Both the position numbers and the translations under genes were made by a program. The notes below the pieces were generated by a model. It was given only the letters and a program-made list of their open reading frames with translations. It ran no database searches and had not been told where the DNA came from. From an uncultured Chryseobacterium sp. (GTDB lineage Bacteria; Bacteroidota; Bacteroidia; Flavobacteriales; Weeksellaceae), in contig CAJYWD010000049.1 in assembly GCA_913778505.1 (NCBI GenBank), positions 1 through 57,063 on the forward strand: 57,063 bases of DNA. The letters run 5' to 3'. How positions within the stretch are numbered: the first letter of the stretch is position 1; each line of letters opens with the position of its first letter. This document shows positions 1-57,063 of this stretch, piece by piece.

Positions 1-239
1 ATATACTCTTCACGAAGTGCGAAAATTCGCGCAGTATTTTGAGAAGGCTCTATCGGTTGCGTCTCAAAAATTTCAGAAAGACCATCCTTGGAGAAAAGGC
101 GTAGAATGACCTCGATGCCCAAATCTGTTTGGTAAGAAGAAATCCGTTTGGTGTTTAGAAATCCTTTGATGTACGCAGTTGCGGGATACGGCGTATTCAG
201 CTGAGTGAAGGGTGGCGTAATAAGCAGAATGTCTTTCAA
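1..239 (-). CDS. B12-binding-type radical SAM protein, N-terminal part (runs off the window)
   Basis: An open minus-strand frame runs from a TTG at 239 to the first base of the window (79 codons, no stop). The translation begins LKDILLITPPFTQLNTPYPA and continues with a Rossmann-like start, which I recognise as the amino end of flavobacterial radical SAM proteins with a cobalamin-binding-like N-terminal domain. No in-frame ATG or GTG lies upstream, and family members start with the equivalent MKDILLI, so TTG is chosen as the start. The radical SAM CxxxCxxC motif would lie outside the window and is not seen. The substrate cannot be predicted. tRNA-Arg lies 44 bases upstream on the same strand. 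Confidence 0.7.
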   Translation of the reverse strand, partial: MKDILLITPPFTQLNTPYPATAYIKGFLNTKRISSYQTDLGIEVILRLFSKDGLSEIFETQPIEPSQNTARIFALREEY

Positions 240-283
240 CGGAATTTTTTGTAAAGATAAGATTAAAACGCCAGTTGAATAAG

Positions 284-355
284 TAGCCTCACCAGGAATC
301 GAACCTGGATCTAAAGTTTAGGAAACTTCTATTCTATCCGTTGAACTATGAGGCC
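284..355 (-). tRNA. tRNA-Arg (anticodon CCT)
   Basis: Read on the minus strand this folds as a cloverleaf. The acceptor is GGCCTCA paired with TGAGGCT, the first pair being G-U. The D stem is GTTC/GAAT, the anticodon loop is TTCCTAA with anticodon CCT, and the T arm contains GGTTCGATTCC. The 3' CCA is not encoded. It should decode AGG arginine codons. Its ends follow the acceptor stem and an A discriminator. Confidence 0.93.
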
Positions 356-377
356 ATACATGGAACATCAAAAATAA

Positions 378-899
378 TTAATTTTCATAAGTCTCAAAAG
401 TACCGTCGTCATAAAAAAATACGATTCTTTTTATTTTTTTGGATTCAGAAACATATTTCTTACTGAAATTTTCTAATGGCTGAGAATCGTTTATTTTATT
501 TTGACTGATAAGTGGCGCAGGAATATCCGATTCTCGCACCATATCTTTTTTAACTTTATCTTCGGATTCTGTGTAACCAAATTGGTCATCATTGATGAGT
601 GAGAAAAGATCGGGTAATGATTTCTTCGCAGGTTTTTCTTCCGTTATTACTGGCTCGGGATCGGGAAGCTTGTCCTGCTGTGACGCAGTGAGCATTTCAC
701 CATTTCCTGTAATCAGCCAATTCCATTCGATATCAGGAAATCTATTTTTGATCTTAGTAATAAAATCGAGTGAAGGCTTGTTCCGTCCAGAAATGATATG
801 AGAAATGCTGGAGCGCTGCACACTGATTTCTTCTGCAAATTCTGCAGGTGTCATTTCTGAATACTCAATTACTTTTGTAATTCTATCATTAAATTCCAT
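378..899 (-). CDS. XRE-family helix-turn-helix transcriptional regulator
   Basis: This 173-residue protein has an N-terminal Cro/C1-type HTH at about residues 4-60: AEFAEEISVQRSSISHIISG is the turn and recognition helix, followed by NKPSLDFITKI. The middle (about 70-150) is polar and looks disordered. The last 15 residues, KRIVFFYDDGTFETYEN, form a short conserved-looking tail. Such proteins bind operators as dimers. The three TTAC-N4-GTAA repeats just upstream are natural autoregulatory sites. A TAnnTTTG box on the minus strand (904-911) ends only four bases before the ATG, so the mRNA may be leaderless. The function of the regulon is unknown. Confidence 0.8.
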   Translation of the reverse strand: MEFNDRITKVIEYSEMTPAEFAEEISVQRSSISHIISGRNKPSLDFITKIKNRFPDIEWNWLITGNGEMLTASQQDKLPDPEPVITEEKPAKKSLPDLFSLINDDQFGYTESEDKVKKDMVRESDIPAPLISQNKINDSQPLENFSKKYVSESKKIKRIVFFYDDGTFETYEN

Positions 900-900
900 A

Positions 901-968
901 TTACAAATGTAAAGATTTTAAGTTTATTTCAAATTACATTTGTAACAACATGTGATTTACTTTTGTAA
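901..968. promoter_or_regulatory. Three TTAC-N4-GTAA inverted repeats upstream of the XRE gene
   Basis: TTACAAATGTAA (901-912), TTACATTTGTAA (934-945) and TTACTTTTGTAA (957-968) share perfect TTAC/GTAA arms. The same motif recurs before the M14 gene at 2526-2537. It fits an operator for a dimeric HTH repressor such as the adjacent XRE protein. Each copy also contains a TAnnTTTG -7-like core, so promoter and operator roles cannot be separated by eye. Confidence 0.5.
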
Positions 969-1137
969 CGATACCAATAAATCACTCTTGTAAATTTATA
1001 ACAAAATAAATTTCAGCTAGTTATGGAAGTTTATGGATAAGTCACTATAGTTAATGTGTATTATTGTGCTAATTGACTGAATTGTGGAAAAATCTCAAAA
1101 AAAATTATTCTTCATATGGATAAACTATATCAGGCAT

Positions 1138-1165
1138 AAAAAAGCCGCTTAGATAGCGGCCATTT
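1138..1165 (-). terminator. Rho-independent terminator of the TerC gene
   Basis: A GCCGCT (1144-1149) / AGCGGC (1155-1160) stem with a five-base loop is followed on the minus strand by six T residues. It lies about 35 bases past the stop codon of the TerC-family gene. Confidence 0.75.
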
Positions 1166-1199
1166 TTATTGTTTTAATCTTCTGAATGCTATGCTCGAA

Positions 1200-2270
1200 T
1201 CAGGCATTAGAAGCCTTTTTCTCCGGAAAGAGTAGGGAAGTTCCGATGCTGATGAGAAGGATTGACATAATTACGATCAACGATTCCGAAGTGCCGAAAC
1301 CAATATCATCCAGATAATGGTGGAAAACCATCTTCAGTCCGATAAATGCCAGCAGCGCTGCCAGTCCGATCTTTAAAAATCTGAATTTATCCACAATACC
1401 TGCGAGAAGGAAGAACATGGAACGCAGACCTATGATTGCAAAAATATTGGAGAAAAACACAATGTACGGATCTTTGGTAATAGAAAATATCGCCGGAATA
1501 CTATCCACAGCGAAGATCAGATCCGTGGCTTCTACAATGATCAATACCAGGAAAAGTGGCGTCATTTTTTTGATACCATCGATGATAACAAAGAATTTAT
1601 TGCCCACAAACTGATTGTGCACCTTAAAATGCTTCTGTGCAAACTTGACAATAGGATGGTGCTGCGGATCCATTTCATCATCCTTATTACGATCCAGAAA
1701 CATCTTAATACCAGTATAGATCAGGAACGCCCCGAAGAGATACATGATCCATTCAAATTTCTGAATCAGCGCAGCCCCGATGAATATAAACAGAAAACGC
1801 ATGACAATAGCTCCGAAAATTCCCCAGAACAGTACGCGGTGATAATTCCTGGGTGCTACGCCAAATCCGCTGAACACAAGAAGTATGACAAAGATGTTAT
1901 CAATAGACAAGGCATATTCTACAAGATAGCCCGTAAGAAACTCCAAGCCGAGATTCTTATCATACAAAGCGAGTGAATGTTCGAAATTGGCAGGGTTGAC
2001 CTTTATAGGATGCTTATGCTTGATCACAATTTCCTGCAGGCGCTCAACACTGTCAATGTTATGGATCAGATGGCCATAGTAAGTGAGCAGGATGTAGAAG
2101 CCCATCGAAAGAAGAACGATGAAAAAGCTCATAAGTCCGGCCTGTTTCAGAGATACTGCCGCATCTTTTTTATTAAATAAACCTAAATCTAATAGAAGGA
2201 TGGTAACAATAAATATCAAAAATCCTGAAAGGAATAAAACCTCGTTGCTCATTGTGGAAAATAATAGCAA
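1200..2270 (-). CDS. TerC/Alx-family integral membrane protein
   Basis: This is a 356-residue polytopic inner-membrane protein with about nine hydrophobic segments. The two family signatures with conserved aspartates are present: ALSIDNIFVILLVFSGFGV near the first third and TDLIFAVDSIPAIFSIT in the second half. TerC/Alx proteins are linked to metal (notably manganese) homeostasis and tellurite resistance, and the length matches the Alx branch. No other ter genes are nearby, so a tellurite operon is not supported. The first ATG gives MLLFSTMSNEVLF. The second ATG at 2252 (MSNEVLFLSGF) is an equally good start because the first transmembrane helix begins there. Confidence 0.85.
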   Translation of the reverse strand: MLLFSTMSNEVLFLSGFLIFIVTILLLDLGLFNKKDAAVSLKQAGLMSFFIVLLSMGFYILLTYYGHLIHNIDSVERLQEIVIKHKHPIKVNPANFEHSLALYDKNLGLEFLTGYLVEYALSIDNIFVILLVFSGFGVAPRNYHRVLFWGIFGAIVMRFLFIFIGAALIQKFEWIMYLFGAFLIYTGIKMFLDRNKDDEMDPQHHPIVKFAQKHFKVHNQFVGNKFFVIIDGIKKMTPLFLVLIIVEATDLIFAVDSIPAIFSITKDPYIVFFSNIFAIIGLRSMFFLLAGIVDKFRFLKIGLAALLAFIGLKMVFHHYLDDIGFGTSESLIVIMSILLISIGTSLLFPEKKASNA

Positions 2271-2500
2271 AAATAAGGAATTAATTGTGATTTAACCTGT
2301 TACACATTTGTAAAAACATGGATAAAAGGACTAAATTATTGTTTGATCAATTCACGAACAAATGAGAAGCTACATCCAAATATGTACTTCAAGTAAAATT
2401 CATTCATCACTTTATATAAAATTTAATATATATTGATTTTTAATAACTTATAAACTATTTTTATAAATAATGTATTCCACAAATTATTCAACAGACAAAG

Positions 2501-2569
2501 TGACATTTGTCATTGTTTAAGTATTTTACAAATGTAACAAGAGTCTTTTTAGAAATAATGTTATTTTTG
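2501..2569 (+). promoter_or_regulatory. Candidate promoter/operator of the M14 peptidase gene
   Basis: TGACATTTGTCA (2501-2512) and TTACAAATGTAA (2526-2537) resemble the sites in front of the XRE gene. TATTTTTG at 2562-2569 matches the Bacteroidetes -7 element TAnnTTTG and lies 22 bases before the ATG at 2592. No good -33 TTTG is visible. The 320-base divergent gap with the TerC gene holds no gene. Confidence 0.4.
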
Positions 2570-2591
2570 TCAACAATCAAACTAAGTGATT

Positions 2592-3695
2592 ATGACAGTT
2601 CAGTTCCCGTATTTTAAAAATGTAAACTTCCCAGAACGCTATATTTCACCTGAAAAATTATTTGCTTATCTACATGGCAATTACAGCGATTACATATTTG
2701 AAGTAGGGAAATCCAGTCTGGGTAAACCCATTTATATGATGCGTATCGGGAATGGTCCTACCAAAGTTGCTGCATGGTCTCAGATGCACGGCAATGAGTC
2801 TACGGCTACACTGGCCATGCTGGATTTGCTCGCAATCTTCCAGAAGCATCCTGAACTAAAAGCGCGACTGTCGGAGACCATCAGCCTCGACTTTATTTTT
2901 ATGCTGAATCCTGATGGCTCCGAGCAGTGGACTCGACGAAACGCTTATGATATCGACATCAACCGGGATTTTCTGCGTAATTCCAGCGCGGAGATGCAGG
3001 TTCTTAAGTCGATTGTTGAAAAAGTTGATTATGATTATCTCCTCAATCTTCATGACCAGCGGACAATTTTTACCACAGATGGCGTTCATCCTGCTACATT
3101 GTCTTTCCTCGCACCCTCTGAAAATCCGGAGAGGACTATTACAGAAAACCGTAAAAAAAGTATGGCCGTAATTGCCGGAATATATCTACAACTCAAGCAA
3201 AATTTACCACACAGAATTGCGAGATATTCGGATGAGTTTTATCCCACGTCTACAGGTGACAATTTTATGAAAGCCGGAATTCCCACGATACTTTTTGAAG
3301 GTGGTTTTTTTGAAGATGATCTGAATCGGGAAAAAACCCGTGAATTTTATACTCAGGCTTTGTATTATGCTCTGAAGGCAATGTCGGTTCTAAAAGGCGA
3401 TACGTACAGTTTCGAAACCTATTTTGATATTCCTGTAAATGTAGAATCCCATTTCGACTTGATTTACAGAAATGTAAAACTCAACACCGATTTCGAATGT
3501 ATTCTGGATATTGCCGTCCAGTACCGGGAAGTCCTGGACGAGAATCTAGAACTTACTTATCAGCCATACGTGGTGGAAGTTGGTGATCTCAATCATAAAA
3601 AAGGCTGGACAGAAATTGACTGTACAGATAGAAAATTTATTTCTGTGAAAAAATTCCCCAAGCTGGAAGCTTTAGCAGATTTTAAGATCGAGTAA
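2592..3695 (+). CDS. M14-family zinc carboxypeptidase
   Basis: This 367-residue protein belongs to the zinc carboxypeptidase fold. QMHGNESTATLAMLD carries the HxxE zinc ligands (about His66, Glu69). NPDGSEQWTRRNAYDIDINRDF is the typical substrate-binding Asn-Arg region. LLNLHDQR around residue 155 supplies the third zinc ligand, and TILFEGGFFEDD near 237 holds the likely catalytic glutamate. No signal peptide is evident, so it is probably cytoplasmic. ATG 2592 (MTVQFPYF) is preferred over the in-frame GTG at 2586 because it follows the -7 box at a normal distance. The substrate is unknown. A hairpin terminator follows, so the gene is probably monocistronic. Confidence 0.85.
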   Translation: MTVQFPYFKNVNFPERYISPEKLFAYLHGNYSDYIFEVGKSSLGKPIYMMRIGNGPTKVAAWSQMHGNESTATLAMLDLLAIFQKHPELKARLSETISLDFIFMLNPDGSEQWTRRNAYDIDINRDFLRNSSAEMQVLKSIVEKVDYDYLLNLHDQRTIFTTDGVHPATLSFLAPSENPERTITENRKKSMAVIAGIYLQLKQNLPHRIARYSDEFYPTSTGDNFMKAGIPTILFEGGFFEDDLNREKTREFYTQALYYALKAMSVLKGDTYSFETYFDIPVNVESHFDLIYRNVKLNTDFECILDIAVQYREVLDENLELTYQPYVVEVGDLNHKKGWTEIDCTDRKFISVKKFPKLEALADFKIE

Positions 3696-3758
3696 AATCT
3701 TTTTTGAAATTGCATCTAAGAAATTGATTGTACAGATAAAAAATTTATTCATCTGCAA

Positions 3759-3785
3759 GCCATTACAATTTGTAATGGCCTTTTT
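3759..3785 (+). terminator. Terminator after the M14 gene
   Basis: A nine-base-pair stem GCCATTACA / TGTAATGGC with a three-base loop is followed by CTTTTT, 64 bases past the stop codon. Confidence 0.75.
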
Positions 3786-3978
3786 AGTATTTACAGGATC
3801 TGAACTTAGTATTTTTAATAGCATTTTTGATGTACCATCTAAATTCATAACGTTTTAAAAAGATATCCAATTTAACATAATATAAATTATAGGAAATTTT
3901 ATGAAATATGGTTTGAAGTCTATTTACAATTGTTTTGGTATGAAATTTTCTGATTCTGAACCTATTAAAAGTAATGTT

Positions 3979-4485
3979 ATGAAAAAATTATTTCTGGCTG
4001 CATCTGCTGCTTTGATGCTTGGGTCTTGTGAAAAGAATGATGGCAAGCAAACCAATGTTGAAAACAGAAAGCCGGACACACTAGCCATTCCGAATCAGGA
4101 AAAAAATGTTATCGAAAGCAGGGAAAATCAGGATTATTGTTATCTCAACGTTTTGGGAAAAGATTCAGTATTGCTTCAATATAGAATTTCCAATGGCAAT
4201 GTTTCCGGTAAGCTGATGTATAAAAATTTTGAAAAAGATTCTTCATCCGGCGATGTTACGGGAAAAGCCACCGGAGATACACTGAAACTCAACTATAGAT
4301 TTCAGTCTGAAGGAATGGCCAGCGAGCGTGAAGTTTATTTCCTTCAGGACAGCGGCGTTCTTTTGGAAGGTATTGGCGCATACGCCAACGATAACAGTTC
4401 CAAGCAACAGTATGCCTCACCAAAGTCTGTCAACTATTCCAAAGGCCGACGTCTGACACCAGCCGACTGTCAATTAATTAAATAA
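3979..4485 (+). CDS. Small lipoprotein of unknown function
   Basis: The protein is 168 residues if started at ATG 3979, which gives MKKLFLAASAALMLGSCEK: a type II signal peptide with lipobox LGSC (Cys17). The in-frame ATG at 3901 would put 26 polar residues before the signal peptide and is rejected. The mature part is polar and predicted beta-rich, with Gly-Lys-Leu strands (NVSGKLMYKNFEKD, GKATGDTLKLNYRF). It resembles generic flavobacterial lipoproteins that end SVNYSKGRRLTPADCQ. No catalytic motif is seen. It stands alone between the M14 gene and a convergent glucanase operon. Confidence 0.7.
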   Translation: MKKLFLAASAALMLGSCEKNDGKQTNVENRKPDTLAIPNQEKNVIESRENQDYCYLNVLGKDSVLLQYRISNGNVSGKLMYKNFEKDSSSGDVTGKATGDTLKLNYRFQSEGMASEREVYFLQDSGVLLEGIGAYANDNSSKQQYASPKSVNYSKGRRLTPADCQLIK

Positions 4486-4515
4486 AAACAGCAGCGTACA
4501 TCACTGCTGTTTTTC
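4484..4515. terminator. Bidirectional terminator between the lipoprotein and GH16 genes
   Basis: AAAAACAGCAG and CTGCTGTTTTT form an eleven-base-pair A/T-flanked stem starting at the lipoprotein stop codon. The symmetrical A and T tracts allow it to serve both convergent transcripts. Confidence 0.75.
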
Positions 4516-4546
4516 CTGTAAATATCAAAGCAATATTTGGTGTAAA

Positions 4547-5344
4547 TTAATTATTGCTGTCCCTGAACTTATAAATTCTGACATAATCTACTTCCATTTT
4601 TTGTGGATAGACTGAACCATCTACTCCATTTTTACCGCCCCAAAGTCCGCCAACGGCCTGATTAAGAATAAGATAAAAAGGTCTGTCGAATGGCCAGGCA
4701 TCATTGGAATCCTCCGATTTATTGTATGTAAAATATTTCTTATTATCGACGTACATTTCGATTTTATGGGGAGTCCAATCGGCTCTGTAAACATGGAATT
4801 TTTCCGTCGCATCTTTTACGAAAATCGTATCCGTTCTTTGCGTATACTGGATGTGATTGTATTTTTTGGTGTGCACCGATGCGTGGATCCATCCTTCATC
4901 GTAGCCTACGTGCTCCATGATATCAATCTCGCCATCGTCCGGCCATTCTTTGATATCAGCGCTCAGCATCCAGATGGCAGGCCATGTGCCCTTCCCTTTT
5001 GGCAACTTGGCTTTCACTTCCACGCTGCCGTATTGGAAAGGAAACGTTTTTTGCGTGATGAGTTTAGCAGATGTATACTCATTATCTTCCCATTTTTCTT
5101 TGCGAGCCTCAATAATTAATTTACCGTCTTCCACCCTTGCATTTTCCGGGCGATTATTGGTATAATATTGCATTTCTTCATTGCCAAATCCGTGGCCACC
5201 AACATCAAAACCCCATTTGGAAGTGTCAATCTGAGGTTTTTTGAACTCGTCCTGAAAAACCAGGACACGATTATCTTTCGCTACTGAACAAGATATCGAG
5301 AATGCCAATGCAAAAATGCCGGTAATTGGAAGTGGCTTTTTCAT
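4547..5344 (-). CDS. GH16 family endo-beta-1,3-glucanase (laminarinase-like), lipoprotein
   Basis: The protein is 265 residues from ATG 5344 (MKKPLPITGIFALAFSISC, lipobox Cys19). The longer frame upstream overlaps the GH30 stop region and has no signal peptide. The GH16 active site DGEIDIMEHVG is intact, with Glu139 as likely nucleophile and Glu144 as acid/base. TWPAIWML before it and PFYLILNQAVGG after it are typical of bacterial laminarinases and licheninases. It should cut internal beta-1,3 or mixed beta-1,3/1,4 bonds at the cell surface or in the periplasm. It starts 10 bases after the GH30 stop, so the two enzymes are co-transcribed. Exact linkage preference cannot be read from sequence. 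Confidence 0.87.
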   Translation of the reverse strand: MKKPLPITGIFALAFSISCSVAKDNRVLVFQDEFKKPQIDTSKWGFDVGGHGFGNEEMQYYTNNRPENARVEDGKLIIEARKEKWEDNEYTSAKLITQKTFPFQYGSVEVKAKLPKGKGTWPAIWMLSADIKEWPDDGEIDIMEHVGYDEGWIHASVHTKKYNHIQYTQRTDTIFVKDATEKFHVYRADWTPHKIEMYVDNKKYFTYNKSEDSNDAWPFDRPFYLILNQAVGGLWGGKNGVDGSVYPQKMEVDYVRIYKFRDSNN

Positions 5345-5354
5345 TACTATTGAT

Positions 5355-6815
5355 TTAGAATACAAATGTAGCAACAGTTTTAGGACTGATAGCCGTAGCC
5401 GCAGTTTTGTTATTAAATTTAATGTTAAAGTTTTCTGTATTATCACCTTCATTCAAAACGATTAATGCAACTTTCCCATCTGGTCTCAGGAATGCTACAG
5501 TGCTAAGATTTCCTGGCTGGGTTGATGCAATACGCTGAGAATTTTGCGGAACAAATTTAGATGCCTGAGCGATAATATAATACGCTACATTTTTAGTGAA
5601 TGTTTCGCTTGAATTAATGGTTATCGCACCTTTACATTCTGTACAGCCGCCTTGCGTATGCGGATTGAAGGAAGCATCATTGGCAACATTCCATTCTAAA
5701 GCAATTTTACTCCAGTTTCTCATCGAGCCAATAACGACGTTTTTCGTATGCCAGATTAAGTCTCCTGAAAATGTAGAATTAGCGCCAGTCCATTGTTCCG
5801 TGAAATAAAGATTTTTGTTAGGATAAGCGATGTGAACATTGTTAAGAACGTTTATATTTCCTGCATACAAGTGGAAAGCCGAACCATCAACATACTGAGC
5901 AGCTTCCGGGTCTTTCAGGATGTCCATCGGGTAATCCGGTCTGTCGCAATTATGGTCATAAAGGACAATCTTTGTACTGATATTTGCCGCTTTGAAAGCT
6001 GGTCCGAGATGATTTTTGATGAATTCACCCTGTTGCGGTGAGGTCATCAGCAGACTCGGATTGTTGCCCGGATGCAGCGGCTCGTTCTGAGGTGTCACGG
6101 CGTCAATGGTAATGCCATTGGCTTTCATCGCCTGAATATATTTGACGAAGTATTGCGCATAAACACTATAATATTCAGGTTTCAGACTTCCGCCGACGCT
6201 GCTTCCGTTATCCTTCATCCAGACTGGTGGTGACCACGGTGCTGCAATGATTTTTATATTTGGATTGATGGTCAGAATCTTTTTCATCATATCAATCAGA
6301 GCTTGGTCTTTTGACAAGGAGAAATTGGACAAAGTAACATCGGTCTGCCCCACCGGCAAATCGTTATAAGAAAATACATCTGCATTAAGGTCAGACGCAC
6401 CAATGCTCAGTCTCAAATAACTTACGGCAATCGCATTATCCTTACTGGAAAATAAGTCCTGCAGCAATTCTTCTTTTTTAGTTGCAGATAGTTGGTTAAT
6501 GACCTGAACACTTCCACCCGTTAAAGTATAGCCGTAACCATCGATGGTCTGGAACTTCTGAGCGGCATCTACGTCAATAGTCTGGTAACTATTGACTGTA
6601 TTCTTGAAAAAAATGTCTGCTTGTTTCTGAAGCTTGGCCGTTTCATCTGCTTTGGTAATCCAAACGCTGGCAGAAGTATAATTGGAATTGTCTTCACCAT
6701 TATTATCGGTATTTCCGGTCTGCTCATCTACGCTGTTACTTTGGCAGAACAACAATGAGAAGAAACTCAGACCAATAAAAAGTGATTTGTTGGGAAATAT
6801 TTTATTACTATACAT
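5355..6815 (-). CDS. GH30 family glucanase (beta-1,6-glucanase-like), lipoprotein
   Basis: ATG 6815 gives MYSNKIFPNK and a lipobox SLLFC (Cys24), for 486 residues. The upstream extension to 6953 lies in a terminator region and is rejected. Hallmarks are FQTIDGYGYTLTGGS, APWSPPVWMKDNGS, the acid/base in TPQNEPLHPGNNPS (Glu245) and the nucleophile in LYFTEQWTG (Glu340). The C-terminal beta-domain ends with NKTAATAISPKTVATFVF. The family includes glucosylceramidases and endo-beta-1,6-glucanases. With GH16 as partner, debranching of beta-1,3/1,6-glucan is the likely job. It lies after a strong terminator that ends the SusCD operon, so it probably has its own promoter between 6816 and 6918. Confidence 0.87.
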   Translation of the reverse strand: MYSNKIFPNKSLFIGLSFFSLLFCQSNSVDEQTGNTDNNGEDNSNYTSASVWITKADETAKLQKQADIFFKNTVNSYQTIDVDAAQKFQTIDGYGYTLTGGSVQVINQLSATKKEELLQDLFSSKDNAIAVSYLRLSIGASDLNADVFSYNDLPVGQTDVTLSNFSLSKDQALIDMMKKILTINPNIKIIAAPWSPPVWMKDNGSSVGGSLKPEYYSVYAQYFVKYIQAMKANGITIDAVTPQNEPLHPGNNPSLLMTSPQQGEFIKNHLGPAFKAANISTKIVLYDHNCDRPDYPMDILKDPEAAQYVDGSAFHLYAGNINVLNNVHIAYPNKNLYFTEQWTGANSTFSGDLIWHTKNVVIGSMRNWSKIALEWNVANDASFNPHTQGGCTECKGAITINSSETFTKNVAYYIIAQASKFVPQNSQRIASTQPGNLSTVAFLRPDGKVALIVLNEGDNTENFNIKFNNKTAATAISPKTVATFVF

Positions 6816-6918
6816 TTTATTAGATTTTAAATAACAATAGCCTGTCACTGTTGAAAATTGTATCAAGTTTTTATTCCTAACACAGCTTTCAAAATTATCA
6901 CTAAAGTTATGATTAAGA

Positions 6919-6952
6919 TAAAAAATGAAAGAGGTTTTTGAGACCTCTTTCA
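6919..6952 (-). terminator. Terminator of the SusC-SusD-lipoprotein operon
   Basis: A perfect ten-base-pair stem TGAAAGAGGT / ACCTCTTTCA (6926-6935 with 6943-6952) is followed by a T run on the minus strand. It separates the SusCD genes from the GH30-GH16 genes. Confidence 0.85.
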
Positions 6953-6976
6953 CCTAAGAATATGATAAGAAAAAAT

Positions 6977-7636
6977 TTAGTTCACACCGCGGAATTCTAC
7001 TTTAGAAATAGAAATACCGTCTTTCATATCATTACCACCAGACCTGATGGCAAAGTATGCTACTCCACTTTTAGTTGCCGTAAAAATTCCATCAGGATTA
7101 TTGGCATTTTTAGAACCAAAATTTGAAATTTTACCTTCGAAAGCACTTGAACCACTACCCGCCCAAGTGTTGATAGCTCTTAGCCACGTTGAATCGTTTC
7201 CATCCCTGTGTAATCATTATTTGCGGTAGGTTTTGTATAACCAACATAGATTTCGAACCACGAGTCTGAAACACCTTTGGAGCTAACTACAGCATCAGCT
7301 TTGTATTTACGGCCTTGTACAACCTGAACTTCCTGATACATCACATTTCTGTCCCAACCTTTAGCTGTGAACGTGGCTTTACTATTTGTAAAATCCCACA
7401 CCCAGAGCGCTGTATTAGATGGATTAGGAAAAGTCAACGACCATTTTGCAACGTCTGCAGCATCTGCAAACTTCCCGCCCTGAATCATATGTTTTTGTCA
7501 CGGTGAATGATGCATCGGAGTTCGTAGGAGTTAGTGCATTTCCGTCACCATCTATGGTATCCGGTACACAAGATGAAACTGCAATTGCAAGCGAAAGGAC
7601 GATTAATGACTTATTTTTAAATATTGTTGTTTTCAT
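6977..7636 (-). pseudogene. Frameshifted surface glycan-binding-type lipoprotein (third gene of the Sus operon)
   Basis: The reading frame opens with a lipoprotein signal (MKTTIFKNKSLIVLSLAIAV then SSC, Cys23) 12 bases after the SusD stop. It reads FTVTKTYDSG, then shifts frame near 7475-7483 into GGKFADAADVAKWSLTF and on through WFEIYVGYTKPTANNDYTG. It shifts again near 7195-7206 into NDSTWLRAINTWAGSGS and ends DGISISKVEFRGVN at 6977. The two shifts compensate, and the three pieces join into about 219 residues resembling a CBM4-like beta-sandwich. Position suggests a SusE/SusF-type surface glycan-binding protein. Both shifts fall in G-rich runs, so sequencing error is as likely as true inactivation. 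Confidence 0.7.
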
Positions 7637-7648
7637 AAATCTATACTA

Positions 7649-9202
7649 TTAGTAATTCTGATTTTGCTTTAAAGCTGTATTCAATAATTCTGCATAAGGA
7701 ATAGGTAAAACTTCATTTTTGTTCGCTACAAATCCTTTAGATGACAAAGCAGAAGGTGCATCTCCCCATCTTACAAGATCAAACCATCTGTGCCCCTCTC
7801 CTGCTAATTCTTTTCTACGCTCGTCCTTTATTGCCTGCATACTAACCGGTACTGATGGAATTCCTACTCTTGCTCTAACAGCATCAAGTAACGCTTGTGC
7901 CCTCGCACCTGTTCCTCCTAACGCTTCTGCTTCCATAAGATAACTATCTGCTAAACGTATTACTATGTAATTCTGTCTAAAATTAAGTTCCATTGAGCCT
8001 GGAAGATCGGATACACCTTTTCTAAAAGGCGCATATTTTTTGAGAAAATATCCTGTGTCGGCATAAGCTGGAGAGTAAGTTATTTTTCCTTCATTCTGCA
8101 ATTTTTTTGCATTAAGAATAGTAGCTTCTGCCCGGGGATCATTTTGCATAAAATTAAAAAGGTTATCGGAAAGGGTGTTAAATGCCCAACCAGAAACGAT
8201 GTCAGGTGCATTGCTCCCTGAAGCCAAATTATATGATCTGGGCCCTGTCATTATACAAATAGAGTTACCTTCATCTTTTCCTTGCCCCCAAAAACTCCAG
8301 TCTGACATACCTGCATTAGTATATACTGCTTCAAGTATTGATTCGCTAGTGAATTTATTGTATTCATATTTACCTGGGGATACTTCAGATAATTCAAAAA
8401 GTTTGTTGTACTCATCTACTAATTTGTAACCATATTGGCTGGTCTGTCCTGGTGTACCATTGACTTGAGCAAACTGTGCCGCAGCTTCTGTATTTTTTTT
8501 GTCATACAAATAGATTTTTCCAAGTATTGCTCTGGCGGCTCCTTGGGTAATTCTACCATTTTCTGCACCTCCAACAGTCATCGGCAAATCATTTACAACA
8601 GCCAAAATATCATTTTCGATTTGATTATAAACCTCCGCTTTAGGTGTTTGAGGTATATTCCAATAATCATCAGTCGAGCTGATTCTTTTTAATATGAGAG
8701 GAACATTACCAAACATTTTAACCAGCTCAAAATAGTATAACGACCTTAAAACTGTGACCTCTGCTATTATCCGTTTTTTGAAGTTTTCGGAAACTGGAGC
8801 ATCAGGCATTCTTTCTAAAACCCAATTGGCATTAGCCACACCTTGGTAAAAATCTTTCCAGTAGCTCGCAGGCATAACGATAGGATTAATGGTATAATTA
8901 TTAAATCCTTGGATGCCTGCACCATCTGTTGAACTACCACCACCAGAATAAAAATCATCAGAACCAGCATTAAAAAATGTTACCATATTTTCAAAACCAC
9001 CGGCGTACTTTTTCATTTTATCGTAAACAGACGCCGTTGCGCTAAGGCATTGGTCTTCTGTCTTGAAATAATTAACATCATCAAATGAGCCTATATTTTC
9101 AACATCACCGATGTAATCCCCTGTACAATTTATACTTGCGACACTTAATCCTGCAAGCATAATGACAGACAAAGTCTTCGATATAATTCTTCTATTTTTC
9201 AT
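7649..9202 (-). CDS. SusD/RagB-family surface glycan-binding lipoprotein
   Basis: This 517-residue lipoprotein (signal peptide ending ASINC, Cys26) shows the SusD pattern. The N-terminal TPR-like part contains FDDVNYFKTEDQCLSATASV and YYFELVKMFGNVPLI. The C-terminal part has NYIVIRLADSYLMEAEAL followed by DERRKELAGEGHRWFDLVRW, the family's most conserved stretch. SusD caps the SusC channel outside the outer membrane and hands glycan to it. It begins 11 bases after the SusC stop, so both are made from one transcript. Ligand specificity is inferred from the neighbouring glucanases only. Confidence 0.93.
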   Translation of the reverse strand: MKNRRIISKTLSVIMLAGLSVASINCTGDYIGDVENIGSFDDVNYFKTEDQCLSATASVYDKMKKYAGGFENMVTFFNAGSDDFYSGGGSSTDGAGIQGFNNYTINPIVMPASYWKDFYQGVANANWVLERMPDAPVSENFKKRIIAEVTVLRSLYYFELVKMFGNVPLILKRISSTDDYWNIPQTPKAEVYNQIENDILAVVNDLPMTVGGAENGRITQGAARAILGKIYLYDKKNTEAAAQFAQVNGTPGQTSQYGYKLVDEYNKLFELSEVSPGKYEYNKFTSESILEAVYTNAGMSDWSFWGQGKDEGNSICIMTGPRSYNLASGSNAPDIVSGWAFNTLSDNLFNFMQNDPRAEATILNAKKLQNEGKITYSPAYADTGYFLKKYAPFRKGVSDLPGSMELNFRQNYIVIRLADSYLMEAEALGGTGARAQALLDAVRARVGIPSVPVSMQAIKDERRKELAGEGHRWFDLVRWGDAPSALSSKGFVANKNEVLPIPYAELLNTALKQNQNY

Positions 9203-9213
9203 TGTTTCTTAAT

Positions 9214-12111
9214 TTAAAATTGAATGTTTGCACCAAATAAAAATGTTCTTGCTTGTGGATAATATGCTCTGTCTATACCATATTCATTACCACCTGCGAT
9301 TTCAGGATCGTATCCTGTGTATTTTGTGAATGTGAAAAGGTTTTCACCAGTTACAAAAATTCTTACTTTGTTAGCCCCGAACTTTGTAGTGACATCCTTC
9401 GGAATTGTGTATCCTAATGAAACTAACTTAATTCTCATATAATCTCCTTTCTGTAGGTAATATTTTGACATTTTTGTGTAGTTGCCATTCGGGTCGTTAC
9501 GAGTAAGTCTCGGATTATCATTTGTAGATCCCTCTCCTGTCCATCTGTTAAGAATAGCAGTCTGATAATTGGCATCCAGCATGTCCAATCTTCTAAGGCC
9601 CTGAAGTAGCATATTGCCACCCTGTCCTTGGGCGAAAACCATTAAATCAAAGTTTTTGTAATTCATATTCACCGTAAAACCATATGTGAATTTAGGAAGA
9701 GAACTTCCAATATCTACCATATCGTCCTGAGTGATTTTCCCGTCTCCGTTATTATCTTGCCAAATGAAATCTCCAGGTTTTGCATTGGGAATGATCAAAT
9801 CGCCACTGCTATTTGTATAGGAGTTGATTTGCTCTTGATTTTGGAATACGCCACTATAAGTATATCCATAAAATGTCCCAACAGGTTTACCAACTTGTAA
9901 TCTAGAAACAGGTCCCATCGAATGTAAACCAGCAAATTCTCTCCATTCTACATCATCCTCGAGGCGCAAAACCTTGTTTTTACTGGCAGAAAAATTACCA
10001 TTTAAAGATAGACTGAAATCTTGCCAATTCTTCTTATATCCTAACTCAAATTCCACACCCCTATTTTCCATATCACCAATATTAGCAAATGGATCGGTAG
10101 GTACACCTACATAACCAGGAATGGCTACACGACGAAGTATATCCTTAGTTTTCTTATAATAATAATCAAAGCCTAATGTAAAATCATTTAGAAATCGAAT
10201 ATCAGCTCCAATATCACTCTGTGCAGTCTCTTCCCACTTAAGATTAGGGTTTCCTAAGGTGTTAGGACTGTAGCCAATGATTATAGTAGGATCTATTTCT
10301 CCATTTGGGTAATTGCTGCCTGAGACAAGAGAACTTCTATACATAAAATCCTCAATAGCGTCGTTACCTAAGACACCGTATCCTCCACGTATTTTTAGAG
10401 TATTGATGATTTCATTATCTTTCCAGAATCCTTCTTTATGCACATTCCATCCTGCTGAGAAAGATGGGAAATTACCCCAATATTTTAAAAACTTGGATGA
10501 TCCATCTCTTCTAAATGTACCTGTAAAAAGGTATTTGTCTTGATAATCATAAATAAATCTTCCAAAATAAGATGCTCTTCTTGTTTGTGGTGTGTCCCAG
10601 GCACTGGCTGTAATACTCTTGGCATCAACCGCGTAAAAAGCTGCTTCGTACCAGTTTTCTACAGGTATATTACTGTAAGTAACACTTTGACCCGAACCAA
10701 TATTATATCTGTAAACTCCCTGTCCCAGCAAAATATTAAAATTATGGTCACCTAACCTTTTTTGGTAGCTTAAGGTATTTTCCATACTCCATTCAAATTT
10801 AGTCTGAGTTACTCTATTCAAGTTGTTATTTACTAAATTGCTGAGAGTTGGGCTTAAATAGAACTTAGGCGTAAATCCCTGGCTGCCCCAATAAGATTTT
10901 TTTCCGTTTAATGTGGTTTTGAAAGTTAAACCTTCTGTAAGTTTAAGCTCCGCAAATACATTTCCAACAAAATCATCAGACCAACCATATCTACCCTGTT
11001 GTGTGTATCGATATGCTAATGGATTAGACATTTCCTGATTTACCCAAGGTGATATCCCGTACGGATTTCCGTTTGGATCTCTAATAATATAAGCGTTGGT
11101 ATAATTCGCAGGATTAACTTGTGACCAGTCAGTAACCACAGCAGGTGTGGTAGGATCAAGGTTAATTGCTGAACTTAGTGGGCCACCGAATGTCTCATTG
11201 ACTCCAATACCTTGGCTTTTTTGATGGGTATATAGAAATGTTTGACCTACTGTTAGAACATCGAGTACTTTATGTGTAGAATTTAAACGAGCATTGATTC
11301 TTTTGTAATTTGATATGTCGCCCATTACAATACCGGTTTGATCGAAATAACCAAATGATGCATAATAAGTAGATTTATCATTTCCACCATTGATGCTTAC
11401 TTCGTGAGATTGTCTGTCTCCTGTATTAAATATTGTATCTTGCCAGTCCGTACCGATACCGAACATATTTGGATTTGTAAACCTAATGGGAGAATTATCG
11501 TTTGCAAATCCTTCATTAATTATTGTTGCGTACTGCGTAGCATTAAGTAAATCTAATTTTCTTGCGGCTTGCGATGTTCCAAAACTTCCATTGTAAGCTA
11601 AATTCAAAACACCTTTCTTTCCTTTCTTTGTTGTTACTAGAACAACACCTCTTGCAGCACTGACTCCATAAATTGCAGATGAAGCACCATCCTTTAGGAC
11701 TTCGATACTTTCAATATCTGATTGATTTAACCATCCAATTCCATCAACAATAATTCCATCGACAACCCACATTGGATCATTACCTCCTGCACCAAAACTA
11801 GTAAGACCTCGGATTCTTACTGTAGCTCCTGAACCTGGTTGCCCGGAATTAGTTACTACAGATACACCAGCTGCCCTTCCTTGTAAAACCTGCTCAGGCT
11901 TGCCTGCTGGAATATCTTCAATATCCGAAGCTTTGATACTGGCAATGGCTCCTGTCACATTGCTTTTCTTTTGAGTTCCATAGCCGATGACAACTACCTC
12001 CTCAATAGTTTTCTCCTTGGAAGTCGTGTCGCTGGCCTGTTGTGCCGAGTAGTTGGCTGTGAAGTAAAGTACAGCTGCTAACCCAAGACATTTTGAATAC
12101 TTTAAGTTCAT
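9214..12111 (-). CDS. SusC/RagA-family TonB-linked outer-membrane transporter
   Basis: This 965-residue outer-membrane receptor has a signal peptide ending near TANYSAQQ, a TonB-box-like segment EEVVVIGYGTQKKSNVTGAI, and a plug with QVLQGRAAGVSVVTNSGQPG and GATVRIRGLTS. A 22-strand barrel follows, and the protein ends in FLFGANIQF with a terminal Phe. It is shorter than many SusC proteins because the usual N-terminal carboxypeptidase-regulatory-like domain is missing. With SusD it imports oligosaccharides using TonB/ExbBD energy. It is the first gene of the operon, divergent from the MFS/NrtR pair. Confidence 0.94.
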   Translation of the reverse strand: MNLKYSKCLGLAAVLYFTANYSAQQASDTTSKEKTIEEVVVIGYGTQKKSNVTGAIASIKASDIEDIPAGKPEQVLQGRAAGVSVVTNSGQPGSGATVRIRGLTSFGAGGNDPMWVVDGIIVDGIGWLNQSDIESIEVLKDGASSAIYGVSAARGVVLVTTKKGKKGVLNLAYNGSFGTSQAARKLDLLNATQYATIINEGFANDNSPIRFTNPNMFGIGTDWQDTIFNTGDRQSHEVSINGGNDKSTYYASFGYFDQTGIVMGDISNYKRINARLNSTHKVLDVLTVGQTFLYTHQKSQGIGVNETFGGPLSSAINLDPTTPAVVTDWSQVNPANYTNAYIIRDPNGNPYGISPWVNQEMSNPLAYRYTQQGRYGWSDDFVGNVFAELKLTEGLTFKTTLNGKKSYWGSQGFTPKFYLSPTLSNLVNNNLNRVTQTKFEWSMENTLSYQKRLGDHNFNILLGQGVYRYNIGSGQSVTYSNIPVENWYEAAFYAVDAKSITASAWDTPQTRRASYFGRFIYDYQDKYLFTGTFRRDGSSKFLKYWGNFPSFSAGWNVHKEGFWKDNEIINTLKIRGGYGVLGNDAIEDFMYRSSLVSGSNYPNGEIDPTIIIGYSPNTLGNPNLKWEETAQSDIGADIRFLNDFTLGFDYYYKKTKDILRRVAIPGYVGVPTDPFANIGDMENRGVEFELGYKKNWQDFSLSLNGNFSASKNKVLRLEDDVEWREFAGLHSMGPVSRLQVGKPVGTFYGYTYSGVFQNQEQINSYTNSSGDLIIPNAKPGDFIWQDNNGDGKITQDDMVDIGSSLPKFTYGFTVNMNYKNFDLMVFAQGQGGNMLLQGLRRLDMLDANYQTAILNRWTGEGSTNDNPRLTRNDPNGNYTKMSKYYLQKGDYMRIKLVSLGYTIPKDVTTKFGANKVRIFVTGENLFTFTKYTGYDPEIAGGNEYGIDRAYYPQARTFLFGANIQF

Positions 12112-12159
12112 ATTTTAATTAATTTTTGTTATTCTCATATTGAGACAATAAAAATATCC

Positions 12160-12183
12160 TTTTTTTTGATATATCAAAAAAAA
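12160..12183. promoter_or_regulatory. A/T-rich palindrome between SusC and the MFS gene
   Basis: Eight T, then the self-complementary GATATATC (12168-12175), then at least eight A form a 24-base perfect palindrome. It lies in the 206-base divergent promoter region. It could be an operator for the co-located NrtR-type regulator or a DNA-bending element. There is no direct evidence for either. Confidence 0.35.
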
Positions 12184-12259
12184 AAATAAAAAATTTAAAA
12201 ATATTACTGTTTATGAGTGTTTTAACGTGTATCTTATCATTCAAAATTATTATTTTTAC

Positions 12260-12267
12260 TATATTTG
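12260..12267 (+). promoter_or_regulatory. Candidate -7 box for the MFS-NrtR transcript
   Basis: TATATTTG matches TAnnTTTG and lies 50 bases before the start codon at 12318. No clear -33 TTTG is present at the usual spacing. Confidence 0.4.
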
Positions 12268-12317
12268 AAATCCCCGAAAATACAATCCAATGTTAAAAAT
12301 ACGTTAAGAGGCTTATA

Positions 12318-13502
12318 ATGGATGTTAATAATACAAAGGTGAAGTGGCCTCTTATGCTCAGCTTCCTCATATTCTCCATGCTTCTCAATAGCATGGGTGT
12401 CATTATTCTCCAGCTTTCTGAAGAGGTTTCCTATAAAGGCCTTGGTTTTTTAGAATCGTTCAAAGATATTCCCATGGCTATTGTGTCGCTATTCTGTGTC
12501 AATCTCATCAGCAAAACTGGTAACAAAAAAGCTCTGATTTTTTCGTTGGTTTTCGTTGTGATCAGTTGTTTCGCATTGCCGCTGGTAGATCAATTCTGGT
12601 TTTTCAAAATTTGGCTCAGCATTATAGGGGTCAGCTTTGCATTAGCCAAGATCGCAGTCTTTAGTATCATCAAAAATAATTTTAAGGATGAGCGCCTGGC
12701 CAGCACCATGAGCCGTGTGGAAGCGTCTTTTATGATCGGGATTTTTGCTATCAATATCGGCTTCGGGAGTTTGCTGTCCAGCGCCTATGCGGAATACTGG
12801 AAATATGGATTTTGGCTGATCGCCGTGCTGAGTATTATTAATCTGATGATGCTAAAACCATTAAAAGTAGAGGAAATCAATCCAGATACCAGTAATGTCT
12901 TCGCAGGAGGATTACAATTTTTAAAATCGAAAATAATTATCACATTTTTCTCTATCATTTTCCTCATGGTCTTCGTGGAGCAAAGTTTCAATTCCTGGTT
13001 GCCGAGTTTTTATAAGAATAATCTGAAAGTCGATTCTTATTTCGCATTACAATCCACGGCCTTTCTGGCTCTGTTTTCATTCATTGGAAGATTGGTCACA
13101 AGTAAATTGATCCTAAGGTTTCACTGGTACAGGCTGGTAGTGGTCTGTTTACTACTGATTTTCATAATATTAGGTGCTTCACAGGTTCTGATCACCATTT
13201 TTTATGATAAGGCAAGACTCGCTATCATTTGCCTGATTCCGCTCACAGGTCTATTCCTCTCGCCACTCTATCCGCTCTATAATTCCGAAGTTCTCAACAA
13301 AATACCAAAGGAGAAAACGCACTTTTTCCTGTCCGTCGTAGTCATCTGTTCATCGCTGGGAAGTTCTTTCGGATCGCTGTATATGGCTATGATATTTTAT
13401 GAAAAGCTCAGTTATTTTTATCCGTTATGCATTATTTTACCATTATTAATTATATTTGGTCTCACTTTTTTCCTCAATAAAACTTCAAAAATCCATGACT
13501 GA
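12318..13502 (+). CDS. MFS sugar transporter of the glucan locus
   Basis: This 394-residue protein has about 12 transmembrane helices in two six-helix halves with a central loop near KPLKVEEINPDTS. It has major-facilitator character, with ISKTGNKKALIF as a loop 2-3 analogue. It is the first gene divergent from SusC and overlaps the following NrtR-type gene by eight bases. The likely role is uptake across the inner membrane of glucose or gluco-oligosaccharides freed by the GH30/GH16 enzymes. This substrate assignment rests on context alone. Confidence 0.8.
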   Translation: MDVNNTKVKWPLMLSFLIFSMLLNSMGVIILQLSEEVSYKGLGFLESFKDIPMAIVSLFCVNLISKTGNKKALIFSLVFVVISCFALPLVDQFWFFKIWLSIIGVSFALAKIAVFSIIKNNFKDERLASTMSRVEASFMIGIFAINIGFGSLLSSAYAEYWKYGFWLIAVLSIINLMMLKPLKVEEINPDTSNVFAGGLQFLKSKIIITFFSIIFLMVFVEQSFNSWLPSFYKNNLKVDSYFALQSTAFLALFSFIGRLVTSKLILRFHWYRLVVVCLLLIFIILGASQVLITIFYDKARLAIICLIPLTGLFLSPLYPLYNSEVLNKIPKEKTHFFLSVVVICSSLGSSFGSLYMAMIFYEKLSYFYPLCIILPLLIIFGLTFFLNKTSKIHD

Positions 13503-14259
13503 AAACAAAAAAATTAAGCAAAATCTCAAGGAGCTCATCGATACAAAAGACTTTGTGGAGCACGTTTCCGTGGATTGTGTAATTTTTGGATTTCATAAAG
13601 ACACGCTCAAAGTTCTTTTGCTCAAGTATCACGATCTGGATCTTTGGTCCGTTCCCGGGGGATTTATCTACAATGATGAGAATCTGAATGACGCCGCTGC
13701 CAGAACTCTATATGAGAGGACACATCTTTCCGATGTTTTTCTGGAGCAGTTCTATACGTTCGGCGATATCAAACGTACGGAGAACAATACACACCAAAAA
13801 TTGTTGGAGAATAAAAATATCGAGGTCGATAGGAATCACTGGATCTACCAGCGTTTTATTTCCGTAGGTTACTGTGCGTTAATTGATTATACGCTCACAT
13901 ACACGTTTCCGGACTCTTTCAATGAGGTCTGTCAATGGTTTGATGTGGACAAGCTCCCGAATATGGCTTTTGACCACAAGGAAATGATAGAAAAAGGATT
14001 ACTTTATCTCCGCAAAAACATCGATTATCAGGTGATGGGAAGCAATCTTCTTCCGGATAAATTTACGATGAAAGAACTTCAGCATCTTTACGAAGCCATT
14101 CTGGGAGAACCTTTAAGAAGAAACAATTTCCAGCGAAAGATGCTAAGTCTCAACATCCTGGAAAGGCTGGAAAAACATTATACAGGTTCCGCTAACAAAG
14201 CGCCGTTCCTGTACAAATTCTTAGAAAATCCCGAAATCAAAAACAGCGATTTTTCCTAA
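13495..14259 (+). CDS. NrtR-family Nudix-domain transcriptional regulator
   Basis: The protein is 254 residues from ATG 13495, which overlaps the MFS stop (ATGACTGA), implying translational coupling. The N-terminal Nudix fold (about 20-160) contains VDCVIFGFHKDTLKVLLLKY and SVPGGFIYNDENL. The catalytic REuxEE of the Nudix box is replaced by RTLYERTHL, so hydrolase activity is probably lost and the domain should sense a ligand. The C-terminal winged helix includes FTMKELQHLYEAILGEPLRR and RNNFQRKMLSLNILERL. This is the layout of NrtR regulators, which in Bacteroidetes often control sugar genes. It probably regulates the divergent SusC operon and the MFS gene. Confidence 0.85.
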   Translation: MTENKKIKQNLKELIDTKDFVEHVSVDCVIFGFHKDTLKVLLLKYHDLDLWSVPGGFIYNDENLNDAAARTLYERTHLSDVFLEQFYTFGDIKRTENNTHQKLLENKNIEVDRNHWIYQRFISVGYCALIDYTLTYTFPDSFNEVCQWFDVDKLPNMAFDHKEMIEKGLLYLRKNIDYQVMGSNLLPDKFTMKELQHLYEAILGEPLRRNNFQRKMLSLNILERLEKHYTGSANKAPFLYKFLENPEIKNSDFS

Positions 14260-14260
14260 T

Positions 14261-14297
14261 AAAAAAAGCAACTCATTTTTTTCGAGTTGCTTTTTTT
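14261..14297. terminator. Bidirectional terminator between NrtR and the M28 gene
   Basis: The stem GCAACTC (14268-14274) / GAGTTGC (14284-14290) is flanked by seven A upstream and seven T downstream. It starts two bases past the NrtR stop and can serve the convergent M28 gene too. Confidence 0.85.
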
Positions 14298-14306
14298 GAT
14301 AAATTA

Positions 14307-15332
14307 TCACCTTGTATTTTTTCCGTCAACGATGATTCTTTCCGGGCGGTTCGCCAGTTCCCACGCTGTGGTGAAAACCAGTTTAGTACGCTTTGCCAGC
14401 AAATCATAATCGATTTTGTCCGGCGTGTCCGTTGGTTTATGATAATCCTCATGAATACCATCGAAGAAAAATGCGACAGGAATATTGTGCTTGGCAAAAT
14501 TATAATGGTCTGACCTGTAATACAATCTCTGCGGATCTTTCGGGTCATCATATTTATAATTGAGTTCCAGCTTCACGGTTTTGTCATTCGCTGCTTCATT
14601 GATTTTTTTTAATTGAGAGCTTAGCATTTCTGAACCGATAACATAAACGTATTGTTTACCACGGTTTTCTGGGTCGTCACGTCCAATCATGTCAATGTTA
14701 AGGTCGGCAACTGTATTGGCCAAAGGATAAACCGGGTGATCTGAATAATATTCTGAGCCAAACAGTCCATGCTCCTCGCCCGTTACGTGTAAGAAGAGAA
14801 TAGAACGCTTTGGTCCATAACCTTTCTTTTTGGCTTCCTGAAATGCTTCAGCAATTTCCATCACCGCCACAGTTCCGCTGCCATCATCATCGGCGCCATT
14901 GTAGACCTCACCGTTTTTCATCCCTACGTGGTCATAATGCGCAGACACCACAATGATTTCGTTTGGCTTCTCAGAACCTTCGATAAATGCCATGATATTT
15001 TCCGAATCCGGCAACGTTTCTCCATATTTTTTCATGGCGGCGGAAGGTACTTTCTGATAGTACGAGCCCAGAGCAGGCGGATAACCTATGCCCCATTCCT
15101 TATATTGATCTATCATGTACTCACCGGCTTTCTTTTGCCCTGTACTTCCTGTGCCCCTGCCTTCCATTTTGTCATCGGCTATCACATAGAGGTTCTCCTT
15201 CAGTTCTGCTGAGGTAATGCTGTTGTAGGCATCTTTAAATCCTTTCCCATCGTATGAGAAATTTTTGGTCGAGGCACAGCTATTCAAGAGAGCCACGCCC
15301 AGCAGAAAGCCATATAGTTTTACGTTGTTCAT
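14307..15332 (-). CDS. M28-family metallopeptidase, lipoprotein
   Basis: This 341-residue protein has lipobox LLNSC (Cys19). The co-catalytic zinc site of M28 aminopeptidases is complete: VSAHYDHVG (His, Asp), NGADDDGSGT (bridging Asp), HVTGEEHGL (catalytic Glu and ligand Glu), LNIDMIGR (Asp) and DYHKPTDTPD (His). It should remove N-terminal residues from peptides in the periplasm or at the surface. The preceding TSAELKENLYVIADDKMEGR is typical of Bacteroidetes M28 proteins. It sits alone, convergent with the NrtR gene, and is not obviously part of the glucan locus. Confidence 0.9.
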   Translation of the reverse strand: MNNVKLYGFLLGVALLNSCASTKNFSYDGKGFKDAYNSITSAELKENLYVIADDKMEGRGTGSTGQKKAGEYMIDQYKEWGIGYPPALGSYYQKVPSAAMKKYGETLPDSENIMAFIEGSEKPNEIIVVSAHYDHVGMKNGEVYNGADDDGSGTVAVMEIAEAFQEAKKKGYGPKRSILFLHVTGEEHGLFGSEYYSDHPVYPLANTVADLNIDMIGRDDPENRGKQYVYVIGSEMLSSQLKKINEAANDKTVKLELNYKYDDPKDPQRLYYRSDHYNFAKHNIPVAFFFDGIHEDYHKPTDTPDKIDYDLLAKRTKLVFTTAWELANRPERIIVDGKNTR

Positions 15333-15373
15333 AAATTTATTTTAATTATTAAGTCGAGGTTACAAGAGGTTTG

Positions 15374-15721
15374 TTACAAGTTTTTTTCAAATTTTCTGAT
15401 AGCCGCCTCGGTTGTGAAAAATACAAAAGCCACTATCAAAACCGTGCTGAGAAAAATAATCAAACCCGAGAGATTTTCATCAATTCTAAATACGAATTCC
15501 AATGCAAGGGAAAGTAGCGCTAAAATGATTCCTCCGATTATCAGCTTTTTGGCAGCATACTTTTGTGCAAATGTCCAATTTTTTAGATTCTTCATCGCAT
15601 TGGGCGTTCTGTAGCCGTAGAGATAATTGATGTTTTTCGGAGGAAAAATCAACATTATAGTTCCTACAATAACAAAGATAATGGCGAGCAGATATGGAAA
15701 TGAAATCATCTTCTCTAACAT
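15374..15721 (-). CDS. SdpI/YhfL-like small membrane protein
   Basis: This 115-residue protein has three hydrophobic segments. Between the first and second lies the conserved loop YLYGYRTPNAMKNLKNWTFA, the signature of the SdpI C-terminal/YhfL group. SdpI itself gives Bacillus immunity to the SdpC toxin, but most relatives, including this short form, are uncharacterised. No toxin-like neighbour is seen. The start could be ATG 15721 or the internal Met five codons on (15709), which begins the first helix. The next gene upstream ends one base before, so it may be co-transcribed with the VOC gene. Confidence 0.75.
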   Translation of the reverse strand: MLEKMISFPYLLAIIFVIVGTIMLIFPPKNINYLYGYRTPNAMKNLKNWTFAQKYAAKKLIIGGIILALLSLALEFVFRIDENLSGLIIFLSTVLIVAFVFFTTEAAIRKFEKNL

Positions 15722-15722
15722 A

Positions 15723-16076
15723 TCATCCTACTTTTTCTCCGAAGGTCAGTAAAGTTCCATTAGGGTCAATCAGTGAAAACTCTCTCATATTCCAAGGCTT
15801 GGTTTCCAGGCTTCCGTTGGGATGGATTTTAATGTTTTTGAACTGGATATGCTCATAAAACTTATCGATATTGCTGGATATTTTAAGATACAGCATAAAA
15901 TCCGATGTTTTTGGGTCTAAATCTTTGTACTCAAAGAAATGAAGTTCGGAATTATTATACTTGGCGATCAGATATTGGTCATAATCGGAAACGAACTCGA
16001 ATCCTAAGTCAGTATAATAATCTATGGTTTTCTGCTTGTCGATGAACGGCAATTTCGGGATGATCTGTGAAATCAT
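15723..16076 (-). CDS. VOC-superfamily (glyoxalase/bleomycin resistance-like) protein
   Basis: This 117-residue protein has the paired beta-alpha-beta-beta-beta pattern of VOC domains: IIPKLPFIDKQKTIDYYTDL at the start, then LHFFEYKD. The end EFSLIDPNGTLLTFGE carries the usual C-terminal strand and metal-ligand-like Glu. The length matches bleomycin-resistance-type proteins, which bind antibiotics as dimers, but the set of metal ligands is incomplete to the eye. The exact substrate cannot be assigned. Confidence 0.8.
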   Translation of the reverse strand: MISQIIPKLPFIDKQKTIDYYTDLGFEFVSDYDQYLIAKYNNSELHFFEYKDLDPKTSDFMLYLKISSNIDKFYEHIQFKNIKIHPNGSLETKPWNMREFSLIDPNGTLLTFGEKVG

Positions 16077-16121
16077 AAGGATCTATTTATAAATTAATGA
16101 GCTTGTTTTTAGCAGAATAAA

Positions 16122-16391
16122 TTATGCCAATTCATCATTCCATTCACGGATCGTTACTTTGGCAATCAGTCCTTCCTGCACAAACGGGTCGCCATTGACA
16201 AAATCTTCAGCAGCCTGTTTGTCTACAAAAATTGCCATTGCACCTTCGCCAGGATTTGCAAACGCACCGGTTCCCAAAACCCTTCCCGATTTAATAAATT
16301 CTTCTTCCAATTTTTCGTGTCTCGGAAAAACCGCCATAAATTCTTCCATCGATTTTTCTGTGTTGTGTTCGTAAAAAACAACTGCTTTCAT
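16122..16391 (-). CDS. YciI-family protein
   Basis: This 89-residue single-domain protein has a YCII-related ferredoxin-like fold. The N-terminal FPRHEKLEEEFIKSGRVLGTG includes the conserved His, AMAIFVDKQAAEDFVNGDPF contains the family DPF motif, and the end has VTIREWND. Such proteins are small putative enzymes of unknown reaction. It lies between polA and the VOC gene on the same strand with short gaps. Confidence 0.85.
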   Translation of the reverse strand: MKAVVFYEHNTEKSMEEFMAVFPRHEKLEEEFIKSGRVLGTGAFANPGEGAMAIFVDKQAAEDFVNGDPFVQEGLIAKVTIREWNDELA

Positions 16392-16439
16392 ATTTGTATG
16401 TTTTTAAAATTTATTTTAATCATCAATTATCAGCTATAA

Positions 16440-19283
16440 TCAATGTGCTTCCAGCCAGTTATCACCAACGCCCACTTCTACCAATAGTGGAACATTGGTC
16501 TGAAATGCGGATTCCATTTCTTTTTTGATTAAGGCTTTGGCCGTCTCAATTTCAGAAAGCGGCACTTCGAAAAGCAGTTCGTCATGAACCTGCAAAAGCA
16601 TTTTGGTCTGCAGATTCTGAGCTTGCAGTTCCTCGTCAATTTTAATCATGGCCAGTTTGATAATATCTGCGGCACTTCCCTGGATTGGCGCATTCACAGC
16701 ATTTCTTTCGGCATGTGCTCTGACCGTAAAATTGCTGGAGTTGATATCTTTCAGATGGCGCTTCCTGCCAAGAATTGTCTCCACATATCCGAAATCCTGT
16801 GCTTTTTTTACCTGCTCCGCCATGTATTCTTTCAGCCTTGGATAATTCTCATAATAAGAATCAATCATTTTTTTCGCTTCCGACCTGGAAAGTCCGGTCT
16901 GCTCTGCTAATGCAAAAGCACCCTGGCCATAGATGATCCCGAAATTGACTGTTTTTGCCTGGCTTCTCTGGGTTTTGGTAACTTCTTCCAGCGGAATATC
17001 AAATAACTTTGCCGCCGTAGAAACGTGAATGTCTTCGCCGTTTTGGAAGGCTTTGATCATATTCTGTTCGCCGGAAATTTCGGCAATCAGTCTCAACTCG
17101 ATCTGAGAATAATCCGCAGAAATGATTTTTTTCCCGTCGTCGGACACAAAAGCGCCGCGGATCTGCTGTCCTCGCAACGTTCTGATAGGAATATTCTGGA
17201 GATTCGGATTCACAGATGCCAGACGTCCGGTGGCCGCTGTAGTCTGCGAAAAATTGGTATGAACACGCTGATCCTTTTTATCAATCTGATTGGGCAATGC
17301 ATCCACATACGTTGATTTCAGTTTCTGCAAGGTTCTGTATTCCAGGATCTGAGAAATTATTTCGTGCTTGGAAGACAATTTCTGCAACACATCTTCGGAC
17401 GTGGCGTACTGGCCCGTTTTGGTTTTCTTGGCTTTGGGATCCAGCTGCAATTTTTCAAAAAGAATTTCACCTAATTGCTTGGGCGAATTCATGTTAAATT
17501 CCTCGCCTGATAATTCAAATATTTTAGATTCAAGAATTTTCAGATCGTTTTCCAGGTCTTTACTTTCTTTTGCAAGCCAGTCATTATCGAGCTTTACACC
17601 GGCAAGTTCCATTTTAGCCAGAACTTTCATCAGTGGCATTTCCACGGTATAGAACAGCTGTTCGAGGTTTTCCTTGGCGAGTTGCGGCGCAAATAATTCA
17701 TACAGCTGGAAGGTAACATCTGCATCTTCTGCGGCGTAATCGGTTTGGGTTTTCAGATCCACTTCGCGCAGTGTGAGCTGGTTTTTTCCTTTTTTCCCAA
17801 TCAGCGATTCTATCGAAACCGGTTTGTAGTCCAGATACATTTCTGAGAGATAATCCATGCCGTGTCGTCCATCGGGATTCAGCAGGTAATGCGCAATCAT
17901 CGTATCAAAAATTTTTCCTTCTACTTCGATGTTATAATTTTTGAGAACTTTATAATCGTACTTCAGATTGTGCGCAATTTTCAGGACATTCCGGTCTTCA
18001 AAAAAAGGTCTGAAAATCTCTACGGTTTTCTGTGCTTCTTCCTGATTTTCAGAAACCGGAATATAGTAGGCCAGGCCTTTTTTATAAGAAAAGCTCATCC
18101 CGATGAGTTCCGCTTCTAATTCGTTCAGTGATGTGGTTTCGGTATCAAAACAGACCGCCTTCTGCTTCAGAAGATTGTCAACCAGAATTCTCTGCGCTTT
18201 CGGGCTGTCAATAAATTGATAGAGATGATCATTTTCGGTAATGGTAGATTTGGTGGTAGTCGCCTGCTCCAGTTGCTCGAAGGTCGCAAACAGATCCATG
18301 GTTCCGTTTTTATGAACCGTTACGGCAGCATCTAAGACTTCGGTAACCGTGATTTTGTCATCATCACCTTCCATCAGTTCCTCTACATATTCTTTATTGG
18401 AAAAAGCGCGGTAAAGATTTTCGTAGAGTCTCCGGAATTCCAGTTCGTCGAAAACTTCTTTTACTTTGTCGAAATCCGGAACTTCCAGGTCGTATTGTTC
18501 CTCAATAAATTCAATCGGTGCATCACACAGGATGGTAGCTAATTTTTTGGACAGCAAACCTCTATCTGCACTTGCTTCCACTTTTTCTTTAAGCTTCCCC
18601 TTCAGCGTATGCGTATTGGCAAGCAGATTTTCCATTGAGCCAAATTCCTGAATGAATTTTTTGGCTGTTTTCTCGCCCACGCCTTCCAGTCCGGGAATAT
18701 TGTCCACAGCGTCTCCCATCATGCCCAGGTAATCGATGATTTGTTTCGGGTCGTTGATTTCATATTTGGCTTTCACCTCTTCAACACCCAGAATCTCGAT
18801 ATCGCCGCCTTTCATTCCAGGCTTATAGATTTTGATCTTATCGGTCACCAATTGTGCAAAATCCTTGTCTGGCGTTACCATAAAAACATTGTAATCCTGT
18901 TTTTCGGCTTTGCAGGCAATCGTTCCGATCACGTCGTCCGCTTCGTAGCCTTCCACACCCAGAATCGGGATGTGCATGGCTTCCAGAATCCTATGGATGT
19001 ACGGAATTGACAGGAGAATAGGCTCCGGCGTATCCTGGCGGTTGGCCTTATATTCCGTAAAATCATCATGGCGTACATTGGTCTTTCCTACATCGAAAAC
19101 GACGGCAAGGTGTGTGGGACGATCCCGTTTTATGAGTTCAATCAATGAGTTGGTGAACCCGAAAATCGCTGAAGTATTGACACCTTTTGTAGAAATTCTT
19201 GGGTTTTTTATAAAAGCAAAATACCCACGGAAGATCATGGCGTAGGCATCTATTAGGTATAATCTTTTGTCTGGAGAAGTCAT
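16440..19283 (-). CDS. polA: DNA polymerase I
   Basis: The full length is 947 residues. It begins with the 5'-3' exonuclease domain (about 1-300: LIDAYAMIFRGYFAF and EGYEADDVIGT). Then comes an apparently active 3'-5' proofreading domain, in which VCFDTETTSL keeps the DxE metal ligands. The polymerase domain carries motif A SADYSQIELRLIAEIS, the O-helix region KTVNFGIIYGQGAF and motif C QVHDELLFEVP. It fills gaps and removes primers in replication and repair. It is encoded on the minus strand, divergent from a small lipoprotein gene. Confidence 0.97.
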   Translation of the reverse strand: MTSPDKRLYLIDAYAMIFRGYFAFIKNPRISTKGVNTSAIFGFTNSLIELIKRDRPTHLAVVFDVGKTNVRHDDFTEYKANRQDTPEPILLSIPYIHRILEAMHIPILGVEGYEADDVIGTIACKAEKQDYNVFMVTPDKDFAQLVTDKIKIYKPGMKGGDIEILGVEEVKAKYEINDPKQIIDYLGMMGDAVDNIPGLEGVGEKTAKKFIQEFGSMENLLANTHTLKGKLKEKVEASADRGLLSKKLATILCDAPIEFIEEQYDLEVPDFDKVKEVFDELEFRRLYENLYRAFSNKEYVEELMEGDDDKITVTEVLDAAVTVHKNGTMDLFATFEQLEQATTTKSTITENDHLYQFIDSPKAQRILVDNLLKQKAVCFDTETTSLNELEAELIGMSFSYKKGLAYYIPVSENQEEAQKTVEIFRPFFEDRNVLKIAHNLKYDYKVLKNYNIEVEGKIFDTMIAHYLLNPDGRHGMDYLSEMYLDYKPVSIESLIGKKGKNQLTLREVDLKTQTDYAAEDADVTFQLYELFAPQLAKENLEQLFYTVEMPLMKVLAKMELAGVKLDNDWLAKESKDLENDLKILESKIFELSGEEFNMNSPKQLGEILFEKLQLDPKAKKTKTGQYATSEDVLQKLSSKHEIISQILEYRTLQKLKSTYVDALPNQIDKKDQRVHTNFSQTTAATGRLASVNPNLQNIPIRTLRGQQIRGAFVSDDGKKIISADYSQIELRLIAEISGEQNMIKAFQNGEDIHVSTAAKLFDIPLEEVTKTQRSQAKTVNFGIIYGQGAFALAEQTGLSRSEAKKMIDSYYENYPRLKEYMAEQVKKAQDFGYVETILGRKRHLKDINSSNFTVRAHAERNAVNAPIQGSAADIIKLAMIKIDEELQAQNLQTKMLLQVHDELLFEVPLSEIETAKALIKKEMESAFQTNVPLLVEVGVGDNWLEAH

Positions 19284-19386
19284 AAAAACAAAGGTAATGA
19301 ATTAACTATTTTTCATCATTAAGTTTGCTGAAAATGTTTTTGTTAAAAAATCTTAAATTTATATGACCATAATCAGATTTTGGTCG

Positions 19387-19394
19387 TATTTTTG
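19387..19394 (+). promoter_or_regulatory. Candidate -7 box deciding the start of the next lipoprotein gene
   Basis: TATTTTTG matches TAnnTTTG and lies 14 bases before ATG 19408. It would place transcription start downstream of the in-frame ATG at 19363, which supports the later start. Confidence 0.4.
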
Positions 19395-19407
19395 CAAAAC
19401 TAATACG

Positions 19408-19986
19408 ATGAAAAAAGCTCTATCCACTTTTTACCTTGCTATTCTCTCCTCAGTCCTATTTTCCTGTGCCAATTTCGGGGACAGTTTGCTGTACCTTAAT
19501 AAGAATGCCAAGATTTCCCACATAAAAACCATACTCTATTTTACGCCAGAGGTGTTTCCGGATATTCCCGAAATCATTGAACCTACGAATACGGCCTTTT
19601 TTACTGCGACCAGTGACCAGATGAAGACCTACAGCAATATGAAATATCTGCATGTTAGTACGCCCATTTCCTTTGATGAAGTAGACTCCAAAACGGTGAG
19701 AGATATGTGCCGTAACAATAATGCAGACGTAGCTGTGATTCCGAAAGTCAAATACTTCAAAGTCGGACTAGGGAAATATGTTTTTTCTAATCAGGTGATC
19801 GTGAGCATGAAGCTTTACAACTCGGATGGAGATTTCGTGATGGAAACGGCGTATGACACATACAAAGGCAATGGCCGATTGCTCGGAAGTGCGGAAAACT
19901 CCGTGATCATCGGAACTAAAGGTGCCATCCGGAAAATCAGCAAGGAACTTCGGAACCGCCAGATTCTGACCAATCCCACCATTTGA
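19408..19986 (+). CDS. Putative lipoprotein of unknown function
   Basis: The protein is 192 residues from ATG 19408. MKKALSTFYLAILSSVLFSC is a type II signal peptide with Cys20. The mature part alternates strands and helices, including DMCRNNNADVAVIPKVKYFK and VIVSMKLYNSDGDFVMETAY. This pattern resembles periplasmic or outer-membrane lipoproteins that assemble in the envelope. No family name or catalytic residues are recognised. It stands between divergent polA and mgtE and is probably monocistronic. Confidence 0.65.
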   Translation: MKKALSTFYLAILSSVLFSCANFGDSLLYLNKNAKISHIKTILYFTPEVFPDIPEIIEPTNTAFFTATSDQMKTYSNMKYLHVSTPISFDEVDSKTVRDMCRNNNADVAVIPKVKYFKVGLGKYVFSNQVIVSMKLYNSDGDFVMETAYDTYKGNGRLLGSAENSVIIGTKGAIRKISKELRNRQILTNPTI

Positions 19987-20036
19987 TTTAAATTAATTTT
20001 AATACCGGCGAATCTGCGTTATTCCTGATATTTTAA

Positions 20037-20044
20037 TACTTTTG
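20037..20044 (+). promoter_or_regulatory. Candidate -7 box of mgtE
   Basis: TACTTTTG matches TAnnTTTG. A transcript starting about seven bases later would begin near 20051, upstream of the conserved mgtE N-terminal codons and well before the first usual start codon at 20122. Confidence 0.35.
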
Positions 20045-20121
20045 CAAAGCAAAATTCTGAAAAAATCGAGAATCAAGAATTCATACTGAATCCTGCTGAC
20101 ATTGCAGAAACTCTGAGCAAA

Positions 20122-21384
20122 TTGCCTGCAGAGGAACGCATCCTGCAGTTTCTTAAACTCCCGAAATCTGAAAAGGCGGAAGTTTTCTCGCATCTGGATA
20201 ATGATTTTCAGGAAGATACCATCCGGAGTATTGCAAGCCACGAAGTGTCGGACATCCTGAACGAGATGTCGCCCGATGACAGGACTCAGCTTTTCGAAGA
20301 TTTTCCGGATGAACTGATTAAATATTCTATCAATCTGCTCAACCCGCAGGAACGTCGCGTGGCTCTGAAACTCTTAGGCTATGAGGCCGATTCTATTGCA
20401 CGTCTTATGACTCCGTACTATGTTCAGATACGCAAAGAATGGACGGTGAAGCGTTGCTTTCAGCAAATCAAAAAGGTGGGAAAAAAGGTGGAAACCCTCA
20501 ACTTTCTTTATGTGGTAGATGAGAGAAACCGCCTGATAGACGATATTACAATTGGCTCTCTCCTGCTGGCCGATGAAGAACAGCTGATTTCTGAGCTGTC
20601 CGACAATCATTTTGTAGCCATCACGACTACGACTTCCAAGGAAGATGCGGTACCATATTTTGAAAAATACGACCGCAGTGCACTTCCCATTATTACTGAA
20701 AATGGTGTTCTGGTAGGGATTGTAACCATTGATGACATTCTGGACCAGATCGAACAGCAAAATACGGAAGATATCCAGAAATTTGGAGGTCTGGAGGCGC
20801 TGGATGTGCCCTATACGCAGACGTCTATTTACGAGATGGTGAAAAAACGTGGTTTCTGGCTCGTGGTTTTATTTTTCTCCGAAATGCTTACCGCCTCGGC
20901 GATGGGTTATTTTGAAGATGAGATTCAGAAAGCCGTTGTCCTCGCACTTTTTGTTCCATTGATTATTTCGAGCGGCGGAAATACAGGTTCGCAGGCTGCT
21001 ACGCTCATTATCCGGGCGATGGCTCTTCAGGAAATAACGCTGAAAGACTGGTGGTACGTGATCCGAAAGGAAATCTTCACGGGTATTTTCCTGGGAAGTA
21101 TTCTGGGAACGATCGGCTTTCTGCGCATTGCGCTTTGGCAGAAAACTGGACTGTTCAATTATGGTGAGCATTGGGTTTTTGTCGGGCTGAGCATTGCCTT
21201 TTCACTGATGTTGATCGTACTTTGGGGAACCATTTCCGGTTCTATGGTGCCGTTTGTCCTAAAAAAATTGAAACTGGATCCCGCAACATCATCGGCACCA
21301 TTTGTCGCTACTTTGGTAGATGTCACCGGATTAATTATTTACTTTTCCGTTGCAGGTTTATTCCTTACCGGAAAGCTTCTTTAG
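20122..21384 (+). CDS. mgtE: Magnesium transporter MgtE
   Basis: The protein is 420 residues from a TTG at 20122. The order is an MgtE N-domain (EEIL-like helices, about 1-100), two CBS domains ([18 protein letters not shown], and [20 protein letters not shown] near 195), and a five-helix membrane domain. In the membrane domain, [20 protein letters not shown] carries the pore motif, and [19 protein letters not shown] the Mg2+-site aspartate. It is a Mg2+-gated channel of the inner membrane. Codons upstream in the same frame back to about 20044 still read like family sequence ([12 protein letters not shown]) but contain no ATG, GTG or TTG. The true start may therefore be an unusual codon or be hidden by a sequence error. 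Confidence 0.9.
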
Positions 21385-21430
21385 TATTTCAAAATCTCAT
21401 TTTTTCCTGACAAAATTCCTATGTGGCGAA

Positions 21431-21531
21431 GCGCGCCCCAGATGGAACGGCCTGTCTGAGCTCATCCCGAAGGTTTGGGAATAAGCCTTGGCTTTCGGGA
21501 TAGCGAGTAGTGACAGCTGGAAATGGCGCCC
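21431..21531. repeat. Structured intergenic repeat, copy A
   Basis: This palindrome-like element lies between convergent mgtE and ppa. Its ends GCGCC (21433-21437) and GGCGC (21525-21529) pair. Inside are GGCCTG, TGAGCTCA and a TCCCGAA...TTCGGGA hairpin. It shares order, core words and a 31-base right half with the element at 39202-39274. Confidence 0.6.
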
Positions 21532-21533
21532 AA

Positions 21534-21567
21534 TAAAAAATGCCACCTCTGATGAGATGACATTTTC
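21534..21567 (-). terminator. Terminator of ppa
   Basis: On the minus strand AATGTCATCTC pairs with GAGGTGGCATT (two G-U pairs) around an ATCA loop, followed by a T run (21535-21540 complement). It lies about 20 bases past the ppa stop. Confidence 0.7.
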
Positions 21568-21587
21568 TGTTGCTGATCTTTTCGGAA

Positions 21588-22199
21588 TTACTTCGCGAAA
21601 TTATCGGTATAATCTTTCTGAGATGCCAAAATCACTTTCTTGGCATGATCTGCACCGTAAACAAGGTCAATTTTGACTTTTGCCGGCTCAGTCGGAAGGT
21701 TTTTATAGCTCAGGAAATAGTGTAATAGTCTGTTAACTTCGGCTTTCGGCAATTCGGAAATGTCGCGGATGTGACCATAGACCTGATCTTCCACCAATAC
21801 CGCAATGATCTTGTCATCTGCCTCACCTTTGTCTATCATCTGGAATCCGCCGATTGGAATAGCTTCCATCAGAATATTTCCGGAAGTGATGTTGTGCGAG
21901 CTCAGGACGCAGATGTCCAAAGGATCATGATCGCCTTCGGTAACATCAGTTGCACCGGTTTCCACCGCCAGATTTTTTACTTCTTCCTCGCAATAAGTTC
22001 TTGGAATAAAACCATATAAGGCCGGAATGATGTTGGAGAACTTCTGCGGGCGGTCTACTTTCAGGTAACCCGTTTCTTTGTCTACTTCATATTTTATGGT
22101 GTCTGTAGGAACAATTTCTACAAAGACATTCACCACCTCCGGTGCTTTTTCTCCAGCAGAGATCCCGTGCCAAGGATGCGCTTTAAAATTAGGAATCAT
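21588..22199 (-). CDS. ppa: Inorganic pyrophosphatase (family I)
   Basis: This 203-residue soluble pyrophosphatase has the signature GDHDPLDICVLSS with its metal-binding aspartates. KYEVDKETGYLKVDRP and YGFIPRTYCEE are also typical of family I enzymes. It hydrolyses pyrophosphate in the cytoplasm and so drives biosynthesis. It follows the membrane protein at 22207 with a seven-base gap, so the two are probably one operon. Confidence 0.95.
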   Translation of the reverse strand: MIPNFKAHPWHGISAGEKAPEVVNVFVEIVPTDTIKYEVDKETGYLKVDRPQKFSNIIPALYGFIPRTYCEEEVKNLAVETGATDVTEGDHDPLDICVLSSHNITSGNILMEAIPIGGFQMIDKGEADDKIIAVLVEDQVYGHIRDISELPKAEVNRLLHYFLSYKNLPTEPAKVKIDLVYGADHAKKVILASQKDYTDNFAK

Positions 22200-22206
22200 T
22201 GTTTAT

Positions 22207-22716
22207 TTATATTATTTTGTTAAGTTCTTTTCTCAGATTTTCGATGGTATCTGCGATGTAATCTTCCGCATCTACGTAACTCATCAGAAAAACTGTTTTA
22301 TAATCCTCCAGCTTTGAGTTTTCGCTCAGATCTTCGTAGGTTTTCCGCAGGAGCTGAATAATGTTATTCTTGCTGGTTATGATGTCCTGCCAGGAGGCTT
22401 TGGAAATGTATAGCTGCTGTGAGGCGTTGTACTCAAATTCCTCATTGATATTTTTTTCTGTGAGGAATAGGAATTCGTGGGGCTGCAGATTTTTGTCAAA
22501 TCTATTTACCAGATTGGAAGGTTTCAGCCGTTCCAGGAAAAGAGTCATGCGTTCCAGCGCCTGCAGCTTGATCTCGCTGTTGGACTTGGTGGCTATAAAA
22601 TTAATTTCCTGTTTTTTGAGTTTTACAAAGGCATTGACAAACTGTTTCGCAAAAACCAGAAAAGGCAAAGCGATGACAAGTGCAACAGCATAAGGCAAAT
22701 AATCTGAATCAAACAT
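22207..22716 (-). CDS. Single-pass membrane protein of unknown function (DUF7935-like)
   Basis: This 169-residue protein has one N-terminal transmembrane helix (about 8-26, YAVALVIALPFLVFAKQFV). A charged cytoplasmic part follows, rich in predicted helix (KLQALERMTLFLERLKPSNL, DLSENSKLEDYKTVFLMSYV). Equivalent proteins occur upstream of ppa in flavobacteria as far as I recall, and I believe they carry a DUF label. No function is proposed. It probably forms an operon with ppa. Confidence 0.6.
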   Translation of the reverse strand: MFDSDYLPYAVALVIALPFLVFAKQFVNAFVKLKKQEINFIATKSNSEIKLQALERMTLFLERLKPSNLVNRFDKNLQPHEFLFLTEKNINEEFEYNASQQLYISKASWQDIITSKNNIIQLLRKTYEDLSENSKLEDYKTVFLMSYVDAEDYIADTIENLRKELNKII

Positions 22717-22775
22717 ATCTCAAATCGGACTGCAAAATTAAGGATTTTAAGTTAAATGCGCATTAATATTTGAAA

Positions 22776-23675
22776 TCATCGAAAAAACTTAACAAAAACT
22801 TGTTTCAATAATTCTTTTTTGCTGTACTGGATGCAGGAGTAAGGTTTCAGGGCTGGACGGAAACCCCGGAAGAATTCTTCTACAGCTGGCACCTCGCTGC
22901 CCTCAAAATCAAAAATTTTATGTTCGATGTTGTCTGCGATTACTTTATCAATAAGATAGCTGGATCCGCTGAGCTTCACATATTCCCTGTCATTGTACGT
23001 GCCGAGCAAGGCAAGGGTATAATCATTGTGATAGACCGCAATCAGATTGATCAGCTCATGATGGTAATAGAAGCCGTAGAAATCCAGAAATCCCGCCGTA
23101 CTGAAATCTGACAGCAGCTTGATAAACTCTTCCAGATCCTTATCGCCTGCACCCAAACCGGTCTTACGGATGAAAGCCTGGACGGCCTTCTGATCAGGAT
23201 TTTTAATCATTTCCGAATTGTCAATCACTTCCTGATCCAGCCTAAGTTTGCGTTTCCGCTTTGGTGAGTACCGCTGTCTGACAACGTCATAAGGCTCGGG
23301 GAAAATTAGGAAATTGTTACGCTGCTTCAGGGATTTCGAAAACTGATTGACATCGTTGAAAGCATAATACCAGATTTTATAATTTTTACAGAAAAAGTCA
23401 AAGAAGGCATCATTCACCGCTTTGGAATCTTGTGCAGAAAAAACACCCAACTGCTGACACAATTTTGGGTTGATCACCACTTTCAGTCCCAATTTACTGA
23501 TGAATGGAATTGGCATCACCGCCTCATAATCACCGTAAATCAGAATCTCCCAATTTTTCCCGGTACTTATGTCCAGAAACGAGCGTTCTGCATAAAATTT
23601 TCTTTGACAAGACTGCGCAATGCAATGGTTATATTTCTCGAAATCGATAGACTCATACTTAATTTTCCGTATCAT
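22776..23675 (-). CDS. GNAT/FemAB-like protein of unknown function
   Basis: The 299-residue protein looks like a tandem acyl-CoA acyltransferase (FemAB or peptidoglycan-bridge type) fold. The pattern is WEILIYGDYEAVMPIPFI early, RYSPKRKRKLRLDQEVI in the middle, and FLDFYGFYYHHELINLIAVY then KIFDFEGSEVPAVEEFFRGF late. The last resembles the C-terminal motif of FemAB-like transferases. The substrate is unknown. Its start overlaps the radC stop by four bases, so it is co-translated with radC and the L,D-transpeptidase upstream. Confidence 0.6.
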   Translation of the reverse strand: MIRKIKYESIDFEKYNHCIAQSCQRKFYAERSFLDISTGKNWEILIYGDYEAVMPIPFISKLGLKVVINPKLCQQLGVFSAQDSKAVNDAFFDFFCKNYKIWYYAFNDVNQFSKSLKQRNNFLIFPEPYDVVRQRYSPKRKRKLRLDQEVIDNSEMIKNPDQKAVQAFIRKTGLGAGDKDLEEFIKLLSDFSTAGFLDFYGFYYHHELINLIAVYHNDYTLALLGTYNDREYVKLSGSSYLIDKVIADNIEHKIFDFEGSEVPAVEEFFRGFRPALKPYSCIQYSKKELLKQVFVKFFR

Positions 23676-24349
23676 AAAATCCCTTCTTCTTTGAAACTGT
23701 AAAATTTATTCTGTGCGATAATCAGATGATCCAGCAATTCGATCTCGAGCAATTTACCGGCTTCCCTGATCTTATTGGTAATGTAGATATCTTCCTGGCA
23801 TGGTTTCAGACTTCCCGCCGGATGATTGTGCGCCACAATGATTCTGGTAGAAAAATGCTCCAAAGCCACTTTGAAAAGTACACGGATATCTGCCACAGTA
23901 CCGGCGATGCCACCACGGAACAGACAGGTTTTGTAGATAATTTTATTCTGATGATTCAGGAAAATGGCCCAGAATTCCTCTGTAGACAGGTCTGAAAGAT
24001 GAGGCAGTAAAATTTCAAAAGCATCTTTGCTGCCGGATATCTGCTCCCTTTCCAGAACTTCCTGCTGCGATCTTCTGCTCCCGATTTCTAATGCAGTAGC
24101 GATGGAAATAGCCTTGGCTTCCCCCACACCTTTGAATTTCATCAAGTCCTTTACAGAAAGCTGACTTAATCTATGCCAGTTATTTTCAACTGAATTCAGT
24201 ATTTTTCTTGCCAGCTCCACGGCAGATTCTTCCCTGTTTCCACTTCCCATAATGATGGCAAGCAGTTCCGAATCCGAAACGGCGGCTTTCCCTTTCAGGA
24301 GGAACTTTTCTCTCGGGCGGTCGTCTTCCGCAAGGGATTTGATGCTCAT
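23672..24349 (-). CDS. radC: RadC family JAMM-domain protein
   Basis: The protein is 225 residues. The N-terminal helix-hairpin-helix-like part (LMKFKGVGEAKAISIATALE) is followed by a JAMM metalloprotease-like domain with LFKVALEHFSTRIIVAHNHP and the zinc motif HNHPAGSLKPCQED. Despite the name, a role in DNA repair is doubtful for the family and the reaction is unknown. The gene starts in the stop codon of the upstream L,D-transpeptidase gene (TAATG) and overlaps the downstream gene, so translation of all three is linked. Confidence 0.92.
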   Translation of the reverse strand: MSIKSLAEDDRPREKFLLKGKAAVSDSELLAIIMGSGNREESAVELARKILNSVENNWHRLSQLSVKDLMKFKGVGEAKAISIATALEIGSRRSQQEVLEREQISGSKDAFEILLPHLSDLSTEEFWAIFLNHQNKIIYKTCLFRGGIAGTVADIRVLFKVALEHFSTRIIVAHNHPAGSLKPCQEDIYITNKIREAGKLLEIELLDHLIIAQNKFYSFKEEGIL

Positions 24350-24948
24350 TAATTGTAGGCGTAAAGAATTATTTTTTTATCTGATTTATCAATATGCTGT
24401 TCCAAAATCTTAAAGAAATTATCAGAAACCATCGGACAACCCCAACTCAGGCAGAGTTCATCTTTTTGTTCTGCATCAGGAACGCAATTTAATCTGTGAA
24501 GTACAATAGCGCGTTTTCTTGCATTGCTATTGGTTTCATCTAATCCGTCCAATCTGTAAGACAAACCAAATTGACCTTTATATTTTTCAGAAATCGCATA
24601 TTTTCCTAGAGATGTACAGCGGGAATTATTTTGATTACTAAATTTCAATTGTCCTTTTTGCTTTCCGGCTTCCGAGCCAGAACCGTGAGCTACCAAAGCT
24701 TTTTGGAGAACTTTTCCTTTTTTCAAATCAATAACAAAAAATCGGAATTGTGAAGACGGAATTGAGAAATCAATTAAAAACGCTTTTTCCTGATTATAAT
24801 CTGAATTTTTCAAGAAAGTTTTGACATCAGATATTTTTTGAGCTAATCTGTCTTCGGCATTAGTGTATTGAATTGCCGGACTTTCCTGAGATTTAGCGTC
24901 ACAGGAAATAAATAAAATCGAGAAAAGAAAAAATAGAAATGGCTTCAA
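24349..24948 (-). CDS. Murein L,D-transpeptidase-like lipoprotein (YkuD_2 type)
   Basis: This 199-residue protein has lipobox LFISC (Cys16). The catalytic region of the murein L,D-transpeptidase family is present: VLHRLNCV supplies the His and LSWGCPMVSDNFF the nucleophilic Cys. LVAHGSGSEAGKQKG precedes them. Such enzymes act on peptidoglycan stem peptides in the periplasm. It is the first of three overlapping genes (with radC and a FemAB-like gene). The FemAB-like partner makes a cell-wall theme possible but unproven. Confidence 0.82.
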   Translation of the reverse strand: MKPFLFFLFSILFISCDAKSQESPAIQYTNAEDRLAQKISDVKTFLKNSDYNQEKAFLIDFSIPSSQFRFFVIDLKKGKVLQKALVAHGSGSEAGKQKGQLKFSNQNNSRCTSLGKYAISEKYKGQFGLSYRLDGLDETNSNARKRAIVLHRLNCVPDAEQKDELCLSWGCPMVSDNFFKILEQHIDKSDKKIILYAYN

Positions 24949-25015
24949 GAACTTTTAGTTTATTAATCAGAACGATTTATTATGAAAAATAATATGAATT
25001 TCTACAATTCTTTTA

Positions 25016-25684
25016 CTATAAAACAATCTGTCCGTCTTTCATAACCAACTTTCTGTCCGTGCTTTCCGCTAAAACAGGATTATGCGTTACAATCACGAAA
25101 GTCTGATGGTATTTGTCCCTCAAATCAAAAAACAATTGATGAAGCGCATCTGCATTTTTGGAATCGAGGTTTCCGGTCGGTTCATCCGCAAAAATAATCT
25201 TTGGAGAATTAATTAATGCTCTGGCAACTGCAACACGCTGGGCCTCGCCGCCAGAAAGTTCTGATGGTTTGTGGTGCAGTCTGGCAGCAATATTCAGATC
25301 TTCGAACAGGGAATGCGCTTTTTCAATGACTTCTTTTTCAGAAATTCCGGCAATTTTGGTCGGCAGAAGAACGTTTTCCAAGGCCGTGAATTCCGGTAAC
25401 AACTGATGATTCTGAAAGACAAAACCGATGTTTCTGTTCCGGAAACGCGACAGTTCTTTGTCTTTCATTTTAAGATAAGAATTGCCGTCCAGCGAAATCT
25501 CCGTATGGTATTTTTCAATCTCCGAAGGTTTATCCAGCGTTCCCAGAATCTGAAGTAAAGTCGATTTTCCCGCACCGGACTCGCCGACTATAGAGATCAC
25601 TTCGCTGGGTTTTATATGAATGTCTACACCTTTCAGAACCTCCAGAGTTCCGTAGAATTTATGTATGTTTTTTGCTCGAATCAT
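25016..25684 (-). CDS. ABC transporter ATP-binding protein, LolD-like
   Basis: The protein is 222 residues from ATG 25684 (MIRAKNIHKFYG). An ATG 18 bases earlier adds only a basic hexapeptide. All ATPase motifs are intact: Walker A GESGAGKST, Q-loop NHQLLPEF, signature LSGGEAQRVAVARAL, Walker B KIIFADEPTGNLD and H-loop IVTHN. It fits the LolD/MacB group that drives lipoprotein release or export. No permease gene is adjacent, so the partner must lie elsewhere. Confidence 0.88.
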   Translation of the reverse strand: MIRAKNIHKFYGTLEVLKGVDIHIKPSEVISIVGESGAGKSTLLQILGTLDKPSEIEKYHTEISLDGNSYLKMKDKELSRFRNRNIGFVFQNHQLLPEFTALENVLLPTKIAGISEKEVIEKAHSLFEDLNIAARLHHKPSELSGGEAQRVAVARALINSPKIIFADEPTGNLDSKNADALHQLFFDLRDKYHQTFVIVTHNPVLAESTDRKLVMKDGQIVL

Positions 25685-25841
25685 AGTATTCTTTATTTTC
25701 AAACACTTAAGTTACTTTAGAAATAGTTATGAATTTTAGTGCTAGGTTCACTTTAGGTAAAATCTTTGATTTTCAAACTCAATTGAACTTAGATAACTCT
25801 ATTTTATACGGTCATTAAAACTTAAGTGATAAATTTTAAAT

Positions 25842-28169
25842 TTAAATCTTGGTCAATTTAGCAAATTTAAGAATCAGATTTTTCTCGCCTTCATTGGCAA
25901 AAATCACTTTTGCCTTGATGTTTTGCGGGTCGGTGCCATCCAGAAATGTCACCTCGCCCACGCCAAAACGGTCGTGACGCACTCTGTCTCCTACTTCTAT
26001 ATCTTCGGAAGATGATCCGCTTGGATTGATAATCTTGGCCGTAGCTACCGGTTTCAAAGTTTTTTTCGGTGGTGGCGTGTTGATATTGCGGTCCAGAGTT
26101 TTTTTCTCGTCCTTCTTCTTGAAGAATCTTGGCTCCGAAGGTCTTTCGTCAAAAATATTGGAGCTGATTCCGGAATTATTGACAAACCTCGCTTCCAGCA
26201 TTGGATTAATAAATTCGATATATTTGGAATCTACCTCGCTCAAAAATCTTGACGGCTCCGAGTCTGTGATTTTCCCCCACTGGAAACGGGAAACGGCATA
26301 AGTGAAGTAAGCCTGCTTTTCCGCTCTGGTCAAAGCAACGTAGAACAGGCGTCGTTCCTCTTCCAGTTCTTCTCGTGTGGATGAGCTCATGAAACTTGGA
26401 AACAGATTTTCCTCTAGTCCAACGAGATAAACTACGGGAAACTCTAGTCCTTTTGACAGGTGAATGGTCATTAGCGAGACTTTCTCGCCATCATCCTTAT
26501 CATTTTGAGTATCAGATGAAAGCGCAATGTTTTCCAGAAAATTGGAAAGACTTGGGTCTCCATCTTCAATCTGTCTCTGTTCCTCAATAAAACCCTGCAT
26601 CGAGTTCAGTAATTCCTGGATATTCTCAACCCTGGAAATTCCTTCCGGCGTTTGGTCTTCTTTTAAAAATTTAATTAAACCGCTACGTTTTGCCACTTCC
26701 ATAGCAACGTCGTAGACATTTTCAGTTTTCAGCATCACCTGAAAGGCTTTTATCATCGCCCAAAAATCACCGAGTTTATTGATGATTCCATTATTCAGGC
26801 CCAATTGTGGCGCATAAAACCCGAGATTATCCAAAACCTGAGTTACCGGAACGTTGCGGGAATCTGCAAATACAATCAGTTTGTTCTGTGTGGTTTCGCC
26901 TATTCCTCTTGCAGGATAGTTGATAATTCTTGAGAGTGCTTCGGAATCATTTTCATTGATTAAGATCCGCAGGTAAGCCAGCAAATCCTTTACTTCTTTC
27001 CTTTGATAGAAGGACAATCCGCCGTAAACCCTGTATGGAATATTTTTTTTCCTGAGTGCGTCTTCAAAAGCTCTGGTCTGGGAATTGGTTCTGTAAAGAA
27101 TTGCAAAGTCCGAGAATTTTCTCTGCTGCGTATTGTGCAGTTCGAAAATATTAGCAGAGACAAAATTAGCTTCATCAGCATCAGAAAGACTTCGGTAAAC
27201 TTTAATCTTTTCCCCTACTTCATTCTCGCTAAACACATTCTTTTTGAACTGCTGTAAATTTTTCGCAATCACCACATTTGCGGCATCCACAATATTCTGT
27301 GTAGAACGGTAGTTCTGTTCCAGAGAGACAGTTACTGCGTCGGGATAATCTTTCTTAAAATTAAGAATGTTATAGATATTCGCACCACGGAAGGAATAAA
27401 TCGACTGTGCATCATCGCCAACAACACAAATATTTTCAAATTTGGATGCCAACGCTTTGACAATCAGATATTGCGAATGATTCGTATCCTGATACTCATC
27501 TACAAGAATATAACGGAAACGGTCCTGATACTTTGCCAGAACTTCCGGGAATCTCGTCAGCAATTCATTGGTTTTCAATAATAAATCATCAAAATCCATT
27601 GCGCCGTTCCTGAAGCAAGCCTCAACGTACTTTCGGTAAATTTCGCCTATCAATCGCATATTAGCTCTTTCATCCGCTTCCATCAGTTCCGGATTGTTGA
27701 AATAAGCAGTGACGGTTATCAGGTTATTTTTGTATTGAGAAATTCTTGATAAAACCTTTTTCGGTTTATAGACATCGGCATCCACATTCATATCCTTGAT
27801 GACCTTCTTCAGGACATTCAGTGCGTCCTGCGCATCGTAAATTGTAAAATTGGAAGGATAACCGATGTAATGCGCCTCGCTCCTGAGAATTCTTGCAAAA
27901 ACTGAGTGGAATGTTCCCATCCAGAGAGAACGCGCATCGCTCACGCCCACTACTTTTGCGATACGTTCTTTCATTTCTTTGGCCGCCTTGTTGGTGAACG
28001 TCAAAGCCAGAATATTAAAAGGGTCTACACCGTTAGTGATGAGATGCGCAATCCTCATTGTCAGAACCCTGGTTTTGCCGGAGCCTGCGCCCGCCAGAAC
28101 CATCAACGGTCCTTGTAATGTAGTAACTGCCTCAAACTGTGCTTCATTTAGTCCCTTCAGATAATCCAT
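25842..28169 (-). CDS. pcrA: UvrD/PcrA-family ATP-dependent DNA helicase
   Basis: This 775-residue SF1A helicase has motif I LAGAGSGKTRV, Ia ALTFTNKAAKEMKERI, II LVDEYQDTNHSQY, III VGDDAQSIYSFRGA, IV LEQNYRST, V MTIHLSKGLEFPVVYLVGLE and VI RLFYVALTRAE. The C-terminus contains VGDRVRHDRFGVGEVTFLD, the Tudor-like RNA polymerase-binding module of PcrA. It unwinds 3'-5' in mismatch and excision repair. The choice between the names uvrD and pcrA is a convention. Confidence 0.95.
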   Translation of the reverse strand: MDYLKGLNEAQFEAVTTLQGPLMVLAGAGSGKTRVLTMRIAHLITNGVDPFNILALTFTNKAAKEMKERIAKVVGVSDARSLWMGTFHSVFARILRSEAHYIGYPSNFTIYDAQDALNVLKKVIKDMNVDADVYKPKKVLSRISQYKNNLITVTAYFNNPELMEADERANMRLIGEIYRKYVEACFRNGAMDFDDLLLKTNELLTRFPEVLAKYQDRFRYILVDEYQDTNHSQYLIVKALASKFENICVVGDDAQSIYSFRGANIYNILNFKKDYPDAVTVSLEQNYRSTQNIVDAANVVIAKNLQQFKKNVFSENEVGEKIKVYRSLSDADEANFVSANIFELHNTQQRKFSDFAILYRTNSQTRAFEDALRKKNIPYRVYGGLSFYQRKEVKDLLAYLRILINENDSEALSRIINYPARGIGETTQNKLIVFADSRNVPVTQVLDNLGFYAPQLGLNNGIINKLGDFWAMIKAFQVMLKTENVYDVAMEVAKRSGLIKFLKEDQTPEGISRVENIQELLNSMQGFIEEQRQIEDGDPSLSNFLENIALSSDTQNDKDDGEKVSLMTIHLSKGLEFPVVYLVGLEENLFPSFMSSSTREELEEERRLFYVALTRAEKQAYFTYAVSRFQWGKITDSEPSRFLSEVDSKYIEFINPMLEARFVNNSGISSNIFDERPSEPRFFKKKDEKKTLDRNINTPPPKKTLKPVATAKIINPSGSSSEDIEVGDRVRHDRFGVGEVTFLDGTDPQNIKAKVIFANEGEKNLILKFAKLTKI

Positions 28170-28326
28170 TATTGTCTCAAAATTTTAAGATAACAAAAAT
28201 AGCGATTTTTATGCAATTTCTCATTCCCTTACAGTTTGAAATTCGGCGATTAATGGGTAATTTCATACTGGCAAAAATAACAAGTTATGGCTGCTAAAAT
28301 CTAATTCTAAATTAAAGATCAACCCG

Positions 28327-29406
28327 TTGAAAATCAATTATATTAAAGAAGAAATCAGTTCTTTTTTTGTACTGAAACCTTCGCCCAGAAGTTGGCATAT
28401 TCCTTTTCTTGCAGGACTTGCTGTAGGAATTCCGTTATTATTCGGTTATTTTTTGGCAGATGTCAGGTCAGCTTTGACAGCCAGTTTAGCCGGTTTGGTC
28501 ATTCTTTACATTCCGAATAGCAAAGATATTTTTGAGATTATGATGAAGATGTTTGTATGTTCTTTTGGGATGATTGTTTCTTACATTTTCGGATTGGTTT
28601 TCAGTTTTAATATGTGGATTGCACCTTTTGCTTTCGGGATTCTTTCAGCAATTGCTTATTACATCGTCAGATATTTCAATCTGAAACCACCGGGAAGTTT
28701 TTTCTTCATCATGATGGCATCAATGGCAATCGGACTTCCGCATCATCCTGAAGCAATTCCTCAGAAAATTGGAATTTTCACCATAGGAACTCTGAACGCT
28801 TGTCTGATCTGTTTGATTTACAGTTTGTTAAAAAATAAAAAAGAATCAAAATCTGCTTCAACAACTTTCCATATTAATCCTTATGTCAATCTTGTAGAAT
28901 CCTTTATTATTGGGATTTGTATGTCTGCTTCGGTTTTGGTGGGACAGATTTTCAAACTCGAATATCCTTATTGGATTCCGATCTCCAGCTTAGCAGTTTT
29001 ACAAGGTGTGAATAAGTATCATATCTGGAAAAGAGGTTTGCATAGGATTATCGGGACAATTATCGGCTTGGGAATTGCTTGGTTTATTTTTTCTTACGTG
29101 AATGATATTTTATGGATCTGCATTTCTATTATCATACTTCAAATCATCGTAGAAATGCTGATTACAAGACATTATGCACTGGCTGTAATGTTCCTGACAC
29201 CAATGGGAATTCTACTTGCTGAGACCGGAAGTTCTACTTCACTTAATCCCGATTATTTACTAAAAATTAGATTGTTGGAGATTTTAATTGGTAGCGCAAT
29301 TGGTTGTATTGGCGGATGGTTTTTGTATAATGAAAGAATTAGATTTAGTTCGATAAAGAATCTGAGAAAATCAAAAATTGTTCTGAGTAAGAGTTTTTCG
29401 AAATAG
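28327..29406 (+). CDS. FUSC-family inner-membrane protein
   Basis: The 359-residue protein starts at a TTG (28327, MKINYIKEE). It has two blocks of about five to six membrane helices separated by a short basic linker (LLKNKKESKSAS). WIPISSLAVLQGVNKYHIWK followed by GLHRIIGTIIGLGIAWFIF matches the fusaric-acid-resistance/YccS-type conserved block, in which an Arg-rich loop precedes a glycine-rich helix. Relatives are proposed efflux proteins for aromatic acids or related solutes. No membrane-fusion partner is adjacent. It is convergent with the glycosyltransferase pair, with only five bases between stops. Confidence 0.8.
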   Translation: MKINYIKEEISSFFVLKPSPRSWHIPFLAGLAVGIPLLFGYFLADVRSALTASLAGLVILYIPNSKDIFEIMMKMFVCSFGMIVSYIFGLVFSFNMWIAPFAFGILSAIAYYIVRYFNLKPPGSFFFIMMASMAIGLPHHPEAIPQKIGIFTIGTLNACLICLIYSLLKNKKESKSASTTFHINPYVNLVESFIIGICMSASVLVGQIFKLEYPYWIPISSLAVLQGVNKYHIWKRGLHRIIGTIIGLGIAWFIFSYVNDILWICISIIILQIIVEMLITRHYALAVMFLTPMGILLAETGSSTSLNPDYLLKIRLLEILIGSAIGCIGGWFLYNERIRFSSIKNLRKSKIVLSKSFSK

Positions 29407-29411
29407 AGTTC

Positions 29412-30479
29412 TTAAAATGATTTTAATAATTGGATTAATTCTTCCGAAATATTTTCTTTGATGTACTTGTTAAAATCAAACTTCTGATTTCTGATTTCTG
29501 AAAATTGATTCTGTAAATCAAATTGTTCCTTAATTATAAATTCTGAATCCGAATCATAAGTTGCAGGAAAGACAGCAGGTTTTGCATATCTGATGGCGTC
29601 GCCAATATTGCCACTGATTTTCGTCTTTCCATAGATTTCTTTGATAGAGAAAAATTCAGTTTCTTCTTGAATGGGACAATATAAAACGTCTGCTTTTTTC
29701 ATCCAATCATCAAAAATATCTTGTTTAATTTTTTCTTCAAAATACTGAATTGTAATGAATTTTGGAAGTTTATCTATAATTAGCTTTAGTTTTTCTAATT
29801 CTTCTCCGAAAGCTTTCCCGAGGAAAATAATTTCATAATTAATTCCGATATTTTGAAACTGTTTTAATTTTTCAAAAAACGAACCATAATCTCTCCTGCT
29901 TTGCGAAACTGCTCCGGGAACAACTATTATAAATTCATTATTTTCGACATTTTCAACATATTTATTGTAGAATAATGGAATCGTTTTGTACGGAGTGTAA
30001 TTGGTGTAACTTATCGAAAAAGTAAAATCTACAATCTCTTTTCCTAATAAAAGCAAGTTTTTAGATTGTTGATAAACTTCCGGAGCATCCAAAAGTCCTT
30101 CTTTCAGAAATAATTTCAAACGGTATTTAAAATCTTTTTTGAAAATACTTTTGAATAATTCCCATTTTGAAGCTTTGGTAAAATTCAGATTATGAACAAG
30201 AATCGTTGTGTTGAATTTCTTTACAATCGCTTTGTAGAAAATGAAATGGCGATGAACCGTTCCAATGATAATCAAATCATATTTTTTCTTTTCCAAAACT
30301 TCCAAAAGTTGAGAATAATCCGTAAGGAAAACATTTTTCTCGTGAATATTCAGGAATTTGAAAATCTTTTCCGAGAAGTAAAAATCCACAGAAATCTCAC
30401 CAGAATCTTTAGTAAGTTCATAGAAATTATTTGCTAATTCTGCGTGTGTATCGAGTTCTATATAAGCAATTCTTTTCAT
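29412..30479 (-). CDS. Putative GT-B-fold glycosyltransferase
   Basis: The 355-residue cytoplasmic protein is A/T-rich and has a two-domain Rossmann pattern. The N-terminal half contains KKYDLIIIGTVHRHFIFYKA. The C-terminal half contains FIIVVPGAVSQSRRDYG, NYEIIFLGKAFGEELEKLK, WMKKADVLYCPIQEE and GDAIRYAKPAVFPATYDSD. This order of phosphate-binding-like glycine, donor-binding loop and late acidic region is that of GT-B enzymes. The match is structural by eye, not a named family. It overlaps the GT2 gene by four bases, so both probably act on the same glycan. Confidence 0.55.
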   Translation of the reverse strand: MKRIAYIELDTHAELANNFYELTKDSGEISVDFYFSEKIFKFLNIHEKNVFLTDYSQLLEVLEKKKYDLIIIGTVHRHFIFYKAIVKKFNTTILVHNLNFTKASKWELFKSIFKKDFKYRLKLFLKEGLLDAPEVYQQSKNLLLLGKEIVDFTFSISYTNYTPYKTIPLFYNKYVENVENNEFIIVVPGAVSQSRRDYGSFFEKLKQFQNIGINYEIIFLGKAFGEELEKLKLIIDKLPKFITIQYFEEKIKQDIFDDWMKKADVLYCPIQEETEFFSIKEIYGKTKISGNIGDAIRYAKPAVFPATYDSDSEFIIKEQFDLQNQFSEIRNQKFDFNKYIKENISEELIQLLKSF

Positions 30480-31387
30480 AAACCCAAGTTTTTGAAAAAC
30501 TCTTTCCAGCGCAGATTTCGGATAAATTGGATTTCTTCCTCGCTCAGACTTCGTTTATCTTTTTGTTTCAGAAAAGAATTGATGGTGATGAAATTTTCTT
30601 TCGCAGAACGATTTTTGAAACTGGATTTTGCTGACGAAATCATGGCGAGAGGCAGACTCAAACCGATGTTATAAAAATACTGACCGAGTTTCTCCGCTTT
30701 TTGAGATTTGTACTTGTAAGCCGTCGGACGAAGATGTTTGACCCAAAGTTCTTTAATGGTCACAACTTCCCAATTGCTTTTTTTAGCCAATAAAATATCG
30801 AGATTGTCCCAACCAAGAACAGCCCGCAAGCCATTCATATCCTCGAAACATTCTTTTCTGTAAGCTTTTATCGGACCACGGACGTGATTTTTGGAAGACA
30901 GATTTTCGAAAATCCAATCCTGATCTCGGTTGCTGAAATCTGCCCAATTATCGTTGGCATTACGGAAATTTTTGATCTCCGGATTGAGTTTATAATTTTT
31001 AATGTACACCAATCCCGAAACCACACCTGCTTTGGGGTCTGTTTCGAAAACGCGATTGATCTTCTCCAGATAATCATCCGGAAAAATAATATCCGCATCG
31101 TACTTACAAATAACGTCAAAGTTTTTCCAATCCAAAGATTCCAATCCTGCGTTGAAAGTCCTAACGACTTTGGCGCCAGGCTCGTGCGTGGATGAAGACA
31201 GATTCAGAAGGCGGAAGTCTGGAGCAGTGTGAATAAAATCCTCAGCAACTTTCTGAGTTTGATCTGTGCTGCCGTCGTTCACAATGATGCATAGAAAATC
31301 TTGGAAACTCTGTCTCTTCAGAGAATCCAGGCATAGCGCAATATTGCTCTGCTCATTATGTGCGGGAATGATGATGAGGAATTTCAA
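30476..31387 (-). CDS. Family 2 glycosyltransferase
   Basis: This 303-residue GT-A enzyme has PAHNEQSNIALCLDSLKRQS and VNDGSTDQTQKVAEDF at the N-terminus (nucleotide site). The metal-binding DXD equivalent is in CKYDADIIFPDDYLEKI, and an acceptor region contains GPIKAYRKECFEDMNGL. The C-terminal 60 residues are hydrophobic then basic, suggesting membrane association. Donor and acceptor are unknown. It is the first gene of a two-gene operon with a GT-B-like partner. A 200-base intergenic region with no gene separates it from the divergent small gene at 31594. Confidence 0.88.
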   Translation of the reverse strand: MKFLIIIPAHNEQSNIALCLDSLKRQSFQDFLCIIVNDGSTDQTQKVAEDFIHTAPDFRLLNLSSSTHEPGAKVVRTFNAGLESLDWKNFDVICKYDADIIFPDDYLEKINRVFETDPKAGVVSGLVYIKNYKLNPEIKNFRNANDNWADFSNRDQDWIFENLSSKNHVRGPIKAYRKECFEDMNGLRAVLGWDNLDILLAKKSNWEVVTIKELWVKHLRPTAYKYKSQKAEKLGQYFYNIGLSLPLAMISSAKSSFKNRSAKENFITINSFLKQKDKRSLSEEEIQFIRNLRWKEFFKNLGL

Positions 31388-31572
31388 ATGAAAGGTTTTT
31401 AGCCAGCAATTATAATACGTAACGAATTTACAGATATTTCATAAATTATCGAAGTAGTACTCTAAAATTGATATTATTTATAACAGGATTGATTATCAAT
31501 TCTTTGATAATTATTCATAAAAATTTAATATTGGATCTTACCATTGTTTAAAAAATAATCAATTATAATTGA

Positions 31573-31580
31573 TATTTTTG
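31573..31580 (+). promoter_or_regulatory. Candidate -7 box of the 88-residue gene
   Basis: TATTTTTG matches TAnnTTTG, 14 bases before ATG 31594. No clear -33 element is visible. Confidence 0.4.
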
Positions 31581-31593
31581 TGCAAATATTACA

Positions 31594-31860
31594 ATGAAGT
31601 ATACGTTACTCAAACGGAAAAAAAGTTACACATCACAGTCAGACGAGGATTTTGTGCGTTGGATGCGTAAGCAGGACTCGCAGCCCTGGAGCGATAATGA
31701 GGCTTTTATGGAAGGTTATGCGTATAGAAAAATGGTCTTCGAAAAGATTGTGATCCGCCATGATACTGTTCCCAATTTCGTTGAAGATCTTAAAAAAAAT
31801 AACCTTTTGAAGGTGGAATCTTCAAAAGGTTTATTCAGTTATTTTTCTAGGAATCAATAA
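31594..31860 (+). CDS. Conserved small protein of unknown function
   Basis: The 88-residue protein is basic at its N-terminus (MKYTLLKRKKSYTSQSDEDF) and has a Trp-rich middle (VRWMRKQDSQPWSDNEAF) and a polar end. It has no signal peptide or membrane segment. A -7 box at a proper distance, codon use like its neighbours and the position between well-defined genes support it as real. Its stop overlaps the stop of the convergent E1 gene by seven bases, leaving no room for a terminator between them. Confidence 0.6.
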   Translation: MKYTLLKRKKSYTSQSDEDFVRWMRKQDSQPWSDNEAFMEGYAYRKMVFEKIVIRHDTVPNFVEDLKKNNLLKVESSKGLFSYFSRNQ

Positions 31861-34286
31861 ATTGACGGAAATTTTTCCGGATCTGATTCATTGAACATCT
31901 TGTACACTTTTTCTACAATGTCATCTGCTGACGGTTTGCTGAAGTAATCTCCATCGCTTGCATACGCCGGCCTGTGATTTGCTGCAGCTATCGTCACCGG
32001 ATCCGAATCCAGATATCTGAACGCTTTTTGTTTTTCAAGAATCTGCTGTAGGATAAATGCAGACGTTCCGCCCTCTACATCTTCATCTATAACAACGAGG
32101 CGATTGGTTTTCCTGACGCTTTCAGCAATCTCGCCCGTAAGGTCAAAAGGAATTAATGATTGAATATCAATAACTTCTGCTGAAATCCCCAGCTTTTCCA
32201 GTTCTGCAGCAGCTTCCGTCACGAGTCGCCAGGTGGAACCATACGTCACTAAAGTAACATCAGAACCCTCCTTGGTCACTTCGATTTTTCCCACCGGCAC
32301 TGTAAATTGACCCAGATTGTCAGGCTGTTTTTCCTTTAATCTGTAACCGTTCAGGCATTCTACGATAACGGCAGGCTCATCGCTCTGAAGCATGGTATTG
32401 TAAAATCCCGCAGCTTTGGTAAGGCTTCTTGGAACCAGAATGTTAATACCTTTAGAAAGGTTGAGAATCCCTGCCATCGGAGATCCCGAGTGCCACACAC
32501 CTTCCAGGCGATGACCTCTTGTACGGATAATGACCGGTGCTTTTTGTCCGCCTTTCGTTCTATATTGCACTGTGGCAAGGTCATCACTCATGCCCTGCAG
32601 ACAGTATAAAATATAATCCAGATATTGGATTTCGGCTATTGGTCTCAGTCCTCGCATCGCCAGTCCAATGCCTTGGCCCAGAATGGTAGCCTCACGGATT
32701 CCCGTGTCGGCAATACGCACCTCGCCATATTTTTCCTGAAGTCCTTCCAGGCCCTGATTCACATCACCAATATTTCCGGCATCTTCCCCAAATACTAATG
32801 TCTGAGGATATTTTTCGAAGATTTTGTCGAAGTTATTACGCACGACTACTCTTCCGTCCACCTCTTCGGAATTTTCCGAAAATATTGGTTTAATCTCTTT
32901 AATATTAGTCGCTTTCCATTCTGACTGAGAATAAAGATGCGAGGAATAGTTGTCTTTTTCTATGGCGTAAATGGCATCATATTTATTTTTAAGTGCAGCT
33001 TTTTCAGCTGATTCTTTTCCACGTGTTGCCAGCAAGGTTTTTCTTGCCAGGTGAAAGATGTCTTTTTTACTTTTTGATATGATTTTATTAAAACTTTCGA
33101 TGAGTGCATTGATTTCCGGATGCTGCTTTGACAGGGATTCTACCAAAGGCAGAACTTCAGCTTTCAAATCGGAAATTGTCTTCTGATAGGCTTCCCATGC
33201 TCTCTTCTGACCCTCTTTCACCAATTTTTTCGCTTCAGCATCAATTGCATCTAGTTCTTCCGCTGTTGCCAAAACCTCGTAAACACCTTCGATTTCAATG
33301 CTGTAATCCAGAATCCATTCTCTAAACTTTAACAAGCCGTCAAATTCTGATTCCCAGCTAAGGCGCTCTTCAGATTTATAACGCTCGTGGGAGCCGGAGG
33401 TAGAATGGCCTTGTGGCTGCGTCACCTCTGTGACGTGAATGACCACCGGAACACTTTCGTAGCGGGCAAGGTGTTCTGCTCTTGCATAGGCAGAAATCAA
33501 TGCAGGATAATCCCAGGCCTTAACCTGAATAATCTCACAGCCTTGATCTTCCCCATCATTGCGCTGGAATCCGGACAGCATTTCGGAAATATCTGCCTTC
33601 GCTCTCTGATTCTTTGTAGGAACCGAAATGCCATAGCCGTCATCCCATATTGAGACGATCATGGGAACCTGAAGGGCACACGCTGCATTCAACGTTTCCC
33701 AGAAATGACCTTCTGCGGTAGAAGCATCACCAATGGTTCCAAAAGCCACTTCGTTACCTTCGTTAGAGAATTTTTCGGAACCGTCGAATTTTACGGATTT
33801 ATAAATTTTAGAAGCCTGAGCCAGACCAAGCAGTCTCGGCATTTGGCCGGCTGTAGGAGAAATGTCTGACGAGATATTTTTCTGAGCAGTGAGATCTTTC
33901 CAGCTTCCGTCCTCATTAAGGCTTCTGGTGGCATAATGTCCGTTCATCTGGCGTCCGGCAGAAGCGGGCTCGCGTTCTACGCTGGTATCAGCATAGAGCT
34001 GTGCAAAAAAACTTTCTACAGAAACCGCATCAACAGCGAGAGCAAATGTCTGATCACGGTAATAGCCGGATCGGAAATCTCCATTTCGGAAAACCCTGGC
34101 CATGGCAAGCTGTGGGAGTTCCTTACCATCACCGAAAATCCCGAATTTGGCCTTTCCGGTCAGGACTTCGCGTCTTCCCAGATAAGACATCTCGCGGGAA
34201 ATCCTTCCCAGCCGGTAATCCTTTATGATACTGTTCTTGAATTCCGTAAAGCTAACTTCCTGCGTTTCTATATAGGTTGATTGCAT
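31854..34286 (-). CDS. 2-oxoacid dehydrogenase E1 component, fused alpha/beta subunits
   Basis: In this 810-residue protein the alpha part comes first and the beta part second, a fusion common in Bacteroidetes. The alpha part has the thiamine-diphosphate region TIGDASTAEGHFWETLNAAC and DDGYGISVPTKNQ. The beta part begins near NNFDKIFEKYPQTLVFGEDA and continues with IREATILGQGIGLAMRGLRP and RTRGHRLEGVWHSGSP. It ends in a transketolase C-terminal-like domain (TYGSTWRLVTEAAAELEKLG). It decarboxylates a 2-oxoacid, probably branched-chain. E2 and E3 genes are not in the window. Confidence 0.92.
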   Translation of the reverse strand: MQSTYIETQEVSFTEFKNSIIKDYRLGRISREMSYLGRREVLTGKAKFGIFGDGKELPQLAMARVFRNGDFRSGYYRDQTFALAVDAVSVESFFAQLYADTSVEREPASAGRQMNGHYATRSLNEDGSWKDLTAQKNISSDISPTAGQMPRLLGLAQASKIYKSVKFDGSEKFSNEGNEVAFGTIGDASTAEGHFWETLNAACALQVPMIVSIWDDGYGISVPTKNQRAKADISEMLSGFQRNDGEDQGCEIIQVKAWDYPALISAYARAEHLARYESVPVVIHVTEVTQPQGHSTSGSHERYKSEERLSWESEFDGLLKFREWILDYSIEIEGVYEVLATAEELDAIDAEAKKLVKEGQKRAWEAYQKTISDLKAEVLPLVESLSKQHPEINALIESFNKIISKSKKDIFHLARKTLLATRGKESAEKAALKNKYDAIYAIEKDNYSSHLYSQSEWKATNIKEIKPIFSENSEEVDGRVVVRNNFDKIFEKYPQTLVFGEDAGNIGDVNQGLEGLQEKYGEVRIADTGIREATILGQGIGLAMRGLRPIAEIQYLDYILYCLQGMSDDLATVQYRTKGGQKAPVIIRTRGHRLEGVWHSGSPMAGILNLSKGINILVPRSLTKAAGFYNTMLQSDEPAVIVECLNGYRLKEKQPDNLGQFTVPVGKIEVTKEGSDVTLVTYGSTWRLVTEAAAELEKLGISAEVIDIQSLIPFDLTGEIAESVRKTNRLVVIDEDVEGGTSAFILQQILEKQKAFRYLDSDPVTIAAANHRPAYASDGDYFSKPSADDIVEKVYKMFNESDPEKFPSIY

Positions 34287-34302
34287 AACAATAGAGTTTT
34301 GA

Positions 34303-34310
34303 CAAATATA
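34303..34310 (-). promoter_or_regulatory. Candidate -7 box of the E1 gene
   Basis: On the minus strand TATATTTG matches TAnnTTTG and lies 16 bases before the start codon at 34286. A weak TTTC is found about 22 bases further upstream. Confidence 0.4.
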
Positions 34311-34435
34311 AAATTTTTCCGCTAATTTTTACGAAAATGATATTTTAAAGCTTTAAAGAAAATTTTAAGAACTAATAATTATTCATTAAAAAAAGAAAAT
34401 AAGACGCAGAATTGAGGACAATTGAATAATTTTGA

Positions 34436-34732
34436 ATGATGAATAAAACGGCTCCACATATTCTGAATGCGTCCACCAATTTGTTGGGATTTTGTCTCGT
34501 CATTTTGACATCATTGAAAATTGCCAAATTTCCTCATCACCTTTACCTTGATATTTTTACAGTAAGTGCCATTTTCAGCCTGTCCATCAGTTGCGCGCTC
34601 TCCTTTCTTGCCATGAAAACCGAACGTGTCAAAACTTCCCGGATGCTAGAAGGTATTGCCGATGTTTTATTCTTTCTGGCTTTGCTGTGCATCATCATTT
34701 CTGTACTAATTGTGAGTATAGACGTTGTCTAA
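34436..34732 (+). CDS. Small three-helix membrane protein of unknown function
   Basis: The 98-residue protein starts with a double ATG (MMNKTAPHILNAST). It has three hydrophobic helices (LLGFCLVILTSLKIA, FTVSAIFSLSISCALSFLAM, DVLFFLALLCIIISVLIVSI). A basic loop (KTERVKTSRMLEGIA) between the last two should face the cytoplasm. No known family is recognised. It sits between the E1 gene (divergent) and the MFS gene. Confidence 0.6.
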   Translation: MMNKTAPHILNASTNLLGFCLVILTSLKIAKFPHHLYLDIFTVSAIFSLSISCALSFLAMKTERVKTSRMLEGIADVLFFLALLCIIISVLIVSIDVV

Positions 34733-34786
34733 TTTAACATTAATTATTGTTAATGGTGTTTTAGTCCAGGATAATCTAATCTGAGG

Positions 34787-34794
34787 TAACTTTG
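34787..34794 (+). promoter_or_regulatory. Candidate -7 box of the MFS gene at 34816
   Basis: TAACTTTG matches TAnnTTTG. Transcription would begin near 34801, after the first in-frame ATG (34792) but before ATG 34816, which decides the later start. Confidence 0.4.
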
Positions 34795-34815
34795 CATCTT
34801 TATTTTTTATTGGTT

Positions 34816-36003
34816 ATGGATGCAGCAGTTACAAGACAGGGAAGGAATTCTTACACATTATTTTCTTATGTTCTTTTTACTTTTTTAGGCTATCTGGTGA
34901 TAGGATTATCCCTGTCTGTACTTCCGATATTTATCAGCAAAGGACTTGGTTTCAGCATGTTAGTAGCCGGATTGGTGATTAGTCTTCAGTACGTGATGAC
35001 TTTTGTGATGCGGGCCTACTCCGGGAGGATTGTGGATAATCAGGGACCGAAGCCGGCGGTTATCGGAAGTATGCTGAGCTTTGCCGTTACCGGCATAATA
35101 CTTATGTGTGCTTACTATTTCAGATTTTCCCCCATAATTAGTCTTGCGCTGCTTATTGTAACCAGATTACTCACCGGTGCCGCAGAAGGTATGATCGGTG
35201 CAAGTCCCATCAACTGGGCAATAATGACCCTGGGCGAAAAACATACCGCTAAAATCATTTCCTATAATGGTGTTGCCTGCTATAGCGCACTGGCACTGGG
35301 AGCATCGCTGGGTGTAACCATCGTTAGGCATTTCAGTTTTTACGGACTCGGATCATTAATTTTCTCTCTGGGAATCATTGGTTTTATGCTTGCAAAAAAC
35401 AAAGCCAACAGGACAGGTGCCGGCGAGGCGTCATTGCAGAAATCATTTTGGTCTGTTCTTGCAAGTGTAGCGCCTTATGGTCTGGGATTGGCCTTAGGTG
35501 GCCTGGGCTTCGCTACGATCTCAACTTTCATAACTTTGTATTACGATTACCACCATTGGCAAAATGGTGCGTTGTGCCTTTCTGTTTTCGGCGTATTGTT
35601 TGTCGCCTCGCGGTTAGTTTTCAGTAATGCGATCAACCGGTTTGGTGGGATTAATGTGGCGCTGGCGAGTCTGGCAGTCGAAGTTTTGGGGCTCACGATG
35701 ATTTGTCTGTCCACGCATCCGTTCCTGGCACTGATTGGTGCGGGCATTACAGGTTTAGGCTTTTCTCTGATTTTCCCAGCTCTGGGTGTATTAGCCATGA
35801 AAACAGTTCCTGCGGCCAATCAAGGTTCGGCATTGGCCGGATATGGATTGTTTATCGATATCTCATTAGGTGTTACCGGTCCATTGATTGGCGGTGTGGC
35901 CGACTCATTTGGTCTCAATTATATATTTCCGTTCAGTATTGCCATTGTTTTGATAGGATTGGCTTTAGTTTTCTGGCTAAAAATGAACAAAAGCAATCAT
36001 TAA
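34816..36003 (+). CDS. MFS transporter (YhhS/YfcJ-like)
   Basis: The protein is 395 residues from ATG 34816 (MDAAVTRQGRNSYTLF) with 12 predicted transmembrane helices. RAYSGRIVDNQGPKPAVIGS is a loop 2-3 MFS signature (G-R-x-x-D-x-x-G-P-K-P), and TRLLTGAAEGMIGASPINWA marks helix 4-5. This pattern fits the YhhS/YfcJ group, often annotated as arabinose or drug efflux proteins. The real substrate is unknown. It is followed after 16 bases by a SulP-type transporter, so both may share a transcript. Confidence 0.85.
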   Translation: MDAAVTRQGRNSYTLFSYVLFTFLGYLVIGLSLSVLPIFISKGLGFSMLVAGLVISLQYVMTFVMRAYSGRIVDNQGPKPAVIGSMLSFAVTGIILMCAYYFRFSPIISLALLIVTRLLTGAAEGMIGASPINWAIMTLGEKHTAKIISYNGVACYSALALGASLGVTIVRHFSFYGLGSLIFSLGIIGFMLAKNKANRTGAGEASLQKSFWSVLASVAPYGLGLALGGLGFATISTFITLYYDYHHWQNGALCLSVFGVLFVASRLVFSNAINRFGGINVALASLAVEVLGLTMICLSTHPFLALIGAGITGLGFSLIFPALGVLAMKTVPAANQGSALAGYGLFIDISLGVTGPLIGGVADSFGLNYIFPFSIAIVLIGLALVFWLKMNKSNH

Positions 36004-36019
36004 AAAAAAAACACTTTCC

Positions 36020-37540
36020 ATGCAAAAAATGCTGAATCTTTTCGACTTTTCTCAAAAAGTTAATTACAGAAACGAAATTTTCGCGGGCCTCACGGTTGCG
36101 ATGACTATGATACCGGAATCATTATCATTTGCGATCCTTGCGGGATTCTCACCGCTTACGGGTCTATACGCCGCTTTCATCATGGGATTGGTGACGGCTA
36201 TTTTGGGCGGAAGGCCAGGATTGATTTCCGGAGGTGCTGGTGCCACAGTGATCGTGTTGATTCCGCTAATGGTTTCTTATGGCATCGAATATGTTTTTGG
36301 AGCCGTGATACTTGCCGGCGTTATTCAGATTCTCATTGGTATTTTCAAATTAGGAAAGTTTATAAGGTTGGTGCCGCAGCCGGTGATGTATGGTTTTGTC
36401 AACGGCCTTGCGATTGTGATTTTTATGTCCCAGATCAGTCAGTTCAAAATTTTGGGTAGTGATGTCTGGCTGAGTGGTACATCCTTGTACACCATGATGG
36501 CTTTGGTGTTGCTGACGATTGCAGTAGTGCTCACCTTTCCCCGCATTACCAAAAAAGTTCCGGCTTCTTTGGTGGCTATTGCAGTGACATTTGCATTGGT
36601 AATTATTTTTGGGATTCACACCAGAACTGTGAACGATATTGCCAATATTGCCGGAGGTTTTCCGCCTTTTCATATTCCGGAGATCACACTTTCTTATGAC
36701 GTGTTGAAAATAATTTTTCCTTACGCAGTCATCATGTCTACCGTTGGGCTCACGGAAGGCCTTCTGACGCTGAATCTGGTGGATGAAATTACTAATACTA
36801 AAGGGAATGGCAACCGGGAATGTATTGCCCAAGGCACCGCTAATATCCTGAATGGTTTTTTCTTCGGCATGGGAGGCTGTCCAATGATCGCACAGACACT
36901 GGTGAATCTGTCTGCAGGCGCCCGCGCGCGGTTATCGGGCATCATAGCAGCGCTGGTCATTCTTCTGATCATACTTTTTGGTGCGCCGGTTATCGGAAAG
37001 ATGCCCGTTGCGGCATTAATTGGCGTGATGATAATGGTGGCTGCAGGAACTTTCGAGTGGGCTAGTTTCAAAGCTATAAGACGTTTTCCCAAATCAGACA
37101 TCATCGTAATGGTGATCGTAACAATGATTACGGTTTTCCTCCATAATCTGGCGTTGGCAGTGCTGATTGGCGTGGTTATCTCCGCATTGGTCTTTGCATG
37201 GGAAAGTGCCAAGCGCATCCGTGCGAGGCATTACATTGACGGCAGTGGCGTAAAGCACTATGAAATTTTCGGACCTCTCTTTTTTGGTTCCACTACTATT
37301 TTTTCGGAAAAGTTTGATATTTCTAACGATCCCTACGAAGTTATTGTTGATTTCAAGGAAAGCCGTGTGGTGGACATGTCCGCCATTGATGCATTGAATA
37401 AACTTAGCGAACGGTACAAAAGTATGGGTAAGAAATTGAGATTGAAACATCTGAGTCCTGACTGCCGAAAATTGATTGAAAATGCGGACAATTTAGTGGA
37501 TGTCAATATTATCGAAGATCCGGAATACAGAATTCTATAA
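36020..37540 (+). CDS. SulP-family anion transporter with STAS domain
   Basis: This is a 506-residue SLC26/SulP protein. The transport domain begins NYRNEIFAGLTVAMTMIPES and continues with ILAGFSPLTGLYAAFIMGLV and GNGNRECIAQGTANILNGFF. A C-terminal cytoplasmic STAS domain (about 400-506) includes VIVDFKESRVVDMSAIDAL. The family carries sulfate, bicarbonate or dicarboxylates. No carbonic anhydrase or sulfur gene is nearby to favour one substrate. It lies 16 bases downstream of the MFS gene. Confidence 0.92.
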   Translation: MQKMLNLFDFSQKVNYRNEIFAGLTVAMTMIPESLSFAILAGFSPLTGLYAAFIMGLVTAILGGRPGLISGGAGATVIVLIPLMVSYGIEYVFGAVILAGVIQILIGIFKLGKFIRLVPQPVMYGFVNGLAIVIFMSQISQFKILGSDVWLSGTSLYTMMALVLLTIAVVLTFPRITKKVPASLVAIAVTFALVIIFGIHTRTVNDIANIAGGFPPFHIPEITLSYDVLKIIFPYAVIMSTVGLTEGLLTLNLVDEITNTKGNGNRECIAQGTANILNGFFFGMGGCPMIAQTLVNLSAGARARLSGIIAALVILLIILFGAPVIGKMPVAALIGVMIMVAAGTFEWASFKAIRRFPKSDIIVMVIVTMITVFLHNLALAVLIGVVISALVFAWESAKRIRARHYIDGSGVKHYEIFGPLFFGSTTIFSEKFDISNDPYEVIVDFKESRVVDMSAIDALNKLSERYKSMGKKLRLKHLSPDCRKLIENADNLVDVNIIEDPEYRIL

Positions 37541-37582
37541 TCAGATCACATTAAGATTCTGGCTAGCATCATTGATCAAAAG

Positions 37583-38500
37583 TTAACCAATCTTAATGGT
37601 TTCCAGAGCTTTCGGCAAAAAAGAATTGGGGAAAACCTGGCGTGATTCGTCTGTCATAACGCTAAGATCACTGTACCGATTGGAGAAATGTCCTAAGATC
37701 AATTTGCCAACCTGCGCTTTTTTGGCAATCGTGGCTGCTTCAAGTGCTGTTGAATGCCCGGTGTAATCTGCCATTTCCTTTAGCTGATGAAGAAAAGTGG
37801 ACTCGTGGTATAGAACATCCACATTTTCAATGATGGGAATAATATCTTCTTTGTATTTGGTATCGCTGCAAAATGCGTAAGAAACGGAGGGTTTAGGATC
37901 TGTTGTAAGCAGTTTGTTATCGATGACCGTTCCGTTTTCCAGCATAAAATCCTTACCAAGACGAAGATTCTGAAAATCACAAATTTCGATCTCCTTATAT
38001 TTGGAAATCTCTTTCATATCCAGATGTCTTTCTTTAGGCTTCTCCCGGAACAGATAACCATTGCAGTATATCCTGTGATCGAGAGGAATGGTGTAAACCT
38101 CTACCCTTTTGTCTTCGTAGATTTTTACGGACTGTCTGCCTTCTAACTCATGGTAAATAAGCTCAAATCCTTTGTAGGTTTCAGTAATCTCGAATATGGT
38201 TTCCAGCATTTTCTTAATTCCTTTCGGACCATAGATGTTGAGCGGTGTTTTTCTTCCAAGCAATCTGAAAGATGCGATCAATCCCGGTAGCCCAAAACAA
38301 TGGTCACCATGAAGATGCGAGATGAAAATATGATTGATTTTAGAAAACCTGACTTTCGCTTTCCGCATCTGAACTTGTGTTCCCTCGCCACAATCGATGA
38401 GAAAATGACGTTCTTCCATCTCCAGAAACTGGGAAGTTGGAGAAGAATTGATAGTTGGAATCGCAGAATTGAATCCTAAAATGGTGAGATATGTGCTCAA
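37583..38500 (-). CDS. rnz: Ribonuclease Z
   Basis: The 305-residue metallo-beta-lactamase-fold enzyme has the zinc motif HLHGDHCFGLPGL and other ligands in FCSDTKY, YHESTFLH and GHFSNRY. The exosite region lies between residues 140 and 180, where KPKERHLDMKEI resembles RNase Z. It trims the 3' ends of tRNA precursors. That fits the tRNA genes here, neither of which encodes CCA. It is convergent with the SulP gene. Confidence 0.94.
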   Translation of the reverse strand: MSTYLTILGFNSAIPTINSSPTSQFLEMEERHFLIDCGEGTQVQMRKAKVRFSKINHIFISHLHGDHCFGLPGLIASFRLLGRKTPLNIYGPKGIKKMLETIFEITETYKGFELIYHELEGRQSVKIYEDKRVEVYTIPLDHRIYCNGYLFREKPKERHLDMKEISKYKEIEICDFQNLRLGKDFMLENGTVIDNKLLTTDPKPSVSYAFCSDTKYKEDIIPIIENVDVLYHESTFLHQLKEMADYTGHSTALEAATIAKKAQVGKLILGHFSNRYSDLSVMTDESRQVFPNSFLPKALETIKIG

Positions 38501-38554
38501 TGGATGTAGAAGGTATAAAAATTTGTAGGGTAAAGATACAAAAACATATTAAAA

Positions 38555-39139
38555 TTATATAACACCCCCTTTTGCATTGAGGAATTCCAGAAATTTTTTG
38601 AGAGCCTCGCTTCTGTGGCTTATTTTGTTTTTTTCTTCAGCTTTCATTTCTGCGAAAGTCTGGTTGTAGTCATCCGGAACAAAAATAGGATCGTAACCGA
38701 ATCCATCCTCGCCAAAAACTTCGGTCGTCAGATTGCCATAAATGCGACCTTCGAAGTAATGTTCGCCTTCGGCATCTTTGTAGCACAATACTGTAATGAA
38801 ATAAGCTCTTCTGTTGGGTTCATCCTTCATTTCCGACAGGACTTTTTCGATATTTTTTTTGAAGTTATGATTTCCTGCATATCTCGCCGAATAAATTCCG
38901 GGACGGCCATTGAGGGCTTCTACTACCAGTCCGCTGTCGTCGCCCACACTGGCTTTTCCGGTTTTATCAAAACAATATTTGGCCTTGATGAGAGCGTTGG
39001 CTTGAAACGTATCACCATCTTCGACGATTTCTTCGTTCAAATCGTAGTCCGACAGGCTGGTCACTACATAGTCGGCTCCTAATATCTGCTGTATTTCTTC
39101 TTTCTTGTGCAAATTATGTGTTGCTACTAAAATCTCCAT
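38555..39139 (-). CDS. rdgB: RdgB/HAM1-family non-canonical purine NTP pyrophosphatase
   Basis: The 194-residue enzyme has the family N-terminus LVATHNLHKKEEIQQIL, the nucleotide-binding SVGDDSGLVVEALNGRPGIY followed by SARYAG, and the late FGYDPIFVPDDYNQTFAEM. HRSEALKKF ends the domain. It hydrolyses ITP, dITP and XTP to monophosphates, keeping damaged purines out of nucleic acids. It lies upstream of rnz on the same strand with a 54-base gap. Confidence 0.94.
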   Translation of the reverse strand: MEILVATHNLHKKEEIQQILGADYVVTSLSDYDLNEEIVEDGDTFQANALIKAKYCFDKTGKASVGDDSGLVVEALNGRPGIYSARYAGNHNFKKNIEKVLSEMKDEPNRRAYFITVLCYKDAEGEHYFEGRIYGNLTTEVFGEDGFGYDPIFVPDDYNQTFAEMKAEEKNKISHRSEALKKFLEFLNAKGGVI

Positions 39140-39201
39140 TTATTTAAATAATTGATTGTTGATATATGATAATTGATTCCCAAGTAAAAACGTGGAATCT
39201 T

Positions 39202-39274
39202 ATGCAGCCCGGCCTGAGTGGAGCTCACCCGACTTTGGCGAGGTAGCGGGAACGGAGGACGGATTAAGCTGCCC
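39202..39274. repeat. Structured intergenic repeat, copy B
   Basis: Ends GCAGC (39204-39208) and GCTGC (39268-39272) pair. Inside are GGCCTG, GGAGCTCA and CCCGA, then a 31-base right half that begins TAGCGGGA and ends GCTGCCC. It is related to copy A at 21431 and lies between the rdgB start and the CPBP gene stop, in a 140-base gap. Confidence 0.6.
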
Positions 39275-39279
39275 AAAAT

Positions 39280-40095
39280 TTAATTTTTATAAATAATATT
39301 TCTACGGATTGCGAAAAAATAAAATGAGATTATAAAAATCGCTAATCCTGCTGCTAATAATAGTTCGGGTTTAATTTTTAACCAATCAGAAAATGTTTCC
39401 GAATCTGAATATAACATCATCATCGCCGACACGAGATTATTGAACGCGTGGAGCAAAATCGGCATCAGCAAAGATTTGGTTTTGTAGTACACCAAACCTA
39501 ATACCAAACCAAGCAATAATGCGCCCGCAAACTGCCAGGGATTGAAATGCACGACGCCGAAAACTACGGCCGAAATGATAATTGCAGCAACGGGCTGGCT
39601 GCCGTTATTGATCAATCCTTTCAAAATGATGCCACGGAACAGTATTTCTTCCAGGACTGGCGCCAGAATGACGGTCATGACGAGAAGGGCTGCAGGCTCT
39701 GTCATCAATTTTGAAAAGGCTTCTATATACATCTTGTACAATGGACCGAGCAGCGGACCTTCAGTTGGAATGAGCTGTGTGGTGTAATCGGCGATCAGCA
39801 TCATGCCGATCATCATGGGGATAATTAACAGGTAATCCTTTACAGGCGGTGATGAGAAATTAAATCTTAATTGAATACCGTCTTTCCGCACCATCAGCAC
39901 ATCGTATAAAATTATCGGTGCGGTGAATGTGAGAACGTATGCCAGAGCCTGATACCAGCCGCTCTCCCTGATGTCGTTCTGTAGAAGTGCAGACAATCCT
40001 TGTCCCACTGCATAGGCTATGGATGCGCCCACGAAAAGGCCAATGATCAGGAGTATTCCTGCAAAAAAATCGACTTTATAGTTTGGGTCTTTCAT
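39280..40095 (-). CDS. CPBP-family intramembrane metalloprotease
   Basis: This 271-residue polytopic protein has the CAAX-protease/bacteriocin-processing (ABI) motifs: VLEEILFRGIILKG (EExxxR), FGVVHFNPWQFAGALLLG (first His) and MPILLHAFNNLVSAM (HxxxN). Eight hydrophobic segments are predicted. The family cleaves within membranes, but the bacterial substrate is generally unknown. It starts one base before the stop of the upstream substrate-binding lipoprotein gene, so both form an operon. Confidence 0.88.
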   Translation of the reverse strand: MKDPNYKVDFFAGILLIIGLFVGASIAYAVGQGLSALLQNDIRESGWYQALAYVLTFTAPIILYDVLMVRKDGIQLRFNFSSPPVKDYLLIIPMMIGMMLIADYTTQLIPTEGPLLGPLYKMYIEAFSKLMTEPAALLVMTVILAPVLEEILFRGIILKGLINNGSQPVAAIIISAVVFGVVHFNPWQFAGALLLGLVLGLVYYKTKSLLMPILLHAFNNLVSAMMMLYSDSETFSDWLKIKPELLLAAGLAIFIISFYFFAIRRNIIYKN

Positions 40096-40096
40096 C

Positions 40097-41149
40097 TTAT
40101 TGAAGAGGTTTCATGTAGATTAGTGGTTCTGCGCTGAAAGTTACATCTTCCGGATGGAAAATCTTGAAATAATCCCGCAGTACCAAGTCGCAGCGGACGA
40201 CGCCACTTTCGAAATAATCATTGGCGCTGTCTTTTTCCCGGTTGTTGATCATGTATAAGTGACCGGAGTTAAAAACTTTCATTTTGCTGTAATTAGGATT
40301 CATTATCAGTAATTCGTTTTTATCAAGATGCGGACTGATATTGATCCAGTAATCGGCATTTTCCGATTTGATGAAAACTTCTTCAAAACTCAGCGGTACG
40401 GCAGATGATTCCTTATTATCCTTCAGAATATAATTTCCTCCAGCATCTTTAATCAATCTCGCCACGAAGGAATTTCCTCCAGGCAAAAACCATTGGCTGC
40501 CGTACATCTCGTTGCAAAGAACTTTGGGCTTTTCAGATGTTTTGAGAGCTAAATTTTGTATTTTTTTATAATTGTTTTCAATAGTTTTGAATACTTTTTC
40601 TGCTTGCTCCTCTACACCGAAAAGTTTTCCAAATAATAGAAGATATTTTGATTTTTCTAATGCATTTTGCTCCAGAAATTCGTCCAGGAAAATCATTTCT
40701 ATTCCGTTTTTCTTCAGGATATCATAAGTGTTGGCAAAATTGGGAACATAATTGGTGAAGATCACATCCGGCTTATGAGCAAGAATTTTCTCGATGTCAT
40801 ATCTCTGCTCATTGCCAATGTTGAGAATCTGATTTTGATTAATCAACTGATGGATTTTTTCTGAGAAAATATACTCCGGACTGGAAACGCCTGTGATTTT
40901 TTCTTCCAGACTGAGTTCAGAAAAGTAGCCAATCAAACTGGAGTTAAGTAACATTGCTTTCTGAAAAGGAATTTTTTTGAGATCAATTTTATTTTCCAAT
41001 TTTCCAGACTTAATGATCAGAAGTTCTCCGTTTTCTGAATAGTGAACTCGTTCTGAGATCTTTATATCACGTTCTAAAGTTTTTGCGTTCTCTTTTTGAC
41101 AGGAAATTGCAAACAGATAAATAATTAAAAATAAAAAAAAGCGTTTCAT
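40097..41149 (-). CDS. ABC-type metal-chelate (siderophore/B12-like) substrate-binding lipoprotein
   Basis: This 350-residue lipoprotein (LFAISC, Cys17) belongs to the two-lobe BtuF/FhuD-type group. Evidence is the segment EQRYDIEKILAHKPDVIFT, the long bridging helix after FLDEFLEQNALEKSKYLLL, and YGSQWFLPGGNSFVARLIKD with SFEEVFIKSENADYWINI in the second lobe. It should bind an iron-siderophore, heme or cobalamin-like ligand. No permease or ATPase gene is adjacent. It is first in a two-gene operon with a CPBP protease and divergent from tRNA-Arg. Confidence 0.82.
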   Translation of the reverse strand: MKRFFLFLIIYLFAISCQKENAKTLERDIKISERVHYSENGELLIIKSGKLENKIDLKKIPFQKAMLLNSSLIGYFSELSLEEKITGVSSPEYIFSEKIHQLINQNQILNIGNEQRYDIEKILAHKPDVIFTNYVPNFANTYDILKKNGIEMIFLDEFLEQNALEKSKYLLLFGKLFGVEEQAEKVFKTIENNYKKIQNLALKTSEKPKVLCNEMYGSQWFLPGGNSFVARLIKDAGGNYILKDNKESSAVPLSFEEVFIKSENADYWINISPHLDKNELLIMNPNYSKMKVFNSGHLYMINNREKDSANDYFESGVVRCDLVLRDYFKIFHPEDVTFSAEPLIYMKPLQ

Positions 41150-41173
41150 CTTCCAAAGAACGGAAAAAAGTGC

Positions 41174-41181
41174 TATATTTG
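41174..41181 (+). promoter_or_regulatory. Candidate -7 box of tRNA-Arg(ACG)
   Basis: TATATTTG matches TAnnTTTG and ends 15 bases before the mature tRNA, a fitting distance for a short precursor leader. Confidence 0.45.
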
Positions 41182-41196
41182 CAAACCCTTAAACAA

Positions 41197-41270
41197 GGCC
41201 TCGTGGCGCAACTGAATAGCGCATCTGATTACGGCTCAGAAGGTTACAGGTTTGAATCCTGTCGAGGTCA
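41197..41270 (+). tRNA. tRNA-Arg (anticodon ACG)
   Basis: The cloverleaf is clear: acceptor GGCCTCG paired with CGAGGTC (one G-U), D stem GCGC/GCGC, anticodon stem TCTGA/TCAGA around loop TTACGGC (anticodon ACG), and T arm GGTTTGAATCC. The discriminator is A and CCA is not encoded. The A34 is presumably edited to inosine to read CGN codons. It is directly followed by a terminator and a decayed recombinase, suggesting use as an integration site. Confidence 0.95.
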
Positions 41271-41271
41271 C

Positions 41272-41317
41272 AAAACCGACATTTGAAGATTTTTCACTTC
41301 TTTGTCGGTTTTTTTGT
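41272..41317 (+). terminator. Terminator of tRNA-Arg(ACG)
   Basis: AAAACCGACA pairs with TGTCGGTTTT, enclosing an inner GAAG/CTTC hairpin, and is followed by further T residues. It begins two bases after the tRNA discriminator. Confidence 0.85.
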
Positions 41318-41332
41318 TTCGTAATTCGTTCT

Positions 41333-41715
41333 TTATTTGAAAGATACTCTTTCCAAAGTATTGATTTTTGCGGTTTGAAAATTCCTGCTGTCAAAGGTTA
41401 ACTTTTCAGGAAATATCAAACCAATTATAGCTCTTTTGTCTACTGAATCTGCTTTTTTATAACTCTCAGACATTTTCGTAACAGCTTTCAAAGCCGTGTC
41501 CAGCTTAAGTTCTACGTTCTTATCCTTCTTGGTTTCCTTTTTTGAATTGAGTTTGGATAAGAGTTTGACAAGTTCATCCTTATTTTTTGTCTTCACTGCT
41601 CAAAATCCTCTTCATCTAATTGATCATCAAGATATAAATCTCTTGCTTTTGCTATCTTTTATTCAATCTTGGTGACTTGCTGAGTTTGCGTTTTTCGCTC
41701 ATCAATCAATCGTGA
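41333..41715 (-). pseudogene. Decayed 3' end of a large serine recombinase
   Basis: The last open piece (41333-41596) reads KRAIIGLIFPEKLTFDSRNF then QTAKINTLERVSF. This matches the usual carboxyl end of Bacteroidetes serine recombinases (PEKLTF ... RT.R.NE). Upstream, separated by a stop and a frame change near 41598, another frame reads IAKARDLYLDDQLDEEDFEQ, the coiled-coil region of the same family. A further piece SRLIDERKTQTQQVTKIE lies before a TAA. The catalytic N-terminal half is absent. It is a remnant of an integrated element beside tRNA-Arg, and cannot be active. Confidence 0.6.
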
Positions 41716-41825
41716 AGATAGATTCGGTGTTATTGTAAAAAATTCCGACGCAATTATTAATAATAGGTATTAATCCCTATAAAAAAAGTGGGTTTCTCTT
41801 TATTGATTAGTAATCTACACCTTGA

Positions 41826-41833
41826 TAATTTTG
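41826..41833 (+). promoter_or_regulatory. Candidate promoter of the secreted-protein/MORN operon
   Basis: TAATTTTG matches TAnnTTTG, and ATTG 20 bases upstream (41802-41805) is a three-of-four match to the -33 TTTG. Transcription would start near 41840, leaving a 37-base leader to ATG 41877. Confidence 0.45.
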
Positions 41834-41876
41834 TTTCAGCTTATACGACTAAATATTGTGATTCCTGAAAATAACT

Positions 41877-42422
41877 ATGAAGCCTTATCTGATTTTCCGT
41901 TTTATGTTAATAATGCCCTTTTTTGTAAAATCCCAGCAGAGAGATTACAAAGCTTTGCTCGACAAGATTTATCTGTACAGTAATGATGATTTCACAGCGA
42001 TTACCGGCTTGCAGACAGATACTTTGTCGGTTTTCTATCCGTCTAATTTACAGACAGATGTAGGTGAAATAACTATAGCAAAAATGAAAGTTGCCACCAC
42101 TCTAAATTGGCAAATTCCGCTCGGTCAATCGGAAAAAGTGATGGCAGATACGCAGCTTTTCATCAAAGAAAAATACCACGATAAAAACATTTATGACATT
42201 ATCACTGATGATTCTGAAGAAAACTACAAACTAACTTATGTTTTTATGAAAACCCCAAAATCGAATCACTTCATCATATTCAAAACAATGTACTACAAAG
42301 ATGACGCTCAGCCACTGAACAGCAATTTTTCCATCATAATGTATGGACAAAATATCAGATCAGGAAAAACCAATGAAAGACTCATCAAGAAACAAAATAA
42401 AACTGAAATACTATTAAAATGA
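41877..42422 (+). CDS. Secreted protein of unknown function, operon gene 1 (paralogue A)
   Basis: The 181-residue protein has a signal peptide (MKPYLIFRFMLIMPFFVKSQ, cleavage near SQ). Near the mature N-terminus is YSNDDFTAITG and near the end FSIIMYGQNI. Equivalent words recur in the proteins at 42419 and 45754, at the same relative places, so I see them as distant paralogues. The rest is mixed alpha-beta and has no catalytic signature. The basic tail (RLIKKQNKTEILLK) is unusual for a mature secreted protein. Its stop overlaps the next start by four bases (ATGA). It is the first gene of the nine-gene operon. Confidence 0.7.
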   Translation: MKPYLIFRFMLIMPFFVKSQQRDYKALLDKIYLYSNDDFTAITGLQTDTLSVFYPSNLQTDVGEITIAKMKVATTLNWQIPLGQSEKVMADTQLFIKEKYHDKNIYDIITDDSEENYKLTYVFMKTPKSNHFIIFKTMYYKDDAQPLNSNFSIIMYGQNIRSGKTNERLIKKQNKTEILLK

Positions 42423-42928
42423 AAAAATTACTCTATGTTTTGGCAATGCTAACCTTCACACTGAATGTTGCCCAAACGACCAAAAGTTATAAATTTCCAA
42501 TATCATTAATGATCCAGTATGCTCAGAATGATTTTAAAGACATCCTTGGCGATAAACTGGAATCCATTCCCGATCTGGAATCGGCTTATTACAAACCGAA
42601 AGAAATCATTGGCATCGGATCAGAAAGCTTAATCAAAAGTGATAATTCTGACAAAACATTCTACATCTGCTCTGCCCTTCTTTTGTCAGAACACACCAGT
42701 CAATTCATAGAAGATGCTTTAAAAGTCGTTAATGACGGTGTACAGGCTGGGAAATTTTCCGGAAGAGATTATACCGATGAGAAAGGCAGAAGTATAACAG
42801 AGGTTTACCAAAAAGACAGTGACGTGGTCATCAGGTTGATCTCTTCGTACGATAAAGATGCTGATGATGACAATAACACCTTTTCGATGATGATCTATGG
42901 CAATACGCTTGGGAAAATGATGAAATAA
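42419..42928 (+). CDS. Secreted protein of unknown function, operon gene 2 (paralogue B)
   Basis: The 169-residue protein has a typical signal peptide ending NVAQ. The signature AQNDFKDILGDKLESIPDLE near the N-terminus and FSMMIYGNTLGKMMK at the C-terminus match paralogue A (NDDFTAITG, FSIIMYG). The middle region has a conserved-looking YKPKEIIGIGSESLI and SGRDYTDEKGRSITEVYQKD. The ending resembles a small alpha-beta domain that could self-associate. It is translationally coupled to gene 1 and lies 15 bases before the Sel1-MORN gene. Function unknown. Confidence 0.7.
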   Translation: MKKLLYVLAMLTFTLNVAQTTKSYKFPISLMIQYAQNDFKDILGDKLESIPDLESAYYKPKEIIGIGSESLIKSDNSDKTFYICSALLLSEHTSQFIEDALKVVNDGVQAGKFSGRDYTDEKGRSITEVYQKDSDVVIRLISSYDKDADDDNNTFSMMIYGNTLGKMMK

Positions 42929-42943
42929 TTTCAATTCTTTAAG

Positions 42944-44599
42944 ATGAAACGTATATCTGTTTTAATTTCATTAGTTTTTTACACGATGGTATATGGCCAG
43001 ATAGCTCAATCGGAAATGGATGAAGGGATTTCTGATTTCAGGGAGAAAAAATATGAAAATGCCAAAGCATGGTTTGAGAAAGCTGCAAAACTAGGAAATC
43101 CCGATGCTTTTTACAATGTTGGTCTGTTATACGAAAACGGTTTAGGTGTACAAAAAAATATTGCCGAAGCGGTAAAATGGTACGAACAAGCCGGCGGATT
43201 GGATCATGTAAAAGCTCTGCAGTCGCTTTGTGATATTTACTACAACGGTGAAGGTAACCTGCCAAAAGATTACAAAAAAGCCTTTTTCTGGAACAAAAAA
43301 TTAGCCGATAAAGGTAACGTTATGAGTATGAATACAATAGGCGTGATGTATTTTTATGAACAGGGAACTGACGCAAAAGATACCTTTGATGGCTTAGAAA
43401 AGTCTGTGTACTGGTTCAAAAAATGCCTGGATTCAGATACCAAAACGGAGAATGATGAAGAAAACTGTAAACAGGGTTTAGAATTTTGTGGAACTAAATA
43501 TTTCAATGCAGGGCTTGAATCATTTAATTCAAAAAATTATGATGATGCCCTTTCTAATTACACAAAAAGTGCAGCAGTAGGCATTTCTGATGCGATGACC
43601 AATCTCGGGATGATGTACTGGAAAGGAAATGGCGTTAAAACAGACTATGACAAAGCAAAAGTTTGGTTCCAAATGGCTGCCGAAGCCGGGAATAAAGTTG
43701 CTGCTGCTAATCTTAAACAAATTGAAAATAACAAAGCCGTAACAACGATAAAAGTAAGGCAGGAAGACGGCTCTTACAAAGAAATTCCCTGGGATGATAA
43801 TTTGCGGGGCTATGTAAAACTGGATTTAGGAGATCTGGTCTATGAAGGTGACATAGCAGGAAAAAATGCCCACGGAAAAGGAAAAGTGATCTATAGTGAA
43901 GGAGATCGTTATGAAGGTGATTTTGTAAACGGAATGTTTGACGGCCAAGGTAAATATTATGCAAAAAATGGCTCATTGATCTATGAAGGTCAGTATAAAG
44001 AATTCAGGAAAAATGGCAAAGGCATTTATTATTACTTAGGTACCGATGCAAAATACGACGGCCACTGGAAGGATGATCTCGAAAATGGTGCCGGAACTTT
44101 CTATTTTTCATCGGGTGTTTTCCAAGGCAATTGGATCAACGGCGAAAAACAGGGAAAAGGAAAAATGATGTGGCAGGACGGTACCATCTACGAGGGGAAT
44201 TATGACAAAGGTGTTCTTACCGGCGAAGGTTCAATAACTTATGCCGACGGAACTGTCTCAAAAGGAATTTTTAAAGATGGAAACGCTTCAGGAAAATGGC
44301 TTTACACAAGGAAAGACGGCACTACCGAAGAACGTTTCTACCAAACACCCGGAATCTATTCGGTATATGTAAAAAACCAAAGTCCCGTTGAAAAAACCCG
44401 CTTCAATGATGATAAATTATACAGTGAATGGTGGGATAAAACCTATGGCAGAGGAACACAGCTGAATCTGCCCAATAACAACAATTCATCCTCTTCTTTC
44501 CAGATAGGAAAAGAATCGGAAGCAGACCGCCACAGAAGAGAAATGGACAAAATCATCTGGAGTACTCAGAAACAAATGGAAAGAAGTTTTAAATACTAA
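42944..44599 (+). CDS. Secreted Sel1-repeat/MORN-repeat fusion protein
   Basis: This 551-residue protein has a signal peptide ending MVYGQ. Residues about 22-260 are Sel1-like TPRs, e.g. AKAWFEKAAKLGNPDAFYNV then GLLYENGLGVQKNIAEAVKW, and later AMTNLGMMYWKGNGVKTDYD. From about 298 to 455 at least six MORN repeats follow with the pattern YEGxxxxGxxxGxGxxxxxxG (e.g. DRYEGDFVNGMFDGQGKYY). The tail is polar and Ser/Asn-rich (NNNNSSSSF). Both modules usually mediate protein or lipid contacts, so this is a likely scaffold in the periplasm or at the surface. No enzyme domain is present. Confidence 0.85.
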   Translation: MKRISVLISLVFYTMVYGQIAQSEMDEGISDFREKKYENAKAWFEKAAKLGNPDAFYNVGLLYENGLGVQKNIAEAVKWYEQAGGLDHVKALQSLCDIYYNGEGNLPKDYKKAFFWNKKLADKGNVMSMNTIGVMYFYEQGTDAKDTFDGLEKSVYWFKKCLDSDTKTENDEENCKQGLEFCGTKYFNAGLESFNSKNYDDALSNYTKSAAVGISDAMTNLGMMYWKGNGVKTDYDKAKVWFQMAAEAGNKVAAANLKQIENNKAVTTIKVRQEDGSYKEIPWDDNLRGYVKLDLGDLVYEGDIAGKNAHGKGKVIYSEGDRYEGDFVNGMFDGQGKYYAKNGSLIYEGQYKEFRKNGKGIYYYLGTDAKYDGHWKDDLENGAGTFYFSSGVFQGNWINGEKQGKGKMMWQDGTIYEGNYDKGVLTGEGSITYADGTVSKGIFKDGNASGKWLYTRKDGTTEERFYQTPGIYSVYVKNQSPVEKTRFNDDKLYSEWWDKTYGRGTQLNLPNNNNSSSSFQIGKESEADRHRREMDKIIWSTQKQMERSFKY

Positions 44600-44604
44600 A
44601 TATT

Positions 44605-45069
44605 ATGAACAAAAAAAATATATTGATCCTATTCATCTTTGTATTGGCTGCGAATCTGAAAGCTCAGATTTCCAATGATTTCGCTAAAGAAGTTACCGCA
44701 GTTCTAGGTGCAAAAGCAAGCTCCATCGTAGGAAAAGAAATAGAAAAACAAGCTTCGGCAACAATTTATGACACAAAACTAAAGATCTCAGGTTTTGATC
44801 TCACCTATGCCGAAACTATATTTGGAGATGATCTCAGCGGGAGATATATAGGAACTTCTAGTGATAGTGTAATGGACGCTATCTCGCAGCAACTTACAAA
44901 CATCCCTTATCAAATCCTTGACAGCCAACAAACGCCGGAAATCATCAGCAAAAGTATTTTCGACAGTGATGTTCTGAGAAAAATCATCATAAAGGATAAG
45001 AAAACTCAAGAAAAAGTAATGACCATAACACGATTTAAAGACTACATCCTGATGGAAGTTTTCGTTTAG
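44605..45069 (+). CDS. Secreted protein of unknown function, operon gene 4
   Basis: The 154-residue protein has a signal peptide ending ANLKAQ. The mature protein starts with FAKEVTAVLGAKASSIVGKE and ends TITRFKDYILMEVFV. It lacks the NDF...G and IYG words of the three paralogues, so it is kept separate. Predicted structure is helix followed by strands. The gap to the Sel1-MORN gene is five bases, strongly suggesting co-translation. No known family is recognised. Confidence 0.65.
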   Translation: MNKKNILILFIFVLAANLKAQISNDFAKEVTAVLGAKASSIVGKEIEKQASATIYDTKLKISGFDLTYAETIFGDDLSGRYIGTSSDSVMDAISQQLTNIPYQILDSQQTPEIISKSIFDSDVLRKIIIKDKKTQEKVMTITRFKDYILMEVFV

Positions 45070-45113
45070 AAGATAATGATTCCATTCACCATTAAAAACA
45101 ATAAAATCTACTT

Positions 45114-45743
45114 ATGAATAAACTACTCTACACCATTCTGCTCCTGACGACCTTTGCAAGCGCATTCGCACAGATAGGCATCAAGGCAGGTATGAACATC
45201 AGCAAATATTCCTATTCGGAACAATCATTTGATATTGACAGACATAATATTCTGGCATATAACATCGGTATCAATTACAAACAGCCCATCGGCAAGACCT
45301 TTTCATTCTGGCCAGAGCTTATTTACACCTTGAAAGGTGCAGACATCTACCATTCTTATCCCATTGGTTCTACAGGTCCAATGAAATATACCAACGAATT
45401 CAGTTATCTCCAGCTCAATCTTCCTGCAGTTGCAGTATTTGAAATCAGCGACAATATAGACTATGAACTGGGCGCCGGATTATTCGGTGCCTATCTGACA
45501 AATGCCAAGGTTAAGGTTGAAGAATTTGACGGGTCATCTACAACCAAAAAGTATGAAAAAGATGATTTAAAAACGATGGATTTTGGGTTGGTTTTTACGA
45601 CCGGCATCAGGCTTAACAAAACTTTGGGGCTTAATATCAATTATGATTTGGGGCTTCAGAATATTGAGCCGGATTCAGAAGCACCAAAAATCAAAACAAG
45701 AAATTTCAGTATCGGGATTTCCTGGCTTTTTTCAAAAGATTAA
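45114..45743 (+). CDS. Outer-membrane beta-barrel protein (porin/PorT-like family)
   Basis: The 209-residue protein has a signal peptide ending SAFAQ, followed by IGIKAGMNISKYSYSEQSFD. This is the usual start of eight-stranded outer-membrane barrels in Bacteroidetes. Alternating strands run through SFWPELIYTLKGADIYH, YELGAGLFGAYLTNAKV and GLVFTTGIRLNKTLGLNINY, and the chain ends FSIGISWLFSKD. It could anchor or export the other secreted products of the operon, but this is inference from co-location. Confidence 0.8.
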   Translation: MNKLLYTILLLTTFASAFAQIGIKAGMNISKYSYSEQSFDIDRHNILAYNIGINYKQPIGKTFSFWPELIYTLKGADIYHSYPIGSTGPMKYTNEFSYLQLNLPAVAVFEISDNIDYELGAGLFGAYLTNAKVKVEEFDGSSTTKKYEKDDLKTMDFGLVFTTGIRLNKTLGLNINYDLGLQNIEPDSEAPKIKTRNFSIGISWLFSKD

Positions 45744-45753
45744 AACGTCAATT

Positions 45754-46263
45754 ATGAAAACAATTTCAACCATAGTAGTTCTATGCAGTACATTCTTTTG
45801 CAAGGCTCAAAGCTACAAAAACGATATGAGCAAGCTTCTGGAAGATGCAAAGAACAACTTCAAAAACATTACAGGTCAAAAAAAATCTGAATCTGATGGT
45901 TTCATTACCTATGCATGTACTGCGCCCAACATGTTTGGCGAGATGGGTGATATTTTATTTGATTCCAAAACCGGAAAAAAAGCTTACTCAATGAGAATCA
46001 AATACGGCACGGAGACGGAAAAAATCATTCAGGATCTGGACCAGTTAATTGATGAAAAATTTCCGGCGCCAAATTATATTGTTTTTAATGACATAGACGA
46101 AAATGGTAACGAAGATATTGCAGTATTCTCAGGAGATGCTACTCCAAAAGAGCAAAAAAAACAATACCTCTCCTACTACATTGACGTTAATCCGAATACC
46201 AAGGCAAAAATTTTCGAATTGGCTATCTACGGCTTTTCGGACAAAACATCAGAAAATCATTAA
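45754..46263 (+). CDS. Secreted protein of unknown function, operon gene 6 (paralogue C)
   Basis: The protein is 169 residues from ATG 45754 (MKTISTIVVLCSTFFCKAQ, signal peptide). A longer frame from 45583 overlaps the barrel gene and lacks a signal. AKNNFKNITGQKKSESDGFI at the mature N-terminus and FELAIYGFSDK at the C-terminus match the words in paralogues A and B. In between, IVFNDIDENGNEDIAVFSGD contains an Asp-rich stretch that could bind calcium. The gap to the barrel gene is ten bases. Function unknown. Confidence 0.7.
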   Translation: MKTISTIVVLCSTFFCKAQSYKNDMSKLLEDAKNNFKNITGQKKSESDGFITYACTAPNMFGEMGDILFDSKTGKKAYSMRIKYGTETEKIIQDLDQLIDEKFPAPNYIVFNDIDENGNEDIAVFSGDATPKEQKKQYLSYYIDVNPNTKAKIFELAIYGFSDKTSENH

Positions 46264-46277
46264 TAAAAACTTTCCAG

Positions 46278-47864
46278 ATGAAAATACAGCTTCTTTTTAT
46301 ATCAATATTTTTTGCCTTACGCCTTTCTTCACAGGAAAAGCTGGAATTCAAAATCTTACTGCCAAATGAGACAGATTCAATCCTCATTAAATATAAAGGT
46401 GAGGTCAGTAACGGAAAAGCAAATGGACAAGGCATCGCTACTGACGCCAAAGACCGAAAAACAAAAATCTATGAAGGCGGCTGGAAGAATAACATCTTCG
46501 AAGGTCAGGGAAAAATCTATGAATTTGGTCTCAGGTACGACGGGAGCTTGAAAAACGGAAAACCCGATGGATACGGCAAATGGTATTACATCTACACCTC
46601 TGGGCTAACACGATATGAGGGCGAGTGGAAAGATGGCAAAAAAAACGGTAAAGGCAGGCTGTATTCCTATGTGCCATACAAATATGATGACAGCCAGTAT
46701 TATGATGGAGATTGGAAAGATGACCAGCGAAATGGCCATGGGAAACAGATTACCGACAACGGCTCGTACGAAGGCAACTGGACAAATAACCAAAAAGACG
46801 GAAAAGGAAAATACATCTGGAATACCGGCGGAAGTTATGACGGTGAATGGCAACAGGGCAAAATCACCGGTTTTGGAATCTATAAATATGCAAATGGTGA
46901 TGTCTATGAAGGCAGTCTGGATGATGGACAGAACTCAGGTTTTGGTAAGATAAGTTACGCTAATGGTAATTATTATGAAGGAACTTTTAAAATGGGATAC
47001 TGTCACGGCAAAGGTAAAATGATATGGAAAGACGCAGAAACCTATGAGGGAGATTATGTTTTTGGAAAAAGAACAGGACAAGGAAAGATGATATGGCCTA
47101 ATGGGGATACTTACGAAGGCGGTTTTGTCGAGGGACAATTGGACGGTGAAGGTAAATTCATCGCAAAAAATGGAGAATCCTACAGCGGTGGCTGGAAAAA
47201 TGGACTGAAGGAAGGCTATGGAACTTACATTTCAAAGGACAAAGAAATTTATATAGGAAATTTTCTCTACGGAAAGTACAACGACAGAGGTTTTCTGACC
47301 AAAGAAGACGGCACCATACAGGACGGATACTTTAAAGCCGGTCAGTTCATAAGGGCTGCCAATCCTATTAGTATAAAGAAGTACACCAACGGAACTTATG
47401 AGGGCGAAATCCGGGATGGCGAACCCGAGGGAAGGGGCAAAATGACCTTCACAGATGGCAGAATCTATGAAGGTGACTGGAAAAATAAAACCATCAACGG
47501 TTGGGGAAAAATGTTAATGCCAAAATCCGGGATGATTTTCAGCGGATTTTGGGAAAATGGTCACATGCTGGATGGGCAAAAAATATATCCAAAAACCGGA
47601 GATTATTACTATGGTAAATTTGTAAATGATAAGCCGGAGGATCCAAAAGGTAGATTTTACTGGAAAAATGGAACCACATTGGAAGCACCATTTGCCGGTG
47701 GCAAACAGATTCTGGGCGAGGGAACCGTAAGAAAAGCAGATGGCTGCATTATCGCAGGACCATTCGAAAACTACAAATCTGCCGGAAAAATGAGCCATTA
47801 CGGGACTTGCGGCAATCAGGCAGAATATTGGAATCCTGAATCTATTATGGATGAAAATTTATAA
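46278..47864 (+). CDS. Secreted MORN-repeat protein
   Basis: The 528-residue protein has a signal peptide ending RLSSQ. Nearly the whole mature chain consists of MORN units of about 23 residues (YEGxWKxGxxxGxGxxxxxxG), for example YEGGWKNNIFEGQGKIYEFG and YEGDYVFGKRTGQGKMIWPN. I count well over twelve. There is no kinase or other catalytic domain. MORN arrays form long beta-sheets that bind lipids or act as rulers. In the periplasm the role is unknown. The C-terminal 60 residues, with DGCIIAGPFENYKSAGKMSH and two Cys, are less regular and could be a cap. Confidence 0.88.
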   Translation: MKIQLLFISIFFALRLSSQEKLEFKILLPNETDSILIKYKGEVSNGKANGQGIATDAKDRKTKIYEGGWKNNIFEGQGKIYEFGLRYDGSLKNGKPDGYGKWYYIYTSGLTRYEGEWKDGKKNGKGRLYSYVPYKYDDSQYYDGDWKDDQRNGHGKQITDNGSYEGNWTNNQKDGKGKYIWNTGGSYDGEWQQGKITGFGIYKYANGDVYEGSLDDGQNSGFGKISYANGNYYEGTFKMGYCHGKGKMIWKDAETYEGDYVFGKRTGQGKMIWPNGDTYEGGFVEGQLDGEGKFIAKNGESYSGGWKNGLKEGYGTYISKDKEIYIGNFLYGKYNDRGFLTKEDGTIQDGYFKAGQFIRAANPISIKKYTNGTYEGEIRDGEPEGRGKMTFTDGRIYEGDWKNKTINGWGKMLMPKSGMIFSGFWENGHMLDGQKIYPKTGDYYYGKFVNDKPEDPKGRFYWKNGTTLEAPFAGGKQILGEGTVRKADGCIIAGPFENYKSAGKMSHYGTCGNQAEYWNPESIMDENL

Positions 47865-47888
47865 TATATTTGTATAAAACTAACGCAA

Positions 47889-49631
47889 TTGAAAACCAAT
47901 ACATTAATACTCTTTTTCGGAGTTTTATTTTTACTGAAAATCCCTGCTCAAAACGTTTCTCCGGAAGAAAAAAAGCTGGAGTATGCGAGAAAATTACTGG
48001 AAAACTACCAGCTGGATTCGGCGGAAGTCCAGCTTAAAGAACTAGCCAGGCCGGAACTGGCAAAACATCAACCCAAAATCTATATCCGTACGGAGCTAAA
48101 CCTGGGAAGACTCTACGGCGATAAAGGTGAGAATGTAAACGCCCTTCAGCATTATCTGAAAGCTTTGAAAACTGCTGAAACTACCAATGACAAAGAATCT
48201 CTGGCTCACGTTCTCAAAAATATTGGTGTGCTGTATGTGAGCTGGAAAAAACTGGATGAAGCATTTGCTTATTATGAAAAATCGGAACAGCTGGCGAGAG
48301 AGATTGGAGATAAGGAATTAATCGCCGACTGCCAGAATAATAAAGGCATTGTCTATGAGCAGAAAAAGGAATATGCAAAAGCACTTATTTCCTATAAAAA
48401 TGCGCTTGAACTTTATACCGAAAAGGATATTCCCGGGAAGATTTCTATGGCATTGAGCAATATCGCCATCGTGTACAAATTCCAGAAAAATTATCCTGAA
48501 GCCATCAGTTATAACTTTAAAGCAATCACCATTGCGGAAAAACAAAATGACAAATGGAATATGGCCGCAACATATAACAACATTGGTAATCTTTATGGCG
48601 AAATGGGCGATTACAACAAAGCGATCGAATATTGTGAAAAAGCCCTTAAAATCGCCAAAGAAATAGATGCAGGTGAGATCATAGAATCCATCTACGACAG
48701 TATGGCAGAAGCGGCTGTGAAAGCAGGAGATTATAAGAAAGCCTATGAATACCAAAAGCTGTTTTCCACAGCAATGAATGATTTCATTAACAAAGAAAAT
48801 ACCAGGCAACTTTCCGAACTTAATGTCAAATATGAAACTGAGAAGAAGCAAAACCTGATCAACAATCAAAAATTTGAAATCAGGCAAAAAAACAACTGGC
48901 TCAGGTTTGTCGCAATTTTATTTTTGATCTCCGTCATTGCTGCCTATCTTATTTACAAAAACTACCGACACAGGCAGGATAGGAAATTGCAAGAAGAAAT
49001 TTACAGACAGAAAGAACTAGAGGCCAAGGCTCTTTTTGATGGTGAACAGAATGAGAGGATCCGGATTGCAAGAGATCTGCACGACAGTGTGGGACAGATG
49101 CTGTCATTAATCAAAATGAATATTTCTGCACAAGAAAAAAATACAGAATCAGAACAAATACAGAATTTAATTGATAAAACCATCTCCGAGGTCCGGATGA
49201 TTTCGCATAATCTGATTCCTGAAGAGCTTAATTTCGGACTTATTCCTGCTTTGGAAAATCTGGCCGATAAAATCAACGCAACGGAAAAAACCAAAATAGA
49301 GTTAGAAATTCCGGAAAATGTCAGGTCTATAACATTTCAGAAGCAAAATGAACTTTCCATGTACCGGATTGTTCAGGAACTTCTAAACAATATAACAAAA
49401 CATGCCGAAGCGTCCTTGATTCAGCTGTCTGCTGAAAAATCAGACGATTACGTTCTTTTCAATATCCGGGATAATGGTAAAGGCTTGGACCTAGATTCCA
49501 TCGCAAATTCCCCGGGCATTGGCTGGAAAAACATCAATGCAAGAATTCACATGATGGATGGATATCTGAATATCAAATCGGAAAGTCTCAAAGGCACAGA
49601 AATAGAAATCACATTGCCGTGTAATGGATAA
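47889..49631 (+). CDS. TPR-containing sensor histidine kinase (NarL/DesK-type)
   Basis: The 580-residue protein starts at TTG 47889 (MKTNTLILFFGVLFLLKIPAQ, signal peptide). A periplasmic TPR domain (about 25-315) contains repeats such as EAFAYYEKSEQLAREIGDKE and AATYNNIGNLYGEMGDYNKA. One transmembrane helix (about 336-355) follows. The kinase core is HisKA_3-type, with the phospho-acceptor His398 in RIARDLHDSVGQML. The HATPase domain has QELLNNITKHAEAS (N box) and IRDNGKGLDLDS (G box). It overlaps the response regulator by eight bases. The TPR sensor may detect the operon's own secreted proteins. Confidence 0.93.
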   Translation: MKTNTLILFFGVLFLLKIPAQNVSPEEKKLEYARKLLENYQLDSAEVQLKELARPELAKHQPKIYIRTELNLGRLYGDKGENVNALQHYLKALKTAETTNDKESLAHVLKNIGVLYVSWKKLDEAFAYYEKSEQLAREIGDKELIADCQNNKGIVYEQKKEYAKALISYKNALELYTEKDIPGKISMALSNIAIVYKFQKNYPEAISYNFKAITIAEKQNDKWNMAATYNNIGNLYGEMGDYNKAIEYCEKALKIAKEIDAGEIIESIYDSMAEAAVKAGDYKKAYEYQKLFSTAMNDFINKENTRQLSELNVKYETEKKQNLINNQKFEIRQKNNWLRFVAILFLISVIAAYLIYKNYRHRQDRKLQEEIYRQKELEAKALFDGEQNERIRIARDLHDSVGQMLSLIKMNISAQEKNTESEQIQNLIDKTISEVRMISHNLIPEELNFGLIPALENLADKINATEKTKIELEIPENVRSITFQKQNELSMYRIVQELLNNITKHAEASLIQLSAEKSDDYVLFNIRDNGKGLDLDSIANSPGIGWKNINARIHMMDGYLNIKSESLKGTEIEITLPCNG

Positions 49632-50277
49632 AAAAAATATAATCAACATATTAGTTGCAGATGATCATCAAATGATGATTGACGGCATCAGAAACCTCTT
49701 GATCAAAGAAGCCGATTTTAATATCGTGGAGGAAGCCAATAATGGTCAGGTTGCTTATGAAAAAGTGGTAGCAAATCCCGACAATATCAACTTGATTCTC
49801 ACCGACATCAGCATGCCTTTACTAAGCGGAACTGATCTTTGCAGGATGATCAAAAGCGAGTTTCCCCATATCCAGGTTTTAATACTTTCAATGTATAACA
49901 ACTCAACAGCAGTAAAGGAAGCGGTTTTGGCGGAAGCGGACGGCTATATTCTGAAAAATTCCGGAAAAGACGAACTTCTGTGCGCCATACACCGGATTGT
50001 GAACGGAGGTACCTATTTCTCTCAGGATATTATTCCTCTCATTTATAATCAATACCACAAAGAGAAAATTCAAAATCAGCAAATCTCTTTGCTTACAACC
50101 CGAGAGCGTGAGATCCTAAGCCTTATTGTGAAAGAAATGACCAGTGAGGAAATTGCAGAACAACTTTTTATCAGTAAGAAAACCGTTGATAATCACCGCC
50201 AGCACATCTTGGAAAAGACAGGCTGCAAAAGTACTGTTGGATTGGTGAAGTTTGCAATTAAATATGAGATTGTATAA
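49624..50277 (+). CDS. LuxR/NarL-family response regulator
   Basis: The 217-residue protein has an N-terminal receiver with acidic pocket VADDHQMMIDG, phosphorylation site Asp61 in ILTDISMPLLSG, and Lys in GYILKNSGKDEL. The C-terminal LuxR-type HTH is LTTREREILSLIVKEMTSEE then IAEQLFISKKTVDNHRQHIL. It is the cognate regulator of the kinase, whose gene overlaps its own. The target is probably the operon promoter near 41826, but no operator is recognised. Confidence 0.95.
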   Translation: MDKKNIINILVADDHQMMIDGIRNLLIKEADFNIVEEANNGQVAYEKVVANPDNINLILTDISMPLLSGTDLCRMIKSEFPHIQVLILSMYNNSTAVKEAVLAEADGYILKNSGKDELLCAIHRIVNGGTYFSQDIIPLIYNQYHKEKIQNQQISLLTTREREILSLIVKEMTSEEIAEQLFISKKTVDNHRQHILEKTGCKSTVGLVKFAIKYEIV

Positions 50278-50600
50278 AGTGAATTCATTGTATATAAATG
50301 TTTCATATACAAGCTTTCACAGGTAAATTCTAATTTTTTAAACCAGGAATCACGAAGCGAACTAAGGATGGTCTACTCCATTTTTATTTAGCCCTGCTCC
50401 CATCTTCAAAAAACAATGCTCTGCCCGGAGCTTTCATTTTCCCATTTCCTAATAAGATGAAATTCTGTCACACCGCAATATAACTCCGTAACTGATTAAC
50501 ACCGAAAGAAATTAATAGTATACAATTATTTTACAAGAAATACATTTTATCAATTTAAGATAAAAAGCTATTTTTATGAATTAACTCTTTCTAAAAACAC
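50278..50600. other. Intergenic region after the response regulator
   Basis: These 323 bases hold no gene. An inverted repeat TTGTATAT (50288-50295) / ATATACAA (50305-50312) lies ten bases past the stop and could end the transcript, though a T tract is missing. The rest is A/T-rich, with no clear -7 box before ATG 50601. Confidence 0.4.
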
Positions 50601-52070
50601 ATGAAGTACAATCTCTGTATATTATTTTTATTTTTTAATTCTATTTGGCATGCACAGAGCTCTGTAAAAAACACAGACAGTCTTTACAATGTTGTATATT
50701 CTGATACGAACTTTACTAAAAAGAATGAGCTTTTACTTATACAGACGTGTAATGATATTTATAGAGAATCGGTCGATAAGGGTGATGATGAAACTGCACT
50801 TCGATCATTGACAACAGTCATAAGAGTATACAATGAAAATAATGAAACTATAAATGTCCTGCAAAGGATTGAGAAAGGAATCTCTCTTGCCCGCAAACAG
50901 AGTGACGATTATAGACTTGGACTTCTTTACATTTACTTGGGAGATGCATTTTTTAGTACCGGATTTTTTGAAAAGGCAAAAAACTCTTATGCAACAACTT
51001 TTAAGCTCTCCTCCAAAATAAAGGACAAGGATCAAAGACACATTTTAAGATTGCAATATTATGGGGCTATGGCAAAGATTTTTGAAGCCAGCAATCCTAG
51101 CATTGGTCAAGCGGAAAATACACCCATAAAAGACTCCATCTTGTATTATGTAAAGAAAGCATACGCTGAAGCAAAAATGATAAGTCCCAAAAACTCTGAA
51201 AGACCACGCTGGCTAGGCGAAAGAGCGCGTATCACCGGATCGGTACTGGTAGGGAATCTGCGTTTTGATGAAGCTAAAAAATATCTGGAGGAAGCAGAAG
51301 TTTTACTATCGGGACTCAGCGATAAAAGATTTATGATCGGACTTTACCGATTCCAAGGGATGTTAATCTACAATTCAAGAGTAGAAAACAGGCTCAGCAA
51401 GACATTGGAACTTTATAAAAAATGCCTATACCTTACCGAACTGTATGATACCCCAGAACGGAAGTACCTCATTGCAGATGCTCTTGCTGAATTATATTCG
51501 GAGATGAAAATGCCTGCTGAGGCCAGAAATTTTTCTGATGTCAGCAAGAGAATAAAATATGAAATTGACAAAAGCTACCGGGAAGCAACACCAATGGCAG
51601 GAAAAATTGAACTGTCATCACTAGAAGGTGCTCAGTCTTTCCCTTTTTTCAAGTCTGCAATCATCTTATTTAGTTGTGCGTCGGCAATTTATTATTTCCT
51701 GAACAGAGCAAAAAAGCGAAACATCCGCCCTATCCTGGAAGGCGCTGCAATTCCGATTAGTGATGTCCTGCCACATACTGAGAAAATACAGCAACTATTG
51801 GATCTAGCAAGAAACGATGAAAAATCATTTTACATAGTCTTTAAGCAAGTTTTTCCTGATTTTCAAAGTAAATTACTTGAGATTAATAGTGAATTATCGG
51901 TTTCAGATCTGGAATTATGTGCTTATTTAAAATTAAATCTTCAGACCAAAGAAATAGCAACGTATAAAAAAAATACAATTTCATCAGTGGATAACCGTAA
52001 ATCTAGACTGAGGAAAAAACTAAACCTCTCTTCAGATACCAATCTCTATGTCTGGATTGATCATATTTAA
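50601..52070 (+). CDS. TPR-transmembrane-HTH regulator (LuxR-like C-terminus)
   Basis: This 489-residue protein has a signal peptide (SIWHAQ) and a periplasmic TPR region (about 20-330; RLGLLYIYLGDAFFSTGFFE, AKKYLEEAEVLLSGL). One membrane helix lies near 353-368 (AIILFSCASAIYYFLN). The cytoplasmic C-terminus contains DLELCAYLKLNLQTKEIATY followed by KKNTISSVDNRKSRLRKKL, a LuxR-like helix-turn-helix. Flavobacteria have many such one-component membrane regulators. No kinase domain is present. It probably regulates the genes to its right rather than the upstream operon. The target is unknown. Confidence 0.82.
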   Translation: MKYNLCILFLFFNSIWHAQSSVKNTDSLYNVVYSDTNFTKKNELLLIQTCNDIYRESVDKGDDETALRSLTTVIRVYNENNETINVLQRIEKGISLARKQSDDYRLGLLYIYLGDAFFSTGFFEKAKNSYATTFKLSSKIKDKDQRHILRLQYYGAMAKIFEASNPSIGQAENTPIKDSILYYVKKAYAEAKMISPKNSERPRWLGERARITGSVLVGNLRFDEAKKYLEEAEVLLSGLSDKRFMIGLYRFQGMLIYNSRVENRLSKTLELYKKCLYLTELYDTPERKYLIADALAELYSEMKMPAEARNFSDVSKRIKYEIDKSYREATPMAGKIELSSLEGAQSFPFFKSAIILFSCASAIYYFLNRAKKRNIRPILEGAAIPISDVLPHTEKIQQLLDLARNDEKSFYIVFKQVFPDFQSKLLEINSELSVSDLELCAYLKLNLQTKEIATYKKNTISSVDNRKSRLRKKLNLSSDTNLYVWIDHI

Positions 52071-52319
52071 GGCTACTTAAGAACTGATACTGATTATAAT
52101 ACTTTGATTTTCAATACGTGGAAGAAAATGCAGATAACTACTAGCAGATACGATTAAGTATAGGAATAATTACTTTAGCGCATGTTGCAATCAATACATC
52201 AAATCCCATGAGTGATTGAGAGCTCAATGGTTCTTTTGCAACTCTACAAAGAATGCTTTCTAAGCTATCTGAAAGCGTTTTCACCTTCACAAAAACAGAC
52301 CCTTACGTTAATTAGATAG

Positions 52320-52547
52320 AGATCGGATGCTAATAATTATGAGGGCCCAGGAACATTTCAAGTAAAATTTAATACTCAAACCAATTATTCATTTTCCCGG
52401 TGGCTTTATGGCGCTGGCACTATTGCCAATACCAGAGCGGGCCATTACTTGATGGGTAATATTGCTGGCTATCGGGAATTTTGTGTTCATTTCAAAAATA
52501 AAATATTTATAAAGTGCTATAGCTGTGAAAGTAGATTCTCTTTCTAA
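52320..52547 (+). pseudogene. Open fragment of a lost gene
   Basis: A 75-codon frame between a TAG and a TAA has no start codon near its beginning. It reads YEGPGTFQVKFNTQTNYSFS, then RWLYGAGTIANTRAGHYLMG, with amino acid composition like a real protein. I do not recognise the family. It is best seen as the remains of a decayed gene. Confidence 0.3.
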
Positions 52548-52774
52548 TTCGCAGCTCAGAAAATAGCATCTTTTTTTTGTTATTAACCCTTTATCTTGAG
52601 TTGCACTATATAGTAAAATTATTGATAAAATCATTTTAATAGATTGATTATCAATAAGTGGATACAAACGGAGATTAACATTAGAAATTGGTAGAAGTAA
52701 TTTTAGCACTCAGATCAATTTAGCTGATAAATTTGAGCACTGTAATAATTTTTAAAAAAATTCTATAAGCACAA

Positions 52775-52882
52775 ATGATGAATATAGACACAACGATTTC
52801 GACTACTTACGGTAAAATTAAAGGACATATAGAAAAAGGCCTGGGCGTATGGCAAGATAAACCTTATGAAATATTTAACTAA
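52775..52882 (+). pseudogene. N-terminal fragment of a carboxylesterase type B
   Basis: Two adjacent ATGs open a 35-codon frame. It reads ISTTYGKIKGHIEKGLGVWQ then DKPYEIFN before a stop. The YGKIKG...G...PY pattern is the amino end of carboxylesterase type B/para-nitrobenzyl esterase proteins (usual length about 500). No GESAG-type nucleophile elbow is found downstream. Only the start of the gene remains. Confidence 0.45.
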
Positions 52883-53119
52883 AATAGTTTTGAATCAGAA
52901 AGTGATTGATAATTGAATGATATCGCTTAGGTTGAACATTGGCGGGATGGCACTAGATGCAATTCTAAAAATTCTTTGAAAACTGACACCAGCAATATAA
53001 AAAAGAATTAACTGTGTCCGTAATTGATTTTCATTTCATACCATCTTATCGTCTATACAATCAGTACGGCTATTGTAATTCTATACCAAAGTGGGACTGC
53101 TAATCCAAATTTTTAACGA

Positions 53120-53821
53120 GTGAATAGTGCTCTTTTTAAGTTACGTCTTTTTTTCTATCTCTTTCCAGTTAAGGAGATTGAGAAAGTGCTTTCTTTAGAT
53201 CCTTCCCGAAGTTACCAAAATAGATCTAACTTATTCACTTTCAGGAAAATTACCACATATCACCTAGTGATCTTGTGCTTAATTTCTTCGCCATTTAGAT
53301 CTCAGGTTTTTAATAAGGAAAATAAGAATAGACATTTAAAAAAAATATCTGTGAATCCAAATCAAAAATTAACGGATTCCAGCCTTTCTGCATGTATATA
53401 TATAGCGGAAGGTACAATAGTGACAGGATTTAGCAAGCATATTAGTTCACTGAAATCTTTAACCGCCTCAAATAGTAAACCTTCTCAAAAGAAACATAAA
53501 TCTTTAAAGTTAAAAAAAGAAAAATTTGCCCTAAAAACTAAAACCAAACAACTTGATCCATCAATAAATTTTAAGAAAAGCAATAATGAACGATTATTTT
53601 TTAATCATTCTAACCAAATTTCTATTGCTGTGATCTTAAATAATGATCATTGTAACGAACTATCAGCTGTTTTAAAGGCGGAATATCTCCATCTTGTGGC
53701 TGGATTTGGAATTAATGCTCTGGCAGGAAGAACGCATAATTTTCAAATACCCATTTCTGTAGCGAAAATCTATAGTATACGCCCTCCGCCAATTACCACT
53801 ACTAACACACTCTTGCTTTGA
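53120..53821 (+). CDS. Conserved flavobacterial protein of unknown function ending in an RPPP motif
   Basis: The protein is 233 residues from GTG 53120. The true start is unclear, because a signal-like segment (TTYHLVILCLISSPFRSQ) begins only near residue 46 and no ATG precedes it in frame. The middle is very basic (KKHKSLKLKKEKFALKTKTK). The C-terminus has FGINALAGRTHNFQIPISVA then KIYSIRPPPITTT. I recall flavobacterial proteins with this layout: secretion signal, IAEGT-like strand, lysine-rich linker and terminal F/Y-S-V/I-RPPP. They lie before surface protein genes, as here. The function is unknown. Confidence 0.55.
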   Translation: MNSALFKLRLFFYLFPVKEIEKVLSLDPSRSYQNRSNLFTFRKITTYHLVILCLISSPFRSQVFNKENKNRHLKKISVNPNQKLTDSSLSACIYIAEGTIVTGFSKHISSLKSLTASNSKPSQKKHKSLKLKKEKFALKTKTKQLDPSINFKKSNNERLFFNHSNQISIAVILNNDHCNELSAVLKAEYLHLVAGFGINALAGRTHNFQIPISVAKIYSIRPPPITTTNTLLL

Positions 53822-53869
53822 GTTTCAGAGCACATTAAAATTATAAGTTAATACAAATTAAGGATACAA

Positions 53870-55681
53870 ATGAAAAACATATATAAATTGTTCATAATGA
53901 TGTTGATGATCAACATAAATCTATTTGGACAAGTGGGCATAAACACAGATAAACCTACCGCCTACGCGGGACTTCACGTTTCTGAAAGAATGGATCCTGC
54001 AAGTGCTAATCCTGATAAATACAGTGGGATCTTAATCCAACGCTATACAAAAGCGCAGCGTGACACACAGCTTACCCCCAATATGGGCGTTTTACAAAAC
54101 AGTCTGCTTATTTACAATACAACGGAAGACTGCTATAATTACTGGAATAATGCCGATCGGGAATGGAAAAGCCTTTGCGGAAAGTTGGGAAAATCTCAAT
54201 TTACCTTTGACTGTGCTGCAATTCAGGTAAAAGGAACTTATGTTCAGGGAAGAGAGCTTATGACATCCAATTACCTTTCTATTCCCGTAACCGTAACCAA
54301 GGCAGGAGAATATACATTTCTTGCAACAACAACCAATGGTTACAGTTTCTTTGCATCAGGCACTTTCTTTAATACAGGTTCTTACACTATACAGGCTACG
54401 GGTCAGGGTAAGCCTGTAGCAGTACAGACAGATAATCTCGCAATTAATGCGAATGGGATCGATGTTACCTGTACACCAGTGAGAACAGTAACTGTTTTAT
54501 CAGCGGCAGGCGGCTACACGATGAGTTGTGGCTCTGCAATAGTAAATGGCGTTTACAAAGTCGGTACGGCGCTTACAGGTAGTAATACCATAACCCTACC
54601 AGTGAATGTCACATCATTAGGAAGTTATACCGTAACGAGCAACACAGTAGATGGAATTTCATTTAATGGTTCAGGGACCTTTACAGCAACGGGTAATCAG
54701 AATATTACTTTGAATGGAACAGGAACACCTAACTCTACATCCACGAAAACATTAACAATAACTTCGGATAGTCAGGGAGGTGTTTCGACAAGTTGTAACG
54801 TCAATGTGATTGTTGTTATTCCTTCTAAAAAGATTTTACATATCGGCAATGAAACTGATTATGGATATAGCGCGTTTACAGGTCCTTCAAGAAGTTTGAT
54901 GGATTCACCTAAAAATTTCGGAACCTCAGCATCCAGCATTGTTAAGGCAGAAGGATACACGCATATATCACTGGGTCCAAATCCTGCTAGCGATGCTGCT
55001 TTACTGGCAGCTCTTAATAATAAGCCGGACATCGTGATCATAGGATATGATAATGCATCTTTAAACGTTACACAGTCAGGGTATTTAGTGGATTATCTAA
55101 ACAAAAAAGGTGTAGTGATTGCCTTTCAGGATAGAATTGACGACGGAGTTTCCCGCAATTTTCTCAGAGCTGTATTTTCTAATCCTGCCTTGACTGTTGG
55201 ATATGTAGGTGGTGGTGCTGGAGCAGTATATCCGCTTGCAAATGCAAATGACCCGGTTCTTAATGGTCCATTTGGCGATGCAAGAGGTAAGAACTGGGGA
55301 GAAGATGCTTCAACAACCATAGCCATAACCTCCAGTATTTCAGGAATTATTCCGCTAAGCTATGCTCAACCTATCAATAGCAGTACAACCTATTCAGGTA
55401 TAACAGCATTTCGGCACAGCGACTTAAACCTGGTGTGGTTTGGTGATGGTGGTTTTCTAAGCAACGAGAATGCCAACGGGAATCAGTACCCTAGCAATAC
55501 AATTGAGCCATTTGTAGCTCCGAGTTCAGGGGGCTATTTCCCGGTTGAAAAGACGGCTTATGGATTTGCAGGCAATGGACGTGCAGCGGGAAGTATGCAG
55601 GTTCAAAATTCAATAGTTTTTGCAAATATCCTGGCCTGGGCAATAAAGCAGGCAGAGTCTAATGGAATTAATACCAAATAA
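53870..55681 (+). CDS. Large secreted protein with two Ig-like repeats and a Rossmann-like C-terminal domain
   Basis: This 603-residue protein has a signal peptide ending NLFGQ. An N-terminal segment of flavobacterial surface type follows (VGINTDKPTAYAGLHVSE ... YNYWNNADREWKSLCG). Two homologous beta-domains occupy about 113-210 and 218-315. Each has a paired Cys (115/201 and 220/309), an xVxGxYxxGxxLxxxN motif and SGTFxxTGxxxITxxGTG. The C-terminal domain (320-603) starts KKILHIGNETDYGYSAFTG and includes NKPDIVIIGYDNASLNVTQS, a flavodoxin- or ThuA-like pattern. It is probably exposed at the surface. The role is unknown. Confidence 0.75.
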   Translation: MKNIYKLFIMMLMININLFGQVGINTDKPTAYAGLHVSERMDPASANPDKYSGILIQRYTKAQRDTQLTPNMGVLQNSLLIYNTTEDCYNYWNNADREWKSLCGKLGKSQFTFDCAAIQVKGTYVQGRELMTSNYLSIPVTVTKAGEYTFLATTTNGYSFFASGTFFNTGSYTIQATGQGKPVAVQTDNLAINANGIDVTCTPVRTVTVLSAAGGYTMSCGSAIVNGVYKVGTALTGSNTITLPVNVTSLGSYTVTSNTVDGISFNGSGTFTATGNQNITLNGTGTPNSTSTKTLTITSDSQGGVSTSCNVNVIVVIPSKKILHIGNETDYGYSAFTGPSRSLMDSPKNFGTSASSIVKAEGYTHISLGPNPASDAALLAALNNKPDIVIIGYDNASLNVTQSGYLVDYLNKKGVVIAFQDRIDDGVSRNFLRAVFSNPALTVGYVGGGAGAVYPLANANDPVLNGPFGDARGKNWGEDASTTIAITSSISGIIPLSYAQPINSSTTYSGITAFRHSDLNLVWFGDGGFLSNENANGNQYPSNTIEPFVAPSSGGYFPVEKTAYGFAGNGRAAGSMQVQNSIVFANILAWAIKQAESNGINTK

Positions 55682-55694
55682 TTATAATTGATCA

Positions 55695-56080
55695 GTGGAT
55701 TTTAAAAATATCCACATCGGAAAACTTATTAATCAATTAGTTGCAGTGCGGGATAGAAATATCCCGCATCTGTATTTTTTAAATTGCACTGTAAATGGTA
55801 TGGAAAATGTCGAGTCACAAAATTTAAATACAGACATACTTCTGCGTTGGAGTACACTTTTAAATTATGATTTTTTAGGATTTATACCCAACATTTGATC
55901 TTGTTTTTGTCAGTATAAAGAGAAAAGCATATCTCATCACTGCAGAATAAAAATCTGTTTTACCTTTATTTCGTAAAAATATTTACATTAAGGAAATTAT
56001 AGATTTTATCTTATAACAAGTCCACTCGGGAGAAATGGGCAGATATCAGGTGATAGTAGTAATGATGACCATCAAATGAA
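55695..56080 (+). pseudogene. Decayed HTH gene of a Chryseobacterium mobile-element-associated family
   Basis: The first frame (55695-55898) reads MDFKNIHIGKLINQLVAVRD, then NTDILLRWSTLLNYDF. After a one-base shift near 55882 another frame gives RIYTQHLILF. A third stretch near 55960 gives LPLFRKNIYIKEIIDFIL before a stop, and then SGEMGRYQVIV near 56027. These pieces in this order match a roughly 150-residue protein I recall from Chryseobacterium, often annotated transposase, that ends with an HTH. At least two shifts and stops make it non-functional. Confidence 0.6.
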
Positions 56081-56565
56081 AGGAGAAAAAAATACGTTTC
56101 TAGAAAATGATCGTTACCAGATCATTCATATTTCACTACCAAAAAATTACATCTCAAAAATTACAGATAATTAAATTTTTAAGTTCTTCAAAACGAAAAT
56201 GCTGGAAACTATCATTTTGCAAAAATCCAGGAATGATAGGCATCGACGACAACTAGACATTATTCATAATTCTATCAATTATTCTTTTTATTCTTTTTTG
56301 TCACTTAAATTTCTACCGACTTTTATCGTAACAGAAAATGCCCGTTATAATATCAATTTTATAATGATCGCACCACGAAATGATCTCTCGTAGTTTCAAA
56401 GTAAATCGACTTTAATCAAGGCTATAAAAATTTTTTTTTTTCTCAAAATGGATCATAGCAATAAAGACGGATAGTTTTCGCTCGATCTTAATCTCTTCAT
56501 TCATAGATAAGTTAAGAGCATCCCGTAAGAAATAATTTCATCAAAATCAGACTGTCAGTAAAGAA
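56081..56565. other. Intergenic region before the convergent last gene
   Basis: A 32-codon open frame from ATG 56076 to 56174 (MKGEKNTFLENDRYQIIHIS, then LPKNYISKITDN) has a plausible composition but no recognised family. The 64-codon frame at 56199-56393 looks random. No RNA or promoter is evident. It may be further decay of the same element as the HTH remnant. Confidence 0.35.
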
Positions 56566-56593
56566 ACAAGCCGGAAATCATTTTCCGGCTTGT
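56566..56593 (-). terminator. Terminator of the last gene
   Basis: A perfect twelve-base-pair stem ACAAGCCGGAAA / TTTCCGGCTTGT with a four-base loop lies 16 bases past the stop codon on the minus strand. Confidence 0.8.
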
Positions 56594-56609
56594 TGAGAAG
56601 CATCTTTCT

Positions 56610-57063
56610 TCAGGGTTTCCAAAAACTCCAGACTGTCCCGTTGAATACGGCCAGCTGTTGCTTTACGGTATCAAACACCATCATGCCAGCTGTCGGGTTG
56701 ACAATGTTAAGATGAGGACTTGCTACCTTTGGAAGAATCATCGCACGGTTGGAATCCGTCAAAACAAAAATGCCATTAGTAGTGTCAGTGCCGGAATTAT
56801 TGCCTATAGCAATCTTTGCTCCCGCCGATTCCGGTCTATTGTCCTGTAGCGAACTGTCTACGGCATTATTTGAAGATAATACAACTGATGTATTATCTGC
56901 ACGTGTTACTGTTACGGGATAAGTAACTTCTGTAAGATTAAACCACGCGCCGTCTCTCCTGTACTTGATATTTTTATCCGACAAGTCAAAGATCAGAGTT
57001 CCATTTTCGATGGTTCCCTGCATCCCTCTGTACCCGGCGCCGGTAGTCGCATTATAAGTCACA
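56610..57063 (-). CDS. C-terminal part of a flavobacterial surface protein (runs off the window)
   Basis: At least 150 residues of the C-terminus are present. The frame is open to the window edge, so the GTG at 57062 is not taken as the true start. The final block has GAKIAIGNNSGTDTTNGIFV, then RAMILPKVASPHLNIVNPTA and VKQQLAVFNGTVWSFWKP. This is the usual end of large repeat-containing secreted proteins in Chryseobacterium, as far as I recall. No sorting-domain signature is visible. It faces the secreted protein at 53870 convergently. Confidence 0.65.
   Translation of the reverse strand, partial: VTYNATTGAGYRGMQGTIENGTLIFDLSDKNIKYRRDGAWFNLTEVTYPVTVTRADNTSVVLSSNNAVDSSLQDNRPESAGAKIAIGNNSGTDTTNGIFVLTDSNRAMILPKVASPHLNIVNPTAGMMVFDTVKQQLAVFNGTVWSFWKP

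Follow-up and report, generated by a model that had tools for sequence, protein, structure and literature searches.

What holds together nine genes that encode secreted-looking repeat proteins, an outer-membrane barrel and a two-component pair, and to what does the sensor of that pair answer? The question is posed by positions 41877-50277 of the window, by which we mean the whole stretch of DNA analysed (57,063 nucleotides, uncultured Chryseobacterium sp.). We consider it probable that the nine genes form an export module under its own control, in which the response regulator (RR) would activate transcription via a palindrome and the sensor would be an exchangeable part. A preliminary description had placed nine plus-strand genes here, and the open reading frames are borne out:

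41877..42422, plus strand: gene 1, putative secreted small protein of family F1 (profile)
42419..42928, plus strand: gene 2, putative secreted small protein of family F1 (profile)
42944..44599, plus strand: gene 3, putative secreted Sel1-MORN fusion (Pfam Sel1 and MORN above cut-off)
44605..45069, plus strand: gene 4, putative secreted small protein of family F4 (profile)
45114..45743, plus strand: gene 5, outer-membrane beta-barrel of family F5 (Pfam OMP_b-brl_2 above cut-off)
45754..46263, plus strand: gene 6, putative secreted small protein of family F1 (profile)
46278..47864, plus strand: gene 7, putative secreted MORN-repeat protein (Pfam MORN, 13 stretches)
47889..49631, plus strand: gene 8, histidine kinase with a TTG start (Pfam TPR, HisKA_3 and HATPase_c)
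49624..50277, plus strand: gene 9, NarL/LuxR-type RR (Pfam Response_reg and GerE)

The spacings from gene 1 to gene 9 are -4, 15, 5, 44, 10, 14, 24 and -8 nt, and 323 nt separate gene 9 from the gene that follows. The first reading of the gene products also largely stands. Of the eight signal peptides then proposed, all are seen by a hydropathy heuristic as a hydrophobic, signal-peptide-like start in genes 1-8, which gene 9 lacks. The three small secreted proteins described as related (genes 1, 2 and 6) match one another with pairwise E of 0.001 to 0.15 and are clear as a profile, with the gene 4 family separate from it. The Sel1-MORN fusion, MORN protein, barrel, TPR kinase and LuxR regulator all have Pfam domains above the cut-off (genes 3, 7, 5, 8 and 9, respectively). 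Genes 8 and 9 are a two-component pair, with HisKA_3 and HATPase_c beside Response_reg and GerE, all above the cut-off, and an 8-nt overlap. Gene 8 comprises an exchangeable TPR sensor (about residues 21-295), a conserved membrane-proximal segment, a transmembrane stretch near 337-355, and the HisKA_3 and HATPase domains. The operon is not due to chance, since it recurs in a second, nearly identical genome (G150), with proteins 99.6-100% identical, and related operons occur elsewhere. Base composition gives no sign of recent import (38.1% GC in the operon vs. 39.1% in the rest of the window).

Across loci, the cargo includes the barrel, two secreted-looking families (F1 and F4) and a changing set of repeat proteins (MORN, WG, propellers). 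F1 and F4 are without annotation in Pfam or NCBIfam, and no Pfam family was matched by more than one of their members. Sequence searches of solved structures returned nothing for F1 at E 1 and a best E of 0.036 for F4. The AlphaFold model of gene 1 has a mean pLDDT of 83.8; the fold search with F1 found weak resemblance to PolG2/class II tRNA synthetase domains, YbjN, EagT6 and Mog1p, all within the tool's range for common arrangements. An F1-F4 fusion was considered for proteins of 314-333 aa in three loci (L022, L023 and L025) and dropped because clean profiles showed them to be tandem F1-F1. Por_Secre_tail, the Pfam mark of type IX secretion cargo, is not among the domains listed for the nine genes of the operon; propeller proteins encoded by L019 and L027 do carry it. 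PADLOC gave weak TPR, HTH and CARF-type matches to genes 8 and 9 only, with genes 1-7 unmatched at E 0.01; nothing specific to defence or phage families appeared among the matches.

The composition of the nine-gene operon is not a one-off. Its RR belongs to a rare clade with 12 core loci in Weeksellaceae and Chitinophagaceae (RR 67-86% identical to that of the window) and more distant loci at 54-68%; plasmid relatives of the RR amount to 130 records, every one below 60% identity. Secreted-looking cargo, with export signals judged by eye in the relatives, adjoins the RR in all core loci except L021, a TPR histidine kinase overlaps the RR by 4-14 nt in 10 of the 12, and cargo, kinase and RR stand together in nine. 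In L023 and L076, no kinase adjoins the RR and its cargo. The opposite picture raised at the outset, of homologues that occur singly and unlinked, mostly does not hold given this linkage in all core loci but one; it does hold for some F1 and MORN matches. F1 genes also lie outside the module in three of the seven Chitinophagaceae genomes with strong matches (224 searched), one of the three carrying the operator described below, and the pure MORN protein of gene 7 has two matches without a two-component pair (G006 and G109).

The input of the module varies. The TPR sensors of the 10 kinases fall into five types, two of them common to different families, and the kinase and RR stay conserved: L019 and L020, the latter a locus of Epilithonimonas mollis DSM 18016, share 25% identity in the sensor vs. 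86% in the kinase. Sensor and kinase-plus-RR topologies reject each other (AU p 0.001 with sensor data, 5e-5 with kinase-plus-RR data, 6e-104 with RR data), and the kinase domain alone makes no choice between the two (AU p 0.26). The aligned kinases other than the window's begin after the upstream stop codon, so a few untranslated N-terminal residues are included. On sequence grounds, the kinase is chimeric across relatives.

The preliminary description supposed that the periplasmic sensor reads its own secreted proteins. In that case the TPR domain would bind the exports and the module would monitor their state as assembly or stress feedback, which would fit the joint presence of cargo, kinase and RR in one operon at nine of 12 loci, the apparent remnant of the gene 7 3' end kept before the kinase in L021 (which has the window's sensor type), and the polypeptide ligand that the accessible part of PMC11053733 proposes to act on FimS via TPR motifs. 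The identities speak against it. Gene 6 and its L019 relative are 51% identical, the sensors only 26%; L019 and L020 agree at 79% in F5 and 64% in F4, with sensors at 25%; detached cargo in G150 resembles that of L027 (68.5%), yet the sensors of L021 and L027 are 26% identical. No covariation of F1, F4 or F5 identities with sensor type was seen in this informal comparison. Because the compared cargo families do not track the sensor type, and L023 and L076 keep cargo without an adjacent kinase (a small sample), the supposition does not stand up well and we regard it as unlikely.

Polymorphic quorum-sensing receptors such as ComP combine a variable sensor with a conserved kinase. That the 10 kinases divide into five discrete sensor types, and that kinase, RR and operator are conserved, could be taken in the same way: sensor and a diffusible or contact signal would covary, and the secreted set would answer kin or non-kin. 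Such pherotype-like recognition seems still less probable, as no compared cargo family covaries with the sensor and two sensor types occur in more than one family, pointing to exchanged inputs and not to strain-level polymorphism.

The constant side of the module includes the DNA before gene 1, where pattern matching placed two elements:

41763..41780, plus strand: operator palindrome ATAGGTA-N4-TCCCTAT, one mismatch to ATAGGTA-N4-TACCTAT, putative RR site
41802..41833, plus strand: predicted promoter, ATTG (-33 region) at 41802-41805, 24-nt spacing, TAATTTTG (-7 box) at 41826-41833

With the position of the -7 box taken from the accessible part of PMC9723704, the predicted +1 falls near 41838 and, by arithmetic from this box, the palindrome is centred near -66. 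The predicted promoter at 41763-41833 would agree with the early guess of a single transcript from about 41840. The same design recurs in 12 of 12 core loci: ATAGGTA-N4-TACCTAT (up to three mismatches), 20-21 nt, ATTG, 24 nt, TTTG. The ATTG-TTTG spacing is exactly 24 nt in every one, where the pattern permitted 23-25. Seven core loci served to derive the motif by eye, so an independent test of it is provided only by L019, L020, L021, L027 and L076, together with the distant loci and trans sites. Taken with the linkage of cargo to RR (11/12) and to RR and kinase (9/12), this conserved operator-promoter favours the earlier proposal of one co-regulated module.

At the stringency of the exact pattern, the composite site of the window is the sole one in the 3.4-Mb genome. 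Markov-shuffled sequence gave one composite match in 8.7 Mb. With the 20-21/24 spacing there were none in 48 other loci (661 kb), a set that includes six loci picked for pattern matches (L130, L136-L140); its three off-spacing matches come in two cases from these (L130, L138). Nineteen RR-bearing genomes yielded 17 exact matches, namely 12 RR operons (in 11 genomes), one detached cargo operon and four elsewhere, vs. four for a reversed control pattern. The exact pattern missed the RR operon in eight of the 19: G106 and G328 have a mismatched site, G921 a mismatched composite, G408, G442 and G793 a palindrome without the full composite, and L079 and L084 (in G969 and G500) no recognisable operator site. 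An off-spacing control (16-22 nt between -33 and -7) matched five times in five of 394 genomes, never at an RR operon. Among eight more distant RR loci, six have the palindrome immediately after the 3' end of the RR gene, ahead of the gene that follows. Eight paralogous TPR-kinase loci of the genus are without palindrome, F1 and F4.

Targets elsewhere in the genome were sought with the operator pattern only. One site in G150 (C17) precedes the genes of a 179-aa lipoprotein and a 413-aa BNR protein, whose relatives sit within the L027 module (the cargo resemblance given above); in G333, the same operator precedes a lone F1 gene. We infer that these two sites before detached cargo genes are trans targets of the RR. 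Because of the operator in all 12 core loci, the trans sites and the absence from paralogous loci, the gene 8-9 pair most likely controls its own operon, itself included. That the palindrome belongs to another regulator, or that the RR is a repressor, with the pair a target and not the controller, is very improbable: activation is assumed from the operator position, which alone is no proof of it, and repression is possible, but the palindrome follows the RR clade through core and distant loci and is missing from the paralogous kinase loci.

A second promoter may precede the kinase:

47865..47872, plus strand: TATATTTG, 24 nt ahead of the TTG start codon of gene 8, putative internal promoter for genes 8 and 9

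This motif, picked after inspection of the sequences, lies within 150 nt upstream of seven of 10 kinases, where the background rate would predict about 0.07, in a comparison that placed the L020 kinase start 6 nt too far downstream. On the other counter-picture raised at the outset, separate promoters for each gene, the sequence suggests two promoters per operon.

In the self-regulated module that we favour, the TPR domain outside the inner membrane would sense a signal, and the kinase would phosphorylate the regulator. The latter would bind ATAGGTA-N4-TACCTAT centred near -66 and activate a normal Bacteroidota sigma-A promoter, which would yield the whole operon, from the F1 and F4 proteins, the barrel and the secreted repeats to the kinase and the regulator. 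The sensor may be maintained in the uninduced state by a weak internal promoter, so that activation would work as positive feedback. In the course of evolution one sensor cassette would be replaced by another, thereby wiring different inputs to the same kind of output, presumably a remodelling of periplasm, outer membrane or surface. Of the envelope assembly or stress role first suggested, the signal peptides and the barrel make the "envelope" part plausible. More tentatively, and with somewhat less than even confidence, the module may be a plug-in chassis: conserved kinase, regulator, operator and promoter, with foreign TPR sensors and secreted repeats swapped independently across families, self-amplifying surface display, and F1 and F4, two new secreted families, as the common output.

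The closest known system is FimS/FimR of Porphyromonas gingivalis, likewise a periplasmic sensor containing TPRs (338 aa in FimS) with a regulator that controls clusters of surface-protein genes; FimR binds at the mfa1 promoter and, as cited there, at that of the first fim-cluster gene (PMC11053733, PMC1974823). The accessible parts of these accounts do not include sensor-cassette exchange, the present palindrome operator or F1, F4, barrel and MORN cargo. Gene 8 matches the NCBIfam equivalog model of FimS (NF053520) with E 8.5e-29 and 100.3 bits, below the 600-bit cut-off, and no fimbrial family was found among ten proteins scanned with Pfam and NCBIfam. A second likeness is to NarL/NarP of Escherichia coli, in which NarL-type RRs bind inverted heptamers; the NarL heptamer is TACYYMT. 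According to the accessible part of PMC2718512, the inverted repeat recognised by both proteins is of the 7-2-7' form. The arms of the present operator are instead 4 nt apart and in opposite orientation, the 17 tabulated sites having been found with that spacing built in, and cargo and promoter class differ. ComQXPA-type systems of Bacillus also join a variable sensor half to a conserved kinase half and a regulator, whereas here the sensor is a TPR domain, exchange runs between families and the output is secreted repeats. Gene 7 matches crystal structures of eukaryotic MORN1 (best 6t6q, E 1.8e-34); it is secreted-looking, bacterial and part of an operon, and functional equivalence is not implied. 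Among the matches listed in the open PMC literature, which leaves subscription journals mostly outside, no description of such operons was found.

In general, the operon looks like an undescribed, reusable module for envelope remodelling. The signal of FimS is stated to be unknown in the accessible part of PMC11053733. The natural exchange of sensors on a chassis of kinase, regulator and operator that stays constant, together with the predicted site, amounts to a reporter design with which any sensor type could be tested using one promoter. Through the module, secreted repeat proteins of the MORN, WG and propeller kinds acquire a regulatory context, as do two unannotated secreted families. Provided that the operator is correct, some of the regulon, with targets away from the operon included, would be readable from sequence in RR-bearing genomes.

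Nine closely packed plus-strand genes are present at 41877–50277, as the preliminary description had it, with open reading frames and intergenic spacings (−8 to 44 nt) in agreement. The window is one entire contig of a 3.4 Mb assembly, in which all 11 MORN matches (E 0.001) fall within genes 3 and 7. No Pfam match over the cut-off was obtained for genes 1, 2, 4 and 6, and no NCBIfam family exceeded its cut-offs among the matches listed (the best 25 for genes 8 and 9).

Features of the window, with Pfam content of the operon genes
4547–12111, minus strand, resembles a polysaccharide-use locus by eye (two glycoside-hydrolase-like genes, one SusD-like, one SusC-like)
41197–41271, tRNA-Arg (acg), about 0.5 kb upstream of the predicted operator; possible integration site
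41877–50277, plus strand, nine-gene operon
Gene 3, Sel1 and MORN
Gene 5, OMP_b-brl_2
Gene 7, MORN, 13 stretches
Gene 8, TPR, HisKA_3 and HATPase_c (histidine kinase)
Gene 9, Response_reg and GerE (response regulator, RR)
50601–52070, gene 10, left out of the operon (323 nt downstream); judged by eye, a TPR protein with a helix-turn-helix at its C-terminus; weak NCBIfam match to the BT3442 family, far under cut-off

The pure MORN protein (gene 7) has matches in four of 197 genomes of the family (E 1e-10). Two of these, G000 and the nearly identical G150, carry the same operon; in G006 and G109, neither gene 8 nor gene 9 has a match in the 20 kb round it. The RR is the better marker of the module. 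It matches 4/320 genomes of the family, all of one genus (E 1e-75), 4/395 of the class, the window's own counted, and 12/394 of the Chitinophagaceae-type family of Terrimonas genome G333 (both E 1e-80), six of these 12 having already been used in the RR profile. A scan of GTDB contigs gave 42 loci, 11 of them with an RR at least 69% identical in the best segment.

Loci with RR identity of at least 69%
Uncultured Chryseobacterium SP131, two loci, one being the window's operon at 99.6–100%
Flavobacteriaceae bacterium PS02293
Epilithonimonas mollis
A Weeksellaceae MAG
Sphingobacteriales 44-61
Taibaiella sp. KBW10
T. chishuiensis
Edaphocola aurantiacus
Terrimonas ginsenosidimutans
Chitinophagaceae LY-5

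With L018 dropped as a duplicate of the window, and the window's locus (W) and that of G998 (L076, RR 70%) added, the core clade comprises 12 loci: W, L019–L027, L049 and L076. Its limit is the profile score, by which L078 (RR 68%) goes with a more distant group, and membership was settled before the operator came to light.

Same-strand genes with secreted-looking N-termini (cargo) lie between operator and RR at 11 of the 12 core loci, L021 being the sole exception. The barrel family F5 occurs at nine, the small secreted-looking families F1 and F4 at eight (three as a tandem F1–F1 protein) and seven, respectively. The large repeat protein varies: W and L022 have MORN, L026 has WG and L024 has WG with Sel1; L019 carries a DUF5122 propeller and L027 BNR, both with a type IX secretion tail. 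The RR is the last gene of the operon: what follows lies on the opposite strand at eight loci and at least 130 nt away at the other four. A TPR kinase adjoins the RR, overlapping by 4, 8 or 14 nt, at ten core loci; it is missing next to the RR of L023 and L076. These two and L084, at a contig start, have an RR and secreted cargo with no adjacent histidine kinase, so a distant kinase may act on their RR. A wider family of secreted proteins of about 170–195 aa with an F..I.G motif, weakly matching F1, occurs as single genes in Chitinophagaceae (L105–L111).

The upstream sequences of seven loci share one palindrome, ATAGGTA-N4-TACCTAT, and a Bacteroidota promoter. A scan for this composite (palindrome with up to 3 mismatches, 19–22 nt, ATTG, 23–25 nt, TTTG) found it at all 12 core loci, always with 20 or 21 nt and then exactly 24 nt. 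The site precedes the first cargo gene, except in L021, where it precedes the kinase; the first gene encodes a lipoprotein-like product of 178–180 aa in L019, L020 and L027. Order-1 shuffled sequence (8.7 Mb) gave one match and 48 other loci (661 kb) three, all at other spacings, two of them from loci picked by pattern. A similar exact pattern matched 17 places in 19 RR-bearing genomes (12 at RR operons, spread over 11 genomes, one at a trans site and four elsewhere), against four for a reversed pattern. It missed the RR operon in eight genomes, three of which (those with L027, L049 and L078) have a composite with mismatches; its single match in the window's genome, at 41766, is within the palindrome. 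Among eight more distant RR loci (54–68% identity), three have the full composite (L077, L078, L080) and six the palindrome directly 3′ of the RR, ahead of the next gene; both are missing at L079 and L084. Other TPR kinases of the genus were compared at eight loci (RR 30–39% identical in the seven with an RR found): these lack F1 and F4, and show no palindrome at up to 2 mismatches, nor any with 3 mismatches that is accompanied by a correctly placed ATTG. The available part of PMC9723704 puts the −7 box, TAnnTTTG, at −12 to −5, which predicts +1 near 41838.

The operator also occurs away from the RR. G150 has a second kinase–RR pair without cargo (L021) and, on another contig, the operator ahead of two genes, one for a lipoprotein-like product of 179 aa and one for a BNR protein of 413 aa, which are 75–82% and 68.5% identical, respectively, to module genes of relatives. 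An F1 gene standing alone on another contig of G333, 40% identical to gene 2, has the same operator-promoter with 3 mismatches; the composite scan found none at lone F1 genes L102 and L103.

A putative second promoter, TATATTTG, would supply a basal kinase–RR pair. This motif, picked after the sequences were viewed, occurs in the 150 nt ahead of 7/10 kinases (background rate about 0.005 per 100 nt); in W (47889), L019, L020 (start read by eye) and L021 it stands about 23–24 nt before a TTG or GTG kinase start. Such non-ATG starts perhaps hold sensor levels low.

Mean pairwise identity among the ten kinases is 28% for the exchangeable TPR sensor and 63% for the kinase part; the paired regulators reach 76% (REC) and 77% (HTH). 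Five sensor types occur (W, L021, L049; L020, L026; L022, L024, L025; L019; L027), two of which span Weeksellaceae and Chitinophagaceae (W–L049 65%, L020–L026 46%). L019 and L020 are 86% identical in the kinase versus 25% in the sensor, the identity changing near residue 280–300; the membrane helix of gene 8 is at about 337. Sensor and kinase+RR topologies are mutually rejected (AU 0.001 with the sensor data, 5e-5 with kinase+RR and 6e-104 with just the RR). The kinase domain by itself cannot choose between them (AU 0.26), and exchange of whole kinases is therefore possible for some pairs, but it fails to account for L019–L020 or L019–L027.

It had been proposed that the sensor reads the module's own secreted proteins. 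We consider this improbable: an apparent remnant of the 3′ end of gene 7 before the L021 kinase, which has the window's sensor type, speaks for it, but F1, F4 and F5 identities do not covary with sensor type in a small sample compared informally, the main result against cargo sensing. The ligand could be another product. In L021 (8094–8266) the operator lies 172 nt before the kinase, with the possible gene 7 remnant, and the cargo has apparently been deleted.

By sensor architecture, and from the available part of its published account, the nearest known system is FimS/FimR, although gene 8 falls outside FimS by the NCBIfam cut-off. Sequence points to a module of the two-component kind, whose mechanism we infer; the operon is a real, rare and conserved module with a predicted operator.
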